This document shows positions 1 through 64,000 of a DNA stretch of 64,000 bases, piece by piece. A program made the position numbers and the translations under genes. The notes under the pieces were generated by a model, which saw only the letters and a program-made list of their open reading frames with translations, was not told the origin of the DNA and did no database searches. Position 1 is the stretch's first letter, and each line of letters begins with the position of its first letter. Source of the DNA: Erythrobacter litoralis HTCC2594 (lineage in GTDB: Bacteria > Pseudomonadota > Alphaproteobacteria > Sphingomonadales > Sphingomonadaceae); contig NC_007722.1 of the NCBI RefSeq assembly GCF_000013005.1, positions 2,919,501-2,983,500 of the forward strand, written 5' to 3'.

Positions 1-691
1 CTGCCATCGGCTTTTCGATCTTGGCGCACAGCGCGCCCTTGCCGCCCATCAGCTTGCGCGCTTCGGCCAGGTCTTCAGGCCGCTGGACGAAGCTGAGCCC
101 GATCCAGTCCGCGCCGTTCTCCATCGCAAACGCCAGATCCTTGCGATCCTTCTCGGTCAAAGCCGGAATCGGGATTTCGGCATCCGGCACGTTGACACCC
201 TTGCGGTCCGAGATCACGCCGCCGACTTCGGCCGAACAGAATATCCGCTCGTCATCGGCTTCCTTGACCTTGAGCCGGATCTTGCCGTCATTGATCAGCA
301 GGCGGTCGCCCTTGCTGAGAAGCCCGAACAGCTCGGGATGCGGGAGCTCGACGCGGGTCTCGTCGCCCGGCTCGGGATTGCGATCGAGCGTGAAATGACC
401 CGAGTGACGGATGACCGCCTTGCCGTCCCTGAATTTCCCGACGCGCAGTTTGGGGCCCTGGAGGTCGCACAGGATCGCGACCGGGCGATAGAATTCGCGT
501 TCCAGCTCGCGGATCGCCTTGATCGTTTCGGCATGGGTGGCGTGATCGCCATGGCTCATGTTGACGCGGAAGGCGTCTGCACCGGCCTTGAACAGGCGGC
601 GGAGCATCTCGGGTTCGCGGCTGGCGGGGCCGACGGTGGCGAGGATTTTGACCTTGCGACCCCGTGGATCAATCTTGGTATGATCGGACAT
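1..691 (-). CDS. pyk: Pyruvate kinase (partial, C-terminus beyond window)
   Basis: Pyruvate kinase converts phosphoenolpyruvate and ADP to pyruvate and ATP in glycolysis. About 230 N-terminal residues are visible from an ATG at 691; the family is usually about 470-480 residues, so roughly half lies left of the window. Visible signatures are KILATVGPAS near the start, the nucleotide and substrate loop FRVNMSHGDH, DLQGPKLRVG, the inserted B-domain (EVGGVISDRKGVNVP) and the catalytic-lysine stretch ALCAKIEK at the cut end. It is divergent from the DUF1244 gene, with about 50 bp between the two starts. The assignment is secure; the regulatory C-terminal domain cannot be judged. Confidence 0.95.
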   Translation of the reverse strand, partial: MSDHTKIDPRGRKVKILATVGPASREPEMLRRLFKAGADAFRVNMSHGDHATHAETIKAIRELEREFYRPVAILCDLQGPKLRVGKFRDGKAVIRHSGHFTLDRNPEPGDETRVELPHPELFGLLSKGDRLLINDGKIRLKVKEADDERIFCSAEVGGVISDRKGVNVPDAEIPIPALTEKDRKDLAFAMENGADWIGLSFVQRPEDLAEARKLMGGKGALCAKIEKPMA

Positions 692-740
692 GGACTGACG
701 CTATGACACAGCGGTGTTGCAACTCAAGGAAATGGTTTCA

Positions 741-1061
741 ATGGATACGAATGCACCCGACCCGCTCGATGCGTTGGACGACGAAGTGGCCGCCGCCGCT
801 TTCCGCCGGCTGGTGCGCCACCTGCGCCATCGTTACGACGCCCAGAATATCGAGCTGATGGGGCTGGCGGGCTTCTGCCGCAACTGCTTGGCCGACTGGA
901 TCCGCGACGCAGGCTATGGCGGCGACAAGGCCGCAGCGCGCGAGCTCATTCACGGTATGCCGATGGACGAATGGAAGGCGACAAAGCAGATGCCCGCGAC
1001 GGAGGAGCAGCTTGCCGCGATGGAGGCGAGCCTCGCCAGAAACGCGCCCGATCTTCGCTGA
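741..1061 (+). CDS. DUF1244 family protein
   Basis: A 106-residue protein of the DUF1244 (SMc04008-like) family, common in Alphaproteobacteria and without an established function. The family hallmark GFCRNCLADW with two conserved cysteines is present about a third of the way in, followed by the conserved block REIHGMPMDEW-like (here ARELIHGMPMDEWK). The ATG at 741 is preferred because AAGGAA at 726-731 sits 9 bp upstream; an in-frame ATG at 732 has no room for a ribosome binding site. It is divergent from pyruvate kinase and followed by gapR. Family membership is confident, role unknown. Confidence 0.85.
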   Translation: MDTNAPDPLDALDDEVAAAAFRRLVRHLRHRYDAQNIELMGLAGFCRNCLADWIRDAGYGGDKAAARELIHGMPMDEWKATKQMPATEEQLAAMEASLARNAPDLR

Positions 1062-1163
1062 AGGATTTTTTGGCGGGGGACGGTTTCGCTTCGGCGCGAG
1101 CGCCGCTATCGCAAATCCATCTCGCCCGTGCGGCGATTCTCACATCACCGGAGACAGATTTAC

Positions 1164-1400
1164 ATGGCTGAAGCCACCGACGACCGCCTGCGCCTGCTGA
1201 TCGAGCGCATCGAACGCCTCGAGGAAGAAAAGAAGGGCATCGCCGACGATATCCGCGATGTCTATGCCGAAGCCAAGGCGGTCGGCTACGATCCCAAGAT
1301 CATGCGCCAGGTCGTCCGCCTGCGGAAAATGAAGCCCGACGATCGCAGCGAGCAGGAAACGATCCTCGAAACCTACAAGGCCGCACTCGGTATGGGCTGA
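1164..1400 (+). CDS. gapR: GapR family nucleoid-associated DNA-binding protein (DUF2312)
   Basis: A 78-residue protein matching the DUF2312 family. In Caulobacter this is GapR, a nucleoid protein that binds overtwisted DNA ahead of forks and RNA polymerase and stimulates topoisomerases. The sequence is a continuous helix-rich chain with the family pattern [20 protein letters not shown] near the N-terminus, then [20 protein letters not shown]. The ATG at 1164 gives the usual family length; an upstream in-frame start would add a non-conserved tail. It is nearly unique to Alphaproteobacteria, which supports the taxonomic reading. Confidence 0.88.
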
Positions 1401-1471
1401 TGCGCTGGCGCGACGAGGCGCCGGAACAGGAAGGCGAATCAAGCGGTTGAGGGGGTGAAAGGAGTTTCGCC

Positions 1472-2362
1472 ATGACCACCCCCGATACCGAGACCGTCGA
1501 CACGGTGAACAAGGCCTTCGTTGAGGAAACCTCCGAAGAACCGAGAATGCCGGGACATGAAAGCGCGCTCGATCGCAAGCCCGAATGGCAGCCGCGCTAT
1601 CCCGGCTCGGGCAGGCTCGAAGGCAAGGTCGCCATCGTCACCGGCGGCGATAGCGGTATCGGCAGGGCGACGGCGGTGCTGTTCGCGCGCGAAGGGGCCA
1701 AGGTTGCCATCGCCTATCTCGAGGAAACCGACGATGCCAAGGCAACCGCTGCGGCCATCGAGGACGAGGGCAGCGAAGCGCTCCTGCTCGAAGGCGATCT
1801 CGGCTGTCCCGACACCTGCAAGCGTCTGGTCGACAAGGTGATCGACACATGGGGCCAACTCGACGTGCTGGTAAACAATGCGGGGGAGCAACATCCCGAC
1901 GACGATATCACCGACATCACGGCCGAGCAGCTTCAGCGCACTTTCCAGACCAACATCTTCTCGATGTTCTACCTGACGCAAGCTGCGCGGCCTCACCTCA
2001 AGAAGGGCGCGGCAATCGTCAACTGCACCAGCGTGACGATGTACAAAGGTTCGGACAACCTGCTCGACTACAGCGCAACCAAGGGCGCTATAACCGCCTT
2101 CACCCGCTCGCTGTCGGAAAACCTTGTCGGCGACGGCATTCGAGTAAATGCCGTTGCCCCCGGCCCGATCTGGACCCCGCTCAACCCATGCGGAGGCCAG
2201 CCACCGGAAGACATGGATGACTTCGGCGAAAACACGCCGATGGGACGCCCGGGCGAACCCAACGAAGTCGCTCCCGCGTTTCTCTTTCTTGCCTGCGAGG
2301 ACAGCTCTTATATGTCCGGGCAGGTGCTGCACCCCAATGGCGGCATCGTCGTGAATGGCTAG
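1472..2362 (+). CDS. SDR family oxidoreductase (YghA/GsiB-neighbour type)
   Basis: A 296-residue short-chain dehydrogenase/reductase of the longer subfamily that includes E. coli YghA. An N-terminal extension of about 45 residues precedes the NAD(P)-binding TGGDSGIGRA motif. NNAG (VLVNNAGEQHP), the catalytic Ser (NCTSVTMYKG) and the YxxxK motif (YSATKGAI) are all visible, followed by VNAVAPGPIWTPL and the C-terminal MSGQVLHPNGG. The substrate is unknown; relatives are NADP-dependent aldehyde or glucose reductases linked to general stress. The ybjQ-like gene follows 12 bp downstream, so the two may be co-transcribed. Confidence 0.85.
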   Translation: MTTPDTETVDTVNKAFVEETSEEPRMPGHESALDRKPEWQPRYPGSGRLEGKVAIVTGGDSGIGRATAVLFAREGAKVAIAYLEETDDAKATAAAIEDEGSEALLLEGDLGCPDTCKRLVDKVIDTWGQLDVLVNNAGEQHPDDDITDITAEQLQRTFQTNIFSMFYLTQAARPHLKKGAAIVNCTSVTMYKGSDNLLDYSATKGAITAFTRSLSENLVGDGIRVNAVAPGPIWTPLNPCGGQPPEDMDDFGENTPMGRPGEPNEVAPAFLFLACEDSSYMSGQVLHPNGGIVVNG

Positions 2363-2374
2363 GAAAGATAACCA

Positions 2375-2722
2375 ATGCCCGGACCATGGAAAGACGCGCG
2401 CGGCGTGATCGTGACGACCACCCCCATGATCGAAGGCCAGCCGATCCAGGAATATCTCGGCATCGTGACCGGCGAGGTGATCGTCGGCGCCAACCTGTTC
2501 CGCGACCTGTTCGCCAATATCCGCGATATCGTCGGCGGGCGCTCGGGCAGCTACGAGCGCATCCTCGCCGATGCGCGCAACCAGGCGATCGAGGAATTGC
2601 AGGCCGAGGCCGCCTCGCGCGGGGGCAATGCCGTGGTCGGGATCGATCTCGATTACGAGGTGATCGGCGACACCGGTTCGATGTTGATGGTAAGCGCCAG
2701 CGGGACGGCGGTGAAGGTTTAA
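2375..2722 (+). CDS. YbjQ/UPF0145 family protein
   Basis: A 115-residue protein of the YbjQ (UPF0145) heavy-metal-binding-domain family, which forms pentamers in solved structures; its physiological role is not established. Recognisable blocks are [19 protein letters not shown] near the N-terminus, a GSYE motif ([11 protein letters not shown]) and [20 protein letters not shown] about 12 bp upstream, right after the stop of the SDR gene, supports the ATG at 2375 and suggests an operon. The 3' end overlaps the convergent CPBP protease gene by 4 bp. Confidence 0.85.
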
Positions 2723-3486
2723 GCGGGCAAGACCTCACCGAACAGCAGCACGATCAGGATCGCAGTGCCGTTGTGCAGCGCATGCAGCGCCACCGCAGAC
2801 ACGAAACCGTAGGTGACGCGGGCGTAGCCGAACAGCGACCCGGCGATCAGCTGGGGCACCACCATCGGCAGCAGGATGTACAGCGCGCCCTCGTCGTAAT
2901 TGGTCAGGTGAACCACCGCGAAGAGCGCCGTCACCAGCCAGAAAATCGCGGGGAAGGCCCACGCGAACCAGGTGAGCGGAGGCCGATGGCGCAATGTGAC
3001 GATGGCGAAGATCGCGGCTGCGACGGTCGCCGTTCCCGCCCCGATGGCCAGCCAGTTGACCGACGCGTCCGATCGGGTGAGGCCGGTTTGCGTGGTGACG
3101 AACAGGCCGACGGCGATGATGATTGCCGCCAGGATGTGGCCCGGCCTGCCGCTCAGCCAGCTGCGGAATAGCGTTTCCTCGATAAGCGGCGCACCCAGCA
3201 CTACCACGGCGATCCAGCCGGGGGTCAGCTCCATGCCGGACAGCGAATTTTCGGGGAACTCGAACCCGGCCAGGAATACCGCGATCGCCAGCATCGTCAG
3301 GCAGCTCATGGCAACGAAGTCGATCGCGTAGAGCCGCAGCACGCCGCGCATTGCGGGCAGGCCGATGCCGGTCGCGCGTTCGGGCAGGGTCGGACGGCGC
3401 AGAAAGACAGTGAGCTCGCGCGCGAATGCAGGCAGCGGCAGCACTGTCTCGGCAGGCGTGATCGGGGTTGAGTGGGACATGCTCAT
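2719..3486 (-). CDS. CPBP family intramembrane glutamic endopeptidase
   Basis: A 255-residue polytopic membrane protein of the CAAX protease/bacteriocin-processing (CPBP, Abi) family. Around six to eight hydrophobic segments are visible. The family's catalytic EExxxR motif appears as EETLFRSW in the central part, and a second His-containing segment ([15 protein letters not shown]) lies near the C-terminus, as expected for the metal-free glutamyl protease core. The substrate is unknown. The ATG at 3486 is used; an ATG two codons later is equally possible, and neither has a strong ribosome binding site. It is divergent from yebC. Confidence 0.85.
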
Positions 3487-3542
3487 GGGGCTATGCGCGC
3501 TCGACTACATTCCCTCAACTTACCAATTGGTGCACGCGACCC

Positions 3543-4289
3543 ATGGCAGGCCATTCCAAATTCAAGAATATCATGCATCGCAAGGGTGCGCAGGACAAGA
3601 AACGCTCCAACCTCTTTTCCAAGCTCAGCCGTGAGATCACCGTCGCGGCCAAGATGGGCACGCCCGATCCGGACATGAATCCGCGCCTGCGGTTGGCGGT
3701 CAACACCGCCAAGGCGCAGTCGATGCCGAAGGACAATATCCAGCGCGCCATCGACAAGGCGAGCGCGGGGGACGACGAAAATTACGAAGAGGTTCGCTAC
3801 GAAGGCTATGGCCCGGGCGGTAGCGCGATCATCGTCGAAGCGCTGACCGACAACCGTAACCGAACCGCCACCGCTGTGCGCACCGCTTTCAGCAAGAACG
3901 GCGGCAATCTCGGCACCGAAGGCTCGGTCGCGCACGGCTTCGAACGGCTCGGCTACATCGAATACGGGCCCGAGGCAGGCGACGAGGAAAAGGTGCTCGA
4001 GGCCGCGCTGGAAGCGGGGGCAGAGGATATCCAGTCGTCCAGGGACGGCCATGAGATCTGGACCGCCGCCGAAGACCTGCACGCCGTGGCGGAAGCGCTC
4101 GAAAAGGCTTTGGGCGAGGCCAAGGAAGTGAAGCTGGCATGGAAGCCCAACCTGACCGTCGAACTCGACGAGAAGGATGCGGGCGTGTTGCTCAAGCTGG
4201 TCGATGCGCTCGATGACGACGACGACGTGCAGACCGTGTGGGGCAATTACGACATCTCCGACGAGGTGATGGAGAAGCTGGACGCATGA
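3543..4289 (+). CDS. YebC/PmpR family regulator and translation factor
   Basis: A 248-residue member of the YebC/TACO1 family. Members have been described as DNA-binding transcription regulators and, more recently, as factors that relieve ribosome stalling on difficult nascent sequences. The diagnostic N-terminus [15 protein letters not shown] fixes the ATG at 3543. The family core follows: [20 protein letters not shown], then [19 protein letters not shown] and [11 protein letters not shown]. Placement directly upstream of ruvC is a widely conserved arrangement in Proteobacteria. Length and motifs are typical. Confidence 0.95.
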
Positions 4290-4296
4290 GCCAGCA

Positions 4297-4390
4297 CCCT
4301 CTCCCCTTCAGGGGAGAGGGCCGGGGAGTGGGGGCCATCGTCCGCATCCCCGATCCCCTCTCCCAACCCTCTCCCCTGAAGGGAAGAGGG
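4297..4390. repeat. Intergenic palindromic repeat element (two hairpins)
   Basis: The whole yebC-ruvC gap is a palindromic element. The left unit has a perfect 10-bp stem (CCCTCTCCCC at 4297-4306 and GGGGAGAGGG at 4311-4320) around a 4-nt TTCA loop. The right unit (4367-4390) has the same arms with one insertion. Repeats built from this CCCTCTCCCC/GGGGAGAGGG pair are scattered through many proteobacterial genomes. Its right arm ends two bases before the ruvC GTG and supplies the purine-rich GAAGAGGG that would act as the ribosome binding site. Confidence 0.8.
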
Positions 4391-4392
4391 CA

Positions 4393-4884
4393 GTGACCAT
4401 AATCCTCGGCCTCGATCCCTCGCTCAGCTGTACCGGCTGGGGCGTCATCCGGGCCGAGGGCTCGCGTATCGCGCATGTCGCCAACGGGCAAGTCAAGACG
4501 GATGCAAAGGCCCCGATCGCGGATCGCCTGCATCACCTGCACGCTGCCATCGCAGCGGTGATTGCCGCACACGACCCGGACCGGGCGGCGGCGGAGGAGA
4601 TCTTCATCAACAAGAACCCGCAATCGACTCTCAAGCTGGCGCAGGCGCGGGGCTGCGTGCTGGCGGCCTGCGCGGCGGGCGGCCTGGCCGTCAACGAACA
4701 CGCCGCGCGGCTGGTCAAGAAATCCGTCGTCGGTACGGGCGGGGCGGACAAGGCCCAAGTGCAGGCCATGCTCAAGGTGCTAATGCCGGGGGCGCAAGTC
4801 GCCGGAGCCGATGCCGCTGACGCGCTGGCCGTCGCGATCGCCGATGCGAACTTGCGGAGCATCGCGAACCTCCGTTCGCCCTGA
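4393..4884 (+). CDS. ruvC: Crossover junction endodeoxyribonuclease RuvC
   Basis: RuvC, 163 residues, resolves Holliday junctions during recombination and repair as a dimer with RuvAB. The first catalytic Asp is in ILGLDPSLSCTGWG, a catalytic Glu in AAAEEIFINKN, and the C-terminal acidic pair in VAGADAADALAVAIADAN. The start is a GTG at 4393; there is no ATG upstream within the reading frame that keeps family length. The stop codon at 4882-4884 lies inside the left arm of a downstream repeat, so the last residues (LRSP) are encoded by repeat DNA. ruvA and ruvB are not adjacent. Confidence 0.93.
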   Translation: MTIILGLDPSLSCTGWGVIRAEGSRIAHVANGQVKTDAKAPIADRLHHLHAAIAAVIAAHDPDRAAAEEIFINKNPQSTLKLAQARGCVLAACAAGGLAVNEHAARLVKKSVVGTGGADKAQVQAMLKVLMPGAQVAGADAADALAVAIADANLRSIANLRSP

Positions 4885-4944
4885 GCCTGTCGAAGGGCAG
4901 GCGAAACACGGCGGCTGGGCTTCGACAGGCTCAGCCCGAACGGG
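4872..4944. repeat. REP-like inverted repeat overlapping the end of ruvC
   Basis: Left arm CCGTTCGCCCTGAGCCTG (from 4872) continues to TCGAAG at 4895. The right arm from 4920 reads CTTCGACAGGCTCAGCCCGA and on to ACGGG at 4944. The arms are nearly perfect reverse complements around a 24-nt centre. This GCCTGTCGAAG/CTTCGACAGGC family is abundant in sphingomonad and other proteobacterial genomes and commonly sits at gene 3' ends, where it may act as a terminator or mRNA stabiliser. Confidence 0.85.
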
Positions 4945-5107
4945 TGTGGGGTCTATCCCCCGGCCCAAGCACTCGCTAGATCGCCCTGCATGCGTTTGAA
5001 ACACCGCCCCTCCAGAGTGAAACGCATCCAAGGCGCCAAGGCGAAACTTTCTCCCCCCGGACAGTGGTCCATGCGGTCCATGTCTCCCAACACAACACAG
5101 GTTTCCG

Positions 5108-5461
5108 ATGACGATCCATCTCTACGGCATACCCAATTGCGACACCGTCAAGAAGGCCCGTAAGTGGCTGGATGCGCAGGGGCTCGAGTACGATTTCCAC
5201 GACTACAAGAAGGAAGGAGCCGAGCGCGCCAAGCTCGAACGCTGGGCTGACGCTGTGGGCTGGGAGGTTCTGCTCAACCGTCGGGGCACGACCTTTCGCA
5301 AGCTCGACGATGCCGACAAGGCGGATATCGATCGCGACAAGGCGATCGCGCTGATGCTGGAGCATACCAGCCTGATCAAGCGACCGGTCGCCGAGCATGA
5401 GGACGGCGAGCGCATCCTCATCGGCTTCAACGACAGCGAGTGGGAGAATGCCTGGTGCTGA
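5108..5461 (+). CDS. ArsC/Spx family reductase-like protein (YffB type)
   Basis: A 117-residue thioredoxin-fold protein of the ArsC/Spx/YffB family. The N-terminal strand and loop read IHLYGIPNCDTVKKARKWLD with a single cysteine where ArsC-type arsenate reductases have their catalytic Cys. The downstream blocks DFHDYKKEGAE and LLNRRGTTFRKL with IKRPVAEHEDGERILIGF are family-typical. YffB-like members lack proven arsenate reductase activity and are thought to act on glutathione mixed disulfides or similar thiols, so the substrate is left open. The stop overlaps the GTG start of the next gene (GTGCTGA). Confidence 0.82.
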   Translation: MTIHLYGIPNCDTVKKARKWLDAQGLEYDFHDYKKEGAERAKLERWADAVGWEVLLNRRGTTFRKLDDADKADIDRDKAIALMLEHTSLIKRPVAEHEDGERILIGFNDSEWENAWC

Positions 5462-6570
5462 GGTTTTGCGCGGCGGCCCTCCTGACGCTCCTCGCGACGC
5501 CCGGCATGGCGCTGGACGAGGATTTCCTCGTCATCGCCCATCGCGGCGCCAGCGGCGAGCGGCCCGAACACACGCTGGCGGCCTACGAACGCGCGATCGA
5601 CCAGGGCGCGGATTATATCGAGCCCGATCTCGTCCTCACCAGGGATGGCGTTTTCGTCGCGCGGCACGAGAACGAAATCGGGCAGACCACCGACGTTGCA
5701 AGCCGAACGGAGTTCGCCGATAAGCGCACCACCAAGTCGATCGACGGCGTGGCCGTTACCGGCTGGTTCGCCGAGGATTTCACCTTGGCCGAATTGCGCA
5801 CCCTGCGGGCGAAGGAGCGCATCCCCGCGATCCGTCCGGCCAATGCGCGCTTCGACGGGCTCTACCCGGTGCCCACGCTCGAGGACATCGTCCGGCTGGT
5901 GCGCGCCAAGGAAGCGGAGACCGGAAGGCGCATCGGGCTTTATCCCGAGCTCAAGCACCCCAGTTTCCTGCAACGCGCGACCGGCATCAATCCTGCGGAC
6001 CACCTGGTGCGCGAGCTGGAGCGGCTTGAGATCACGCCGCAGGACCTGGTCTTCATCCAGAGTTTCGAGACCTGGGTGCTGGGCCGCCTGGACAGGCTTA
6101 GCGAGTTCAAGCTGGTGCAGCTCATCAAGCCCGATGGCGGCCCGGTCGACGAACCCGGCGTGACCTATGCCGAAATGGTGACGCCCGACGGGCTGGCGGA
6201 AGTGGCGACCTATGCCGACGGGGTCGGCGTCAACCTCGCCCTCGTGTTGCAGGCCGACGGTTCGCCGACGTCGCTGGTGTCCGATGCCGCGCAGGCCGGC
6301 CTCGTCGTCCATGCCTGGACCGTCCGGAAGCAGAATGCCTTCCTCCCGCCCGGCTTGCGCGAGGGCGAGGACGGTGCGGCTGTCGGAAATTATGCCGCCT
6401 TGCTGGCGATGCTCGAATCGGCGGGCGTCGACGGGGTCTTTACCGACGATGTCCTGCCGACAATCTGCGCTTTGGGCGATGAGGCGAACAATGACGATTT
6501 ATGGTGTGCGCTGCTCTCGCGCGATCAGGCGCGGCTACCCATGCCGCGCGCTGAGGATGTAGTTGAGTGA
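5455..6570 (+). CDS. glpQ: Glycerophosphodiester phosphodiesterase, periplasmic
   Basis: GlpQ-like enzyme that hydrolyses glycerophosphodiesters to glycerol-3-phosphate and an alcohol. I place the start at the GTG at 5455, giving 371 residues and a clean signal peptide (LRFCAAALLTLLATPGMA); an in-frame GTG at 5440 would add five residues. Catalytic motifs are VIAHRGASGERPEHT and the metal-binding YIEPDLVLTRDG, then the acidic YPELKHP. A C-terminal VVHAWTVRKQN block is also typical. It overlaps the upstream arsC-like gene by 7 bp, implying coupled translation, and its end overlaps the convergent ubiG by 36 bp. Confidence 0.9.
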   Translation: MLRFCAAALLTLLATPGMALDEDFLVIAHRGASGERPEHTLAAYERAIDQGADYIEPDLVLTRDGVFVARHENEIGQTTDVASRTEFADKRTTKSIDGVAVTGWFAEDFTLAELRTLRAKERIPAIRPANARFDGLYPVPTLEDIVRLVRAKEAETGRRIGLYPELKHPSFLQRATGINPADHLVRELERLEITPQDLVFIQSFETWVLGRLDRLSEFKLVQLIKPDGGPVDEPGVTYAEMVTPDGLAEVATYADGVGVNLALVLQADGSPTSLVSDAAQAGLVVHAWTVRKQNAFLPPGLREGEDGAAVGNYAALLAMLESAGVDGVFTDDVLPTICALGDEANNDDLWCALLSRDQARLPMPRAEDVVE

Positions 6571-7257
6571 CAGGTCATCGCTCAGCTGCAGTCCCCTGAC
6601 CGGCGAGAAGGCGATCCCGCGGGTCGCGCCGACGCTCAGCCCCAGTTCGTCGAGCAGCGCGGTCAGATCCTCGGGCCCGATGAAATCGTCCCAGTGATGG
6701 GTGCCCCTCGGGATCATGCCGGTCGCCTCGGCCGCTTCGACGAGAAGCAAGCGCGATTTGACGGTCTTGTTCGGCGTCGAGAGTATCATCACTCCTCCCG
6801 GCGCGAGGCGTTCGGCAAGGCTCGCAAGGAACGCGCGCTTGTCGGCGACGTGTTCGATCACTTCGAGGCAGGTGACCAAGTCGAACTGGCCAAGGCCCCA
6901 TTCCGCCAGCTCGCCGTGCCGGTAGTCGATATCGAGGCCGATCCCGACTGCATGGGCCTGCGCCGCTTCTATATTCTCGGCCGCTGCATCTACGCCCGTT
7001 ACATCGGCCCCCAGCCGCGCCAAAGGCTCGCACAGCAGCCCCGCACCGCAGCCGACATCGAGCGCGGTCTTGTCTGCCAATGGCGTGAAGCCCTCGACAT
7101 CGCCGCCCCAGTGCAGGTCGATCGCTTCGCGGATGAACTCGAGCCGCACCGGGTTGAGCCGGTGCAGCATCGCGCTCGAGCCCTTCGGGTCCCACCATTC
7201 CGCCGCCAGCGCGCCGAAATGCGCGGCTTCGTCGGGACGGATGGTTGTAGTGGTCAC
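6535..7257 (-). CDS. ubiG: Ubiquinone biosynthesis O-methyltransferase UbiG
   Basis: UbiG, 240 residues, performs the two SAM-dependent O-methylations in ubiquinone synthesis. The conserved N-terminal block HFGALAAEWWDPKGSSAMLH and NPVRLEFIREA is followed by the SAM-binding motif ALDVGCGAGLLCEPLARLGA, then DLVTCLEVIEHV and GGVMILSTPNKT. The length matches the family. The upstream PhyH-like gene ends at 7258, so the two form one transcription unit with a 1-base junction. Confidence 0.94.
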   Translation of the reverse strand: MTTTTIRPDEAAHFGALAAEWWDPKGSSAMLHRLNPVRLEFIREAIDLHWGGDVEGFTPLADKTALDVGCGAGLLCEPLARLGADVTGVDAAAENIEAAQAHAVGIGLDIDYRHGELAEWGLGQFDLVTCLEVIEHVADKRAFLASLAERLAPGGVMILSTPNKTVKSRLLLVEAAEATGMIPRGTHHWDDFIGPEDLTALLDELGLSVGATRGIAFSPVRGLQLSDDLSLNYILSARHG

Positions 7258-8151
7258 TTACATTGCTCCGGTCTTGGCGCGTTCGTTGACGCTGTCGAAC
7301 AAAGTGTCGCCCCAGCTGCTGGCATCGGCACCGAACAGCCAGTCGGGCGGGGTAATCTCCGGCCCTTCGCCGGGCGGCAAAGGCGGGGTGAAATACCCCA
7401 ACGCATAGCTGCCCATGGAATATCCCAGCAGCGCCCGCAATTCGGGCGAAAAGTCTCGCGCAATCTCCGGCGGGCACGAGAGGTACTGGTTCTCCTCCTG
7501 CCGCAGCCAGCCGAGGCAATAGGTGATGTTGAGCCCCATGCGGTCGGCATCGGACCGGTTCTTGCCGCCCGAATGTATCACCGAGCCGGAATAGACCAGC
7601 ACCGATCCGGCCTTCATCTCGGCATAGGCGATCTCGCTTTCCCCGGCGCGGCGCTCCGGAGCCCAGCTGTTCGAGCCGGGCACGACCCGCGTCGCGCCAT
7701 TCTCGCGCGTGAAATCGGTGACCGCCCAGATCGTGTTGAGTTGCGGCTCGAGCGACGCGGGCAGGTATCCGCCCCAGGCCAGCCGGTCGCGGTGCAGCGG
7801 CTGCTCGCCCTGACCGGGGAAGATGCGGATCAGCTGGGTCAGGTGCAGCTGGTAGGTGTCGCAGAAATCCTTGAGGAACGCGTCGCAGGCGCCGATGAGC
7901 CGCGCGTCCATGACCAGATCGCGGCACGTTTCGGAGCGGGCCACCAGCGCCCCGGTGCGCGTCGTTTGTCGGCCTGTGAAATCGTCCTTTCCCCTCTCCG
8001 TCGCTTCGACATAGGGCATGATCTCGCGCTTCAGCCGGTCGAGCTGGCCAGCGGCCATGGCATCGTCGATGATGCAGGCACCATCGTTCCGCAACGCGCC
8101 GGCGATCGCCTCCGGCGCGACATCGGTCGTGAAATGTGTGAGTTCGGGCAT
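7258..8151 (-). CDS. Phytanoyl-CoA dioxygenase (PhyH) family protein
   Basis: A 297-residue Fe(II)/2-oxoglutarate-dependent oxygenase of the PhyH family. The HxD iron-binding pair is in QPLHRDRLAWGG, and the distal His is in VIHSGGKNRSDADRMGLNITY, with the following Arg as 2-oxoglutarate ligand. The substrate is unknown; family members hydroxylate acyl-CoAs or small molecules. The ATG at 8151 is chosen over one at 8175 because GGAGGAGAG lies directly upstream of it. It is co-oriented and abutting with ubiG, and divergent from aspartokinase. Confidence 0.82.
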   Translation of the reverse strand: MPELTHFTTDVAPEAIAGALRNDGACIIDDAMAAGQLDRLKREIMPYVEATERGKDDFTGRQTTRTGALVARSETCRDLVMDARLIGACDAFLKDFCDTYQLHLTQLIRIFPGQGEQPLHRDRLAWGGYLPASLEPQLNTIWAVTDFTRENGATRVVPGSNSWAPERRAGESEIAYAEMKAGSVLVYSGSVIHSGGKNRSDADRMGLNITYCLGWLRQEENQYLSCPPEIARDFSPELRALLGYSMGSYALGYFTPPLPPGEGPEITPPDWLFGADASSWGDTLFDSVNERAKTGAM

Positions 8152-8276
8152 GGCTCTCTCCTCCGCCTTCGCCAATCAACGCTATCGCGGCGTAAACCGC
8201 AAGCTTGCTTGTGTTTGGCGCGCACGACCCTTAGTCCCCTGCGCTCTCGCTTGTTCAGCATCTGGGGGCCTGCACC

Positions 8277-9557
8277 TTGGCACGCATCGTGATGAAATTC
8301 GGCGGCACCTCGATGGCGGGGACCGAGCGGATTCGCCGCGTGGCCAATATCGTGCGGAAGCAGGCGGCAGGCGGCGACGAGGTCGCGGTGGTGGTCTCCG
8401 CCATGGCGGGCGAGACCGACCGTCTCGTCAATTTCTGCCGCGAAGCCAACGCGCTGTACGATCCGGCGGAATACGATGTCGTGGTGGCCAGCGGGGAGCA
8501 GGTCACGTCCGGCCTGCTTGCGCTCACGCTGCAATCACTCGGCTGCAAGGCGCGCAGCTGGCTCGGCTGGCAATTGCCGGTCCACACCGTCGAAGCGCAT
8601 GCCAAGGCGCGGATCGAGGATATCGAGAACGACGCGCTGCTGGAGAGCATGAGGGGCGGGACCATCGCCGTCATACCCGGCTTCCAGGGCCTTTCGGACG
8701 ATGGCCGGATCACCACGCTCGGCCGGGGCGGATCGGATACCTCGGCGGTAGCCGTAGCGGCCGCTATAGATGCGGATCGCTGCGACATCTACACCGATGT
8801 CGACGGGGTCTACACCACCGACCCGCGCATCGTCGCCCGCGCGCGCAAGCAGAAAGCGGTGACCTACGAGGAAATGCTCGAACTGGCCTCGGTCGGGGCC
8901 AAGGTGCTGCAGACCCGCTCGGTCGGTCTGGCGATGAAGGAGGGCGTGCGCGTGCAGGTGCTGTCCAGCTTCGTCGACGACGATGCGACACCCGCCGACG
9001 ACCTGCCCGGCACGATGATCGTGTCGGAAGAGGAAATGGATAGGATTCTGGAGGAGGGCGATATGGAACGCCAGCTCGTGACCGGCATTGCGCACGACAA
9101 GAACGAAGCGAAGATCATCCTGACCCGCGTGCCGGACAAGCCGGGGGCAGTCGCACACATCTTCGAGCCGCTCGCCGCCGCCAGCATCAATGTCGACATG
9201 ATCATCCAGAATGTCGGCCGCGACAAGGGCGAGACCGATGTGACCTTCACGGTTCCGCAGGCGGACCTGGCGCGCGCGCAGGCGCTGCTGGAAGACAGGC
9301 GCGAGGAAATCGGCTTCAACCGCATCATCACCGACAGCCAGATCGCCAAGATCAGCGTCGTCGGCGTCGGCATGAAAAGCCACGCGGGCGTCGCCAGCAC
9401 CATGTTCCGCGCGCTATCCGACCGCGGCATCAATATCCAGGCAATCTCGACTTCCGAGATCAAGGTCAGCGTCATGATCGACGAGGACGAGACCGAGCTC
9501 GCGGTTCGCGTACTTCACACGGCCTATGGGCTGGATGCGGAGGACGCGGCTGCGTGA
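8277..9557 (+). CDS. lysC: Aspartate kinase
   Basis: Aspartokinase, 426 residues, phosphorylates aspartate as the first step to lysine, threonine and methionine. The N-terminal [16 protein letters not shown] and [14 protein letters not shown] define the amino-acid kinase fold, and [16 protein letters not shown] is conserved. Two C-terminal ACT domains (about residues 265-420) bring allosteric feedback: [14 protein letters not shown] and [14 protein letters not shown]. The start is TTG at 8277, the only codon that gives the conserved [11 protein letters not shown]-terminus. The purU gene follows 40 bp downstream. Confidence 0.95.
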
Positions 9558-9597
9558 GCGGCTCTTGCGGAGATACAATCGCCGGAGTGGCCCTCGT

Positions 9598-10452
9598 GTG
9601 AGCGATCCGCTCGTCCTGACGCTGTCCTGCGCCGACCGGCCCGGCATCACCGCCAATGTCACCGGGTTCCTGTTCGAGCATGGCTGCAACATTCTCGAAG
9701 CGCGCCAGTTCAACGATCGCGAAAGCGACCGCTTTTTCATGCGGATCGCCTTCGATCCGCTGGAGGCCGACCCCGATGCCCTCAAGCGCGACTTTGCCGC
9801 CTATGCCGACCGCCTCGGCATGGACTGGAAGCTGGCGAAACGCGATCGCAGACGGCGGGTGCTGATCATGGTCAGCAGGTTCGACCATTGCCTCGCCGAC
9901 CTGCTCTACCGCTGGCGTATCGGCGAATTACCGATCGAGCCCGTCGCGATAGTCTCCAACCATCCGCGCGAGGCGATCAGCCACACGCATATCGGCGAAG
10001 TGCCGTTCCATCACCTGCCGGTCACGCACGAGACCAAGCTCGATCAGGAGGCGCAGGTCCGCGCCATCGCCGAAGAGACCGACACAGAACTCGTCGTGCT
10101 TGCCCGCTACATGCAGATTCTCTCGGACGAGCAGGCAGCGCATTTTGCCGCGCGTTGCATCAACATCCACCACTCCTTCCTGCCGGGCTTCAAGGGGGCA
10201 AAACCCTATCACCAGGCGCATGCGCGGGGAGTGAAGATGATCGGTGCTACGGCACACTACGTGACCACCGATCTCGACGAAGGCCCCATCATCCACCAGG
10301 ATGTCGAGCCGATCAGCCATGCCGACAGTCCCGAAGACCTGGTCCGCAAGGGCCGCGATATCGAAAGCCGGGTGCTGGCCGAAGCCGTGCGGATGCATGT
10401 CGAAGAGCGGGTGTTGATCAACGGTCAGCGCACGATCGTCTTTCGCAGCTAG
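9598..10452 (+). CDS. purU: Formyltetrahydrofolate deformylase
   Basis: PurU, 284 residues, hydrolyses 10-formyl-THF to formate and THF, balancing one-carbon pools. An N-terminal ACT domain ([19 protein letters not shown]) precedes a formyltransferase-fold hydrolase domain. The catalytic region includes [32 protein letters not shown] (Asn/His/His) and [17 protein letters not shown] with the catalytic Asp. A GTG at 9598 gives the E. coli-like length; upstream in-frame ATGs run into the lysC 3' end and add unconserved residues. It may be co-transcribed with lysC. Confidence 0.94.
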
Positions 10453-10548
10453 TGCTCCCCAACGAGAGGCAGATCATGTGCAACGATCGGCTTCCCCGCA
10501 TCTGTAACAAGCGCTGGTCGCGAGCGATTTCGCTGATATGGTAGCGAA

Positions 10549-11352
10549 ATGATCAAACGCATCCTTCTACCCGCATTGCTCGCATGCCCGGCCATCGCGT
10601 CGGCCCATACATTCTGGCTTGCGCCGGAAAGCTACCAGATCGAGGTGGGCGAGATCGTCACGGTCGATTTCCAAGTCGGCGACGCAGCCGAGAATGGACC
10701 ATGGGGCCTATATTGGGAGCGCGTAGTTTCGTTGCGCGATTACGGCCCGGACGGCATCAGCGATCATCAAGGTGCAATCCGCGAGACCGTGGGGGAAGAG
10801 GTTGGGCGAGCGGCGTTAGATCTAAACGAACCGGGCACACATGTTGTGGCTTTCGAAAGCAACCCGAGCGCAAGCGATCTCGATGCCGAGGCTTTCAACA
10901 GCTATGTTGACGAGGAAGGTCTTCACGCCGTCTCACGCTATCGCAATGCAACCGCTACCGTCGATCGACGCGGGACCGAGCTATACTCGAGGCGCTCCAA
11001 GGCGCTCATTCAAGTCGGCGACACACCGACGGACAACGTTACTCTCCCGATCGGCCAGACCTTGGAAATTGTCCCGCTGCAAAACCCCTATGCGCTGGGT
11101 GATGACCGTCGGCTAACAGTGCAGATTCTGTTTCGCGGCGCTCCGCTGACAGAAGGCACCCTTCATGTTGCCAATCTCGCAGGGTCGAAAGGGACGACCA
11201 AATATCCGACCGACGAAAATGGTATGGTCGAACTCACGATCCCCGAAGAAGGCCGCTGGTTGCTCGACGTCGTCTGGGCCGTACCTGCGCCGAATGAGGA
11301 TCGTGCCGATTTTTTCACGGTCTTCTCCAGCCTGTCCTTCGGTTACGATTGA
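10549..11352 (+). CDS. DUF4198 domain-containing periplasmic protein
   Basis: A 267-residue exported protein of the DUF4198 family, whose members often sit near metal-uptake genes and are thought to be periplasmic metal-binding or transport accessory proteins. A signal peptide (IKRILLPALLACPAIASA) is followed immediately by HTFWLAPESYQI, so the mature protein starts with a His, the usual arrangement in this family. A C-terminal Ig-like segment (GTLHVANLAG, ENGMVELTIPEEGRW) is visible. No TonB receptor or transporter is adjacent, so the metal link is only by family analogy. Confidence 0.75.
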   Translation: MIKRILLPALLACPAIASAHTFWLAPESYQIEVGEIVTVDFQVGDAAENGPWGLYWERVVSLRDYGPDGISDHQGAIRETVGEEVGRAALDLNEPGTHVVAFESNPSASDLDAEAFNSYVDEEGLHAVSRYRNATATVDRRGTELYSRRSKALIQVGDTPTDNVTLPIGQTLEIVPLQNPYALGDDRRLTVQILFRGAPLTEGTLHVANLAGSKGTTKYPTDENGMVELTIPEEGRWLLDVVWAVPAPNEDRADFFTVFSSLSFGYD

Positions 11353-11432
11353 CGCTGTTTGAGCGGACACCGAATAACGCTTAGCGCAGGCGGATATCGC
11401 GGAGTCCAACCGGCCAGTCTGGGGAGAGACAC

Positions 11433-12224
11433 ATGACCGATTATCCATTGCCCAATGCCTCCATGGACCTGAGCGGGCGCGTTGCGCTGGTGACAGGCGC
11501 ATCATCGGGGTTGGGAGAGCGGTTTGCCCGGGTGCTGGCAAGCCAAGGGGCAGAGGTGGTGCTGGCGGCGCGGCGGATCGACCGGTTGGAAAAGCTCGCT
11601 GAAGAGATCGAAGCAGCAGGCGGCAAAGCGCTTACCGTGCAAATGGATGCGACCGATGCCGATGCGCTGGTCGCTGCTGTCGATGCCGGCGAACAGGCCT
11701 TTGGCACGATCGACATCCTCGTCAACAATGCCGGGATGCCCGACGCCCAGCGAGCTCACAAGATGAGCACCGAGCTGGTCGACCAGGTGCTGGGCGTAAA
11801 TCTGCGTGGCCCTTGGTTGCTTTCCTGCGAGGTGGCGCGGCGGCTGATCGATGCCGGGAAGCCGGGCAATATCGTCAATATCAGCTCGGTTGCGCATTAC
11901 CGCTACGACGGGGGCGGTGCGGCGCTTTACGCGGTGACCAAGACCGCGATCGCCCGCATGACCGAGGCGCTCAGCGTCGAGTGGGCCTATGCCGGGATCA
12001 ACGTCAACGCGATCGCACCGGGGATGTTCGTTTCCGAGATGACCGACGGCATGTTCGAGCGGATCGGCGACCCGACCGAACATGTCGCGCGCAAGCGGAT
12101 CCCAGTCCCGGCACAGATGGATTCGACGCTGCTTTACCTGGTCGCGCCCTCCAGCGAATGCGTCACCGGGGCCATTATCCGTATCGACGACGGGCAGAGC
12201 GCACGCGTATTGATGCGCGGATAG
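11433..12224 (+). CDS. SDR family oxidoreductase
   Basis: A classical 263-residue short-chain dehydrogenase/reductase. It shows the cofactor motif TGASSGLGERFA, the NNAG motif (ILVNNAGMPDAQ), the catalytic Ser (NISSVAHYRYDG) and the YAVTKTAI Tyr/Lys pair, then NVNAIAPGMFVSEMTDGM. The substrate cannot be read from sequence. GGGGAGAGAC upstream gives a reasonable ribosome binding site for the ATG at 11433. The dienelactone hydrolase-like gene begins 12 bp after its stop, so the two probably form an operon. Confidence 0.88.
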   Translation: MTDYPLPNASMDLSGRVALVTGASSGLGERFARVLASQGAEVVLAARRIDRLEKLAEEIEAAGGKALTVQMDATDADALVAAVDAGEQAFGTIDILVNNAGMPDAQRAHKMSTELVDQVLGVNLRGPWLLSCEVARRLIDAGKPGNIVNISSVAHYRYDGGGAALYAVTKTAIARMTEALSVEWAYAGINVNAIAPGMFVSEMTDGMFERIGDPTEHVARKRIPVPAQMDSTLLYLVAPSSECVTGAIIRIDDGQSARVLMRG

Positions 12225-12235
12225 GAGAGTTTGCA

Positions 12236-13123
12236 ATGTGCGACGAGCGTGATTTTGCCGAGTGGGACAGGAAGATTGCCGCCAAGGGACTAAGCCGCAG
12301 GGAATTCGGCGCGCTAACCGGGGCGGCTGCGCTCGCGGCGTGTGCGGGCGGTGAAACGGTCGCCGTCGAAGCCTCAATGGATGCCAGCGGACTGGTCGAG
12401 AACCGCGTCTTGATCGACACCGAAGATGGCGAGATGGACGCCTTCTTCGTGCATCCGAGCGCAGGCAAGTACCCCGCCGTCATCGTCTGGCCCGACATCG
12501 CCAGTCTGCGCGAATCCAAGCGCAATATCGCCCGGCGTTTGGCGGGGCAGGGCTATGCCGTGCTGGTCGCCAACCCCTATTATCGCGACGTGCCGGGCGA
12601 CCGCTTCGAAAGCTCGGTCCAGTTCCGCGAAGCGGGCGGCTTCCAGCTTGTGCGGCCATGGCGCGAGAAACTCAGCAGCGATGCCGTGATGCGCGATGCC
12701 GATGCGCTGGTCAGCTGGCTCGACGGACGGGAAGCGGTCGATAGCGAGCGCGGGATCGGCACGCAGGGCTACTGCATGGGCGGTCCTTTCACCGTCTATA
12801 CCGCGCATTCACGCCCGGACCGGGTCAAGGCGGCGGCGAGCTTTCACGGCGGCGGGCTGGTGCGCGAGGACGAAGACAGCCCGCACAAGATCCTCGAAGA
12901 CGGCACCAGCTATCTTTTCGCCATCGCGCAAAATGATGATGAGCGCGATCCGGACGACAAGACGGCCTTGCGCGAAGCGGCCGAGGCAGCAGGCGTCGAC
13001 GCCGAGGTCGAAGTCTATGCTGGCGACCACGGCTGGACCGTGCCGGACAATCCCGCTTACGTCGAAGGGCCTGCAGAAAAGGCGTGGAGCCGCTTGCTCG
13101 CACTTTACGAGGAAGCGCTTTAG
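12236..13123 (+). CDS. Dienelactone hydrolase family protein, Tat-type signal
   Basis: A 295-residue alpha/beta hydrolase of the dienelactone hydrolase family. The nucleophile elbow GYCMGG carries the family's cysteine, and the catalytic His lies in AGDHGWTVPD. The N-terminus carries a twin-arginine motif, SRREFGALTGAAALAAC (Arg21-Arg22), with a lipobox-like LAAC at Cys36, so a Tat-exported lipoprotein is likely. The ATG at 12236 has AGGAGAG 7-8 bp upstream and follows the SDR stop closely. The substrate is unknown. It converges on the PQQ dehydrogenase with a 4-bp gap. Confidence 0.85.
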   Translation: MCDERDFAEWDRKIAAKGLSRREFGALTGAAALAACAGGETVAVEASMDASGLVENRVLIDTEDGEMDAFFVHPSAGKYPAVIVWPDIASLRESKRNIARRLAGQGYAVLVANPYYRDVPGDRFESSVQFREAGGFQLVRPWREKLSSDAVMRDADALVSWLDGREAVDSERGIGTQGYCMGGPFTVYTAHSRPDRVKAAASFHGGGLVREDEDSPHKILEDGTSYLFAIAQNDDERDPDDKTALREAAEAAGVDAEVEVYAGDHGWTVPDNPAYVEGPAEKAWSRLLALYEEAL

Positions 13124-13127
13124 TCCC

Positions 13128-15299
13128 CTAGCGCCTTGCCACCTGTGCCGGACGCTCGATAGCCTTGTCTTCGTTGGCGCGCTTGATCACGTATTCGCGG
13201 ATCGCGTCGATTTCTTCCTCGCTGAGTGAATCCGCGAAGCTGACCATGCCATTGTCCTTGAGGATGCCTTGGTGGACGACGGCGAGCCAGGCCTGCTTGT
13301 TCGCGAGCGTTGCCGAGCGTCGCAGGTCGGGCAGGACGGTCGAGCCTACCGCCGCCGGGGCGTGGCAGACCGCGCAATAGCGAGCGTATTTTTCCTTGCC
13401 GAGCGCGATCACTTCCGCGCTGGCTCGGCTTGGCGGAGGGTCGAGCGGCAGGCGCGCCAGCTCGGGTTGCTCGGGCAATTCGCCCGTGCCGCCGATCTTG
13501 AACACCAGCAGGCGGCTGATGTTCTGGACCGGCCCCTGGTCGTTGACCAACTCGCCGTCGGCGGTGATGGCGTAGGCCCCGCCCCATCCGGCCAGCACGG
13601 CGACAAATTGCTCGCCATCGACGGTGTAGGTGATCGGCGGAGCGACGATGCCGGTCTGTGCCGGGAAGCCCCACAATTTCTCACCAGTCGACGCATCATA
13701 GGCCGCGAATTCGCTGCCCGAATTGCCCTGGAACACCAGGCCACCGCCGGTGGCGAGGATGCCGCCATTCCACGGCCCGGGAAATTCGACCGTCCAGCGC
13801 GCTTCCTGCGCGACCGGGTCCCACGCCATCAGCTTGCCTTTGACGGTGCCGTAGACCTGTTTGCGGATGCCCATGTCGGGCGGCAGATCGCCTGCGCCCA
13901 AATTGAAGCCGACATTGAAACCGCGCGCCGGGTCGGGCTTCCAGTCGGGCTCCGGATCGTAGATCGTCGCCGCTTCGAAGGCGGGAATATAGACCAGTCC
14001 TTCGCCCGGGTGGAACGCCATAGGGTGCCAGTTATGGCCGCCAAGGGGCCCCGGCATAACCAAAGCTGGTTCGCCGGTCTTGTCGATGCGTGCTTCGGCG
14101 ACTTCGATCGGACGACCGTTCTCGTCGATCCCTTCGGCCCAGTTCTGCGGGATATATTCTTCCGCGCTGATGAATTCGCCGGTGGCCCGGTCGATGACGT
14201 AGAAGAAGCCGTTCTTGGGGGCCTGCATCAACACCTGGCGCTCGCGCCCGTCGATCTCGAGATCCGCGAGGATGATGTGCTGGGTCGCAGTGTAGTCCCA
14301 GGTTTCGCCCGGCGTCGTCTGGTAATGCCAGACATACTCGCCGGTGTCGGGACGGATCGCCACGATGCTGGAGAGATAGAGGTTGTCGCCTTCGCCCGTG
14401 CCGTCGGCGCCGGGGCTGCGATAGGCCCGGTTCCACGGGCTGCCGTTGCCGACGCCGATATAGAGCAGGTCGAGCTCCGGGTCGTAGGCCATCGAATCCC
14501 ATACCGTGCCGCCGCCGCCGATGGCGTCGGAACTGGCAAGGACATCGGTGTTCCATGTCGCCGCTGCTTCCTGCAAATAGGCAGGCGAGCTCTCATCCTC
14601 GGTGCCTTCGGGGACGGTGTAGAAGCGCCACAGCTCCTCGCCGTCGGCGGCATCATAGGCCGCGATATAGCCGCGCACGCCAAATTCAGCCCCGCCATTG
14701 CCGATCAGCACCTTGCCGTCGATAATCCGCGGCGCGCCGGTGACGGTGTAGGCCTTGGACTGGTCGACGGTGACCTTTTCCCACGCGACCTCGCCGGTAT
14801 CGCGGTCGAGCGCGACCAGCCGCCCGTCGAGCGTGCCGAGGTAGAGTTTGTCGTTCCACGCCGCGAGCCCGCGGTTGACGACATCGCAGCACGCCTTGAC
14901 CGCCGTCTCGCCGGGTACTTGCGGATCGTATTCCCACAATGGCTCGCCCGTCGCGGCGTCGAAAGCCTTCACCTTGCTCCAGGCGGTGGTGAGGTAGAGC
15001 TTGCCGTCCATCACCAGCGGCGTCGCTTCTTGCCCGCGCGCGGTGTCCATGTCGGCATACCAGGCGAGGCCCAGCTCGCCGACCGTTTCCTGGTTGACCT
15101 GGCTCAGCGGGGAAAAGCGCTGTTCGGAATAGGTCCGGCCATGCGTGATCCAATTGGCGCTGTCGGCATCGGCATTCATCAGGCGGATATTGTCGATACC
15201 GCCTTCGACCATTTCCTCCCCGCTATTGCAGGCAGCGAGCGTGATCCCGCCCAGCGACAACACCGCGATCCCGGCCAGTGCCGTGGTCCATTTCCGCAT
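13128..15299 (-). CDS. PQQ-dependent alcohol dehydrogenase with C-terminal cytochrome c
   Basis: A 723-residue quinohaemoprotein dehydrogenase. An N-terminal lipoprotein-like signal (ALAGIAVLSLGGITLAAC) leads to an eight-bladed PQQ propeller (about residues 45-600). This includes the vicinal disulfide Cys pair VKACCDVVNRG that caps PQQ, W-motif repeats such as GEPLWEYDPQ, and GETWDYTATQH. The C-terminus holds a haem-binding CAVCH motif (residues ~640-645) in a cytochrome c domain with a plausible Met ligand further on. It oxidises an alcohol or polyol in the periplasm and passes electrons to the respiratory chain; the substrate is not evident. Confidence 0.92.
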   Translation of the reverse strand: MRKWTTALAGIAVLSLGGITLAACNSGEEMVEGGIDNIRLMNADADSANWITHGRTYSEQRFSPLSQVNQETVGELGLAWYADMDTARGQEATPLVMDGKLYLTTAWSKVKAFDAATGEPLWEYDPQVPGETAVKACCDVVNRGLAAWNDKLYLGTLDGRLVALDRDTGEVAWEKVTVDQSKAYTVTGAPRIIDGKVLIGNGGAEFGVRGYIAAYDAADGEELWRFYTVPEGTEDESSPAYLQEAAATWNTDVLASSDAIGGGGTVWDSMAYDPELDLLYIGVGNGSPWNRAYRSPGADGTGEGDNLYLSSIVAIRPDTGEYVWHYQTTPGETWDYTATQHIILADLEIDGRERQVLMQAPKNGFFYVIDRATGEFISAEEYIPQNWAEGIDENGRPIEVAEARIDKTGEPALVMPGPLGGHNWHPMAFHPGEGLVYIPAFEAATIYDPEPDWKPDPARGFNVGFNLGAGDLPPDMGIRKQVYGTVKGKLMAWDPVAQEARWTVEFPGPWNGGILATGGGLVFQGNSGSEFAAYDASTGEKLWGFPAQTGIVAPPITYTVDGEQFVAVLAGWGGAYAITADGELVNDQGPVQNISRLLVFKIGGTGELPEQPELARLPLDPPPSRASAEVIALGKEKYARYCAVCHAPAAVGSTVLPDLRRSATLANKQAWLAVVHQGILKDNGMVSFADSLSEEEIDAIREYVIKRANEDKAIERPAQVARR

Positions 15300-15441
15300 G
15301 ATACCCTCTCCCCAGAGACCGCGCGGGCTTGCCTGCCCGTTCCGGTTTTGATGTGCTACCGGTTCTGCCCAACCAGACCGCGCTTGTCCATGGGGGGAAT
15401 CGCGCTAGTCTGGTGTTCTGGTCGTAGGGAGTTTGCTCACC

Positions 15442-16422
15442 ATGGAATTCGTACTCATCGCCTTGTTGTTCTTGCTGATCGCATTCCTGCTGATGGGGGT
15501 GCGCGTGGTGAAGCAGGGTTTCGTCTATACGATCGAGCGGCTGGGCAAATTCACGATGGCGGCCGAACCGGGTCTGCACCTGATCATCCCGTTCATCGAC
15601 CGGGTCGGGCACAAGATCAATATGATGGAACAGGTGCTCGATATTCCCGGGCAGGAGATCATCACCAAGGATAACGCCATGGTCGGCGTGGACGCGGTGG
15701 TGTTCTTCCAGGTTCTGGATGCGGGCAAGGCGGCCTACGAAGTTTCCGGCCTGCACAACGCCATTCTGGCGCTGACGACCACGAACCTGCGCACCGTGAT
15801 GGGATCGATGGATCTCGACGAAACGCTGTCGAAGCGCGACGAGATCAATGCCCGCCTGCTCAGCGTGGTAGACCATGCGACTTCGCCCTGGGGAATCAAG
15901 ATCACCCGCGTCGAGATCAAGGATATCCGCCCGCCGATGGATATCTCCGAAGCCATGGCGCGGCAGATGAAGGCCGAACGACTCAAGCGCGCCGAGATTC
16001 TCGAGGCGGAAGGGGATCGGGCGTCAAACATCCTGCGCGCCGAAGGCGACAAGCAAAGCGCCATTCTTAAAGCGGAGGGCAAGCGCGAGGCGGCTTTCCG
16101 CGATGCCGAGGCGCGCGAACGCGAAGCCGAAGCGGAAGCCAAGGCGACGCAATTGGTTTCGGATGCCATTGCCGGGTCGGGCAGCCAGGCAATCAACTAT
16201 TTCGTCGCGCAGGAATACACCCGGGCCTTCGGGAAATTCGCGGACAGTCCCAATGCCAAGACCATCCTGTTCCCGATGGAGGCGACCCAGTTGATCGGTT
16301 CGCTCGGCGGCATTGGGGAACTGATCAAGGACGCGGTCGGCGGGCAGACCGTCGATGCAGGCACGCCGATCGACGCAAGCCGCCCCCGCAGCAGCGTACC
16401 GCGCTCGGGCAACAAGGGCTAG
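15442..16422 (+). CDS. qmcA: SPFH/Band 7 membrane protein, QmcA type
   Basis: A 326-residue stomatin-like protein anchored by one N-terminal membrane segment ([18 protein letters not shown]). The SPFH domain follows with [27 protein letters not shown] and [14 protein letters not shown] long Ala/Glu-rich coiled coil (about residues 180-240, for example [18 protein letters not shown]) is typical of QmcA and flotillin-like proteins that form membrane rings. I choose ATG 15442 over an in-frame TTG at 15433. The NfeD gene starts 3 bp downstream, the usual partner arrangement. Confidence 0.92.
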
Positions 16423-16425
16423 GCG

Positions 16426-16896
16426 ATGTTCGACGGCATCGAACCCTATTGGGTATGGGTGATCATCGGGCTGGTGCTGGCCGCCCTCGAGATCCTCGTA
16501 CCCGGCGTCTACCTCATCTGGCTGGCCGTGGCGGCGCTGCTCACCGGCCTGCTGACTTTCGTGTTCGATCCGGGCCTGCCGCTGCAGATCGTCAACTTCG
16601 TCTTCATCGCCCTGATCGCCGCTTTCAGCGCCAAGCGAATCCTGCGCGATCGCCCGATCGCCAGCGCCGATCCGCTGATGAACAAGCGCGGCGGACGGCT
16701 GGTCGGCGAGACGGCAATCGTGGTGCAGGCCTTCGAAGGCGGCACCGGCCGTATCCATATCGGCGACGGCGACTGGCTGGCCAAGGGCGTCGATCTCGAA
16801 ATCGGCGAGCGTGTGCGCGTCACCGGCCATGAAGGCGCGATCCTGCTGGTCGAACCGATGAACCTGATCGAAAACACGCCGCGCGGCGAGAGCTGA
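16426..16896 (+). CDS. nfeD: NfeD family membrane protein
   Basis: A 156-residue short NfeD-like protein. Two or three hydrophobic segments (VWVIIGLVLAALEIL, GVYLIWLAVAALLTGLLTF, FVFIALIAAFS) form the N-terminal half, and a C-terminal OB-fold domain shows GRLVGETAIVVQAFEGGTGR and VRVTGHEGAILLVEPM. NfeD proteins pair with stomatin/SPFH proteins and probably modulate their assembly or an associated membrane protease. Start 3 bp after the qmcA stop indicates a two-gene operon. It is convergent with the NDUFA9-like gene. Confidence 0.92.
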   Translation: MFDGIEPYWVWVIIGLVLAALEILVPGVYLIWLAVAALLTGLLTFVFDPGLPLQIVNFVFIALIAAFSAKRILRDRPIASADPLMNKRGGRLVGETAIVVQAFEGGTGRIHIGDGDWLAKGVDLEIGERVRVTGHEGAILLVEPMNLIENTPRGES

Positions 16897-16908
16897 CGCG
16901 GCTGCGCG

Positions 16909-17859
16909 CTAGGTCGCCGAGCCGATATCCTCGGCGAAGCGACCTTTCTCGCGATAGGGCACCATCATCCGGTCGAGGAACAGGCCGAGCGGCCTGGGCT
17001 CGATCCCGAGCTGCTTGAATCCGCGCGCGTCCGCGGCGACGGTGCTACCCGCCTTGAGCATTTTCCACTGGTCGCTGCTCATCGGTGTCAGAGGCAGCGC
17101 GGCAAAGGTAGCGCTGGCGAAATCGGGCATCGGGATGAAGGCGCGGTTGCGTCGCTGCGCCTGCGCGATGCGCTCGTTCACTTCGAGCATGGTGAGCACC
17201 TCGGGACCGCCGAGCTCATAGATCTTGCCGCCATGCTTGCCGGGATCGGCGAGGCTCACCGCGATGGCTTCGGCGACATCGTCGACATGAACCAGCTGCA
17301 ATTCGGCCTTGGGACCGAACACGGGCAGGGCAGGCATCATCTGGATCAGTCCGGCGAACATGTTGAGGAAATCGTCATCCGCGCCGAAGACGATCGACGG
17401 GCGCAGTATCGTCGCCTTCGGGAACGCTTCGAGGACCAGCTTCTCGCCCAGTCCCTTACCGATGCTGTAGTCGGTCTGCCCTTCCGGATCGGCGCCGATG
17501 GCTGAAACCTGTACCAGCGCCTCGACGCCCTGATCGGCGGCGACCTGCGCGATCTGACCAGCCGCCTTGCCCATCAGCGCGATCTGGTCACCTTCGAACG
17601 AGCCGACGAGATTGACCACCATGTCCGCGCCCTGGACGCAGGCGGAGACGCTGTCCTCTCGCAGGATATTGCAGCGCGCAAATTGCAGCTGGCCGAGATT
17701 GGCGAGCGGCTTGAGCTTGAAGGCCTTCTCCGGGTTCCGGCTGGCGATGCGCAGCCGCGCCCCGCGCTCGAGCAGCGCCTGGGCCACATGCGTGCCGAGA
17801 AACCCGCTGCCGCCGAAGACGGTGATCAGTTTGTCGGCAAGCGGGTCGGTGGCGGCCAT
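16909..17859 (-). CDS. NDUFA9-like NAD-dependent epimerase/dehydratase family protein
   Basis: A 316-residue atypical short-chain dehydrogenase resembling complex I subunit NDUFA9 and its bacterial relatives. The Rossmann motif TVFGGSGFLGTHVAQALL is followed by RIASRNPEKAF, VVNLVGSFEGDQ and ATILRPSIVFGADDDFLNMF, all typical of this group. Some alphaproteobacterial homologues associate with complex I or quinone metabolism; that role is inferred. The ATG at 17859 has AGGA 8 bp upstream; an in-frame ATG at 17982 would add about 41 residues before the fold and is not favoured. Confidence 0.87.
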   Translation of the reverse strand: MAATDPLADKLITVFGGSGFLGTHVAQALLERGARLRIASRNPEKAFKLKPLANLGQLQFARCNILREDSVSACVQGADMVVNLVGSFEGDQIALMGKAAGQIAQVAADQGVEALVQVSAIGADPEGQTDYSIGKGLGEKLVLEAFPKATILRPSIVFGADDDFLNMFAGLIQMMPALPVFGPKAELQLVHVDDVAEAIAVSLADPGKHGGKIYELGGPEVLTMLEVNERIAQAQRRNRAFIPMPDFASATFAALPLTPMSSDQWKMLKAGSTVAADARGFKQLGIEPRPLGLFLDRMMVPYREKGRFAEDIGSAT

Positions 17860-18051
17860 TGGTCTGTCCTGCTGAAATGGGGTGGAAGCGAGGCAATCCC
17901 ATGCAGCAACGGGCCGCATGCCGCAACTGTTCCGATGGGCGGTCCTGCCCGCAAGCATGACAGCGCCAATTAGCGTTGACACCGCTGGCGACTCCCCGTA
18001 GTGGCCCGCCCCTGTTCGCAGCCGATCCGAAACGCGGTCGGCTGATGGTGT

Positions 18052-18138
<87 letters not shown>

Positions 18139-18249
18139 TTTGTTCTTCTCTTGTTCTCCCAGATAATCTATAAAACCCGCAGAAACCCTAGGGATTCCGC
18201 CCTTCGGTCGTTCCGGATCGTCCCGTTTGTTCTCGGGGGTTCCAGACAT

Positions 18250-18302
18250 TTTTGCGGGCCTTTTGCGGGCCTTTGCGAAAACCACATTGGGAAAAGGCCC
18301 GC
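18250..18302. repeat. Tandem and inverted GCGGGCC repeats upstream of the integrase
   Basis: TTTTGCGGGCC occurs twice head to tail at 18250-18260 and 18261-18271, followed by a partial TTTGCG at 18272. An inverted GGCCCGC lies at 18296-18302, three bases before the integrase ATG. Position between the presumed att site and the integrase start suggests arm-type binding sites for the integrase or its excisionase and perhaps autoregulation. This is inference from location and symmetry. Confidence 0.5.
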
Positions 18303-18304
18303 AC

Positions 18305-19528
18305 ATGCCTCTCACCGAAACTCGGCTCCGAGCCCTGAAGAAGAAAACCAAATCGTACAAGGTCGCCGACCAGCGAGGCCTCTATATCGAGGTCACGCCG
18401 GCAGGAAGTAAGCTGTGGCGTTTCCGCTATCGTATCGGCAAAGTTGAGAAGAAGCTTGCCATCGGCAGTTATCCGGAAATCAGTCTGAAGGAAGCGCGAG
18501 ACGTGACCTTTGAGGCGCGCCAAGCTGTTGCCTCAGGTCGGGACCCTGCCTTTGAGAAACGCAAGCAGAAGATACGCGAGGAGTTTCTCTCCGCGCAGAC
18601 CTTCGAGACGGTGGCCCGCGAATACATCGAGCAGATGATGGTTCAGAATGGCCGAGCTGAGGCCACGATCGTAAAGGCCAACTACTTTCTAGACCAGCTG
18701 GCACCGGCAATTGGAAACCGGCCCATTCATGAGATCGAGCCCTTTGAAGTCTTGGCTCCTCTCAAGCGGCTCGAGGCCACCGGGAAACACGAAACCGCGA
18801 AAAAGTGTCGTTCGTTCGCGGGCAGGGTCTTCAGGTATGGCGTTGCGACAACTCGCTGCAAATCCGATCCAACCAGCATGCTCAAAGGTGCACTGATAAC
18901 GCCGAAGGCTACCCATTATGCGGCCATCCTGGAACCCAAGGAGCTCGGCGGTCTGCTACGGGCAATCGACGACTACACCGGCTACATGGTGACAAAGTTC
19001 GCATTGCAGATCGCGCCTCATGTCTTCGTACGACCTGGCGAACTCAGGCATGCCGAGTGGCGCGAGGTCGACCTTGTCGATGGTGTCTGGAAGATCCCCG
19101 CAGGAAAAATGAAGGCTCGCCGTGCGCACGCCGTCCCTCTTTCGAAACAGGTCATAAGCTATCTGACAGACTTAGCCGAGATGCTAGGCCATGAAGGCTA
19201 TGTGTTTCCTTCGGCTCGGACTTCAAAGCGTCCTATGAGCGAGAACACCCTGAATGCCGCTTTTCGCCGAATGGGATACTCCAAGGATGAGGTCACCGCC
19301 CACGGTCTGCGAGCTACGGCCTCGACATTCCTCAACGAGTCAGGACTTTGGAACCCGGATGCCATCGAGCGTGCATTGGCGCACGGCGACAGCAATGCGG
19401 TGCGTGGTATTTACCACCGTGGTAAGCACTGGGATGAACGGGTGCGTATGGCTCAATGGTGGAGCGACTATCTTGATGAACTTCGCTCAGGAGGAAAGGT
19501 CATAGAGGCGAAGTTTGCCCGAGGCTAA
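18305..19528 (+). CDS. int: Tyrosine-type site-specific integrase (P4 family)
   Basis: A 407-residue P4-like tyrosine recombinase that would integrate and excise the ICE at tRNA-Leu. The N-terminal DUF4102 arm-binding domain (LTETRLRALKKKTKSYKVAD, RGLYIEVTPAGSKLWRFRYR) is followed by a SAM-like core-binding domain. In the catalytic domain are Arg of RPGELRHAEWREVD, the HGLRAT box, His of ERALAHGDSN and the nucleophile Tyr (about residue 370) in RGIYHRGKHW. ATG 18305 gives the family's MPLTETRLRAL start. All four classes of catalytic residues look present, so it is probably active. Confidence 0.93.
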   Translation: MPLTETRLRALKKKTKSYKVADQRGLYIEVTPAGSKLWRFRYRIGKVEKKLAIGSYPEISLKEARDVTFEARQAVASGRDPAFEKRKQKIREEFLSAQTFETVAREYIEQMMVQNGRAEATIVKANYFLDQLAPAIGNRPIHEIEPFEVLAPLKRLEATGKHETAKKCRSFAGRVFRYGVATTRCKSDPTSMLKGALITPKATHYAAILEPKELGGLLRAIDDYTGYMVTKFALQIAPHVFVRPGELRHAEWREVDLVDGVWKIPAGKMKARRAHAVPLSKQVISYLTDLAEMLGHEGYVFPSARTSKRPMSENTLNAAFRRMGYSKDEVTAHGLRATASTFLNESGLWNPDAIERALAHGDSNAVRGIYHRGKHWDERVRMAQWWSDYLDELRSGGKVIEAKFARG

Positions 19529-19803
19529 ATCGCGGCTGGGCCCCATTTGCAGATGGATCAAAGCAGTAAGGCTAGCGGTCGGGCTTCGTGCCTGGGAAAT
19601 GACGTTGGCGAGTTCTGAAGGATCGCAATGATAACTAGGCGCGCCTGCAATCGAGGAGCTTTTATCCCGCAAAACGCGATTTTTGAAAAATGCGGGATAA
19701 ATCGCGGATTGGAGCCCTGCGTCCTTCCTATGTTTAAACATTCTTGTTTTGCTAACGCTTGAAGCGCATATGCTCTCCCAGTATTCGATTTCGCAGGTTC
19801 AAG

Positions 19804-20067
19804 ATGAGCAATCAAACTGCACAGGTTCTGACAACGGTGAACGCCCCCTACGGGGCGAACCATTCCGCTCATCAACTCGCTGCGCTTATCGCTGACCCAT
19901 CGAGTGTGGCAACGTTTGACGCCAGCGTCTTCGCTTTCTTTTCGGAGGTGTCGCCAGCGGCCCAGAAGGCCTTTCTGGCTGAAATGAAGGTCAATGAAGA
20001 TATGGCGAAAGCTGTCGCTAGCCAGTTTTCCAAGATGGCTGGGTACTCGCTGCCACTAGCAGCCTAA
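19804..20067 (+). CDS. Small hypothetical protein
   Basis: An 87-residue unrecognised protein starting MSNQTAQVLTTVNAPYG, with an Ala-rich middle (AQKAFLAEMKVNEDMAKAVAS) predicted helical. I see no signal peptide, membrane segment or cysteine pair. A TTG at 19759 would extend it by 15 residues, but the ATG at 19804 gives a more natural N-terminus; neither has a clear ribosome binding site. It lies alone, with about 275 bp of gene-free DNA before it, in the variable region just inside the ICE. The call rests on open frame and composition only. Confidence 0.5.
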   Translation: MSNQTAQVLTTVNAPYGANHSAHQLAALIADPSSVATFDASVFAFFSEVSPAAQKAFLAEMKVNEDMAKAVASQFSKMAGYSLPLAA

Positions 20068-20222
20068 GAATGGGATATCGCTTCGACCGCAGCTGACACA
20101 ACGGCCGCTCTTATTCGATTTGGCATCCAACATTACCGCAATCGTGACTGCCACTTGATTTAGGAAACGCAGGCAAACTCGATGCTGCTGTTGAGTGCAG
20201 CGCTGAGCGTCGAGGGCTCCCT

Positions 20223-20804
20223 TCACGCAGCCCCAATATCAGCCCATTCGAGAACAAGCTTGTCACCCTTCGCACGGGGCAAGGCCTTGCGTGGAATGAG
20301 CTTCCCGCGCACTTCGAAGTCCGACGTGATCTTGACTAGGAACACCATGCTGAAGTTCCGTTTGAGGTTCAGGGTAACCCGGTCATTGCTTTTGAATGGC
20401 GTGATTGTTTTGACCTCGACCAGATCATTGCCGAGCCGTCCGTCCGATCCTTGAGCATAGTTGCGGTGCAGCTTTATCCCATGCGTGATCGCCCCGTAGA
20501 GTTCTCCGATATCGCCATACACTTGAAGGTGCTTGCCTGTGTGAAGGTGGTAATCTTCAGCCGTGGCGATCAGGTTCTCGAATATCGAGACCAGAGACAG
20601 ATCGGCATTGGGATACTTTGTCCGCCATTCCTTGTACTGGATTTGCTCGTTGATCTCGTCCCAGCTGATCCATTCGCCATCATCCCAGATGGCATTGTCC
20701 GGCCCAAGTTGCTGCATCCGCAATTCCGTTAACGTGTAAAGATTTTCGCGTTTTCTTTGCATGTCCGCATCAACGTGCAAAGCGAAAGCGCGTTTGCTTG
20801 CCAT
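20223..20804 (-). CDS. Hypothetical protein with PD-(D/E)xK-like motif
   Basis: A 193-residue protein of unknown function. Residues 97-132 read YGDIGELYGA, then GSDGRLGNDLVEVKTI. Glu101, Asp121 or Asp127, Glu130 and Lys132 fit the E...D...ExK pattern of PD-(D/E)xK nuclease folds, as in restriction endonucleases and DUF6998-like proteins. The C-terminal half is beta-rich (RVTLNLKRNFSMVFLVKI). GAGG five bases upstream supports the ATG at 20804. It stands alone next to the integrase end of the ICE, a common place for defence cargo. No methyltransferase partner is adjacent, so a nuclease role is inference only. Confidence 0.6.
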   Translation of the reverse strand: MASKRAFALHVDADMQRKRENLYTLTELRMQQLGPDNAIWDDGEWISWDEINEQIQYKEWRTKYPNADLSLVSIFENLIATAEDYHLHTGKHLQVYGDIGELYGAITHGIKLHRNYAQGSDGRLGNDLVEVKTITPFKSNDRVTLNLKRNFSMVFLVKITSDFEVRGKLIPRKALPRAKGDKLVLEWADIGAA

Positions 20805-20981
20805 ATCGCCTCGAGCTGCGATTCGCGCAAAAAGCAGGTCTCCCGTTGCGAGGGCTGTTACTACTCAGCCAAAGCAAGATCGGAGGCTCAATAGAATTCC
20901 CAGCAGAGACACTGATACGAGGACAGAAAATTCGATCCTGACACCCAGATTTCGAAGCCATCGCCGCACCGCTTCGAAACC

Positions 20982-21176
20982 TCAGTTCGCGGTACTTTTG
21001 CGCATAAGCTGATCGAAGCGGTCGCCGATCGCCTTCCAGGTTTCTACACCTGCTTCATCGCCCTCAAAGGTCAGCCGTTCCACTTGTTTTGCGATGTAGG
21101 CAGGCCCAGCATCGCCATGATTCTTCTCTACCCATAAAGCGGCAGCCCAACGTTCCTGATCGCGGTTCAGCACCAT
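20982..21176 (-). CDS. Small DUF6961-like protein
   Basis: A 64-residue protein (MVLNRDQERWAAALWVEKNH..., ending FDQLMRKSTAN) resembling the small DUF6961 proteins that recur in sphingomonad plasmids and ICEs; I recall the pattern ALWVEKxHGDxGPxYIA but cannot check it here. It is mostly helical with no evident motif for catalysis. Its 5' end overlaps the SNase-like gene by 10 bp, so translational coupling is likely. Function unknown. Confidence 0.65.
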   Translation of the reverse strand: MVLNRDQERWAAALWVEKNHGDAGPAYIAKQVERLTFEGDEAGVETWKAIGDRFDQLMRKSTAN

Positions 21177-21724
21177 GGCTCACGTCTTCCGCTCCACGTC
21201 CTGGCCAACCCTTCGCTAACTAATTGATCGCCTAGTGACCGGCCATTTCGTGTCACGACACGCAATTTGCGACCGTACTGGTCCTCATCCCGGTTTCCGA
21301 TGGTGCGAAGCTCAAATGGCCCGGCATTAAGCAAATCGACCAATCGGCGGGTCGCACGCATTCCAAGCTCGTACTCGTAGTCGCATCTGGGCTGGCCAAT
21401 TTCTGGCGTGTCGATGTCAGCGATACGGATTTTGGTACCATCAAGCCAGAAAGTATCGCCATCGACCACACATGTTCTCCTGACTCTGCCGCATATAGCG
21501 AATTGTGGAGAGCTTGCTTGTTGGAACAACGCTTGGGCCTGCTGTTCAACCATTGCGGGTCGCGCGTCCCCGGCCGGCCAATTGAGCGCCAGCATCCCAG
21601 CTGCAACGACTATAGAGAATTCCCCCAAACTCAAGATGATCTCCTTGCCTAACTTCCTGCGCTTCTTTGCCTTGAACGCTTTACGAAAGTCGAGCGGGTC
21701 ACTCGGTTCTTCACGCATCGGCAT
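21167..21724 (-). CDS. Thermonuclease (SNase-like) family protein, membrane-anchored
   Basis: A 185-residue staphylococcal-nuclease-fold protein. A basic N-terminus (KAFKAKKRRKLGKE) precedes a hydrophobic segment (FSIVVAAGMLALNWPAG) that would anchor it in the inner membrane with the nuclease domain outside. SNase motifs are present: VVDGDTFWLDGTKIRIADIDTPE with the Ca-binding Asp and catalytic Arg, then RNEDQYGR-like (GNRDEDQYGRKLRVV) and LVSEGLARTW. Such genes are frequent in ICE accessory strips. It overlaps the downstream small DUF6961-like gene. Confidence 0.85.
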   Translation of the reverse strand: MPMREEPSDPLDFRKAFKAKKRRKLGKEIILSLGEFSIVVAAGMLALNWPAGDARPAMVEQQAQALFQQASSPQFAICGRVRRTCVVDGDTFWLDGTKIRIADIDTPEIGQPRCDYEYELGMRATRRLVDLLNAGPFELRTIGNRDEDQYGRKLRVVTRNGRSLGDQLVSEGLARTWSGRREPWC

Positions 21725-21782
21725 AGTCTGTTTTCAATACGATAAGCACCAGCAGATAATAATCTGAAATTACAAGAATTCG

Positions 21783-22373
21783 TCAATGGTATGCCCCGAT
21801 CGTAGACCATCTGGATAGCACCGACCGGACATATTGCGGTGTCTCACCATTTCTGGGAATCCCGCCGGCACGCGATACGGCCCCAGGACCCGCGTTATAG
21901 GCAGCCAAGGCTAGGTGAATCGCTTCAAAGCGGTTCAGCATATCGCGCAAATAGCGCGCGCCGCCGTCGATCGAGGCGATAGGATCATGCCGGTTTCGCA
22001 CCCCCAGTTCGCGCGCGGTAGCTGGCATGAGTTGCGCTAGTCCGGCAGCGCCGGCCGGACTAACCGCCATGGGATTGAAACGAGACTCGGCCCAGATCAA
22101 AGCGCGAAGCAAGTTCTTAGGCAAACCGTAACGCAGCTCAGCCTTCGCAATAGCCTCCATGTACAGCCCTTCTCTGTAGGAAATATTGGTCTTGCCTCGA
22201 GAACGAACCGCCGGAGCGTACTGTCTAGCCGCCTTAGATTCGCTCTCAGCCTTCGGTTGGTGGACCGCGTGTTCGAAGAGGACGAACTCCTGGGCTCTGA
22301 CGGGAGGAAATGAGGTTGCGATCACGCCTGCAAGAGCGATCAGAAATCTCGTCAGTCGATTAGGGATAGTCAT
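21783..22373 (-). CDS. Lytic transglycosylase (SLT domain), conjugation-type
   Basis: A 196-residue exported lytic transglycosylase that would open peptidoglycan for the transfer apparatus. The chosen ATG at 22373 gives a standard signal peptide (RLTRFLIALAGVIATSFPPVRAQ); an upstream frame to 22490 adds an implausible leader. The SLT core has the catalytic Glu in LIWAESRFNPMAVSPAGAAG, then LAQLMPATARELGV and LALAAYNAGPGAVSRAGG. It resembles VirB1/IagB-type enzymes associated with type IV secretion. It is divergent from the primase-like gene. Confidence 0.88.
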   Translation of the reverse strand: MTIPNRLTRFLIALAGVIATSFPPVRAQEFVLFEHAVHQPKAESESKAARQYAPAVRSRGKTNISYREGLYMEAIAKAELRYGLPKNLLRALIWAESRFNPMAVSPAGAAGLAQLMPATARELGVRNRHDPIASIDGGARYLRDMLNRFEAIHLALAAYNAGPGAVSRAGGIPRNGETPQYVRSVLSRWSTIGAYH

Positions 22374-22511
22374 GTCGCCTGATGTCCTGTTGCTTCGAAT
22401 CATAGAAGAACATAAAAAGAACATACCTCTGTAGGAAAGCGGCAATTGCCAGCCTTGGGGAGAGGAGAGGAGGCCAATCGAGGGGACCATCTCGCAAGCT
22501 AAGGAGCTCGC

Positions 22512-23420
22512 ATGCCCCTACATGTTCGTACTCATTCTAGATCGTCTCTTGCCGAGACGGCTCGCCGCATTTGCGAAACGCGCGGAGGCAAATGGTCCGG
22601 CACCAAGGGCATGGCTCGCTGCCCAGCGCATGACGACCGCACGCCGTCACTTGGTGTGTCGCTCGGCCGACAGGCCATCCTCTTCCACTGTTTCGCGGGA
22701 TGCGACCAGGAGAGCGTGCTGGCTGCTCTGGCGAGTGAAGGTATCGAGGCAACCTCGCTCTTTTCAGGTTCTGCGACCAACAGCGAGCCTGAACCGACTA
22801 GGACGCGCAAACCCTCGGCGGCAGCAGTGAGGATCTGGCGCGATGCACAGGCACTGCGTGGCAGTCAGGCCAAAGCCTACCTTGAAAGCCGCGGCATCCT
22901 TGCCGCGTCATCGGCGCTTCGGTTCCATCCACGAACGCCGCTGGGGCCGAAGGGACGCACCCGCTTTTTGCCGGCCATGATTGCGGCGGCCAGCCTCGAC
23001 GAGGGGCCGATCGCCGTCCATCGCACTTTCCTTTCGGGCAATGCTAAGGCCGATTTCGACAAACCGAAGCGCGCGCTTGGTTCGCTCGGCGAAGCCGCTG
23101 TCCGCCTTTTTGCTCCGGTTTCAGGCAAGCTAGGCCTCGCCGAGGGCATCGAGAGCGCGATGTCGGCCTATGCTCTCACCGGCATTCCCGTTTGGGCGAC
23201 CCTGGGCAATGAGCGCTTCGGCCTCGTCAGCGTGCCTGAGAGCGTGACCGAGCTTCATCTCTTCATCGATCATGATGCTGGCGGTGAGCTGGCCGCGTCG
23301 CGTGGGCTTGCCGCTTATGCCCGCGATGGACGGACGATCCAGGTTCGCAAGCCTTCCTCAAGCGACACCGACTGGAACGATGAACTGACAGCATGGCTGC
23401 GCCGCAAAGCGGCGCAATAG
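22512..23420 (+). CDS. CHC2 zinc-finger and Toprim domain protein (primase-like)
   Basis: A 302-residue protein combining an N-terminal zinc-binding module (GMARCPAHDDRTPSLGV, FHCFAGCDQ) with a C-terminal Toprim-like segment (LAEGIESAMSAYALTGIPVWATLGN, LFIDHDAGGE). This architecture is found in plasmid and ICE primases and in primase-helicase N-termini. It probably primes or supports replication of the transferred strand. AAGGAG six bases upstream fixes the ATG at 22512. The next gene starts 75 bp downstream, and the two are almost always neighbours in sphingomonad elements (from memory, not checked). Confidence 0.82.
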   Translation: MPLHVRTHSRSSLAETARRICETRGGKWSGTKGMARCPAHDDRTPSLGVSLGRQAILFHCFAGCDQESVLAALASEGIEATSLFSGSATNSEPEPTRTRKPSAAAVRIWRDAQALRGSQAKAYLESRGILAASSALRFHPRTPLGPKGRTRFLPAMIAAASLDEGPIAVHRTFLSGNAKADFDKPKRALGSLGEAAVRLFAPVSGKLGLAEGIESAMSAYALTGIPVWATLGNERFGLVSVPESVTELHLFIDHDAGGELAASRGLAAYARDGRTIQVRKPSSSDTDWNDELTAWLRRKAAQ

Positions 23421-23495
23421 AGGAGAGATGGCTTCTCGAATTCCTGATCCGGCAGAGGGCGTGTCCCGATGCCCCCATCAGGAGGACGAATTGCC

Positions 23496-26400
23496 ATGTT
23501 TCAATCAGACCTGTTTCCCGCCAGTGAGAAGTTGTCGTCAGTGCCGCTGGTCTACGCCATCGGTGCCAAGATTGCCGAACTTCTCGCCTCGGGACGCCAT
23601 CTGACCCGTGCCGACATTTCCGGGCTGTTCACCGAAGAGAACGGAGCTCCGGAATGGGGAAGCGCTTGGACCATCGACGATTACAACAACGCGGTGGAAA
23701 TCGGCGCACTGCTCTGGCTTCGCGAGTCTTCGCGCATCGATCTGGCGACGAGCGTGCACGAAGCCGAAGCGCGATTCGACTGGCTCGAAGCAGCCTTGCC
23801 TCCCCGGCATGTTCGCAGCGAAGCACAGATCGAGCTACAGCAGTTCTCAACGCCGCCGATGCTGGCTTGGCTGATGGCAAAGGCCGCAGCTGTTTCTGCG
23901 CGAGATACGCTCTTGGAACCGTCAGCCGGCAATGGCGCCGTTGCGCTCTGGGGCAGCGTCCAGAACGCTTCTTTGATCCTCAACGAAATCGAACCGGCAA
24001 GACGAGTCAGCCTGCGCCACATCTTCTCTGCAGCCACGATCACCGCGCATGACGGCGAACTGATCGCAGACCTCAATCGCGGCCCTGTTCCGTCGGCCGT
24101 GCTGATGAACCCGCCATTTGCCCGCAGCCAAGAACGCGGTAAGGACGGTGAGACCGCCATGCGTCACCTGCGCGGTGCGATCCGGGCCGCTGCCAATGGG
24201 GCGAGGATAATCGCCATCATGCCCGAAGGCTTCGATGCTGCCACTTTCACCAAAGAACAGGAAGAAGCGTCGCTCCTCCTCGATGTTCGCTTGCAGCAAA
24301 TGTTTTGCCGGACAGGGACGGGGATCGCCGTTCGCCTGGTCGTGGTGGACAAGACGCAGACTACGTCCTTGCCTGCGATCACCGGAGATACTGCCGACCT
24401 GATTGAGCTCCACGAACTTGTCACTGCGCTTCCGCCAAGGGCGACGATGTCTGCCAGCCTCCATCGCCTGCCAGTCGGCAAGCGAGCGCGTCTAGTCGGC
24501 AAGACGTCGAAGCATCGCGCACCAGTGCGGCCATCGGCACCGTTCGCAGGGATTCCTGCAGCCACAGCAAATGCGATCGAACTGACCTATACTGGCCTCG
24601 CTGACCCCGCTCCGGTACCCGAACAGACAGGAATCTACCTCCCGTACCGGCCCAGCCGCATCGCGTTCGAGGGCGCACCAATCCATCCTACCCCGCTTGT
24701 GGAGTCGGTCGCCATGGGCTCGGTAGCGGCGCCTCAGCCCGACGTCATCCCGCGTCTCCCCGCAGATTGGCAGGCCGATGGACTCTTGTCCGAAGCACAA
24801 TGCGAGACACTGGTTTACGCTGCCCAGGCATTCGCGCGCGACCTGCCGGGTCAATTCAAGGTCAGCCAGGAAGGCACCTCGCTTGAGCTTGCCAACGACG
24901 GCCACGCCTACCGCCAAGGCTTCTTCCTCGGCGACGGGACCGGAGCGGGCAAGGGACGACAGATCGCGGCGGTCATCATGGACCGCTGGCTCGCCGGCGA
25001 GCGTCGCCATATCTGGATCACCAAGAATGAGGCGCTCCTTGAAGATGCACACCGCGACTGGGAAGCGCTCGGCGGGCTGCCGCTCGATCTCCAGCCGCTC
25101 TCGCGCTGGAAGCTCGGCCACCCCGTAACGATGTCCGAAGGCATCCTCTTCGTCACTTATCCGACGCTGCGCTCGGGCCGCGCAGAGGATACGCGGCTCG
25201 ACCAGATCCTCGCCTGGGCGGCTGAGGACTATGACGGCGTGATCGCCTTCGACGAAGCCCACGCCATGGCCAATGCACTCGGGGGCGCTTCAACCCGCGG
25301 CAAGATCAGGGGCTCCGAACAGGGCATGGCGGGTCTCAGGCTGCAGAACCATCTGCCGCGCGCTCGCGTTCTTTATGCGTCTGCAACGGGCGCTTCGGAT
25401 ATTGCCAACCTCGGCTACACCTCACGGCTTGGTCTGTGGGGACCCGAGACCGCTTTCCCGACCCACGAGGCGTTCATGACCGAAATCCGCGCCGGCGGCG
25501 TCGCGGCGATGGAGCTCGTTGCGCGCGACCTCAAGGCCCAAGGTCTCTACCTTGCCCGTGCGCTGTCCTTCGCCGGGGTCGAATACGAGATCCTCGAACA
25601 CAGCCTGACCGAAGCGCAGGTCAAAATCTATAACGCCTATGCTGATGCCTGGGCGATTATTCACCGCAATTTGGAGGCCGCGCTCGAGGCAACCCGCGTG
25701 GTCGACGAGGACAGCGGCGACACGCTCAATCGCAACGCCAAGGCTGCGGCGCTCTCGATCTTCGAAGGCACTAAGCAGCGCTTCTTTGCCCAGCTTCTGC
25801 TTTCGATGAAACTGCCGAGCCTGATTCCGGCCATGGAAGCTGCGCTTGGCGAAGACCATTCGATCGTAGTGCAGCTGGTCTCGACCGCCGAGGCCATGCT
25901 CGACCGGCGCCTTGCCGACCTTACCGTGGAAGAACGCGAAGCGCTCGATATCGATCTGTCCCCACGTGAATACGTCATCGACTATCTTGCGAAGAGCTTT
26001 CCGGTGCGATTGATGCAGGTCTTTGCTGACGAGGACGGCAATCTTCGCTCCGAGGCGATGAGCGACGAGGAGGGCAATCCCGTTTTCTGCCCGCGCGCCA
26101 TTGCTGCGCGCGATGCGCTGATCGAGCAACTCTGCGCACTGCCGCCCATCGCCACTGCGCTTGACGCGATTATCGAGCACTTCGGAACTGACGCCGTGGC
26201 AGAGGTCACAGGTCGGACCCGCAGGCTGGTTATCGGCCGCGATGGTCAGCAGCGCCTCGAACGGCGAAGCCCCAGCGCCAATGTCGCCGAAGCCCAAAGC
26301 TTCATGGAAGGGACCAAGCGCATCCTGGTCTTCTCGGATGCGGGCGGCACGGGGCGTTCCTATCATGCCGACTTGGGCGCCAGGAACCAGCAGCGCCGGG

Positions 26401-27743
26401 TTCACTTCCTGCTTGAACCGGGATGGCGCGCCGACAACGCCATCCAGGGTCTTGGTCGCACGAACCGCACCAATCAGGCCTCGGCTCCGCTGTTCCGCCC
26501 GGTCACCACAGATGTGAAGGGCGAGCGCCGATTCATCTCGACTATTGCGCGAAGGCTCGACGCTTTGGGCGCGCTTACGCGCGGCCAGCGCCAGACGGGC
26601 GGACAGAACCTGTTCGACCCGACAGACAATCTTGAAAGCGACTATGCGCGCGACGCGCTCAGCCGCTGGTTCCAGCTGCTCTATGACGGCAAACTGGAAG
26701 CCACCACCTTTGGCAACTTCGTCGAGCGCACCGGCCTCCGGCTCGAAAACCCCGATGGCGGGCTGACCGATAATCTCCCGACGATCCAGCGCTGGCTCAA
26801 CCGCATCCTAGCGCTGCCGATTGCGCTCCAGAACGCCATATTCGACGAATATCTCGGCCTCGTCGAAGCGCGGATTGAAGCTGCGCGCGAGGCCGGAACG
26901 CTCGACCAGGGACTGGAAACCGTCAAGGTCGATCACTTTACGGTCCTCGCCGATGAGCTTTTACGCACCGATCCTGTGACTGGAGCGGAAACCCGTCTCG
27001 TCTCGCTCGAAGTGACGAGGCACCTTCGGCCTCTGCGCTTGCAGCGCCTGGTGCGGATGCACGAGATCGGCAGCCCGTACGCGATCCCGATGCGCAATGC
27101 GCGCTCGGGCAAGGTCGCGCTGTCGGTTCCTGCCCGGCGCCTCATTGCCGACGACGGGGCCGTAATCGAACGCCGGCGCCTGCTGCGCCCGCTCAAGTCC
27201 GCGAGCTGGACGCTTGAGGCACTCGCTGAAAGCCACTGGGAAGAAATGGGCGTCACTGCGTTCACAAGCGCCTGGCGGTCTGAGGAAGAGGAAGCGGCCG
27301 CTTCACCGGTGACCGAGCGCGTCCATCTCGCCACCGGACTGCTGCTTCCGGTCTGGAAGCGCCTGCCCGGCGATCATGTCCGCGTCACCCGGCTCGTTGC
27401 CGAGGACGGCCAGTCGATCATCGGCCGTGAAGTGCTCGAATTCGATCTCGCCGCGATCGCCGACACCTTTGGCCTCTCCGGGGTTACCGGCCCGACGCCA
27501 GACCAGATCGGAGGGCTTGTCATCGCAAGCGGGAAACCGCTGGGCCTCGCAAGCCATGATCCACTTACCGTGAAGCGCTCGCTGGTCGGCGGCGAACAGC
27601 GCCTTGAACTGATCGGGTTCTCTCCTGATCGGCTCGACTGGTACAAGGGTAAGGGCTGCTTTACCGAGATCATTCGCTACCGCACGCGGCTGTTCGTCCC
27701 TGTGTCGACTGCCTCGTCGGTCCTCCCCGCGCTTGCCGCCTGA
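23496..27743 (+). CDS. Strawberry-notch family helicase with N-terminal methyltransferase domain
   Basis: A giant 1415-residue protein. Residues ~120-310 carry a Rossmann methyltransferase: LLEPSAGNGAVALWG (SAM loop) and MNPPFARSQERG (NPPF, N6-adenine type). Residues ~470-1000 form an SNO/SF2-like helicase: GDGTGAGKGRQIAAV (Walker A), AFDEAHAMANALGG (DEAH), ASATGASDIANLGY and, far downstream, QGLGRTNRTNQAS as the arginine-finger motif. The family name comes from the metazoan Strawberry notch protein; in bacteria it is confined largely to plasmids, ICEs and phages, with no firm function. AGGAGG ten bases upstream sets the ATG at 23496. Confidence 0.88.
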   Translation: MFQSDLFPASEKLSSVPLVYAIGAKIAELLASGRHLTRADISGLFTEENGAPEWGSAWTIDDYNNAVEIGALLWLRESSRIDLATSVHEAEARFDWLEAALPPRHVRSEAQIELQQFSTPPMLAWLMAKAAAVSARDTLLEPSAGNGAVALWGSVQNASLILNEIEPARRVSLRHIFSAATITAHDGELIADLNRGPVPSAVLMNPPFARSQERGKDGETAMRHLRGAIRAAANGARIIAIMPEGFDAATFTKEQEEASLLLDVRLQQMFCRTGTGIAVRLVVVDKTQTTSLPAITGDTADLIELHELVTALPPRATMSASLHRLPVGKRARLVGKTSKHRAPVRPSAPFAGIPAATANAIELTYTGLADPAPVPEQTGIYLPYRPSRIAFEGAPIHPTPLVESVAMGSVAAPQPDVIPRLPADWQADGLLSEAQCETLVYAAQAFARDLPGQFKVSQEGTSLELANDGHAYRQGFFLGDGTGAGKGRQIAAVIMDRWLAGERRHIWITKNEALLEDAHRDWEALGGLPLDLQPLSRWKLGHPVTMSEGILFVTYPTLRSGRAEDTRLDQILAWAAEDYDGVIAFDEAHAMANALGGASTRGKIRGSEQGMAGLRLQNHLPRARVLYASATGASDIANLGYTSRLGLWGPETAFPTHEAFMTEIRAGGVAAMELVARDLKAQGLYLARALSFAGVEYEILEHSLTEAQVKIYNAYADAWAIIHRNLEAALEATRVVDEDSGDTLNRNAKAAALSIFEGTKQRFFAQLLLSMKLPSLIPAMEAALGEDHSIVVQLVSTAEAMLDRRLADLTVEEREALDIDLSPREYVIDYLAKSFPVRLMQVFADEDGNLRSEAMSDEEGNPVFCPRAIAARDALIEQLCALPPIATALDAIIEHFGTDAVAEVTGRTRRLVIGRDGQQRLERRSPSANVAEAQSFMEGTKRILVFSDAGGTGRSYHADLGARNQQRRVHFLLEPGWRADNAIQGLGRTNRTNQASAPLFRPVTTDVKGERRFISTIARRLDALGALTRGQRQTGGQNLFDPTDNLESDYARDALSRWFQLLYDGKLEATTFGNFVERTGLRLENPDGGLTDNLPTIQRWLNRILALPIALQNAIFDEYLGLVEARIEAAREAGTLDQGLETVKVDHFTVLADELLRTDPVTGAETRLVSLEVTRHLRPLRLQRLVRMHEIGSPYAIPMRNARSGKVALSVPARRLIADDGAVIERRRLLRPLKSASWTLEALAESHWEEMGVTAFTSAWRSEEEEAAASPVTERVHLATGLLLPVWKRLPGDHVRVTRLVAEDGQSIIGREVLEFDLAAIADTFGLSGVTGPTPDQIGGLVIASGKPLGLASHDPLTVKRSLVGGEQRLELIGFSPDRLDWYKGKGCFTEIIRYRTRLFVPVSTASSVLPALAA

Positions 27744-27847
27744 TCCCTCGGGCAGACCCCAATCTCAGAATGAGAGTGGAGGGAGCCCTTTGGGCTTGTG
27801 GGCCTCGTGATCCTCACCTGCGCCTTCATTCCATCAGGAGAACACCC

Positions 27848-29821
27848 ATGATCCAGTCGATTCCCTTGAAAAAGCTTGTCCCGAGTCCGCGCAATGTTCG
27901 CAAGTCGAGCGACGTGCTGGCCGACCTCCAGCTGCGGGCAGACATTGCTGCGCGCGGCCTCCTGCAGAACCTCGTCGTGCGCAAAGGAAAGCGCGGCAAG
28001 TTCGAGGTCGAGGCCGGTGGTCGCCGTCTCGCCGCGCTGCAGGCGCTGGCCGAAGAGGGCACGCTACCAAAGGACCACCAGGTCACCTGCCTTGTCATCG
28101 AAGGCGAGGAAAGCGAAGTGCGTGAAGCCAGTCTTGCCGAGAACTTCCAGCGTCTCGCGATGAACCCCGCCGACGAGGCGCAGGCCTTCGCTTCCATCAT
28201 CGAGGCGGGGGCTACCCCCGAAGACGTGGCGCGCCGCTTTGGCCTCACAGTCCGTTTCGTCGAAGGGCGCCTGCGTTTGGCAAGCCTCGCACCGTGCGTC
28301 TTTGAAGCGCTCGCTGAAGGCACGATCACGCTCGACATGGCCAAGGCCTACGGCGCGATTTCTGACGTGGAGCGGCAGGCTCATGTCTATTCCGAGCTGC
28401 AGGACGCCTGGTACCAGATCACGCCTGACACGATCCGCCGGATGGTGCTCGATGCCACGGTGCGAGGTTCCGATCCGCGAGCGGTTCTTGTCGGACGCGA
28501 TGCCTACCTCGCTGCAGGAGGCCGGATCGAGCGCGAACTGTTCGACGATGATGCCAGCGAGAGCTGGATCGATGTCGCGCTTCTCGAAGACCTCGCGCAC
28601 AAGGCCATGGAAGAAGCGGCTTCTAAGAGTGCACTCGAATATGGCCTTGCCTGGGTTCGGCCAACCCTTGGCAACTACGTCAGCCATGACCTTGTTGAAG
28701 GTCTCCGTCGCTTGCCCTGCGAGCCTGCACCAATGACCGAACAGGAAGCACAGGAATTTGGCGATCTCGAAGCCGACTACGACCGTATCGCTGCTGTGCT
28801 CGAAGACGAGGACAGCGACGAGGACGAGATCGCGAGCGCTGAGAAAAAGCTGGTCATCATTGATCGCGCAATGCGCGATCTCAATGACCGCCCCCCAGTG
28901 CTTGCCGAAGAGCTGAAAGCTGAGGCTGGCGCCTTCCTCGTACTCTCGCGCAATGGCGAACCGACACTGGTCCCGCAGTTCTATACCGAGACCGAGGTCA
29001 TCGCTGACGAAGGCGTTGTCGAAGCCGTCGAGGACAGCGGAGCGGCAAAGTCCAAAGGGAATTCGCTGTCGCAGCGCCTTCTCGACGAGCTTGCTATGCA
29101 GCGCCGCGACATTCTGGCGATCCATCTCGCCAACGATCCGGCACTGGCGCTCGACTTCATGGTCTTCACGCTTGCGGATGCCGATGGGCATGACTGGCGC
29201 GCCAATAAGGCATCGACGCTCGTTGGATCGGTCGCATCCGGCCCGGTCAACGGGTTCGAGGCCAAGGATGCACCGGCGAGCGCTGCTCTGGCCGAGCTTG
29301 CCGGGTCGCTCGATGAAAGCTGGCGCTCGGGTGAAACCGACGTCGAACGGTTCGCCAAGTTTCGGGCGCTTTCTGACGAGGCGCGCTCGGCCTGGCTCGG
29401 CCACGTCGTCTCCCGCTCACTCGTTGCCAGTCTTGCTTGCGAAGGCGAACGCTCGGTGCCGCTGCACGAAGCGCTCGGCTCCCTCCTCGAAATCGAGACC
29501 GCGCATTGGTGGCGCCCCACGGCTGCAAACTACTTCGACCGCGTGGCAAAGGCTCGCACGCTCGAAGCGCTCGATGCTGCGGGTGGTCCCGAACTGGTCA
29601 GTCGCTACGCTGCATCGAAGAAGACTGAGCTTGCGAGCGCTGCCGAGCGTATCTTCACCGGCAACTTTATCGGTGAGGCTGACATCAAGGAGCGAGCACA
29701 GGCTTGGGTGCCTGCGATCATGCGGTTCGACGGCGCCGACGAAGTCGAACCGGTTGCGGCCGATGCCAATGAGCCGGTCAGCGACGAAGCGAGTGACGAA
29801 ATTGCCGAGCAGGCTGCCTGA
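27848..29821 (+). CDS. ParB/RepB/Spo0J family partition protein (large)
   Basis: A 657-residue ParB-family protein. The N-terminus IQSIPLKKLVPSPRNVRKSS begins the ParB/sulfiredoxin-like nuclease-CTPase domain, with GGRRLAALQALAEEG and EASLAENFQRLAMNPADEAQ as conserved boxes, followed by the HTH (TPEDVARRFGLTVRFVEGRLRLA). The remaining ~450 residues are acidic and specific to this plasmid/ICE subtype. No ParA is adjacent, so it may act in gene control or stabilisation rather than classic partition. CAGGAG upstream of the ATG at 27848 supports the start. It follows the helicase gene by about 100 bp. Confidence 0.88.
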   Translation: MIQSIPLKKLVPSPRNVRKSSDVLADLQLRADIAARGLLQNLVVRKGKRGKFEVEAGGRRLAALQALAEEGTLPKDHQVTCLVIEGEESEVREASLAENFQRLAMNPADEAQAFASIIEAGATPEDVARRFGLTVRFVEGRLRLASLAPCVFEALAEGTITLDMAKAYGAISDVERQAHVYSELQDAWYQITPDTIRRMVLDATVRGSDPRAVLVGRDAYLAAGGRIERELFDDDASESWIDVALLEDLAHKAMEEAASKSALEYGLAWVRPTLGNYVSHDLVEGLRRLPCEPAPMTEQEAQEFGDLEADYDRIAAVLEDEDSDEDEIASAEKKLVIIDRAMRDLNDRPPVLAEELKAEAGAFLVLSRNGEPTLVPQFYTETEVIADEGVVEAVEDSGAAKSKGNSLSQRLLDELAMQRRDILAIHLANDPALALDFMVFTLADADGHDWRANKASTLVGSVASGPVNGFEAKDAPASAALAELAGSLDESWRSGETDVERFAKFRALSDEARSAWLGHVVSRSLVASLACEGERSVPLHEALGSLLEIETAHWWRPTAANYFDRVAKARTLEALDAAGGPELVSRYAASKKTELASAAERIFTGNFIGEADIKERAQAWVPAIMRFDGADEVEPVAADANEPVSDEASDEIAEQAA

Positions 29822-29850
29822 CCCCTCCTGACAGGCCCAGGTCACTCGGC

Positions 29851-29887
29851 GGGCGGTCCGTCCTTATCGGGACGGATCGCCCTTTTT
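29851..29887 (+). terminator. Rho-independent terminator after parB
   Basis: GGCGGTCCGTCC at 29852-29863 pairs with GGACGGATCGCC at 29870-29881 (one G-T wobble), with a TTATCG loop and a T5 run at 29883-29887. It ends the primase-helicase-parB unit. Confidence 0.85.
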
Positions 29888-30067
29888 CATGTCACACTCG
29901 GGCCGTTAGGCGACTGTCCGCTCTACCCTTGCGTTGATACGAAAGCCGCCGTTCCACAACAGACCCAAATGCGGACATCGAATGACAGCCACCAGACCAA
30001 CCTTACGCTTTTTTGGGATCGGCGTGTAGCTCATGGCTGAGGGATTGTCAGATTGGTGATTGCGTGG

Positions 30068-31390
30068 TCAGCCAATGCGTTGGAAGCACTGTTCTAGCAA
30101 ATCCAGCGCTTGACCTGTGCCAGCCAAAGAAAATGTTCCGCGTTGCCGTCCCTCAATGAGTAGCCTGAGACTGTTTCCAACTTTAATTGCGTGACGGAAC
30201 CGCCAGTCATTTATGCGGAGGGATCGCAAAGGCTCATAGCCTTCAGCTTGCGCGCCAAGCGAAACATCATCAATTACAATGGCGCTGACACGCGATTTCG
30301 GAATAATGTGAACGGCATCGTCGGTGTCGTAAAGCGTTATGCTATCACTCATCCAACTCGGCGAAAAGGAGAATGAAATAGCTTGCCCAGAACGATTGCG
30401 ACCGATTTGCTCCAAGCGGCAAAAGCTGTCATACGCCACAGCGTTCCAAGAGCCAGACCGTCGCTCCCAGAGTTTGATGGGACCATCGCTTTCGACAGGC
30501 GCGACGGAGCCAAGTCCCGTCGTTCCGCACCGGACTAACGCCACGGCACCAGAGTCTGGAAGCGGCTGAGTACATATGCCGCTCGAACGCATTTCTTGCT
30601 CGACTGAATCAAGTCGTGCGCAAGCCGCCTCAATCTCGTCAAAGTCATCAGAAGCGGGATCACAGCTCACCATCTCGGCCTCCCAGCGCGCTATCAAGCC
30701 CCTCTGCGCTTGCGTCCAGCTCGGTTCAGCAGAAGTATCTTCGTTGCCAGCACCTTCGACCGCTATGTTGCCCAAGATCCCTAATTGCTGCCCCGGTGTG
30801 TCAGAAACACTACCACTAAATGGGTCAGCCTCTCTTAGCGCACGTGCTTCTTCTTGGCGGATGCGAACACAATTGTTCAATGAAGCGATGGCATCGTTCA
30901 CGCCAGTCATATCAAACGTGGCCAATGTGCTTTGGTTCGAACCTCGCTGCAGGTTGAAAGTGAGGTGGTCTTGTGAGGCAGCCGCGTCCAGAAAGGAGGT
31001 AAAACTCCTGCCTTCAAAACGATGTGTTAGTCCTCGAAACAATGAAGTGACATTGATCGATTCCATGTCCAGAACGACCAAAATATCATCTGGGCCGAAT
31101 TGAGCCGAAACTCGATGGATGTCTCCGTTAGCGAGACTTCTCCAATTTTCGTTGTTCAGCTTCAAGTCTAGCCCGGCGTTCGACAGAGAAAACATGAATT
31201 CAAGTTTAGTGCCATTTGATGATGTTTTTTGAATATGGCAGTTATTTATACCCATCGATCCCCATGTAGCCCACACGAACCAACCATTGCCCACGGCCTC
31301 AACTCTCGATGAGTTGACTTGAGCTTGAGCACTTGAACTTGCGAAAATTATCGACGCCAACGCGATCACATTCAAAATCTTTCTATACAT
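30068..31390 (-). CDS. Exported hypothetical protein, low-GC cargo
   Basis: A 440-residue protein of unknown function with a clear signal peptide (YRKILNVIALASIIFASSSAQAQ, cleavage after AQA) and AAGGA about 8 bp before the ATG at 31390. The mature part has beta-rich segments (SRVEAVGNGWFVWATWGSMG) and two or three Cys residues that could form disulfides (for example ACARLDSVEQE and GICTQPLP). Base composition is visibly more AT-rich than the flanking parB and ardC genes, and the strand is opposite, so it looks like an independent insertion. I recognise no family. Confidence 0.7.
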   Translation of the reverse strand: MYRKILNVIALASIIFASSSAQAQVNSSRVEAVGNGWFVWATWGSMGINNCHIQKTSSNGTKLEFMFSLSNAGLDLKLNNENWRSLANGDIHRVSAQFGPDDILVVLDMESINVTSLFRGLTHRFEGRSFTSFLDAAASQDHLTFNLQRGSNQSTLATFDMTGVNDAIASLNNCVRIRQEEARALREADPFSGSVSDTPGQQLGILGNIAVEGAGNEDTSAEPSWTQAQRGLIARWEAEMVSCDPASDDFDEIEAACARLDSVEQEMRSSGICTQPLPDSGAVALVRCGTTGLGSVAPVESDGPIKLWERRSGSWNAVAYDSFCRLEQIGRNRSGQAISFSFSPSWMSDSITLYDTDDAVHIIPKSRVSAIVIDDVSLGAQAEGYEPLRSLRINDWRFRHAIKVGNSLRLLIEGRQRGTFSLAGTGQALDLLEQCFQRIG

Positions 31391-31758
31391 CGATAATTCC
31401 TTAGACCTATTTCGGCCATTCACCTCATTTTGAAACTTGCCAGCGATCAAATACGAAGTTGTTCGGCCGGTCAATGCACAACCAAAGGTTGGGCAATGAA
31501 GTGATCTTGTCATGCATGGCATCGACAAATTGCAGAGCGATCGTCCGCTTCCACCCTCAAAATGCGACAATAGTGACCTTTTCGAGATGCTCCGAAAGCC
31601 GACCTCGGCGAGGTGTTGGCTATGTCCGCTCTTGGGAGCCGTTGGTGAGCAAGCTAGTGACAGAGATTGGGCCGCAAAGCCGAACAATGATACAGAGGAG
31701 AGAGAGCTTCTTCTGAGTGCTCTGGGACAAATTCGTCCCAGCATTCAGGAGACCCTCC
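31391..31758. promoter_or_regulatory. Divergent intergenic region between exported protein and ardC
   Basis: A 368-bp gene-free stretch between two divergent starts; it should hold promoters for both. Open frames on the plus strand here overlap ardC out of frame and lack ribosome binding sites, so I do not call them. No clear inverted repeat stood out. Confidence 0.4.
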
Positions 31759-32691
31759 ATGCCGAAGTTCAAAAGGCCAACGTCCACTCAATCACCCGCA
31801 CAGCGCATCACCGCCGCCATCATTGAAAAGCTCGAACAGGGCACAAAGCCCTGGGTCAGGCCTTGGCGCGGTGTGCCGGTTTCGCGGCCCTTGCGCTCCT
31901 GCGGCACCCCCTATCGCGGCATGAACACTTTCTGGCTGTGGATGGTGGCTGATGGCTGCGGCTACGCCTCGCCTTACTGGATGACCTATCGCCAGTGCCA
32001 GAAGCTTGGGGGTCAGGTCCGCAAGGGTGAGAAATCGACCATTGCGATCTTCTACAAGAGCTACACCAAGGAAGTCGAGAACGCCGAGGGCGGGCAGGAC
32101 ACGGAGAACCGCCGCGTCCTCAAGGCCTACGCCGTGTTCAACGCTGACCAGTGCGATGGCCTCCCGGAATTCTACCATCCCAAGCCATTGGTCGAAGCGC
32201 TTGAGCCCAAAGGACGCGAAGACCGGCTCGATACATTCTTCGCCCATATCGGCGCCGACCTGCGTCATCATGGTGCGCAGGCTTACTACGAGCCGCAGCG
32301 CGACCGGGTCACTATGCCGCCAGCCGAACTCTTCGAAGCCTACGACCAATACTATGCCACGCTCGCACACGAGCTATCGCACTGGACGGGGCATTCCTCG
32401 CGGCTCGATCGCGATCTCAAGAACCGATTTGGTAGTGAGGCCTATGCTGCCGAAGAACTGATCGCCGAGCTTTCCTCGGCCATTCTCGGGGCTGAACTGG
32501 GCCTTCCAGTCACCCACCTCGACCATCACGCCAGCTACATCGCGTCCTGGCTCAAGATCCTCAAATCGGACGAGCGTGCAATCCTAACCGCTGCGGCCAA
32601 GGCCGAGGAAGCGGCCAGCCTGTTGCTTGACCTTGGGGGACAACAATCCAGCGAAAGCGAGATCGACATCGATCTTGCTGACGCAGCCTGA
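31759..32691 (+). CDS. ardC: ArdC family antirestriction protein
   Basis: A 310-residue ArdC-type antirestriction protein. The N-terminal ssDNA-binding domain shows IIEKLEQGTKPWVRPWRG, YRGMNTFWLWM and WMTYRQCQKLGGQVRKGEKST. The C-terminal metallopeptidase domain has the zinc motif HELSHWTGH with a downstream Glu (AAEELIAELSSAILG). ArdC proteins coat the incoming single strand and protect it from host restriction during conjugation. AGGAG upstream sets ATG 31759. It starts the plus-strand ICE accessory run with the next gene 11 bp downstream. Confidence 0.93.
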   Translation: MPKFKRPTSTQSPAQRITAAIIEKLEQGTKPWVRPWRGVPVSRPLRSCGTPYRGMNTFWLWMVADGCGYASPYWMTYRQCQKLGGQVRKGEKSTIAIFYKSYTKEVENAEGGQDTENRRVLKAYAVFNADQCDGLPEFYHPKPLVEALEPKGREDRLDTFFAHIGADLRHHGAQAYYEPQRDRVTMPPAELFEAYDQYYATLAHELSHWTGHSSRLDRDLKNRFGSEAYAAEELIAELSSAILGAELGLPVTHLDHHASYIASWLKILKSDERAILTAAAKAEEAASLLLDLGGQQSSESEIDIDLADAA

Positions 32692-32702
32692 GGAGCGGTG
32701 AA

Positions 32703-33143
32703 ATGGGACGTTCTGTCAGTTATCCGACCGGATCGGTGGTGGCCTTTCGCCTTCTTGATGATGGCGAAGAGGACGATGTCGACTGGGCCCACGAATGCCT
32801 GGTCGAAGAAATCATCGATACCATGAAGGCAGCTTTCCCCTCCTTCGAGAATTTCGATGGATGGCGCGGCCGCGAAGATCGCATACTCCTGCGCAACGCC
32901 TTCGCTGATTGCGGCATATCGACCTATTGCGGCCTTGCCGCGATCTGGCTCGTCGAACGCGACGATGCCCGGTACTGGGAGGCCGATTTCTACGTGCCAC
33001 GAACGGCACGGGCACGGCACTGGCTTGGTCAAGCGTCGGATAGGTTCATCGACCTGTTTGGTGAGTTGCGCCTGGTCGGGCGGTTCTCGAATGGTGAAGC
33101 GATCTTCGAGCGCTCCCGATCCACCTGCGACACCGAGTGCTGA
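32703..33143 (+). CDS. ICE hypothetical protein downstream of ardC
   Basis: A 146-residue hypothetical protein (MGRSVSYPTGSVVAFRLLDD...). It is acidic in the first third (DDGEEDDVDWAHECLVEE) and has conserved-looking aromatic patches (YCGLAAIWLVERDDARYW). No motif for catalysis or DNA binding is evident. It follows ardC by 11 bp with GAGGAG as ribosome binding site, so is co-transcribed with it, and may share a role in protection or establishment after transfer; that is inference only. Confidence 0.7.
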   Translation: MGRSVSYPTGSVVAFRLLDDGEEDDVDWAHECLVEEIIDTMKAAFPSFENFDGWRGREDRILLRNAFADCGISTYCGLAAIWLVERDDARYWEADFYVPRTARARHWLGQASDRFIDLFGELRLVGRFSNGEAIFERSRSTCDTEC

Positions 33144-33362
33144 TCCTGCCTCGTCCCTGGCCGCCGGGAGAGGCCCTTGGGCCGGTCGGAGCGCGCCGCA
33201 ACCTGCGGCCCGTCGGCCCGTGTTGCCCGCGCCAGCCTAGGTCCGCAGGTTTCCCGCTACGCGGTGCGTCTCACCCCTTTTCCCGGCCCTGATCGGGCTC
33301 CGGCGGACAGGGCCGAGGCAATGGTGCCTCCTCTCCTATTCCGCACGATCAGGAGACACCCC

Positions 33363-34298
33363 ATGTACGACAGCTTCATCGACCAATTGAGCGGCCTCGA
33401 CCTCTCAGGCCTCAGCATCGGGCCGGCCCCCTTCAACCAGACCGACTTTCCTTGCGAGGACGCGATCGACCAGACGCTTGGTGCCGTATGGTCAGATCTG
33501 TTCGCGATGTTCTCCGACACTGCTTTGGAAGCCGATGCTGAGGATATTGCCTGGGGCGTGGTCAACCTCTTCCACCGCGCCGCCAGCCGCAAGTCGGCTC
33601 AGCTTGACCGGGCCAGCAACGAGATCCGTGTCCTGCTAGCATCCGCCGATGGTTCCGAAGTGCATTCGAGCAATTTGGAAGAGCAGATTGAGCGCGCGCA
33701 GGCAGCCGAAGCCAGCATGCTTGCTTTTGAGCGGATGCGTGAGGCTATGGCGGCCCTTTACCGGGAAGAGACCGGTTCCTGCTGGAAGCCCATGTCAGGC
33801 TCGCGCACAAGCCATTCGCGGGGGCTAACATCGGCTGTAATCGATGGCCGAGATTTCCTGCGCGCACGCGCGGAGAACCGGCGCCATGCCCTGATCCCTG
33901 AAGGCACTCCAGTCGTCTTTGCCGGTGGTCGCCAAAGCTTCGAGAGCGCCGCAGATGCGCGTGCCTATGCCGACAATATCTGGGCGACACTGGACAAGGT
34001 TCGCAATGCCGTTCCCGATCTCTTCTTGGTTCATGGCGGCGACGGCAAAGGTGCTGATCGTTTGGCCTCCAGCTGGGCTGAGCGTCGCGAGGTCCAGCAG
34101 CTGACCTACTCGCTCGATCGTCGTCTCGGTGCCCGCGCCGGGTTCAAGCGCAACGAGCAGATGCTCTCGCTCAATCCGCGTTACGTTGTTGCATTTCCGG
34201 GCAATGGCGTGACCGAACGACTGGTGATCGATGCCAAGGCGCGCCGGATCACCGTGGTCAATCGCCGCGGCCCCTTGGGTACCTCTCCGGGGTCCTGA
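33363..34298 (+). CDS. DUF2493 domain-containing protein
   Basis: A 311-residue protein whose C-terminal ~130 residues match DUF2493 (SLOG-like Rossmann fold): VVFAGGRQSFESAADARAYADNIW, LFLVHGGDGKGADRLASSWAE and VVAFPGNGVTERLV, with the GGR...HGGxxGAD nucleotide-binding pattern of the SLOG superfamily. The N-terminal half is helical and specific to mobile elements. SLOG proteins bind nucleotide-derived ligands, and some act in defence signalling, but DUF2493 itself is uncharacterised. ATG 33363 has AGGAG upstream. A 219-bp GC-rich leader precedes it. Confidence 0.8.
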   Translation: MYDSFIDQLSGLDLSGLSIGPAPFNQTDFPCEDAIDQTLGAVWSDLFAMFSDTALEADAEDIAWGVVNLFHRAASRKSAQLDRASNEIRVLLASADGSEVHSSNLEEQIERAQAAEASMLAFERMREAMAALYREETGSCWKPMSGSRTSHSRGLTSAVIDGRDFLRARAENRRHALIPEGTPVVFAGGRQSFESAADARAYADNIWATLDKVRNAVPDLFLVHGGDGKGADRLASSWAERREVQQLTYSLDRRLGARAGFKRNEQMLSLNPRYVVAFPGNGVTERLVIDAKARRITVVNRRGPLGTSPGS

Positions 34299-34367
34299 GG
34301 AGCTTTTGGCATTTGATCCTAAATTGCATGGATGTGCATTCGACGCCGACCCGACTATGCTGAGCTC

Positions 34368-34637
34368 ATGCAACTGGACGATCTTCTGCAGCGCTATTTT
34401 GCCACGAACGACCTCTCCGGGGTTGCGCCCGATACCCTTGCAGCTGGCATCGAGCATTGTCGGGTCGACCTCGGCCTTGAGAAGGACCGGGGCAAGCGCT
34501 TTGCACTGTGGTCGTTCCTGCACATGTTCGGGTCCGCCCCCGATCGCGATGTGGCGTTCGAGAACGAGGAAGACCGGGAAGCAGCCCGCAACTTCATGGA
34601 TCTGCTGGCGGCATCGGAAGGCGAAGGCGAAGCCTGA
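34368..34637 (+). CDS. Small ICE hypothetical protein
   Basis: An 89-residue hypothetical protein starting MQLDDLLQRYFATNDLSGV; the ATG at 34368 is preferred over an in-frame ATG at 34332, which adds a basic, non-conserved-looking tail. The chain is helical and acidic at its end (MDLLAASEGEGEA). It lies downstream of DUF2493 and upstream of ssb in the same orientation. No function can be assigned. Confidence 0.6.
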   Translation: MQLDDLLQRYFATNDLSGVAPDTLAAGIEHCRVDLGLEKDRGKRFALWSFLHMFGSAPDRDVAFENEEDREAARNFMDLLAASEGEGEA

Positions 34638-34909
34638 TTGCAAGTGCCGGTCACGGCACCTTCAGACCCGCACCCGATACCCATCCGGCTTTTGTCGCGA
34701 ACAGTCCTGAACCAGGTCAGCTGAGAACAGCAACCCGTTCCTTTCCGGCCGTGTTGTCGCGCTTCGCGCGCCTGCCCGCACCACCCGTCATGAATAGGTT
34801 CCCCTTCGGCCCTTCAGGCCTGCGGTGCAGTCCTCCCATGCCCTGCTTCTTCTGGATGTTCGCAAGCCGGAGATGGTCTCCGGTTTGAGGAACTGAAGGA
34901 ACTTTCATC

Positions 34910-35308
34910 ATGACCAATATCGCAATCCTCACTGGCCGCATCGCCCGCGATCCGGAAACCCGCGAGACCAAAGGCGGCACCAATGTCACCGGCATCACCG
35001 TCGTCACCGATCGCCCCGCACGCGACAAGGACGGCAAGACCTACAAGGACGAGAACGGCTACACTGCCAAGGAAAGCGAGTTCCACCGGGTGACCTGCTT
35101 CAACGGCCTTGCCAAGACCGTCGGCCAGTACTGCTCCAAGGGCCAGCTGGTCAGCGTGCAGGGCCGCATCCACTACACCCAGTGGGAGGACAAGGACGGG
35201 GTCACCCGCTACGGCACCGAGATCCTCGCCGACAAGGTCGACTTCCTCTCGCGCGGCAACGGTTCTGGCGACGAGAACGACAACAAGGATGCTCCCGAGA
35301 TCGACTGA
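34910..35308 (+). CDS. ssb: Single-stranded DNA-binding protein
   Basis: A 132-residue SSB of the plasmid/ICE kind. The OB fold is visible: NIAILTGRIARDPETRETKG, TVVTDRPARDKDGKTYKDEN, ESEFHRVTCFNGLAKTVGQY and GQLVSVQGRIHYTQWEDKDG. It would protect the transferred strand or help the element replicate after entry. The C-terminus is acidic (GDENDNKDAPEID) but lacks the Asp-Asp-Ile-Pro-Phe type tip of chromosomal SSBs, so contacts with host replication proteins may differ. A rho-independent hairpin follows. Confidence 0.93.
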   Translation: MTNIAILTGRIARDPETRETKGGTNVTGITVVTDRPARDKDGKTYKDENGYTAKESEFHRVTCFNGLAKTVGQYCSKGQLVSVQGRIHYTQWEDKDGVTRYGTEILADKVDFLSRGNGSGDENDNKDAPEID

Positions 35309-35336
35309 CATCGATACCGGCCGCTCCCCCAACGAA

Positions 35337-35377
35337 GAGGCTCTGCCGCAAGCGGCAGGGCCTCTTCTTCTGTGTTT
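35337..35377. terminator. Hairpin terminator after ssb
   Basis: GAGGCTCTGCCGC (35337-35349) and GCGGCAGGGCCTC (35352-35364) form a 13-bp stem with one wobble and a 2-base spacer, followed by TTCTTCTGTGTTT. It separates ssb from the convergent gene. Confidence 0.75.
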
Positions 35378-35642
35378 ACCCGGTTTCCTTCGTCGGGCTT
35401 GATGCGCGCGATGAACTGCTTGCTGTCAGTTTCGCGATCGCCGCTGTTTCGCCAAGCTGGCCAACCGCCTCGGCGACCTTTTTCAATCCCTTCTTTGAGA
35501 ATGTCTCAAGGCCGGTGCCAAGAATGACCTGTCCGACTTCTTTGGCCGCTTGTGCCTCAAGCTCTCGCTGTTTTGCATCAAGCGCCTCGCGATCGGCTTC
35601 GAGCTTCTGCAAGGCGGCAATTGCACTTCTATTTCGGGGCAT
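35376..35642 (-). CDS. Small coiled-coil ICE protein
   Basis: An 88-residue protein with a charged coiled-coil N-terminus (AALQKLEADREALDAKQRELE) and a second helical part (VILGTGLETFSKKGLKKVAEAVGQL). It resembles small proteins recurrent in sphingomonad elements (DUF6437-like by recollection, unverified). It is on the minus strand, opposite to its neighbours. No function assigned. Confidence 0.65.
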   Translation of the reverse strand: MPRNRSAIAALQKLEADREALDAKQRELEAQAAKEVGQVILGTGLETFSKKGLKKVAEAVGQLGETAAIAKLTASSSSRASSPTKETG

Positions 35643-35991
35643 TTCTTAATCCTTCTGCATCCCCTCTAAATTTCCTCCCCGCTGATATCTATGCTCGCGC
35701 CAGCGGGGTGTAGGAAAGGGCAATCGCAGCAGGCCGGAAACCATTCGAGTTGGAGCATAGATGGTGGGTCCTGGCTCACGGATGTCCAAGCATGATGGCC
35801 TTGCGCCTCCCGCCTCAAGGACTGGCGGGGCCCCACCATTTTGCCTCCCTTCGCTTGCGCTCCAGTTCGACAAAATCGTTGCCCCCACCGCCGCTTGCGC
35901 GGTCGCCCGTCCGGGCGATCCTGTGACCCGGGATACGCAAGACCATCCGGCGATCTCCTGTCGTCTCACGACAATTATCAGGAGGAATACA
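35643..35991. other. Gene-free stretch with long leader of the next small gene
   Basis: About 350 bp without a credible gene. CCCCGCTG at 35677-35684 and CAGCGGGG at 35701-35708 form an inverted repeat. The right part is a GC-rich leader ending in AGGAGG before the ATG at 35992, similar in style to the long leaders before the DUF2493 and ssb genes. Confidence 0.4.
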
Positions 35992-36213
35992 ATGGCTTGT
36001 TCTACACACTGCACTTTACCGTCGCGCAGCTATTTCGAAGCTCTGGAAACCGCAGAAAAGCGGGCGCTGCACAGCTTCTTCGATCAGCATGTCATCGAGG
36101 ATGATGAGCTTGGATATTTCGCTCTCGACGAGGGTGACTATAACGCATTGCCAGCGCATCTCACAGCGCGTGTGGTCCACACCGTCCATGGCGGCATGCT
36201 TGACGAGTTTTGA
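35992..36213 (+). CDS. Small ICE hypothetical protein
   Basis: A 73-residue acidic protein (MACSTHCTLPSRSYFEALET..., ending VHGGMLDEF). A strong AGGAGG lies 7 bases before the ATG at 35992, and a rho-independent terminator follows 12 bp after the stop, so this is a complete monocistronic gene. Two cysteines sit at the N-terminus. There is no recognised family or function. Confidence 0.65.
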   Translation: MACSTHCTLPSRSYFEALETAEKRALHSFFDQHVIEDDELGYFALDEGDYNALPAHLTARVVHTVHGGMLDEF

Positions 36214-36225
36214 CCGCGATCAAGA

Positions 36226-36258
36226 GGGCGGGAACCGGAAACGGTTCCCGCCCTTTTT
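36226..36258 (+). terminator. Rho-independent terminator
   Basis: GGGCGGGAACCG (36226-36237) and CGGTTCCCGCCC (36242-36253) form a perfect 12-bp stem with a GAAA-type loop and a T5 tail at 36254-36258. Confidence 0.92.
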
Positions 36259-36942
36259 CATGTTCGCCTCTGTCAATGCTGTCGGATCAAGGACAGACAA
36301 TCATGCGCTCTGACGGGCACCGCATGCTTTGCAGCGGCGCCCGAAAAAGGAGCAGGGCTGTGGACGCACTCTGTCCCGCGCATCATGCGATGCGCTCCTG
36401 AGGGTGCGGCGTTATTTGTGTCTGGGCCCTGCATGCACTTGCGAGCCGGCAGCGGGTCGGGCGGCGCAAAGCGATGGCAAGCGACATGCCCCGCTTGCCT
36501 GCTTTCCACGCGCCCTTGGCCGCTGCCTCTTTCGCAGGTGCAGTCATCTCTATGGAGCTGTCGAATAGCTGCCCATCGGCGTTGAATAACCTGCTGGCCA
36601 ACCTTGCTCTCGCTCCAACCTGAAGGTCGGGAAAAGACGTGCATGGCCAAAGCTCTCAAGCTCCTGGACCACCATCGCGCATAGGGGAACAGGGGAGCAC
36701 ACCCTACCCCGCGAATTCGGGACTTATCATTCTGATTTTATTGTGAAATCCCGTTTTGGGCGGAATCAACCCGTCTGCGAGTAGAGCGGGTTTGCGCTGA
36801 TCCGCACACAACTCACATCGCCGTAGTGTATTGTAATTATGCGATAAACTTTCGATTGACTGCGAGTTGTTCACGATTTATTCTCATCATCACCTTCCGC
36901 AAGGTGAGCTAGGTTCCGTCGGCCCGACAAGGAACCTGTTTC
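36259..36942. other. Non-coding region upstream of the transfer genes, candidate oriT
   Basis: Nearly 700 bp without a supportable gene, GC-rich to about 36690 and then sharply AT-rich up to the transfer genes. It contains a hairpin AACCCGTCT (36768-36776) / AGAGCGGGTT (36783-36792) and, 36 bp further, GTATTGT at 36828-36834 in TAGTGTATTGTAATTATGCG. GTATTGT matches part of the known R388 nick-region TGCGTATTGTCT used by MobF relaxase TrwC. Position just before the accessory protein, coupling protein and MobF relaxase makes oriT plausible but unproven. Confidence 0.45.
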
Positions 36943-37275
36943 ATGACCCGACAAGATCGGCTTCAGACATTCGTATCGCTTCCCGTGAGCAACTGGGTTC
37001 GCCAGTCTGCTGCGGACCAGGGCGAAAGCGTCAGCGTCTTCATTCGCGACCTTATTATTGCAGCCTGGCATCGTGATAACGAGACGAAGGATCGGCCCAC
37101 TGCGCTCGATCCAGCCCGGCAGAACGTCTTTATCTCTGTGGCTCTCGATGCGCTGCTGGCTGGTCATCCGGACCCGACCTTGCGGGAAACGACGCACGAG
37201 GCTTATCGCCGCCGGCTCGAGCGGCTCGGTCTAGCTTTGAGCACCAACATGGGAGGCCATTCCCATGAAGCATAA
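36943..37275 (+). CDS. Ribbon-helix-helix-like relaxosome accessory protein
   Basis: A 110-residue protein whose first 45 residues read like a ribbon-helix-helix DNA-binding fold: strand LQTFVSLPVS, helix NWVRQSAADQG, turn ESVS, helix VFIRDLIIAAW. Small RHH proteins in this position (TrwA, TraJ, TraM analogues) bind oriT and help recruit the relaxase and coupling protein. AAGGA upstream supports ATG 36943. Its end overlaps the coupling-protein gene by 11 bp, indicating coupled expression. Confidence 0.7.
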   Translation: MTRQDRLQTFVSLPVSNWVRQSAADQGESVSVFIRDLIIAAWHRDNETKDRPTALDPARQNVFISVALDALLAGHPDPTLRETTHEAYRRRLERLGLALSTNMGGHSHEA

Positions 37276-39580
37276 CCTCCTTAACTTCACCCGCGGAAGC
37301 CAGTTGCTAGGTCACTTTGCCTTCATGTTTGCAGCAGGCCTCAAAGGCCCTGTGATCGTCACCGCGCTAGTCGTTATGGGTACCTGTTATTGGGAAGTGA
37401 GAACGACTCTGACCGATCACCAGTTCTACCTGATCTGGATGCATATCTACGCGAGCCTTTACGCCTTCATGGAGTTCGATCCGGCAAAACTGGTCAACCT
37501 CACGCTGGCCGATGGAGACAAGGTTGGTCTCCCTTTTGCGGTGGTTCGCGAGTTCCCACCCATGCGCGATGCAGTCGACGCGTTCGTGTCCGCGACCAAG
37601 CAAGGATTGCTCATGTCAGCTGTCTTTCTTGCGCCAGCATTTGTGTTCTTCTGGTGGTTCGCCGAGCGCTTCGGTGGCCGCTCGAAAGAACGCAAGCACG
37701 AGCGCGGAGCCATGCTCGTTTCACTCGATGAACTCGAGGATGAAATCGAGCGCTATAATGGCAAGTATCGCGCTGAAGAGCTGAGCCGGAAGTTCGGTTG
37801 GAAATGGCGCCTTGCAAGCTCTTCTGCGCTGGCCGAAGCCGGGCATTATGCGCCCGCCCATCTTGCTGGCGTAAGCTGGCCATGGCGGCTTGAGCAGAGC
37901 CATACCATGCTGATTGGGACGACCGGAACCGGTAAGACCGTCGCGCTTACAGAACTCGTGACCGAGGCCCGTCAGCGCGGCCAACGCGCCGTGATTTTCG
38001 ATCTCACCGGTGCCTTTATCGAGGCCTACTACGATCCGGCACGTGACGTTATTCTCAACCCAATCGATGCGCGTTGTCCGGTGTGGAGCGTTTTCAATGA
38101 CTGCTCGAGCGAAGCCGAATTCCATGCCGCAGCCGAGGCGCTTGTGCCTCATGATGGCGGCGGATCGGAACAGTTCTGGGTGCTTGCTGCACGGATGTTG
38201 TTTGTCGAGATGTGTCTCCATCTCTCGCGCAAAGGGGCCGCGACCAACGAGGCTCTGGCCCAGAAATTGATGACCGCGGATCTGTCCGAGGTGCACAAGC
38301 TGATGCGCGGAACAATGGCCGATCCGCTCACCGCTCCGGAAGCTGCACGTATGGCAGAATCGATCCGTGCGGTGTTCAACGCCAACGCCAAAGTGCTCAA
38401 GCTTCTGCCCTCGGAGGGACCACGCTTTTCGGTCCGCGACTGGGTTAAGGGCGACTGCGAACCGGGTTCGATCCTGTTTCTTTCGGCGCGCTATGTCGAC
38501 ATGAGCATCTCCTCGCAATTGCTCACTTTATGGCTCGATACAGCGATGAACACGCTGATGACACTCGAGCGCACGCAAGACCTCAGGATGTGGTTCCTGA
38601 TTGACGAGCTTGGTGCCCTTCATCGTCTGCCAGCGCTCGAGAAAGGGCTGCAGACCGCGCGCAATTTCGGTGGTGCGATCGTCACCGGCGTCCATGCCTT
38701 TGCCAAACTCAAGGAAGTCTACGGCGAGAACATGGCCATGACACTCTCGTCGCTTGCGCGGACCAAGCTGATCCTCGCAACAGCCGACCGCGAGACAGCA
38801 ACATGGTGCTCCGATTTCATCGGTCACCGGCAGGTGCGCGACATGGAAGAGGGCTATAGTTACGGCTACAACAATGCCCGCGACGCGGTCAGCCTGACAC
38901 CGAGGCGGCAGGTGGAGCCTCTGCTTCTTCCCGACCAGTTTATGAATCTTCCAAGGTTGACGGCTTACATCAAGTTTCCTGACGGTTTCCCTGCCGCCCC
39001 GGTTTCGCTGATACCTCGTTCGCGCGAGCGTATTGCCGAAGGTTTCATACCCCGAGAGACGCCGCCAGTTAATGGCGCACAGGATCCTGACACGGCTTCA
39101 GCGACGGGGCGAATGGCAAGCCCTTTGACGGATGGAGAGCATCCTGCCTCGAATGATGACGGTGCTGGCAAACCCGTCGATCCGAAGCAGCTAAAGCTGA
39201 CGTTGCCAACGCCGGCTAGAGCCGCTGACGAAGCGCGAAATGATCGGCAAGCGGCCGCGCGCGATCAGTTGGAAGCGTCCCGTCAGTCAGATCAGACCAA
39301 GGCTGAAACAAGCGTCGATGCGGTCGGTCCCAAGGCCCCGACTCTGCCACGTTCGACCGTGCAAACGAGCGAGGATGCCGCAGCCTCGAATGTCGCGCAG
39401 GACAAAAAGGAAGCGGGAACTGAAGTCCCGAAGGACCATGGCAAAGATGCGCTTTCGCTTGAAAACAGATCATCCGCGACCGGTGCCAAACCAATCGATC
39501 CTGCCGAAAAGGACCTTCGTGAAGGCGCTGTCAGCGATCCGCCCGCAAAGGACTTGGGTGAGTTTGAGCCCGACATGTGA
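37265..39580 (+). CDS. traD: Type IV coupling protein, TraD/TrwB type
   Basis: A 771-residue T4CP that docks the relaxosome to the secretion channel and pumps DNA. Two to three N-terminal membrane segments (HFAFMFAAGLKGPVIVTALV, SAVFLAPAFVFFWWF) precede the ATPase: Walker A IGTTGTGKTVALTE (~residues 216-229), Walker B FLIDELGALHRLPALEKGL and TGVHAFAKLKEVYG. A long polar, Ala/Lys/Asp-rich tail of about 170 residues ends in FEPDM, as F-type TraD proteins carry tails that contact the relaxosome. GGGAGG upstream sets the ATG. Confidence 0.9.
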   Translation: MKHNLLNFTRGSQLLGHFAFMFAAGLKGPVIVTALVVMGTCYWEVRTTLTDHQFYLIWMHIYASLYAFMEFDPAKLVNLTLADGDKVGLPFAVVREFPPMRDAVDAFVSATKQGLLMSAVFLAPAFVFFWWFAERFGGRSKERKHERGAMLVSLDELEDEIERYNGKYRAEELSRKFGWKWRLASSSALAEAGHYAPAHLAGVSWPWRLEQSHTMLIGTTGTGKTVALTELVTEARQRGQRAVIFDLTGAFIEAYYDPARDVILNPIDARCPVWSVFNDCSSEAEFHAAAEALVPHDGGGSEQFWVLAARMLFVEMCLHLSRKGAATNEALAQKLMTADLSEVHKLMRGTMADPLTAPEAARMAESIRAVFNANAKVLKLLPSEGPRFSVRDWVKGDCEPGSILFLSARYVDMSISSQLLTLWLDTAMNTLMTLERTQDLRMWFLIDELGALHRLPALEKGLQTARNFGGAIVTGVHAFAKLKEVYGENMAMTLSSLARTKLILATADRETATWCSDFIGHRQVRDMEEGYSYGYNNARDAVSLTPRRQVEPLLLPDQFMNLPRLTAYIKFPDGFPAAPVSLIPRSRERIAEGFIPRETPPVNGAQDPDTASATGRMASPLTDGEHPASNDDGAGKPVDPKQLKLTLPTPARAADEARNDRQAAARDQLEASRQSDQTKAETSVDAVGPKAPTLPRSTVQTSEDAAASNVAQDKKEAGTEVPKDHGKDALSLENRSSATGAKPIDPAEKDLREGAVSDPPAKDLGEFEPDM

Positions 39581-39640
39581 TGCGAGACTTGCGGAGGTTT
39601 TTAGGTGCCAGAGGGGGAGCCATGACGAGGATCAGAGACG

Positions 39641-42565
39641 ATGCTTTCCGTTGCCAATGTGCGCTCCCCTTCAGCTGCTGCGGCCTATTTTGCCGCTGAT
39701 AATTATTACACCGGCGCTGATGCTGATCGCTCAGGGCTCTGGACTGGGAAGGGGGCCGCGCGCCTTGGTCTTGAGGGCACAGTCAGCGCAAAACAATTCG
39801 ATGCGCTACTGCGCGGAGAATTACCCGGAGGTATCGAGGTTGGTAATGCTGGCCAGTCTCACAGGCCCGGGACAGACCTGACCTTTTCGCTCCCCAAAAG
39901 CTGGTCGCTCCTCGCCCTCGCTGGCGGGGACAAGCGGATAATTGAAGCTTATCGCGAGGCCGTGGTCGAAACATTACGTTGGGCCGAGGCCAACGCAGCG
40001 CAGACCCGGATGGGCAGCAAAGACGGTTACGGAAGGGTCGCAACCGACAACCTCACAATTGGTCTTTTTCAGCATGATACCAACCGCAATCAGGAGCCAA
40101 ACCTGCATTTTCACGCGGTCGTAGCCAACGTCACGCAAGGCCCCGACGGCAAGTGGCGGGCGCTGCGCAATGACAAGCTCTGGTCTTTCAACACGCTGCT
40201 CAATTCGATGACGATGGCCCACTTTCGCATGGCAGTCGAGAAGATGGGATACGAAGCCGGACCGGTCGGCAAGCACGGCAATTTCGAAGCGGCCGGCATC
40301 ACACGCCAGCAGCTCATGGCGTTCTCTTCCCGCCGCGAAGAGGTCCTAGATGCGGTCCGCCAAATCGGCGAAAACACCCCCAAGGCGCGTGACGTCGCCG
40401 TGCTTGCCTCAAGGAAAAGCAAGGAACCCGTGAGAGACCGTGAAGGCCTGCTTGGAGAGTGGAAGCAGAGCGCAGAAGAGGCTAGGCTCGATCTGCAAAC
40501 TATCATCGATGCATCCGAGATGCGGGCAGCAGCCAAGACGATTGCCAACTCAAAGGCTGAAAGCCTTCTCCAGCGCGGCCTGGCAAAGTTGCGAGAATTT
40601 GCGCAGCGGATCAAAGGCGATCCAGCAGACCCCCTGATCCCCGCTCACGTGCTCAAGACAGATGCGCCCACTATCGCGGCTGCGCAGGCTGTAGCCTCTG
40701 CGGTGCGCCACCTCTCCCAGCGCGAAGCGGCTTTTCCGCGCGAAGGTTTGCTCAAAGCAGCATTGGACTTCGGACTACCAACAACAGTGGACCGTGTCGA
40801 AAAACAGGTGAACGCGCTGGTTCGGCAGGGCGCGCTGGTGCGCGGTAAAGGGGCCCAGTCTGGTTGGCTCGCTAGTAAAGAGGCTCTGCAGCTTGAAGGG
40901 GCAATCCTTGCCGGTGTCGACCAGGGACGCGGTGCGGCTGCGCAAATTTTTGAACGCAAGGACGCCGTCACGCGCGTTCAGGCCGTCTCCGCAATCAACC
41001 ACGGCATCACGCTCAATCCGGGTCAGGAAGAAGCGGCAAGCCTCGTACTTTCATCGCGCGACCGGATTGTCGCGATCCAGGGCGTTGCCGGCGCCGGGAA
41101 GAGCAGCGTAATGAAGCCGGTCGCCCAGCTTTTGCGAGAGGAGGGCAAACAAGTGCTGGGTCTCGCGGTCCAGAACACACTCGTTCAGATGCTCGAGCGC
41201 GACACAGGCATCCATTCGATGACTATCGTGCGATTCCTGTCGCAATGGGACCGCTTGCTGCGCGAACCTGGCAACGCAGCTTTGCTGCATGAGGCGAAAA
41301 GCGCGCTCGGTGACCACGTGATTGTTCTCGATGAAGCCTCGATGGTCTCGAACGAAGACAAAGCGAAGCTGGTCCGCCTTGCAAACCTCGCAGAAGTCCA
41401 AAGGCTAGCGCTCGTGGGCGATCGCCAGCAGCTCGGTGCGGTTGATGCAGGCAAACCCTTTGATCTCGTCCAGCAGGCCGGGATCGAGCGCGCGATCATG
41501 GAAGAGAATCTGCGCGGACGCGACTCTGTCTTGCGGCGCGCCCAAGCCGCTGCGCAGGCAGGGCGTATCGATGATGCGCTGAAAGCGCTCGCGCCAACCA
41601 CCATCGAGGCCAAAGGGGACAGCGCAATCGTGGCCGCCGAGCGATGGCTTTCGCTTAGTCCGGCGGAACGCGCGAGGACGTCCATCTATGCTTCCGGACG
41701 CGCCTTGCGCTCCGCCGTCAACGATGCCGTACAGCAAGGGCTCAAGGCGAATGGCGAGCTTGGACAGCGTGCTGCACGACTGACTGTTCACTCTCGGGTC
41801 AACGCGACACGGGAGGAGCTTCGGTACATGGGCACTTACAGCGCCGGCATGGTGCTGAATGTCCGCTCGCGCGACAGTTCCCAGAAACTGTCGAAGGGCG
41901 ACTACACCGTCAAATCCATCGACCACACCCGAAAGCGCGTGATGCTCGAAGACAGGAAGGGACGGAAGCATACATTCAGCCCCACGCGTCTTCGCCCAGG
42001 TGGGAGCGACGACCGTTTCTCATTGTTCGAACGCAAGTCGTTCAGGCTTTTCGAAGGCGACAAGATCCGTTGGACCGACAACGATCATAAGCGCGCACTT
42101 TTCAATGCCGATCAGGCGAAGATTGTAGGGGTCGATGCCAAGGGCGTTACCGTCGAAACCTCAGCGGGCAACGAGCTTCGCTTGGCGCGGGGCGATCCCA
42201 TGTTGAAGCGTCTTGATCTGGCTTATGCCTTGAACGCACATATGGCGCAGGGACTGACCTCTGATCGCGGCATTGCTGTAATGGATAGCCGCGAGCGCAA
42301 TCTTTCTAATCAGCAAACCTTCCTCGTCACCGTGACGAGGCTGCGTGACGGTCTCACATTGGTTGCTGACAGCGCAGAGAAACTCGGCCGGGCAATCAAG
42401 GCCAACAGCGGCGAGAAAAGCTCGGCGCTAGAAGTGACGCAGCGACTGAAGTCAGCGGCGGCAAAAGGCACAGCGCAAGACAAGACCAATGAGAGCGCTG
42501 CGCCAGCAAAGGATCCGCCGGAACTCACAAAGGAGCGAGTAAAGCCCTTTGAAATAGGGATTTGA
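39641..42565 (+). CDS. traI: MobF family conjugative relaxase-helicase
   Basis: A 974-residue TrwC/TraI-like relaxase that nicks oriT, stays bound to the 5' end and unwinds DNA. The N-terminal relaxase domain starts MLSVANVRSPSAAAAYF with candidate nucleophile tyrosines at YYTGADAD and the metal-binding three-His motif in QHDTNRNQEPNLHFHAVVA. The C-terminal SF1 helicase has Walker A IQGVAGAGKSSVMKP and Walker B IVLDEASMVSNEDKA, then LVGDRQQLGAVDAG. It is shorter than F TraI (about 1756), closer to TrwC. It lies 60 bp after traD. Confidence 0.93.
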   Translation: MLSVANVRSPSAAAAYFAADNYYTGADADRSGLWTGKGAARLGLEGTVSAKQFDALLRGELPGGIEVGNAGQSHRPGTDLTFSLPKSWSLLALAGGDKRIIEAYREAVVETLRWAEANAAQTRMGSKDGYGRVATDNLTIGLFQHDTNRNQEPNLHFHAVVANVTQGPDGKWRALRNDKLWSFNTLLNSMTMAHFRMAVEKMGYEAGPVGKHGNFEAAGITRQQLMAFSSRREEVLDAVRQIGENTPKARDVAVLASRKSKEPVRDREGLLGEWKQSAEEARLDLQTIIDASEMRAAAKTIANSKAESLLQRGLAKLREFAQRIKGDPADPLIPAHVLKTDAPTIAAAQAVASAVRHLSQREAAFPREGLLKAALDFGLPTTVDRVEKQVNALVRQGALVRGKGAQSGWLASKEALQLEGAILAGVDQGRGAAAQIFERKDAVTRVQAVSAINHGITLNPGQEEAASLVLSSRDRIVAIQGVAGAGKSSVMKPVAQLLREEGKQVLGLAVQNTLVQMLERDTGIHSMTIVRFLSQWDRLLREPGNAALLHEAKSALGDHVIVLDEASMVSNEDKAKLVRLANLAEVQRLALVGDRQQLGAVDAGKPFDLVQQAGIERAIMEENLRGRDSVLRRAQAAAQAGRIDDALKALAPTTIEAKGDSAIVAAERWLSLSPAERARTSIYASGRALRSAVNDAVQQGLKANGELGQRAARLTVHSRVNATREELRYMGTYSAGMVLNVRSRDSSQKLSKGDYTVKSIDHTRKRVMLEDRKGRKHTFSPTRLRPGGSDDRFSLFERKSFRLFEGDKIRWTDNDHKRALFNADQAKIVGVDAKGVTVETSAGNELRLARGDPMLKRLDLAYALNAHMAQGLTSDRGIAVMDSRERNLSNQQTFLVTVTRLRDGLTLVADSAEKLGRAIKANSGEKSSALEVTQRLKSAAAKGTAQDKTNESAAPAKDPPELTKERVKPFEIGI

Positions 42566-42580
42566 CCTAGCGGGAGTAAT

Positions 42581-43216
42581 TTAAATCGCGCGACCAAACC
42601 AGATCACTCGGCCGACCACCTGGATTTCGGACCGGTCGACATCGTCCCAGCTTGGATAAGCCGCATTGTCGCTGCTGATAGTAATCTTGCGTCCGCCGGG
42701 CTTGAGCGTCACGCGTTTGACCACCAAAGCATCATCGGCGCGCAGAACATAAATACCATCACGCAGCCTTGAACCCTCGTCCGATGCGTCGACCAGCACT
42801 TCGTCGCCATCGCTGAGTGTTGGCTCCATGGAGTCCCCCAAAACATGGATGATCGAGAGGCTGGCGCTCTTTGCCCGCGTCAGCGCGGCGAGCCAACGCT
42901 CATCAAAGCCGAAACGGGTATGTGCCGTTTCACTTTCGGCAATCGCTCCAAAGCCTGCCGACGCATCGACGTTCAGGACAGGGATCTCTATCAAACCGTC
43001 GCGTATCGGTGCGGGCGGGCCGCCAAGGACTTGCTCGTCGACCCCGAAAAAGCTCGCAAGGACGCGCCTGTCATCGTCATCGAGTTTGCGCGGTGAGCCG
43101 CGCTTGATGAATTGCTGGATGTAGGACGAGTTGCGTCCGATCAACCGTGAAATAGCCGAATAGCCGAGCCGTCGCTGCTGGATCAGCCGGTCTAGCTCAT
43201 CTCTGACATGTTCCAT
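42581..43216 (-). CDS. S24/LexA-like repressor peptidase
   Basis: A 211-residue regulator with an N-terminal HTH (GYSAISRLIGRNSSYIQQFI) and a C-terminal S24 peptidase domain. The catalytic Ser is in HVLGDSMEPTLSDGDEV and the Lys in DALVVKRVTL; an Ala-Gly pair in VDASAGFGA is the likely autocleavage site. Such repressors silence an element until RecA/ssDNA damage signalling triggers self-cleavage. It converges on the relaxase gene and is divergent, 112 bp, from a small DNA-binding protein gene. It sits immediately before the BREX island, so it may control the ICE, the island or both. Confidence 0.88.
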   Translation of the reverse strand: MEHVRDELDRLIQQRRLGYSAISRLIGRNSSYIQQFIKRGSPRKLDDDDRRVLASFFGVDEQVLGGPPAPIRDGLIEIPVLNVDASAGFGAIAESETAHTRFGFDERWLAALTRAKSASLSIIHVLGDSMEPTLSDGDEVLVDASDEGSRLRDGIYVLRADDALVVKRVTLKPGGRKITISSDNAAYPSWDDVDRSEIQVVGRVIWFGRAI

Positions 43217-43328
43217 CGTCGAATTCCTTCTGAAAGCCTGAGGAGGGAAGGAAATCTCCTAGACTCGATGGAACCTTCCTACTAAGAACAAAGCAAGAAC
43301 ACAAGTCTAGAGTGAGTCGAGGAAGGCT
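43217..43328. promoter_or_regulatory. Divergent promoter/operator between S24 repressor and small DNA-binding gene
   Basis: 112 bp, AT-rich (AAGAACAAAGCAAGAACACA near the middle), between two opposite starts of regulatory genes. The AAGAACAxAG-like direct repeats at about 43285-43300 could be repressor sites. The layout resembles a CI/Cro-type switch; inference. Confidence 0.5.
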
Positions 43329-43508
43329 ATGAAGTTGTTGGATAGGATCGAGCGTCATCTCAAAGAATCGCACATGTCGGCGACGCGGTTCGGGCGTCGC
43401 GCGGTTGGCGACCCTCGGTTCGTTCTTGATCTAAGAGCTGGCCGCAGGCCGCGCAGGAGGACAATCGAGAAGGTGGAGAACTACCTCAACGCAGATAAAT
43501 CATTGTAA
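43329..43508 (+). CDS. Small Cro-like DNA-binding protein opposite the S24 repressor
   Basis: A 59-residue very basic protein (MKLLDRIERHLKESHMSATR..., ending NYLNADKSL). The layout helix-MSATRFGRRAVGDPRFVLDL-RAGRRPRRRTIEKVENYL fits a compact helix-turn-helix of the kind often paired with alphaproteobacterial repressors, with an Arg-rich third helix for DNA contact. It is divergent from the repressor gene and upstream of brxA. A switch partner role is inferred. Start ATG 43329 has GAGGAAGG about 8 bp upstream. Confidence 0.7.
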   Translation: MKLLDRIERHLKESHMSATRFGRRAVGDPRFVLDLRAGRRPRRRTIEKVENYLNADKSL

Positions 43509-43691
43509 AATGACTACTGCGGTTCTGAATTTCTCTTGAGATTGCTGAAACATATCTTGGCGCGATGCTCTCAATTCTCTAGATCAATTTGTGAAAGCTT
43601 CTCCTCCTTGGACTCGCCGCGATCAGGCTAGTTCTACTGCCGGAGAAGGGCTATGTGAGCTCGTCAGCAAGACGAGCTTCAAGGGGATGGG
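43509..43691 (+). promoter_or_regulatory. Leader region of the BREX operon with hairpin
   Basis: 183 bp without a gene. AGCTCGTC (43658-43665) and GACGAGCT (43671-43678) form a perfect 8-bp hairpin ending 13 bp before the brxA ATG, with AAGGGGATGGG as the ribosome binding site right after it. No T run follows, so it looks more like an operator or translational element than a terminator. Confidence 0.5.
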
Positions 43692-44306
43692 ATGAGTGCT
43701 TCGACCAAACAAGATTACAAAATGTCATTTAGCACCGGGGGTCTCTTCCATAACGAAAGCTTGGAAGTCGCGCGTTTGCATCTAGACGGAGAGCCCTGGG
43801 AAGACACGATCCTCAGGGCCATGGAGGAAGGCGCAACCAGCCTGCCGAAGTCAGCATCGAACCGCCGATCCTTGCGCGAAATCTCAAACCGCTTGCTTAC
43901 TCTGACGAGCGAAGAACGAGCCTTCCTTTTGGATGAGGCTGACCGCTCTGAACAACAAGCGCTCCTCTGGATCGCCACTTGCCGAGCCTACCGCTTCATA
44001 CGTGAATTTGCCGTCGAAGTGGTGCGGGATCGATACCTTGGTTACCAACTCGAACTACCCCTTGAAAGCTTTGACATTCTCTTGGATGCAAAGGCGGAGT
44101 GGGATGATGGTTTGGCCAATCTGAACCAATCAACCCGCCTGAAGCTTCGTCAGATCATGTTCCGAATAATGCGTGAGGCCGGAATAGTCTCAGAAGATCA
44201 CCGCATTCAGACGGCTGTCATTTCAACCCGTGTGCGGCACATGATTGAAGCCAACAACCCCGGCGAACTGGCTATATTTCCTAGTGTTCCGGTCGAGGGG
44301 GCATGA
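43692..44306 (+). CDS. brxA: BREX protein BrxA (DUF1819)
   Basis: A 204-residue BrxA of the DUF1819 family, a small helical DNA-binding protein that heads most type 1 BREX operons. FSTGGLFHNESLEVARLHLDG near the N-terminus is characteristic, with ISNRLLTLTSEERAFLLDEAD and LLWIATCRAYRFIREFA downstream. Its exact job in phage exclusion is not settled; deletion effects vary between systems. The brxB start lies 4 bp after its stop. Base composition is lower in GC than the conjugation genes, in line with a separately acquired island. Confidence 0.93.
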   Translation: MSASTKQDYKMSFSTGGLFHNESLEVARLHLDGEPWEDTILRAMEEGATSLPKSASNRRSLREISNRLLTLTSEERAFLLDEADRSEQQALLWIATCRAYRFIREFAVEVVRDRYLGYQLELPLESFDILLDAKAEWDDGLANLNQSTRLKLRQIMFRIMREAGIVSEDHRIQTAVISTRVRHMIEANNPGELAIFPSVPVEGA

Positions 44307-44310
44307 TTTG

Positions 44311-44910
44311 ATGCGTCAACTAAACCGGAAAGAGCGCGCAGAGCACCTCTATCGCGTGATCAGAAGTGAGCGCTTCCTCACGAAGCAAGGCCTCGGAAAT
44401 GAAGTCCCATTCTTCATCTATCCCTTTCCCGCAGAAGAAGGGCTCACCATGGTCGAGGATCGCGAAGATCTCGTTACTCGCCTTCAACATTCCGGCACCC
44501 GGGTGTTGGATTTGAACCTCTTTGATATTGCACTCGATATCCTCTCTGAGCGTGGGATTCTTGAAGAGGTGCTCGAGATTGAGGCCGACACCAGCAAGGG
44601 CGAGATCAAGGAACTACTGCAAGGGGTCTTAGACCCAAAGGCTCACCTCGTCCCACATATCGGAAAGGCAATCGAAGCCGTACCGCACGACGTTATTTTC
44701 TTGTCCGGCGTTGGTGAAGTGTACCCCTACATCCGCTCACACAACGTTTTGAACAATCTACAGAGCACTGCAAAAGAGGCGCCCACCGTTCTCTTTTTTC
44801 CCGGAAGCTACACCCATGCATTGGCGACGGGTGCGTCGCTGGAGCTCTTCGGTCAGCTCCATGACGACAAGTACTACCGCGCCTTCAACATCCTGAATTA
44901 CGAGGTCTAA
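44311..44910 (+). CDS. brxB: BREX protein BrxB (DUF1788)
   Basis: A 199-residue BrxB of the DUF1788 family, essential for phage exclusion in characterised type 1 BREX. Conserved features are VPFFIYPFPAEEGLTM, VLDLNLFDIALDIL, DVIFLSGVGEVYPYIRSHNVLN and VLFFPGSYTHALATGASLELFG. The ATG at 44311 is preferred because it follows the brxA stop by 4 bp and gives family length; an in-frame ATG at 44245 inside brxA would add 22 residues. brxC begins 5 bp after the stop. Confidence 0.94.
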   Translation: MRQLNRKERAEHLYRVIRSERFLTKQGLGNEVPFFIYPFPAEEGLTMVEDREDLVTRLQHSGTRVLDLNLFDIALDILSERGILEEVLEIEADTSKGEIKELLQGVLDPKAHLVPHIGKAIEAVPHDVIFLSGVGEVYPYIRSHNVLNNLQSTAKEAPTVLFFPGSYTHALATGASLELFGQLHDDKYYRAFNILNYEV

Positions 44911-44915
44911 GCCCT

Positions 44916-47900
44916 ATGGCTCAGCTGCTAAAAGACATTTTTGAAAAGCCAGTTGATCGCGCCATCGATGGCGTCATCAAGGCTGATGATGAGGCTAGCC
45001 TCCGCGTCGAGCTCGACGAATACGTTATTACGGGTGAAATTGGCCAACGGCTCGAGCAATTCCTCGAAGCCTACAACAATTATGACACCTCAAACGGCGT
45101 CTGGATCTCTGGCTTCTTCGGCTCAGGTAAGTCGCACTTGCTAAAGATGTTGGCCTTGTTGCTCGAAAACCGTGAGGTCGACGGAAAAACTGCTCACGAG
45201 ATCTTCGCTGCAAAACTCAAAGACGAGCCGATGCTCGCAGGAGCACTTAACAAGGCCGTTTCCATCCCATCGAAATCAATTTTGTTCAACATCGACCAGA
45301 AGGCCGATGTCATCTCGAAGACGGATGTCGATGCGCTTCTATCCGTGTTTCAGAAAGTCTTCGATGAAGCTTGCGGATTCTACGGCAAGCAACCTCATAT
45401 CGCGCAATTTGAACGCGATCTGCAAAGCCGTGGCCAATTTGAGGCTTTCAAAGAGACTTTCCGTAGCGCTGCTGGAAAGGACTGGGAGCACGGAAGAGAA
45501 CAGGCACTGCTCGAAGCCAAGAATATCGCGACCGCGTTTGCCGCAGCAACTGGTGGCGACCCATGGGGTGCGAAAGACATTTTGAGCCAATACCGAAAGG
45601 ACACTCGCGTCTCGATTGAGGACTTCGCAGACACTGTGAAAGCCTGGATTGATGATCAACCAAAAGGTTTTCGACTGAACTTCTTCGTTGACGAAGTCGG
45701 CCAATATATTGCCGACAACGTAAAACTGATGACCAATCTGCAGACCATCGCAGAAAGCCTCAACACCAAGTGCGAGGGCCAGGCATGGATTATCGTAACG
45801 GCGCAGCAGGACATGGCGTCCGTGATCGGCGATATGACACAGCGGCAAGAGAATGACTTCTCCAAAATTCAAGCTCGCTTCGGCAACCGCATGCCGCTGA
45901 ATTCGGCCGATGTCGCGGAAGTCATCCAGCGTCGGCTTCTCGCCAAGACTTCTGAAGGCCAAGTGACACTCGGCAACCTGCATGATCGCGAAGAAAACAA
46001 TCTCAAGACACTTTTCGATTTTGCGGACGGGTCGCAGAAGCTCAAAAACTACCGTGATCGCGACCACTTCATATCGAGCTATCCGTTCCCTCCCTATCAG
46101 TACGATCTCTTTCAAATGGCGATCACGTCATTGTCGGAGCACAACGCATTTGAAGGCAAGCACAGCTCTGTTGGTGAGCGGTCGATGCTGGGCGTCTTCC
46201 AAGAGGTAGCAAAGAAGCTGAAAGACCAGGAGGTTGGTGGGCTAGCCACCTTTGACCTCATGTTTGAAGGGATACGCACTGCGCTGAAGTCTTCGGTGCA
46301 ACAGAGCATTCAGATCGCTGAAAGGAACCTGGACGACCCGTTTGCCGTTCGAGTCCTAAAATCCTTGTTCCTCGTCAAATATGTCAAAGGCTTCAAACCG
46401 TCGGTTCGCAACATCGCAATTCTGCTTTTGTCGGAGTTTGAGGCGGACCAGACGGCAATGCGCCGCAAGATTGAGGAAGCGCTAAGCCGTTTAGAGAGAG
46501 AAACCTATATCCAGCGCAACGGCGAGGTCTATGAGTTCCTGACGAATGAAGAGAAGGATGTCGAAGCCGAAATCAAGGCTCTCGACATCGATCCGTCCGA
46601 GCTCTCGAAAGAACTCGAAACTCTCGCATTCGATACCATTCTACGTCACCGTAAGATCAAACATCTCGCGACAAATAACGAATACCCCTTCACCCGAAAG
46701 CTGGATGATCACGCTCTAGGACGCGAATACGAATTGGCTATCAACCTCGTTTCACCTTTGAGTGATGAGGTTGAAAGCTCAGATGGCATTCGCATGAAAA
46801 CTATGTCTCGCGAAGAGCTTGCGGTCGCCATGAATCCAGATGCGACCTTCGTTCGTGACCTGATCCTGTTCAAGCAAACCGACAAGTTCATTCGCCAGTC
46901 GCGCAGCGGCTCACCGCAGCCAGGCCGCGACCGCATTGTGGCGGGAAAAGGGGAGCAAAACAGTCGCCGCCTAAAAGACATCGAAATGCAGCTCCGCAAA
47001 TTGATGGGAAGCGCTCGCCTGTTCGTTAGAGGTGACGAACTCGAGATCGGCGGTGAAGATGCTCAAGAGCGCATAGCCAAGGCGTTCCAATCGCTGGTCG
47101 ACAAGGTTTACACCAACCTCCCGATGCTGCGCGGTGTCAGCTATACCGAGGCCGATATCAACAAGGCGGTGCAAGCTGAAAGCGGGCTCTTTGGATCTGA
47201 CGGCACACGGATCAATGAGGCCGAGCAAGACGTCCTCAGCTTTATCAATGCGCAGGCACGCAACGGTGTAAAAGTCTCCGTCAAATATCTGGCTGATCGC
47301 TTTACGTCGAAACCTTACGGCTGGCCAATAAATGCGGTTCTTTGCCTAGCAAGTAGTCTGGTCGCGAGGGGCAAGATCGAAGCGCGACTGGACAGCGCTG
47401 TGAAGGAGGGACTGGATCTCGCCAAGGCGTTGAACAACAGCCACGCGCTTCCGAACATATTACTTACCCCACAAACGGAATTCACTGCCTCCGAAATTCG
47501 CCGAGCTAAGGAGCTCTATCAGGAACTCTTTGCACACCCCTCCTCGGGAACCGACGCGCGCAGTTTGGGTGCAGAATGGACTGCAAGCATTGATGTGCTT
47601 GAAGCCGAAGTGGACGAACTTGTTCGCCAATCGCACCGCTACCCTTTCCTGACTTCGCTCGAGCCACTCAATGAGCTGCTGCGGACCATGAAGAGCAAAC
47701 CGGCGAACTGGTATATTTCCGAGGCGCCTAAGCGCGAGGATGATCTTCTGAACGCGAAGGAGGATATCCTCGACAAGGTGAAGTCCTTCATGGGCGGCGC
47801 ACAAAAGGACATCTACGACGATGCCCGCGATATGCTCGCCGGCCAATCTGCCAACATCGACTATGTCGATCCTGATGCTGGGGCGAAGTTACGCGCTGCA

Positions 47901-48434
47901 TTGGAGGATCCGAACTGTTTCAAAGGATCGACGATCCAGAACCTCAAGTCCGATCTTTTTGATCTGAAAAACAAGGTCGAACTCAAGGTGCTTGAGGAGC
48001 GCAAAGCTGTCATCGCAGAGGTAGAAGACGTTTCAGCCAAGATCGCACAAATGCCGGACTTCCAAGCGCTCGATGCCGATCAACAGACGCGGATCACCGC
48101 ACGCATCGATAGCCACAAAGAAGGCCTCGATACAGTCACTTTGATTCCCGTATTGCGGGATCGCGCCAATGGTGCACGCACCAACCTACTATCAGACGTT
48201 GTCACTGAACTGGATAGTCTCGCGCGCCCAGTACCGGCGACTCAGCCGCAGCCAGGCCAATCCGACGGGCCAGCGCCCGCACCGCAGGCTCCCACAACGA
48301 TCCTTGCCTCTCAGTTGAAGGTCGCAGCTCCGAAAACGCTGCTGACCGATGAGGCCGACGTTGATGAGTACCTTGATGCGATGAAAAGTGCCCTGCTGAA
48401 CGAAATCCGCGCGGGTAAGAAAGTTATCGTATAA
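44916..48434 (+). CDS. brxC: BREX P-loop ATPase BrxC
   Basis: A 1172-residue BrxC, the large ATPase of type 1 BREX (family DUF6079/PglY-related). The P-loop is SGFFGSGKSHLLKML at residues 65-79, preceded by VITGEIGQRLEQFLEAYNNYD, and NFFVDEVGQYIADNVKLMTN supplies the Walker B-like acidic pair. It is needed for both host methylation and defence in systems studied. A Pro/Gln-rich linker (ATQPQPGQSDGPAPAPQAP) near residue 1105 separates a short C-terminal tail. Its stop overlaps the next start (TAATGA), implying translational coupling to the ATPase inserted in the operon. Confidence 0.94.
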   Translation: MAQLLKDIFEKPVDRAIDGVIKADDEASLRVELDEYVITGEIGQRLEQFLEAYNNYDTSNGVWISGFFGSGKSHLLKMLALLLENREVDGKTAHEIFAAKLKDEPMLAGALNKAVSIPSKSILFNIDQKADVISKTDVDALLSVFQKVFDEACGFYGKQPHIAQFERDLQSRGQFEAFKETFRSAAGKDWEHGREQALLEAKNIATAFAAATGGDPWGAKDILSQYRKDTRVSIEDFADTVKAWIDDQPKGFRLNFFVDEVGQYIADNVKLMTNLQTIAESLNTKCEGQAWIIVTAQQDMASVIGDMTQRQENDFSKIQARFGNRMPLNSADVAEVIQRRLLAKTSEGQVTLGNLHDREENNLKTLFDFADGSQKLKNYRDRDHFISSYPFPPYQYDLFQMAITSLSEHNAFEGKHSSVGERSMLGVFQEVAKKLKDQEVGGLATFDLMFEGIRTALKSSVQQSIQIAERNLDDPFAVRVLKSLFLVKYVKGFKPSVRNIAILLLSEFEADQTAMRRKIEEALSRLERETYIQRNGEVYEFLTNEEKDVEAEIKALDIDPSELSKELETLAFDTILRHRKIKHLATNNEYPFTRKLDDHALGREYELAINLVSPLSDEVESSDGIRMKTMSREELAVAMNPDATFVRDLILFKQTDKFIRQSRSGSPQPGRDRIVAGKGEQNSRRLKDIEMQLRKLMGSARLFVRGDELEIGGEDAQERIAKAFQSLVDKVYTNLPMLRGVSYTEADINKAVQAESGLFGSDGTRINEAEQDVLSFINAQARNGVKVSVKYLADRFTSKPYGWPINAVLCLASSLVARGKIEARLDSAVKEGLDLAKALNNSHALPNILLTPQTEFTASEIRRAKELYQELFAHPSSGTDARSLGAEWTASIDVLEAEVDELVRQSHRYPFLTSLEPLNELLRTMKSKPANWYISEAPKREDDLLNAKEDILDKVKSFMGGAQKDIYDDARDMLAGQSANIDYVDPDAGAKLRAALEDPNCFKGSTIQNLKSDLFDLKNKVELKVLEERKAVIAEVEDVSAKIAQMPDFQALDADQQTRITARIDSHKEGLDTVTLIPVLRDRANGARTNLLSDVVTELDSLARPVPATQPQPGQSDGPAPAPQAPTTILASQLKVAAPKTLLTDEADVDEYLDAMKSALLNEIRAGKKVIV

Positions 48435-49621
48435 TGATTTTCAAGGTTGAATTCGAGAATTTCACCGCATTCGAGAAACTGAACCTTTCCCTTTCGCCTC
48501 GAATCAACGTAATCATTGGGTCCAACGGGACCGGAAAGACGCACCTTCTTAAAGCCATCTATGGATTGAATCTGATCGCTGATGGTAAATTTCTGGAGCG
48601 TTCAAAAGATGCGTTTGCGGCCACTGCGTCGGGCAAATTTCTCAGGATCTTTGCGACCGAAGACAACAAAGTGGGGATGCTCGCCTCGAAGAGGGCAAGC
48701 GGACCGACAAAGCTTCGTTCTGTAAGCAGTGATGATTCCGTTTCTAGCATCACTTTCAGTGGCCGATCGCAGTATTTTGAAATTACCTCATCGCGGGCAG
48801 TTTCTAAATCTAGTTCTAAACCCGTCTATATTCCGACGAAAGAAGTGCTTTCGCTGGTTCGAGGTATTCGCCACCCGGATCATGATCGAGCGACGGTCGA
48901 AATGATTTTCGACGATAGTTACCTCGATCTCGCAGAGTTTCTCGTGGAACCGGGCTTCGATGAAAGCAGTTCTGACTTTCGCGCAGACCCTAGGTCGTAC
49001 AATGTAGTTCGCAAACTAGTTGATCTCGTTGGCGGACGTTATACTTTGCACGACGACGGTGGTTTTCACTTTCAACCTGGTAAGTATGAAGAGGCTGCCA
49101 GATCGAAAAACGATCCCTTACGATCCGATTCACAGACCGCACGCGCCTACCAAGACTCCAAGAGAATACGCTTTCGTCCGGAGGGTGGGCCAACTTTTTC
49201 GACTGCGATGACCGCTGAGGGATATAGAAAGATTGGCGTGCTCCATCGATTGCTGAGCAATGGCTCGATCAATCTCAAGGAATCCGGCACTCTGCTTTGG
49301 GACGAGCCGGAGGCAAACCTAAACCCGAGACTGATGAAGGAGCTGGTTCAAGCCATACTTGAACTGTCGCGAAACGGTCAGCAGATCATTCTCGCAACCC
49401 ATGACTACGTGCTTTTGAAATGGCTGGATTTGCTAATGGATAAAGTGGGTAAGGAAGACCACGTTCGATTTCATGTTCTACAAAGGCAAAGTCGCGATGG
49501 ACCAATTTCCCTTTATTCGACGGAAGAATACGAGCAGCTTGTAACCACAGGCATATCTGAAACATTTGGAAAGCTATACGAGGCCGAAATCGAACGCTCA
49601 GTGAAGGGTATTGAGCTATGA
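48434..49621 (+). CDS. AAA family ATPase inserted in the BREX operon
   Basis: A 395-residue SMC/ABC-type ATPase (AAA_21/AAA_15-like). The Walker A is INVIIGSNGTGKTHLLKAIYG (residues ~22-42). Walker B is LLWDEPEANLNPRLMKELV and the His switch is QIILATHDYVLLKWLD, the arrangement of OLD/RecF-like defence ATPases. No Toprim or nuclease domain is visible in it, so an effector must be separate. It overlaps brxC by one base and the next small gene by 4 bp (ATGA). It is not a standard BREX component; similar ATPase plus effector pairs (PARIS AriA-AriB, Septu PtuA-PtuB) are stand-alone defence systems. Confidence 0.88.
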   Translation: MIFKVEFENFTAFEKLNLSLSPRINVIIGSNGTGKTHLLKAIYGLNLIADGKFLERSKDAFAATASGKFLRIFATEDNKVGMLASKRASGPTKLRSVSSDDSVSSITFSGRSQYFEITSSRAVSKSSSKPVYIPTKEVLSLVRGIRHPDHDRATVEMIFDDSYLDLAEFLVEPGFDESSSDFRADPRSYNVVRKLVDLVGGRYTLHDDGGFHFQPGKYEEAARSKNDPLRSDSQTARAYQDSKRIRFRPEGGPTFSTAMTAEGYRKIGVLHRLLSNGSINLKESGTLLWDEPEANLNPRLMKELVQAILELSRNGQQIILATHDYVLLKWLDLLMDKVGKEDHVRFHVLQRQSRDGPISLYSTEEYEQLVTTGISETFGKLYEAEIERSVKGIEL

Positions 49622-50118
49622 CGACCGTTCAGGAATTTGATCTCGAATTGTCTTTTCCAGGAGCAAAGAGCATTGTCCATTTCGACGACGATCAATACCA
49701 TGGGGGCAGTACGGTTCAGCGCGTTGATTTCATAGCCGAATATGATGACCAGAGCCTATTTATCGAGATCAAAGATCCCGACATTCCGACGGCGCAGAAT
49801 CTCGGTGCCTTCGTCCAAAAACTGAATTCTGGGAAATTGGTACAAAGCCTAGCTGGGAAATTTAGGGATACCCTCTTCTTTCGATCAGCCCAGGGTAAAA
49901 ACGACCGTTCAATCCGGTATCTAGTTTTGCTCTCAATGAATAGCTTGGACGATGCATTGCTAATAGCAAAGCAAGACGAGCTACGAAAAGCCATTCCAAT
50001 TAGTCATGCTGACTGGTCAAAAAACTGCGCTGCAAGCTGTATCGTTCTGAACTTTGAGCAATGGCGCAGACAATTCGGTGAAGCCTCGCTCCGACGAATT
50101 AGCGAGGCAACAGACTGA
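49618..50118 (+). CDS. PD-(D/E)xK nuclease-like partner of the inserted ATPase
   Basis: A 166-residue protein with a short nuclease-like signature: Asp37 in QRVDFIAEYDD, then Glu50-x-Lys52 in SLFIEIKDPDIP, a D-x12-ExK spacing usual for PD-(D/E)xK folds. A C-terminal LVLLSMNSLDDALLIAKQDE region would be helical. I recognise no named family; it differs from the DUF4435/Toprim AriB and from HNH PtuB. It overlaps the ATPase by 4 bp and pglX by one base, so it is made together with both. A nuclease effector is the best guess, but the fold is inferred from one motif. Confidence 0.65.
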   Translation: MTTVQEFDLELSFPGAKSIVHFDDDQYHGGSTVQRVDFIAEYDDQSLFIEIKDPDIPTAQNLGAFVQKLNSGKLVQSLAGKFRDTLFFRSAQGKNDRSIRYLVLLSMNSLDDALLIAKQDELRKAIPISHADWSKNCAASCIVLNFEQWRRQFGEASLRRISEATD

Positions 50119-53100
50119 TGGATACCACAAAGCTCAGGAAATTTGCTCAATTTGCGCGGAGTACCTTGATTGATCAAGTTACCGTAAGGCTGGAAGCCGT
50201 CTTGAGCGACGGCTCGTCGGCTCGGCGTGAATACCCAAGGGCCTTCAAGAAGCTTGAGACATTAGTTGGCAAACTCGGACGAGAGCAAGTTGTCGAAAAG
50301 GTCGCCTACACCTGGTTCAATCGCTTCACTGCTTTGAGGTACATGGATGTCAACGGTCTCTCCCCGGTTCGCGTTGTGTCTCCGTCCGTCGGTCAATTTC
50401 AACCGGAAATACTCTCGGATGCGAAGTCGGGGAGTATCAATGAGCAAATCGTCCCCGAAATCACTCGAGATGAAGTCCTCAGTCTACTGGATGGTCGCAC
50501 CTCCAGCCCCGACCCACAGGGTGAGGCTTACCGACTGCTTGTCGTTGCCGCGTGCAACTACTGGCACGACGCTATGCCTTTTATGTTCGAGCGCATCGAC
50601 GATTACGCCGAGCTTCTAATGCCTTCGGACCTCCAGTCCAACGCTTCGATACTCGCATACCTTCGTGAGGCAATGACACCTGACGTTTGTGAAGACGTCG
50701 AGATCATCGGCTGGCTCTACCAGTTTTATATCTCAGAGAAGAAGGATCAGGTCTTCGCGGGCCTCAAGAAGAACCAGAAGATCACGGCGGAGAACATTCC
50801 GGCCGCAACGCAGCTCTTCACCCCGCATTGGATCGTTCGCTATCTGGTCGAGAACTCGCTGGGGCGGCTCTGGCTGCTCAACAATCCGCACAGCGGGCTG
50901 GCGGCCAAGATGGACTACTACATCGCGCCTGAAGAACCCGAAACGGATTTCCTGCGCATCACCAAGCCTGAGGAGATCCGCATCTGCGATCCCGCCGCAG
51001 GCTCGGGGCATATGCTGACCTATGCCTTCGACCTGCTCTACGCGATCTACGAGGAAGAGGGATACGACCCGACCGAGATCCCCGCATTGATCCTATCGCA
51101 TAACCTGACCGGCGTGGAGATTGACGACCGTGCAGGCGCGCTGGCGGCCTTTGCGCTGGCGATGAAGGCGGCGGCGCGGCTGGGACGGCGGCGGTTTTTG
51201 CGGATGGAAGCTAAGCCAGACATCTGCGTGTTGCAGAACGTAGCCTTTAAAGAGGCCGAGTTGCAGGACGTGACCGCCGTGGTGGGCAAGGATCTGTTCA
51301 CCGATGAGTTGCGCGAGACGTTGAGGCAGTTTGAGCAGGCCAAGAACTTCGGCTCTCTGATCTTGCCGAGACTACGCGACCCGGCCGAGGCACTAAGGGT
51401 GGTCAATGCGCGGGATTTTGACGGAGATTTGTTGCTGAAAGAGGTGCAGCAGCGCGTCATCGCCGTCCTGCGCATGGCCGAGGCGCTTTCGCCGCAGTAT
51501 CATGTGGTGGTGGCCAACCCGCCTTACATGGGTTCAGGGGGCATGAACCCAGAAATGACCAGCTTCGCGCGTGTGAACTTCCCAGACAGTCGCAGCGATT
51601 TGTATGCAATGTTCACCGAGCGCTGCCTATCTCTTAATGTCGTTTACGGCATGTCTGCGCTTGTCACCATTCAAAACTGGATGTTCATTTCTTCCTTTGA
51701 GAAGCTGCGCGACAAGTTAATTTCACGGTACCACATTTCAGATTTGCTGCAAATCGGGTTCAATAGTTTCCCTGAGTTGAACTCAAAAGTCGTACAGGCT
51801 GTCGCATTCGTGATAAAGAATGGAAAATCAAAATACCCAGGGCGATATATTAATCTGAACGACGCCGCTCAGTCAGCCAACAAAAGAGAAATACTCGAAC
51901 TAAAGTTGAAAGAGAACGATGTATTTCTGACGGAAGACGAAAAGTTCTCATCTATCCCAGGGTCACCTATCGGTTACTGGCTCTCGGACTCGGTGTTCAA
52001 GGTTTTTGAAAATCTACCTTCGCTTGCAAGCGTTGCTCCGACAAAACAGGGCCTTGCTACCGGCGACAACGAACAGTTTCTTCGGCAGTGGTACGAAGTC
52101 AGCTCTTCTGAAATTGGACAGGGGACACTTTCGTCAAAAGAGACGGAGGATCGGCCAGAGCGCTGGTATCCCTGCAACAAGGGTGGGGAATTCAGAAAAT
52201 GGTTCGGAAACAACGCCATTGTTGTTGACTGGCAACATTCAGGAAAACGTATAAAATCCTTCAAGGACAACAATGGAAAGCTTCGGTCCAGACCTCAGAA
52301 TGAGAATTTCTATTTTAAACCCGGGATAACATGGTCGGCAATCTCAAGTGGCGGGCTTTCGATGCGGTTATCTCCATTGGGTTCCATGTTCGAAACGAAA
52401 GGCGCAATGTCCTTTCCGGAAGAAGAGAACATTTTCCCGGCTTTGTCCTTCGCCAACACCAAAGTCGTAAACCGCTTGCTGCTGGCTCTATCACCAACGT
52501 TGGATTTCCATGAAGGCCCAATTGGTCGGTTGCCTTATTTGCGCGTCTCTGGCGCAGCGGACATTGGACGACGTTGTTCCGAACTGGCTCGCTCCGACTG
52601 GGACGCCTTCGAAACCTCGTGGGATTTTACCACGCTTCCGCTGCTCTCACCCGATCATCGGGGCGAGAGGCTGGCGAGCAGCTACGCCACGCTCCGCGCC
52701 CATTGGCAGTCCATGACGGACGAGATGAAAGCGCTGGAGGAAGAGAACAACCGCATCTTCATCAACGCCTATGGTCTGCAAGACGAGCTGACCCCCGAGG
52801 TGCCGATCGAGGAGATCACCCTCACCTGCAACCCCGCCTATCGCTATGCCGTTAAGAGCTCCGAGGAGGACCGCGAAACCCGCCTGCGCGCCGAGACCAT
52901 GGCCGAGTTCTTGCATTATGCCGTGGGCTGCATGTTCGGCCGCTACAGCCTCGAAGAACCGGGCCTGATTCTCGCCAATCAAGGCGAGACACTGGCCGAC
53001 TACCTCGACCGCGTGCCTGACCCCAGCTTCATGCCGGACGAAGACAACGTCATCCCTGTGCTAGACGAAAACTGGTTCCCCGACGACATCACCGAACGCT

Positions 53101-53612
53101 TCCGCCTGTTCCTGCGCGCGACCTTCGGCGAGCAGCATTTCCGCGAGAACCTGAAGTTCATCGAGGACAGCCTTGGCAAGGACATCCGCAAGTATTTCAC
53201 TAAGGATTTTTACGCCGACCACGTGAAGCGCTACAAGAAGCGCCCGATCTACTGGATGGTCTCCTCCCCCAAAGGCACTTTCAACGTGCTGATCTACATG
53301 CACCGTTATCGGGGCGATACGGTGTCAGTCATCCTCAACGATTACCTGCGCGAGTTTATCACCAAGCTAGAGGGAGAGCGCACACGGCTGGAGAAGCTCT
53401 CCGACGATCCTGCCGCTAGCCAAGGCCAGAAGACCAAAGCGCTGAAGGATGCGGCCAAAGTCGCCAAGCAGATCGATGAGCTGAACGAATGGGAACGCGA
53501 CGTGATCTTCCCACTTGCGCAGCGCAAGATCGAGATCGATCTCGATGACGGGGTAAAAGCAAACTATCCGAAGTTCGGTTCTGCCTTGAAGAAGATCGCT
53601 GGGTTGAGCTGA
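50118..53612 (+). CDS. pglX: BREX adenine-specific DNA methyltransferase PglX
   Basis: A 1164-residue PglX (BrxX), the N6-adenine methyltransferase that marks a non-palindromic site in the host and is also required for exclusion. Motif I is DPAAGSGHML (from residue 291) and the catalytic motif NPPY is at residues 467-470. TPHWIVRYLVENSLGRLWLL precedes them, as in the family. The region after NPPY (about residues 490-815) is the likely target-recognition domain and is clearly more AT-rich than the GC-rich blocks on either side. pglZ starts on the stop codon (overlap of one base). Confidence 0.94.
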   Translation: MDTTKLRKFAQFARSTLIDQVTVRLEAVLSDGSSARREYPRAFKKLETLVGKLGREQVVEKVAYTWFNRFTALRYMDVNGLSPVRVVSPSVGQFQPEILSDAKSGSINEQIVPEITRDEVLSLLDGRTSSPDPQGEAYRLLVVAACNYWHDAMPFMFERIDDYAELLMPSDLQSNASILAYLREAMTPDVCEDVEIIGWLYQFYISEKKDQVFAGLKKNQKITAENIPAATQLFTPHWIVRYLVENSLGRLWLLNNPHSGLAAKMDYYIAPEEPETDFLRITKPEEIRICDPAAGSGHMLTYAFDLLYAIYEEEGYDPTEIPALILSHNLTGVEIDDRAGALAAFALAMKAAARLGRRRFLRMEAKPDICVLQNVAFKEAELQDVTAVVGKDLFTDELRETLRQFEQAKNFGSLILPRLRDPAEALRVVNARDFDGDLLLKEVQQRVIAVLRMAEALSPQYHVVVANPPYMGSGGMNPEMTSFARVNFPDSRSDLYAMFTERCLSLNVVYGMSALVTIQNWMFISSFEKLRDKLISRYHISDLLQIGFNSFPELNSKVVQAVAFVIKNGKSKYPGRYINLNDAAQSANKREILELKLKENDVFLTEDEKFSSIPGSPIGYWLSDSVFKVFENLPSLASVAPTKQGLATGDNEQFLRQWYEVSSSEIGQGTLSSKETEDRPERWYPCNKGGEFRKWFGNNAIVVDWQHSGKRIKSFKDNNGKLRSRPQNENFYFKPGITWSAISSGGLSMRLSPLGSMFETKGAMSFPEEENIFPALSFANTKVVNRLLLALSPTLDFHEGPIGRLPYLRVSGAADIGRRCSELARSDWDAFETSWDFTTLPLLSPDHRGERLASSYATLRAHWQSMTDEMKALEEENNRIFINAYGLQDELTPEVPIEEITLTCNPAYRYAVKSSEEDRETRLRAETMAEFLHYAVGCMFGRYSLEEPGLILANQGETLADYLDRVPDPSFMPDEDNVIPVLDENWFPDDITERFRLFLRATFGEQHFRENLKFIEDSLGKDIRKYFTKDFYADHVKRYKKRPIYWMVSSPKGTFNVLIYMHRYRGDTVSVILNDYLREFITKLEGERTRLEKLSDDPAASQGQKTKALKDAAKVAKQIDELNEWERDVIFPLAQRKIEIDLDDGVKANYPKFGSALKKIAGLS

Positions 53613-56107
53613 TGTCAGACCGTATCAAAACGGGTCTTAAGCTGCTCTTCGACGAGCACCGGATAGTGTTCTGGTACGATGCAGCGCGCGACATGCGGGG
53701 TGAGTTTGACGCAGTTAAACTGCCAGGCGTGCAGAAGATCGAGATCGCGAATAACGAGTTCGCTCTGAAATACCGGATGCTGCGGCAGGAGCCTCGCCAG
53801 AAGTTTCTGGTGTTTCACGACGGCCCCGCGCCTGAAATGGACGACAATTGGCTGCTGGATCTGTATTTCGCCAGTGGTGTGTTCAAAGCCGATCAGGCGG
53901 CAATCTGGCTTGCAGAACTGGGCCTGCCGCTGCAGTTTGAAGACGTGGTGCGCAACCACATGGAGTTTTACCGCTCCAAAGTCCGCATCGAAGCGCTGAA
54001 GCAGTCGGTCACACCTTCAGATACAAAGAGCGAGGTGCTGCGCCGTATGATCGCCGTATGCGCAGGTGCTCAGGGTGCCTTGGATACGGTCATCGAGGAG
54101 CTGCTGGCAGAGCTCGCAGACGAGCGAGACGACGCCATGCGTCTGATTGAACGCTCCGGCCTGACAGATTTCTTCTGGAAGCAGGTTGAGAATGCCTACG
54201 GTTACACGAGCGAAGAGCCCGATTTCGAAGACTTCGCGATAACACTGTTCCAGTCCTGTTATGCCCGCGCCTTAGGTGAGGATGGCAAGCTGAATGGCGA
54301 GGCCTTGCTCGTTTTCCGCCGCTGGAAGAACAATCGCCTATGGTCAACCGCATTTGAAACGCTGAGCGGTGAGTATCAGGACCTCCTGAAAATTCCTGAG
54401 GACACCCAAGACCGCGACATCAAGACTTTGGGTGCCATTGATCACTTCGAGGAGATCGATCGCCATATCATCCGCTCTCTCGTACATGAGATGGCAAGTC
54501 AGACGGTGTCATCAGCTGAGGTGTTGAAAGCCGTTCGAGAGCGGAGGCAGAGCCATTGGTACCCGACCTACGAGGATATCTACGAAGCCATCCGCCATGC
54601 CACAGAATTCCAGCAAGCCTTGGCTGAGGCGAACTTGACCATGACCTCCCCCGATGAGGGGGTGAAGCGCTATGTTTCCCACTGGTATAGGATCGACCAG
54701 CTCTACCGCAAATTCATCTATCATATGCAGAAGAGCGGCCAGGCCTCGCTGCTCAGCGCGCTCTTCGAGAGCGTCGAAAACCGGTATACGACTAACTTCC
54801 TTCAAGCTGTGAACGATGCTTGGCAAGATCACATTGCTGAGCTCAAGGACTGGAAGATCTCGGGCTTCGCGCACCAGACGGACTTTTACGTGGATCAGGC
54901 CGCAGAATTCCGCCGCCGAGATCAGAAGGTGGTGGTGATTATCTCGGACGCCTTGCGCTATGAGGTTGCAGAAGAAGCCTTGCGCGAGATCCGGAAACTG
55001 AACCGGTTCGACGCCGAGCTCGAACCGATGATCTCTGCTCTGCCTAGCTACACGCAGCTCGGCATGGCGGCGCTTTTACCCAACAAAGATCTAACGCTGG
55101 AAGCGGACGCAAGTGTGTCTTCTTTCAGTCTGCCCACTCAGGGAACCGTCAATCGCGAAAAGGTTCTGGGAATGGGACGATCGGGAGATCGAGCCAAAGC
55201 CATGAAAGCTGATGACTTCATGAGCTTGAAAGCGGATCAGGGCAAAGAGATCTTCCGCGATCATGACATTCTTTATCTCTATCACAACCGGATCGATAAC
55301 ATTGGCGATAAGCTCGCCACCGAGGAGCACACGGCCGAAGCTGCCCAGGACGCCATCGAGGATCTCACCAAGCTTGTCCGCAAACTCACAACAGCCAACT
55401 TCTCAAACATTTTGGTGACGGCCGATCACGGCTTTATCTATCAACACCGCGCCTTGGATGAGACCGAATTCTCGATTGCGGATCCAGATGGCGCCGAAAT
55501 TCTCGTCAAAAACCGCCGCTTCGTCATCGGCAGCGATCTTCAAGAGACTTCAGGTATGAAGAAATTCTCTTCAGCCGATCTAGGGCTGGCAGGAGATCTG
55601 GACGTGCTTCTGCCTAACTCGATCAATCGTATGCGCGTCAAAGGATCGGGCAGTCGTTTCGTGCATGGCGGAGCTACGCTTCAGGAAATCGTCATTCCTG
55701 TGATCCGTGTCGGGAAACAACGCGACGCGGATGTCGAGAAGGTTGAAGTTCAGATCATCGTTGCCGGAAAGAGCTTGATTTCGTCCGGACAAACTTCGGT
55801 CACTCTCTATCAGGCTCAGCCCGTCTCGGAAAAGCAGCAGCAACGGGACCTTCTTGCTGGCATTTACGCCTCGGACGGCACACTCATCTCTGATGAGCAT
55901 GCTCTCACCTTCGACTACACTTCGCAAAATGCACGCGAACGCGAGCTGCCACTCAAGTTCCTTCTTTCCCGGGACGCGGACCGCTTCAACAATCAAGACG
56001 TTTTGCTCAAGCTTCGCGAGCGCGTCGGCAAGACAAGCCATTATGAAGATTACACAAGTCACCGCTTCCAATTGCGCCGTGGCATATCGACAGATTTCGA
56101 CTTTTAG
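53612..56107 (+). CDS. pglZ: BREX alkaline-phosphatase-like protein PglZ
   Basis: An 831-residue PglZ (BrxZ) with the alkaline-phosphatase-superfamily domain: VVVIISDALRYEVAEEALREI holds the metal-binding Asp446, ALPSYTQLGMAALLPN follows, and NILVTADHGFIYQHRAL supplies the second metal site. PglZ is the signature protein of BREX and is needed for defence; phosphatase or nuclease substrates are still debated. The N-terminal 400 residues are helical and contact other BREX subunits in studied systems. Its start overlaps the pglX stop, and brxL begins 8 bp after its end. Confidence 0.94.
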   Translation: MSDRIKTGLKLLFDEHRIVFWYDAARDMRGEFDAVKLPGVQKIEIANNEFALKYRMLRQEPRQKFLVFHDGPAPEMDDNWLLDLYFASGVFKADQAAIWLAELGLPLQFEDVVRNHMEFYRSKVRIEALKQSVTPSDTKSEVLRRMIAVCAGAQGALDTVIEELLAELADERDDAMRLIERSGLTDFFWKQVENAYGYTSEEPDFEDFAITLFQSCYARALGEDGKLNGEALLVFRRWKNNRLWSTAFETLSGEYQDLLKIPEDTQDRDIKTLGAIDHFEEIDRHIIRSLVHEMASQTVSSAEVLKAVRERRQSHWYPTYEDIYEAIRHATEFQQALAEANLTMTSPDEGVKRYVSHWYRIDQLYRKFIYHMQKSGQASLLSALFESVENRYTTNFLQAVNDAWQDHIAELKDWKISGFAHQTDFYVDQAAEFRRRDQKVVVIISDALRYEVAEEALREIRKLNRFDAELEPMISALPSYTQLGMAALLPNKDLTLEADASVSSFSLPTQGTVNREKVLGMGRSGDRAKAMKADDFMSLKADQGKEIFRDHDILYLYHNRIDNIGDKLATEEHTAEAAQDAIEDLTKLVRKLTTANFSNILVTADHGFIYQHRALDETEFSIADPDGAEILVKNRRFVIGSDLQETSGMKKFSSADLGLAGDLDVLLPNSINRMRVKGSGSRFVHGGATLQEIVIPVIRVGKQRDADVEKVEVQIIVAGKSLISSGQTSVTLYQAQPVSEKQQQRDLLAGIYASDGTLISDEHALTFDYTSQNARERELPLKFLLSRDADRFNNQDVLLKLRERVGKTSHYEDYTSHRFQLRRGISTDFDF

Positions 56108-56115
56108 GGGCCCTC

Positions 56116-58197
56116 ATGAGCGCACTCGACGATAAGATTAACGAGCATTTCGCAGGCTATGTGGTCCGCAAAGACCTTGTGAAAGCGGTCAAGGGCAACG
56201 CGATCGTCCCAACCTACGTCCTTGAGTACCTGCTCGGCCAATATTGTGCGACTGATGATGAAGCCTCGATCGATAGTGGGATCGATACGGTCAAAGATAT
56301 ACTCAAGAAGCACTACGTTCACAGAAGTGAAGCCGGCCTGATTCAGTCGACGATCAAGGAAAAAGGACGCTACAAGGTCATCGACCAGATAAGCGTCTCT
56401 TTGAACGAAAAGACAGATAGCTACGAAGCTGTCTTCGACAATCTGGGCATTAAGAAGGTCGCAGTAGACAGTGGCACGGTCAAAGCGCATCCCAAGCTTC
56501 TTGTGACCGGGGTATGGTGCATTGCTGATGTCCAATACGAGTATTCAGAGGACTCGCGGATTTCTCCGTGGGTAATTGAGACCATCAAGCCCATCCAGAT
56601 CGCAAAAGTCGATTACGAGGGCTACAAGCAAGCGCGAGCGCAATTCTCCAAAGACGAATGGATCGACCTTCTCATGCAGTCGATTGGCTTCAACCCTGAA
56701 GCCTTCGGTCGTCGAAGCAAGCTACTGCAACTCATGCGGCTGATCCCCTTCGTCGAGCGCAACTATAACATCATTGAACTCGGCCCGAAGGGAACGGGTA
56801 AGTCCCACATCTACTCAGAATTCTCTCCGCATGGGCAGCTGATCTCCGGAGGGGAAGTCACCATCCCGAAATTGTTCGTGAACAACGCGAATGGGCGGAT
56901 CGGCTTGGTGGGCTACTGGGATGTTGTGGCCTTTGATGAATTCGCTGGGCGCGAAAAGACTGCGAACAAAGCCTTGGTCGACATCATGAAGAACTACATG
57001 GCGAACAAGACCTTCTCGCGTGGAATCAATCCCATGGGAGCCGAAGCCAGCTTTGCCTTCGTTGGGAACACAGACCACAATGTGCCCTTCATGCTGAAGA
57101 ACAGCGACCTGTTCGAAGCTCTTCCCCCTCAGTTTCATGATTCAGCCTTTATCGACCGCCTTCACGCCTATCTTCCTGGGTGGGAGATTGACGTAATTCG
57201 CAGTGAAATGTTCACCACCGGCTACGGGTTCATCGTCGACTATCTCGCAGAGATACTTCGCCACTTGCGCCAGGAAGACTTCTCCAACCGGCCTGACCTG
57301 CATTTCAAGATCAGTGAGAAGATCTCCACCCGTGACCGTGATGCCGTCTACAAAACCATGTCTGGCTTTTTGAAAGTCATTTTCCCCGCCGGGGGCGAAA
57401 CGGCTGAAGACGTCGAGGAGCTTTTGCAGCTCGCACTGGAGAGCCGAAAGCGCGTAAAAGACCAATTGTTCCGGATCGATGCGACCTATCCAGAGGTCGA
57501 TTTCTCATACACAGGCTCTGGCGGCGAAAAGCGTCGTGTTCAGACCGTTGAAGAACAAGAGTTCCCACAATTCTATTATCTGAAACCAGCCTTGGATCCC
57601 AAACAGCAGGATGAATCGAGCGATGCTGTCGATGAGGATGTGACCGGGGACCGACCTGAAGCAGCTAACGCATCAGTTTCCACAAGACCTGCGAAGCCGG
57701 TCGCCGAAGAGGGCCATCACGTCTTCGCTGAAAACCGCAAGGGGATCAGCTACAACAAGCTGTTCGCACCCTATCTGGAGGGAGCGTCCCGGATCGTCGT
57801 GACGGACCCTTACATTCGCTATTTCTACCAGATCAAAAACATGATGGAATTTGTCGAAATGGTCATTCAGCGCAAAGCGCTCGAAGACCAAGTCGCCGTC
57901 CATCTCGTCACAGGGCCTGACGATGGCAACGTGCAAAAGCAACGCGAGCTGCTCGATAGCATAACAGAGGCATGCACAGGTACGGGCGTGGACTTCACTT
58001 GGGCGTTTGACAGTTCAGGCACGGGCCACTCGAGGGATATCATCACTGACACTGGCTGGAAAATCGTTCTCGATCGAGGTCTCGACATATTTCAGGCGCC
58101 GATGCGGCGGGACGGATTTACCCTTGGCGACCGTTTGCAAGAGCACCGCATGTTGAAGAACTTCTATGTGACTTATGTTCGACAGGACCAGCGGTGA
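56116..58197 (+). CDS. brxL: BREX protein BrxL, AAA+ with MIT_C-like C-terminus
   Basis: A 693-residue BrxL. The N-terminal ~150 residues (DDKINEHFAGYVVRKDLVKA, VPTYVLEYLLGQYC) are typical. The AAA+ core shows Walker A LGPKGTGKSHIYSEFS (residues 222-237), DVVAFDEFAG and FAFVGNTDHNVP. The C-terminal ~150 residues, after an acidic linker near 505, read SYNKLFAPYLEGASRIVVTDPYIR, then WKIVLDRGLDIFQ, like the MIT_C phospholipase-D-like domain, not the Lon S16 protease. I see no Ser-Lys dyad. Related proteins are grouped as Lon-related BrxL. Confidence 0.88.
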   Translation: MSALDDKINEHFAGYVVRKDLVKAVKGNAIVPTYVLEYLLGQYCATDDEASIDSGIDTVKDILKKHYVHRSEAGLIQSTIKEKGRYKVIDQISVSLNEKTDSYEAVFDNLGIKKVAVDSGTVKAHPKLLVTGVWCIADVQYEYSEDSRISPWVIETIKPIQIAKVDYEGYKQARAQFSKDEWIDLLMQSIGFNPEAFGRRSKLLQLMRLIPFVERNYNIIELGPKGTGKSHIYSEFSPHGQLISGGEVTIPKLFVNNANGRIGLVGYWDVVAFDEFAGREKTANKALVDIMKNYMANKTFSRGINPMGAEASFAFVGNTDHNVPFMLKNSDLFEALPPQFHDSAFIDRLHAYLPGWEIDVIRSEMFTTGYGFIVDYLAEILRHLRQEDFSNRPDLHFKISEKISTRDRDAVYKTMSGFLKVIFPAGGETAEDVEELLQLALESRKRVKDQLFRIDATYPEVDFSYTGSGGEKRRVQTVEEQEFPQFYYLKPALDPKQQDESSDAVDEDVTGDRPEAANASVSTRPAKPVAEEGHHVFAENRKGISYNKLFAPYLEGASRIVVTDPYIRYFYQIKNMMEFVEMVIQRKALEDQVAVHLVTGPDDGNVQKQRELLDSITEACTGTGVDFTWAFDSSGTGHSRDIITDTGWKIVLDRGLDIFQAPMRRDGFTLGDRLQEHRMLKNFYVTYVRQDQR

Positions 58198-58230
58198 AGT
58201 TGCTGTAGTATTTTTGAAAAGAGCGAAGCC

Positions 58231-59367
58231 ATGTTCCGCGTTGATTTGAGCCAAAACCGTTTGTCCCGTCTTTCCCAGAAGCGCTTCTCAGATTTGAACC
58301 TTCGCGAGCGGGACCATTTGCAGGAGTGGCTGGCCAATCAACCTGATGCCCTCGGTGAGGAGTTGCTGATTATTCAAAAAGAGTTCGACGGGTTCGACGA
58401 GACCCGCGAACGATTGGATCTTTTGGCGCTCGACAAGGACGGCAACCTCGTTGTGATCGAGAACAAGCTCGATGACAGCGGGCGCGATGTTACCTGGCAG
58501 GCGCTGAAGTACACAGCCTATGTCTCTGGACTGACCAAGACTCAGATCGTCGATATCTACCAGCAATATCTCGACCGTTATTCAGGCGGCGGCAATGCAG
58601 CTGTGCGGATATGTGAGTTCATGGAGGTCGAGGAACTGGAAGAGACTGTTCTCAATCCAGGCAATGACCAGCGAATGATCTTTATCGCAGCCAATTTTCG
58701 GCGAGAGGTCACCGCAACTGTTCTATGGCTTCTCGGCCGCGGAATTCGTGCGCAATGCTTTAAGGTGACCCCATATTCGTTTGATGACGAACTCATGGTC
58801 GACATTCAGCAGATTATACCGACGCCAGAGGCCGCCGATTTCATGATCGGAATGTCGAGCAAAGAAAATGAAGAAAAAGCCATCCAGAACACACAGAAAA
58901 AGCGCCACCAGTTGCGCTTGGATTTCTGGGAAGCTGCGCTCGACCAATTGCGTGCCGACGGCGTTACTCTCTACCAGAACATCAGCCCGACCAAGGACCA
59001 TTGGCTTAGTGCGGGATCCGGTACCCGTTCGTGTCCTTATCAGATGATCTTCTCTAGGGACGAAGCACGAGTCGAGATAAGCTTGCAGCGCTCTGAGACC
59101 GCAGAGAACAAATGGCTGTTCGACCAGCTATATGGACAGAAAGAAGCAATCGAGGCTGCATTCGGAGCCGAACTCGATTGGCGGCGAATGGACGATAAGA
59201 AAGCCAGCCGCATCGTTTACGCACAACCCTTCGAGGGTTTTAACAGAGAAGCCTGGCCAGATATGATTGGCTGGCTTGCCGCTCATATCCAAAAACTGGA
59301 AACGGCTTTCAGCGGACCGCTTTCCCGCCTGAACCCTCACGTCAGATCGCAAGATGAGATTGCGTAG
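58231..59367 (+). CDS. DUF4268 protein with NucS-like nuclease motif
   Basis: A 378-residue protein. The first ~110 residues look like a NucS/EndoMS-type PD-(D/E)xK domain: Asp63 in RLDLLALDKDG, Glu77-Asn-Lys79 in VVIENKLDDSG and Gln90 in VTWQALKYTAYV. The C-terminal part (SPTKDHWLSAGSGTRSCPYQ, WPDMIGWLAAHIQKLETAF) fits DUF4268. Such proteins are often next to restriction or BREX loci and may degrade foreign DNA; no partner is known. It starts 33 bp after brxL on the same strand and is probably read through from the operon. Confidence 0.82.
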   Translation: MFRVDLSQNRLSRLSQKRFSDLNLRERDHLQEWLANQPDALGEELLIIQKEFDGFDETRERLDLLALDKDGNLVVIENKLDDSGRDVTWQALKYTAYVSGLTKTQIVDIYQQYLDRYSGGGNAAVRICEFMEVEELEETVLNPGNDQRMIFIAANFRREVTATVLWLLGRGIRAQCFKVTPYSFDDELMVDIQQIIPTPEAADFMIGMSSKENEEKAIQNTQKKRHQLRLDFWEAALDQLRADGVTLYQNISPTKDHWLSAGSGTRSCPYQMIFSRDEARVEISLQRSETAENKWLFDQLYGQKEAIEAAFGAELDWRRMDDKKASRIVYAQPFEGFNREAWPDMIGWLAAHIQKLETAFSGPLSRLNPHVRSQDEIA

Positions 59368-59470
59368 GATCAAGCCTGTTGGCCAATTAAACAAGCAAGC
59401 CTCGGTCTCGGACGTGATTCATGGCCCAAATCAACTGAGGTTTGTTCAATCTAATTGTCGGCACAGATAG

Positions 59471-60766
59471 CTAGATGGGCCTGAACCCGTTGAGAGCCTG
59501 CTGCGCCATCGATTGGGGCACTCCTGCTTCACTGGTCACATCAGCCCATTGAGCAATGGCGGACTGGATATCCGAAATGATTGCTTTGGTTTCGCCAATT
59601 TTGAGATCTGCAAACCGACCAAACGATATCAGGTCGTCCAGCTCGAAATTGTCTGTCTTCCCTGAAAGCGACATCTGGTGCTCGTTGGTCCAGTCCCCGT
59701 CAGGATTATAGGCATAAACAACATCGTAGGCAGGCGAGAGGCTCCAACGCCCAGCTCGGTCCATAAGAAAAGCGATGTTCTTGGTGTGGTCGTCCTGGTT
59801 GCGGATGAAGATGTTGAAAAACGCTCGTCGCACCTGCTCTTTGATGGCATCACGACCAAGCCCAAGCATGCGGATGGTCTCAATCGCTTGCTCGTAGCTG
59901 TACGCACGAGCGAGGTTGAAATCGAAGTGACGCATCGCGCAAAGCGACTGCATGTGAAGCTTCTTACCGTCGAGCGTACGGTCGAACCGCTGCGTCATGA
60001 AATGGGCTCGCCCGCCTTCTTCGTGCAGGCGGGAACGGGCCATGTCGATGCCGGCCTTCCTTGCTAGCAGATAACATGCGTATTCAAGACGCCCGAAGCC
60101 CATGGGGTCGGCGAGCTCCTTGTCGGCATTGCCCGATACGCCATCGAATTTGACAAGCCATTGGGTGTAGCCGGGACCTGCTGTCAGCTGGCCAGAATGG
60201 AATTCGCCCGTTTCCTCGTTCCAGGCGAGAACGGCCTTGGCGCGCGCGCCACCGGCGGAGGTGCCGACGCGCAGGATTTCCTGAAGAGCATGATGATCAT
60301 CATCGCCCTTGAGGACGCCAGAGAGCTCTTCTCTTGCAGCAAGTACTCGATTGGCCAGGTCAACAAGCGGCGCAATGTCGACGGGTCCGCCCTGTTCGCG
60401 TCGCTCGCCTGTCGATGGCTCGAACTCAAGCGCGCCCATGCCTCTGCGACCGGTGTAGCAGAGCCGTTCAACCGGATCGAAGCTGTCAGTTGTTCGGCCC
60501 TGTTCAGCGAGCCATCGGTTGATGAGGGCGTTGCCGAACTTATCGGGTAGACTGTCAGCGAGCATTCCCGGCAGACCCTTGAAGGTCTCATAGTTCAGTG
60601 CAGGAAAGTCATAAACGCCGCCTCGAAGCGGCATAGTGAGCGGCGCCACTTCGATACCGCTTCGGGCGAACTCTGGGGTATACTCGAATACTCCGACATC
60701 GCGGTTCTCATCCCACAGAATTGCGCCGATCTGCCGTCCCCACAGGTTTACAACGGCGCGGCTCAT
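59471..60766 (-). CDS. hipA: HipA family serine/threonine kinase toxin
   Basis: A 431-residue HipA toxin, a kinase that in E. coli phosphorylates glutamyl-tRNA synthetase and triggers persistence. The N-subdomain (VVNLWGRQIGAILWDENRDVG) and GMLADSLPDKFGNALINRWL are family-typical. Also present are the phosphorylatable Ser loop GTSAGGARAKAVLAW, the catalytic loop FIRNQDDHTKNIAFLMD and the metal-binding SLSPAYDVVYAYN. The length is close to E. coli HipA (440). Its start overlaps the hipB stop by 4 bp. It converges on the DUF4268 gene at the end of the BREX island. Confidence 0.94.
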   Translation of the reverse strand: MSRAVVNLWGRQIGAILWDENRDVGVFEYTPEFARSGIEVAPLTMPLRGGVYDFPALNYETFKGLPGMLADSLPDKFGNALINRWLAEQGRTTDSFDPVERLCYTGRRGMGALEFEPSTGERREQGGPVDIAPLVDLANRVLAAREELSGVLKGDDDHHALQEILRVGTSAGGARAKAVLAWNEETGEFHSGQLTAGPGYTQWLVKFDGVSGNADKELADPMGFGRLEYACYLLARKAGIDMARSRLHEEGGRAHFMTQRFDRTLDGKKLHMQSLCAMRHFDFNLARAYSYEQAIETIRMLGLGRDAIKEQVRRAFFNIFIRNQDDHTKNIAFLMDRAGRWSLSPAYDVVYAYNPDGDWTNEHQMSLSGKTDNFELDDLISFGRFADLKIGETKAIISDIQSAIAQWADVTSEAGVPQSMAQQALNGFRPI

Positions 60767-61122
60767 GGGGCTTCGTCATCCCAACTCCAGTCTTCACTTG
60801 GCTCGTTTGTTGATGATTTCCGCACTCGCTGCCGCGCTCTGCCCGTGTCCGATCGCGGGTCAAGCGGGCTCAACCTAGCGTCGGGTACGATATCGAGAAG
60901 GCGATCTTCGATATCGAGCGCCCGCATGATCCTGGCAAGGCTATCGATTGTGCCGCCGTTGCCTGATTCCAAGCGGGAAAGTGTCGAACGCGAAATTCCC
61001 GCTAGTTCTGCAAGCTCGGCCTGTTTGAGATTGCGTGATATACGATAGGCTTCGAGCTGTTGCCCAAAATCGGACAGGAGCACCGATAACGGACGCAAGT
61101 CTGATGAGTTGTAATGCATCAT
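60763..61122 (-). CDS. hipB: HipB-like XRE antitoxin
   Basis: A 119-residue antitoxin and repressor with a central XRE helix-turn-helix: YRISRNLKQAELAELAGISRSTLSRLESG (about residues 31-59), followed by IDSLARIMRALDIEDRLLDI. The Lys/Arg-rich tail (RSDTGRARQRVRKS) ends in SWDDEAP, whose C-terminal Trp region may dock into HipA as in E. coli HipB. It binds HipA and the promoter upstream. It is translated just before hipA with ATGA overlap. Confidence 0.9.
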   Translation of the reverse strand: MMHYNSSDLRPLSVLLSDFGQQLEAYRISRNLKQAELAELAGISRSTLSRLESGNGGTIDSLARIMRALDIEDRLLDIVPDARLSPLDPRSDTGRARQRVRKSSTNEPSEDWSWDDEAP

Positions 61123-61195
61123 TATCGAGACTTTACCTCAGAAATGGAGCTTTGTGTAGCGATTTTGCGTCTTTACACCGTGGGCTATAATGTGT

Positions 61196-61248
61196 CAATA
61201 TCGATGCGCAATAGCGATAAAGGCAGTTAATGTACTAATATCGATACG
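61196..61248. promoter_or_regulatory. Direct repeats, candidate HipB operators
   Basis: CAATATCGATGCG at 61196-61208 and TAATATCGATACG at 61236-61248 share 11 of 13 bases, exactly 40 bp apart (about four helical turns), each with a palindromic ATATCGAT core. They lie in the 152-bp gap between divergent hipB and the small membrane protein gene, where HipB would bind. Confidence 0.65.
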
Positions 61249-61274
61249 TTATAACTGAGTTAAGGAGTCCGGGT

Positions 61275-61475
61275 ATGCCCGATGAGAAAAATCAGAAGGA
61301 GAAGGACTGGGAGGGCTTTCGGGAGATCGAACGCGCTATCGCTGAAGATCGCCTGACATCTTACACCTGGAAGAAGGTTTGGGCCGATCCCTGGGAGCGC
61401 AGAGGCATATATCTTTTTGCAGCATTATTCATCGCATTTGTAATCTACGTCGTGATCTACGACGGACTGATCTAG
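61275..61475 (+). CDS. Small single-pass membrane protein
   Basis: A 66-residue protein: a charged cytoplasmic part (DEKNQKEKDWEGFREIERAI) and a C-terminal membrane segment (IYLFAALFIAFVIYVVIYDGLI). AAGGAG at 61261-61266 sits 8 bp before the ATG. Its stop codon abuts the stop codon of the convergent TraG gene (TAGCTA). It may be an ICE transfer or exclusion component given its place next to TraG, but no family is recognised. It is divergent from hipBA. Confidence 0.65.
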   Translation: MPDEKNQKEKDWEGFREIERAIAEDRLTSYTWKKVWADPWERRGIYLFAALFIAFVIYVVIYDGLI

Positions 61476-64000
61476 CTACCATTCCTTCACATCATCGGCT
61501 GCCTCGGCGGATGCTCCTCGTGCATCCCGCGTGGTCCGATCAAGCCTTCCTCTTCGTTGCTCAATGCTTCGAGAGCCCTCTCTCTGCCTCTGGCTGACGT
61601 CACGCGCGATCTCTTCTCGCCCATCTGACGGATCTCCGAGCGAGCTTGGAACGCCGCCAAGCTGAACCGAACCGCGCACACCGCTTGCGCTTCCGACATT
61701 AGGCCGAGCCACTGGCGCCGCATCAGGCAAGACAAGTTCGCTCGCGATCTCATTATTGAGCCCGTCAGCATAGCTCTCGACAAATCGCGCTTGAAGCTGC
61801 TGTCCTTGCGCGCTCATCTGGAAATCGATGTCATCAAAACGCGCTTGGCCGTAATAATCTCGGTTGGCCTCGATCTCGGCCATGCCCCACTCGCGGTAGG
61901 CCTGGCTCAAGTTCAATGTTCCCGCTGCATTGGAACTCTCATACCAGCTCGCCTGGCTCTCTAGCCGGTTGGCTATCTCTTCGGCACGGCGTGCTTCCAG
62001 CGTATAGCTCTGCGCTTCAGTAAGCGAAGTTGTGACGCCCGCTGCACTGCTCGAAACAAGCGCTTCTGAACTTGAGCTTGTCTCGCGGAAAAAGCCTTCT
62101 CTCGAGCTCGACCAGTTCTGGCTTTCGGAAATCTGGCTAAGCGCCCCCTCGATACGCGAACGATCTTCAGAGGCGATACCGATATCGCTGTCGGTCCAGC
62201 TCTGATTGCGGCCACCACTTAGGCCAAGTGAACCACGTGTGCCTTTTCGTTCTACTCGTCCCTCGGCACCTGCGTTTCCATTCAGGAACCATGAGACTGT
62301 GATGTCATCTGATGCCCGGCGCGACAGGCCGAACTGCTGCTGAAGTGTGTTGGACGCATTGTCGAGCTCGCTGAAGGTTCGGCCAATGCTGTCATTGGTT
62401 GACGTTCCGCTGACTGTCTCGTTGGAACGGGACCGGGTGTAGGCATCACGCAACTCGCTGAAGCGTGTGACCGCTGAGCTTGTCGATTGCTGTGCGAGGT
62501 TGGAGAAGGTTTCGCTTTGGCTGCGGCTTTCGCTCGCCATGGTCGACAGTCGGCTCGAGAAATCTTGTCCGAGAGTCGGGGTAAATGGATAGCTCGAATT
62601 CGGGACTGCAGCGAACTCGGCATCGGGAAAGCTCGTCGTCTGAGTGCCCGTGTCGCTGATGCTGCGCGTCTGCGTGGCACCATAAGCGATATTGGGTGCG
62701 AGGTTTCCTTGGGCGAACTGCCGCGAAAACACGTTCGAATTGTCGATGTTCGAATTGCCCAGAGAGACATTGCCGGTGCTCGCGTCGCGTGCCGCTTCCT
62801 CTGCTGCGTTCTGGCTTGGGTTCAGATAGCTCGTCGCTTGCCCTGATATTGCCAGCGCACCGCGCGCCACGCCGCCAGCGAGGAAGGGTATCGAGGCGAC
62901 GAGATAGCCAGCGAGGATCCCAATATCGCTGTTGACGTCGCTCATACCGGCAAAGGTTGCAAGACTAAGGCCTGAACTGCCACCGGCAGCTGCGACATCG
63001 CCAGCACCCTTCAACATCAGGATCATGTGCAGGATCACGAAAAGCGGCCCCCAGGCGGCCAGATAGAAGAAGCCGGTGACGTAGCCTCTCAGCGCAATCG
63101 GGCCTGTCTTGGGCATAAGGAAAAGCGGGAAGAGCACCGGGAACAGGGCGTAGAACACCACTGTCAGCACGACATTGAGGATCGGCACCCATTTCATCGC
63201 GTTGTGCGCAATCGAGGAATAGGTGCGCTCGGTCTGGATATCGGCGCGGGTCTGCGCGAAGACATCGACACTGCTCGTGCCGCTCGATCCGACAAAGCCG
63301 TGCATCGCCTGATTCATGGCGTTGATCGTCAGCACCTGTCGGAAGATATCGCTCGCGCTGCGAGAAATACCGGTGAGATATTGGTAAGCGACCGGCAGGT
63401 CTGCCATCAGCTTGGCTTTGGCGAGCGCTTCGGTCTGACGCGGATAGAGCTGGCGTCCTGCCACCAATGTCATTTCGTCGATCATGTTGTCCCATTGCCC
63501 GGACAGCGCGGTGTAGGCTTCGCGGCAGGTGACAATCGACGCCGTGACACTGTCGTCGGCTTGGCGGGTCAGGAATTGTTGCGCTCGTGCCGCGCTTCCC
63601 GGCGCAATGCTCGCCCAGATGTCGTCGCTCTCGGAAAGCTCTTTCATTGAGTAGCGTCCGAGCAATAGGTCATAGAACACGCATTGCTGGACGTGTTCGT
63701 CGAAGTTGGTGGCGAACTCAGGATCGGCGATGCGCAGCGATTTCGTGGCCTCGAACAGTCGCGCGCCGTAGATCATACCGTTCTTTGAATAATTGAGGTC
63801 GTCGGGCAGGCCGAAAACGAGTTCGGCTGAGCGGGTCAGATAATCTCCTGCCTGACTGGTGAAACTCGCCATGAGCGCAAGCCCGAGCGGAACATTGGCG
63901 ACCGTTGCCGGGGCAAGGCTGGGGTTGACGCGATCGGTGACCTGCACGTCCATCCGCGGCACCATCAGGCACATGTAGATGAGCGTCGCGCCGAGGAACC
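61476..64000 (-). CDS. traG: Conjugal transfer protein TraG, N-terminal domain (partial)
   Basis: About 840 residues of an F-type TraG (TraG_N family), whose N-terminus lies beyond the right window edge: the frame stays open and hydrophobic (FLGATLIYMCLMVP) before the first internal Met at 63974. In F, TraG is an inner-membrane protein for pilus assembly, mating-pair stabilisation and entry exclusion. Several membrane segments (VPILNVVLTVVFYALFPVLFPLFL, GYVTGFFYLAAWGPLFVILH, VASIPFLAGGVARGALAI) are followed by a long Ser/Gln-rich region with repeated SxSES-type stretches. It shows the ICE uses an F-like type IV secretion system continuing to the right. Confidence 0.9.
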   Translation of the reverse strand, partial: FLGATLIYMCLMVPRMDVQVTDRVNPSLAPATVANVPLGLALMASFTSQAGDYLTRSAELVFGLPDDLNYSKNGMIYGARLFEATKSLRIADPEFATNFDEHVQQCVFYDLLLGRYSMKELSESDDIWASIAPGSAARAQQFLTRQADDSVTASIVTCREAYTALSGQWDNMIDEMTLVAGRQLYPRQTEALAKAKLMADLPVAYQYLTGISRSASDIFRQVLTINAMNQAMHGFVGSSGTSSVDVFAQTRADIQTERTYSSIAHNAMKWVPILNVVLTVVFYALFPVLFPLFLMPKTGPIALRGYVTGFFYLAAWGPLFVILHMILMLKGAGDVAAAGGSSGLSLATFAGMSDVNSDIGILAGYLVASIPFLAGGVARGALAISGQATSYLNPSQNAAEEAARDASTGNVSLGNSNIDNSNVFSRQFAQGNLAPNIAYGATQTRSISDTGTQTTSFPDAEFAAVPNSSYPFTPTLGQDFSSRLSTMASESRSQSETFSNLAQQSTSSAVTRFSELRDAYTRSRSNETVSGTSTNDSIGRTFSELDNASNTLQQQFGLSRRASDDITVSWFLNGNAGAEGRVERKGTRGSLGLSGGRNQSWTDSDIGIASEDRSRIEGALSQISESQNWSSSREGFFRETSSSSEALVSSSAAGVTTSLTEAQSYTLEARRAEEIANRLESQASWYESSNAAGTLNLSQAYREWGMAEIEANRDYYGQARFDDIDFQMSAQGQQLQARFVESYADGLNNEIASELVLPDAAPVARPNVGSASGVRGSVQLGGVPSSLGDPSDGREEIARDVSQRQREGSRSIEQRRGRLDRTTRDARGASAEAADDVKEW

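Follow-up and report, generated by a model that had tools for sequence, protein, structure and literature searches.

HEC-02, an optional pair of an ATPase and a putative nuclease inside a type 1 BREX operon, and the exchange of its ATPase tail

Closest described systems and the window locus

Several defence systems share the question of how an OLD-type ATPase holds its effector and licenses it. PrrC and RloC, both single-chain anticodon nucleases, are ABC-ATPase sentinels that accompany restriction systems, PrrC lying within an hsd operon. The partner protein of Septu, PtuB, is of the HNH type. A type 1 BREX operon of Salmonella carries PARIS (AriA-AriB), inserted with pglX on one side and pglZ on the other (PMC9009780, PMC11341690). 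Pairs of an OLD-ABC ATPase with a PD-(D/E)XK protein in BREX have been described as backup effectors (Rakesh and Krishnan 2026, PMC12839542); section 35 of that paper counts OLD-ABC ATPases with HNH, PD-(D/E)XK or PIN partners, taken together, in 594 taxa. A further family, HEC-02, is named for “Hma-embedded candidate” (PMC12988326), and literature searches covering listings and parts of one paper found no description of its mechanism.

The pair considered here is already catalogued as HEC-02 (PADLOC-DB models HEC-02A and HEC-02B). It lies in a 64,000-nucleotide window, the whole stretch of DNA analysed, from Erythrobacter litoralis HTCC2594. The window holds a complete type 1 BREX operon with all six core genes in the expected order, brxA-brxB-brxC-(pair)-pglX-pglZ-brxL, as identified with Pfam, PADLOC and NCBIfam, the last having no model for brxA or brxB.

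43692-44306, + strand: brxA (Pfam BrxA, 5.4e-53)
Start uncertain, end 44910, + strand: brxB (Pfam BrxB, 1.1e-41)
44916-48434, + strand: brxC, 5' neighbour of the pair (NF033441, 1236.8 bits)
48434-49621, + strand: HEC-02A ATPase gene, 395 aa (PADLOC PDLC04213, Pfam AAA_21)
48518-48541, + strand: Walker A GSNGTGKT, residues 29-36 (G29, N31, G34 and K35 invariant, 69 sequences)
49301-49306, + strand: Walker B D290-E291 (invariant, 69 sequences)
49400-49402, + strand: switch histidine H323 in ATHD (invariant, 69 sequences)
49475-49618, + strand: exchangeable C-terminal tail of HEC-02A, residues 348-395, type 1 (from change point and drop in DNA identity); putative HEC-02B docking site
49618-50118, + strand: HEC-02B small gene, putative PD-(D/E)XK nuclease of type 1, 166 aa (PADLOC PDLC04220)
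49726-49728, + strand: D37, putative metal ligand (D in 248/251)
49765-49773, + strand: E50-x-K52, putative catalytic motif (E in 251/251, K in 249/251)
50118-53612, + strand: pglX methyltransferase, 3' neighbour of the pair (NF033452 BREX-1 PglX, 1458.6 bits)
53612-56107, + strand: pglZ (TIGR02687 / TIGR02688 for pglZ and brxL, above cut-off)
56116-58197, + strand: brxL (as for pglZ)

The placement is seamless. The junctions share 1 nt between brxC and the ATPase gene (TAATGA), 4 nt between the ATPase and HEC-02B genes (ATGA) and 1 nt between HEC-02B and pglX (TGATG), just as the first-pass annotation had described for two extra genes between brxC and pglX.

HEC-02A matches its PADLOC model over its full length (E 1.1e-97, residues 1-390) and Pfam AAA_21 at 6.5e-19, and the PDB relatives of its profile include the retron Ec78 ATPase/PtuA, Rad50, OLD and AriA. 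The Walker A, Walker B and His-switch motifs, earlier read as intact, are so, each containing columns invariant in an alignment of 69 sequences that includes the window. These motifs and the kinship to OLD, Rad50, PtuA and AriA mark HEC-02A as an OLD/Rad50-like ABC ATPase. A Pfam search found no fused effector domain, in agreement with the earlier description.

HEC-02B likewise matches its model over its full length (E 1.7e-61, residues 1-164); ten PADLOC families match it at E ≤0.1, every one of them HEC-02B, and no Pfam family does so at that threshold. The D37 and E50-x-K52 motif that had been noticed is present, and all three residues are retained in 246 of 251 aligned sequences, window and both HEC-02B types included, which is well beyond chance. 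The two types are only ~28% identical, and profile comparison (hhalign 99.8%, E 6.5e-29) demonstrates their homology, ruling out type 2 as an unrelated protein. Searches gave no significant PD-(D/E)XK profile or PDB match: of the PDB profile searches with the two types, one was without a match and one returned five unrelated weak matches. Profile matches are all sub-threshold (E 0.04-0.16, each in 1-8 members); they include DpnII, SfsA, SinI, SduA_C, pPIWI_RE REase and NERD, but unrelated families turn up alongside these, in part with equal or better scores. Motif conservation and these sub-threshold matches make HEC-02B a probable PD-(D/E)XK nuclease.

Both window proteins match the HEC-02 models at full length and are encoded by adjacent genes on one strand. 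The name refers to Hma whereas the host here is BREX-1, but Hma embedding is the origin of the name and not a requirement. PARIS is similar in that an ATPase and an effector are likewise inserted into a type 1 BREX operon; its partner protein, however, is DUF4435, and HEC-02B matches neither DUF4435 nor the AriB model, while HEC-02A reaches 76 bits with the AriA model and 326 with its own. The Ec78 ATPase/PtuA is among the best PDB sequence matches of the HEC-02A profile (E 1.2e-10, N-terminal ~42 residues only), but HEC-02B carries D..ExK instead of the HNH of PtuB and matches no PtuB model. Membership in PARIS and in Septu is rejected because the partner protein does not match. PrrC and RloC differ from the two-protein window system in their single chain and in their motif. 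The pair is of the same class, with the same proposed role, as the backup modules of PMC12839542, whose section 35 does not set apart the HEC-02 family, the brxC-pglX position or the exchangeable tail. The first-pass idea of a two-component ATPase-effector module in BREX is supported, but one of the findings that it named as counting against it holds: the pair is an already named candidate system. The general backup idea is likewise published in that paper.

Occurrence within and outside BREX

The pair is optional. In two samples of BrxC loci it is present at 7 of 16, and at the other nine pglX follows brxC directly, which rules out a standard BREX-1 component. These loci include the window; a genome known to carry the pair served as the centre of the second sample, from which one partial match (L087, 30% identity) was dropped, and two candidates were scored per genome. 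Among 27 distinct BREX-1 loci with the pair, window included, it stands directly upstream of a pglX in every one. BREX-3-like loci also carry it, for example between pglXI and a brxH helicase in L056 and L068, and homologues occur next to a type IIG methylase, in the neighbourhood of other restriction genes and among housekeeping genes. At 15 of 51 pair loci no BREX or RM gene was recognised among the neighbours examined. The pair is neither confined to BREX nor standard within BREX-1.

The share of BREX among pair loci should not be read as a population frequency, the search profiles being rich in BREX members, and tallies from the ATPase search are lower bounds, because four candidates were scored per genome and genomes found by the nuclease profile were missed. 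Two loci were counted as duplicates by matching layout (L054 of L053, L059 of L060). Overlaps of 1-4 nt are found at 15 tabulated loci for brxC/ATPase in 14, ATPase/HEC-02B in 14 and HEC-02B/pglX in 9, based on first start codons, some of them over-extended. Phage and viral collections gave few matches, some of which are BREX operons in contigs labelled viral, and a plasmid search with the type 2 nuclease gave two plasmids only, both also found by other searches.

Exchange of the ATPase tail together with HEC-02B

HEC-02A occurs with two types of tail. Between the types, identity is 72-97% over the ATPase core and drops to 29-43% over the last ~50 residues, and the type of HEC-02B changes along with the tail. 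The change point falls at residues 344-348 in 46 of 50 comparisons (median residue 348); the comparisons take in those type 2 proteins, 50 of 53, for which the nearest type 1 core reaches ≥75% identity. At the DNA level, identity falls at ~nt 1020-1035 of the ATPase gene in two operon pairs of relatives. One pair of loci, L065 and L077, is 97% identical in brxC, 96% in pglZ, 89% in the ATPase and 31% in HEC-02B; its DNA identity falls at ATPase codon ~340 and is back ~15 nt before the HEC-02B stop. In both DNA-compared pairs the exchanged block ends at a gene boundary on the pglX side and reaches ~50 codons into HEC-02A on the other. Apart from this block of tail and nuclease, the recombined operons differ mainly within part of pglX.

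Among 35 pairs matched by contig, where 0.41 matches would be expected by chance, tail type and nuclease type agree in all 35. Equal length of the longest contig was the proxy for matching: 112 ATPase records, on contigs of at least ~2 kb, were compared with nuclease records, 57 of type 1 and 57 of type 2, the type 2 records being typed down to P0278 in a listing of 120 out of 431 matches. A first core tree holds 17 type changes, at least 7 of them forced by strongly supported branches; as 43 of 114 inner forks are weak, the figure of 17 is on the high side and that of 7 is the cautious one. It used a narrower tail pattern that left four type 2 proteins unlabelled. A second tree, with a widened pattern, holds 20 changes and rejects a single origin (p-AU 8.6e-43). 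In all, 129 of 166 ATPase sequences were typed, namely 118 of 119 listed protein records (from the best 120 of 4207 matches, a list that includes the copy in the window) and 11 of 47 loci; those with neither tail type are P0106, a record truncated at the tail, together with 36 distant loci.

The core goes with BrxC in its identity, the tail with the nuclease: across 27 BREX-1 loci the correlation is r 0.81 between core and brxC and r 0.73 between tail and HEC-02B. The partial r between tail and HEC-02B given the core is 0.68, against 0.07 between core and HEC-02B given the tail; given the core, weak partial correlations with brxC are left for the tail (0.33) and HEC-02B (0.24). Over all 47 loci some association of core with HEC-02B is left given the tail (partial r 0.27). 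The chassis comparison is limited to brxB, brxC and pglX because brxA is missing for at least one locus (L066). These patterns suggest a chimeric HEC-02A, in which a conserved core has had its tail replaced repeatedly together with the nuclease. The literature searches (listings and parts of one paper) found no published tail or effector exchange in HEC-02A.

Proposed mechanism and competing explanations

We lean slightly towards HEC-02 as an optional sensor-nuclease module inside BREX, with the nuclease held by the tail as a second layer of defence. HEC-02A would sense a state of infection, the likeliest being that a phage interferes with the BREX machinery or the BREX methylase, and its last ~50 residues would hold HEC-02B. 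An ATP-dependent rearrangement may then release or activate the nuclease, the outcome being a second and probably self-damaging layer. Tail and nuclease would act as a cartridge, exchanged as a unit while the sensor core stays conserved. Since 15 of the 51 loci lack a recognised BREX or RM gene among the neighbours examined, the trigger does not have to be BREX. That HEC-02A is a natural adaptor, a BREX-linked sensor core whose cartridge has been swapped many times at nearly the same codon for different nucleases, seems to us an evenly balanced proposition.

The constant position upstream of pglX, the frequent short overlaps and the tracking of brxC by the ATPase core would also fit accessory BREX subunits that aid PglX or BrxC in restriction without a separate effector layer. 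This is rather improbable, as most sampled BrxC loci pass directly from brxC to pglX, homologues also turn up in BREX-3-like loci, next to a type IIG methylase and amid housekeeping genes, and one locus (L005) has a brxC 88% identical to that of the window but a HEC-02A only 59% identical. Optional presence and the loci away from BREX or RM genes speak instead for an independent two-gene defence system that uses the BREX operon only for expression and transport. It is a minority possibility, since the pair recurs next to a methylase gene in both BREX-1 and BREX-3-like loci and its core co-varies with brxC, though shared operon ancestry could also give that co-variation.

The adjacency of tail and HEC-02B means that linkage alone could keep them together. 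A tail without any docking role, with recombination confined to conserved flanks, would be in keeping with the 4-nt gene overlap and with tails so divergent between types that homologous crossover inside them is unlikely. We regard this as doubtful, because linkage alone predicts no asymmetry whereas the exchanged block is asymmetric, and the association of tail and HEC-02B given the core persists over 27 diverse BREX-1 loci. The lack of a significant fold match in profile searches and the five sequences missing one of D, E and K would suit an inhibitor, antitoxin or binding protein on a decayed fold; the retention of all three residues in the remainder, across types so divergent, makes a HEC-02B of this kind quite unlikely.

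For the sensor-nuclease module, the naturally recombined operons amount to a ready domain-swap experiment, pointing to a putative docking segment and predicting workable chimeras. If the exchange is selected, it would suggest that phages put the nuclease, not the sensor, under pressure, and BREX operons would evolve by way of two exchangeable islands, namely the part of PglX presumed to serve recognition and the HEC-02 cartridge. Should the adaptor reading be true, HEC-02A would be an immune sensor of modular build, able to swap effectors and equipped with a portable docking tail, one sensor running different nucleases.

Observations on Salmonella BREX with PARIS weigh against the module reading. 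There, neither Ocr nor a homologue of it activated PARIS, and deletion of ariA or ariB raised defence ~10-fold against phage TB34 (PMC11341690).

The gene pair and its place in BREX

The first-pass annotation had described an extra gene pair between brxC and pglX, and this is borne out by a complete type 1 BREX operon in which the successive junctions overlap by 1, 4, and 1 nt. The two genes are:

48434..49621 (+), HEC-02A, a 395-aa ABC ATPase, with a core comprising most of the protein and a tail of residues 348–395
49618..50118 (+), HEC-02B, a 166-aa putative PD-(D/E)XK nuclease

The Walker A, Walker B, and switch histidine motifs already noted in the ATPase are all intact, and the protein is ABC-type, of the OLD/Rad50 kind. 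D37, E50, and K52, the proposed motif of the smaller protein, are all retained in 246 of 251 aligned sequences, and a Pfam scan of HEC-02B returned no family. Full-length PADLOC matches to the HEC-02A (E 1.1e-97) and HEC-02B (E 1.7e-61) models place the pair in an already named candidate family, HEC-02; its reading as an embedded defense module stands in part, though not as a new system. HEC denotes an Hma-embedded candidate (PMC12988326). A further precedent is the ATPase-DUF4435 (PARIS) pair inside Salmonella BREX (PMC9009780 and PMC11341690). Because the pair is named and PARIS provides a precedent within BREX, this kind of arrangement was already known. A literature search on the name HEC-02 found a single paper, which is unrelated.

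The pair is optional in BREX rather than a standard component of type 1. A search of 397 genomes from the window's family found eight BrxC loci, with the pair present in five (including the window) and absent from three; in a second order, again over 397 genomes, eight comparable loci were found, two with the pair and six without. At the nine pair-less loci, pglX directly follows brxC, with a 1- or 4-nt overlap in eight; in the ninth, L082, pglX is over-extended when read from its first start codon.

The window genome is a single contig of 3.05 Mb. TrwC-relaxase and TraG_N genes lie near the BREX operon, and the region is probably part of a conjugative element; besides these two, the flanks (39641–43216 and 59471–63974) hold an S24 repressor-like gene and HipA together with its HTH partner. 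Directly 3′ of brxL, the gene at 58231–59367 has a full-length PADLOC PDC-S11 match, a DUF4268 match, and weak N-terminal nuclease-like matches, making it a second candidate defense gene at the operon end. The brxL product carries a C-terminal phospholipase D-like domain (57742–58182; MIT_C, residues 543–689) and is probably a BrxL-HKD fusion, as described in PMC12839542.

Exchange of the ATPase tail with the nuclease

Among the better-matching relatives, the tail of HEC-02A and HEC-02B each fall into two sequence classes, types 1 and 2, the window being type 1 for both. Two loci of relatives, L065 and L077, are 97% identical in brxC, 96% in pglZ, 89% in the ATPase, and 31% in HEC-02B; the ATPase of L066 shares 80% identity with those of L067 and L003, and its HEC-02B 31% and 28%, respectively. 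In 60-nt DNA windows, L065 and L077 agree at 87–100% until roughly ATPase codon 340, at 32–58% across nearly all of HEC-02B, and at ~93% from the pglX start on, the same three stretches giving 77–95%, 33–53%, and at least 83% for L066 and L067. Given the drop at about codon 340, the last ~50 ATPase residues therefore travel with HEC-02B. The one other strongly divergent stretch in these DNA segments lies inside pglX and is presumably its recognition region.

Among the best 119 of 4207 ATPase matches, 118 have a type 1 or type 2 tail. When each of 53 type 2 ATPases was compared with the type 1 protein nearest in core, tail identity was 29–43% at a core identity of 72–97% (at least 88% in 33 of the 53). 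The change point, located in the 50 comparisons whose cores are at least 75% identical, has its median at residue 348 and falls at 344–348 in 46 and at 328–336 in the other four. For 13 of the 53, the closest core is that of a type 1 protein rather than a type 2 one. A core tree of 117 rows contains 17 tail-type changes, at least seven on strongly supported branches; a second, of 103 rows, contains 20, and a single origin is rejected (p-AU 8.6e-43). Tail and nuclease are exchanged together, presumably by recombination within the ATPase core, which is conserved, and the start of pglX. Such repeated exchange under a constant sensor core, which is what makes the pair worth following, was not found in print in searches of open-licence literature.

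Proposed docking, activity, and trigger

From 112 ATPase records, 35 tail-nuclease pairs were obtained by matching protein records through equal size of longest contigs, and types are concordant in all of them (18 type 1 and 17 type 2). In pairwise comparisons of 27 BREX-1 loci, tail identity correlates with HEC-02B identity (r 0.73), and core identity with that of brxC (r 0.81). The partial correlation of HEC-02B with the tail given the core is 0.68, equalled by none of 2000 permutations, and with the core given the tail 0.07; given the core, brxC correlates weakly with tail (0.33) and HEC-02B (0.24). Over all 47 loci, the partial correlation with HEC-02B is 0.65 for the tail and 0.27 for the core, some association being left.

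HEC-02A is probably a BREX-linked sensor ATPase that holds the small putative nuclease HEC-02B via its C-terminal tail; it would license the nuclease on infection, most plausibly, by analogy, upon a block of BREX or of its methylase. The main rival to docking is that linkage alone keeps tail and nuclease together. Linkage, however, does not explain the asymmetry of the block, which stops at the gene boundary towards pglX but extends ~50 codons into the ATPase gene, and we infer that HEC-02B docks on the tail. Salmonella PARIS is a warning for the proposed BREX-blockage trigger, since the embedded PARIS was not activated by Ocr or an Ocr homologue (PMC11341690).

The two HEC-02B types are homologous, and both nearly always retain the motif, whose conservation suggests putative nuclease activity; every profile match to a nuclease family falls below threshold and stands among hits to unrelated families. 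Single-sequence searches of unequal reach found 431 relatives with the type 2 query and 85 with type 1. The first motif residue is changed in L076 (3445–3978, D37 to N) and in the weak match of L058 (11012–11530, D37 to E), copies that are perhaps inactive or altered.

Genomic settings of the homologues

Homologues of HEC-02A were placed in 51 distinct loci: the window, 31 genome contigs, 10 loci from whole genomes, 2 plasmids, and 7 viral-labelled contigs. HEC-02B was not detected in L057 and scores weakly in L058 and L060. The pair is not confined to BREX: this survey found it in BREX-1 and BREX-3-like operons, beside other restriction genes, and at loci where no BREX or RM gene was recognized. 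In 27 of the 51 loci it lies in a BREX-1 operon directly upstream of a pglX, and in 26 of these between brxC and pglX, with one additional gene separating brxC from the pair in L011, L012, L014, and L015. The remaining one, L005, has the order brxC-pglX-pair-pglX. In L028, which is not among the 27, the pair precedes pglZ and brxL, the upstream portion being truncated.

Five loci are BREX-3-like by what we take to be the gene order of that type. L056 and L068 have pglXI-pair-brxH helicase-pglZ (followed by brxA in L068); the L018 order is brxC–Schlafen gene–pglXI–two small ORFs–pair–pglZ; L026 has brxH downstream of the pair; and L020 is so assigned from its L018-like layout. Three more lie beside other restriction genes: a type IIG methylase (L019), HsdR on the opposite strand (L021), and, next to a broken pair, a mad2-like gene (L031) that is presumably a methylase. 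Searches with nine window operon proteins recognized no BREX or RM gene in 15 loci, of which 13 (all but L030 and L057) also had one to three neighbors scanned against Pfam or PADLOC; an AbiEi gene lies near the pair in L058. Of the loci from the genome-contig scan, the 17 that reach 50% identity (L001–L017) all have a BREX-1 setting; of the 14 with no more than 38%, not one was seen between brxC and pglX.

Two pglX genes flank the pair in L005 (4792–14024) and stand in tandem downstream of it in L052 (11757–18887) and L053 (11678–19016), operons that may have two recognition specificities. Further insert genes, separating brxC from the pair or pglX from pglZ, occur in L011 (6943–8712), L006 (14007–15230), and L009 (14208–15941), with weak matches to SIR2/pAgo-associated profiles. 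In L018, a Schlafen-AlbA_2 gene (2577–4931) lies between brxC and pglXI of the same BREX-3-like locus as the HEC-02 pair, so this operon holds two embedded modules.
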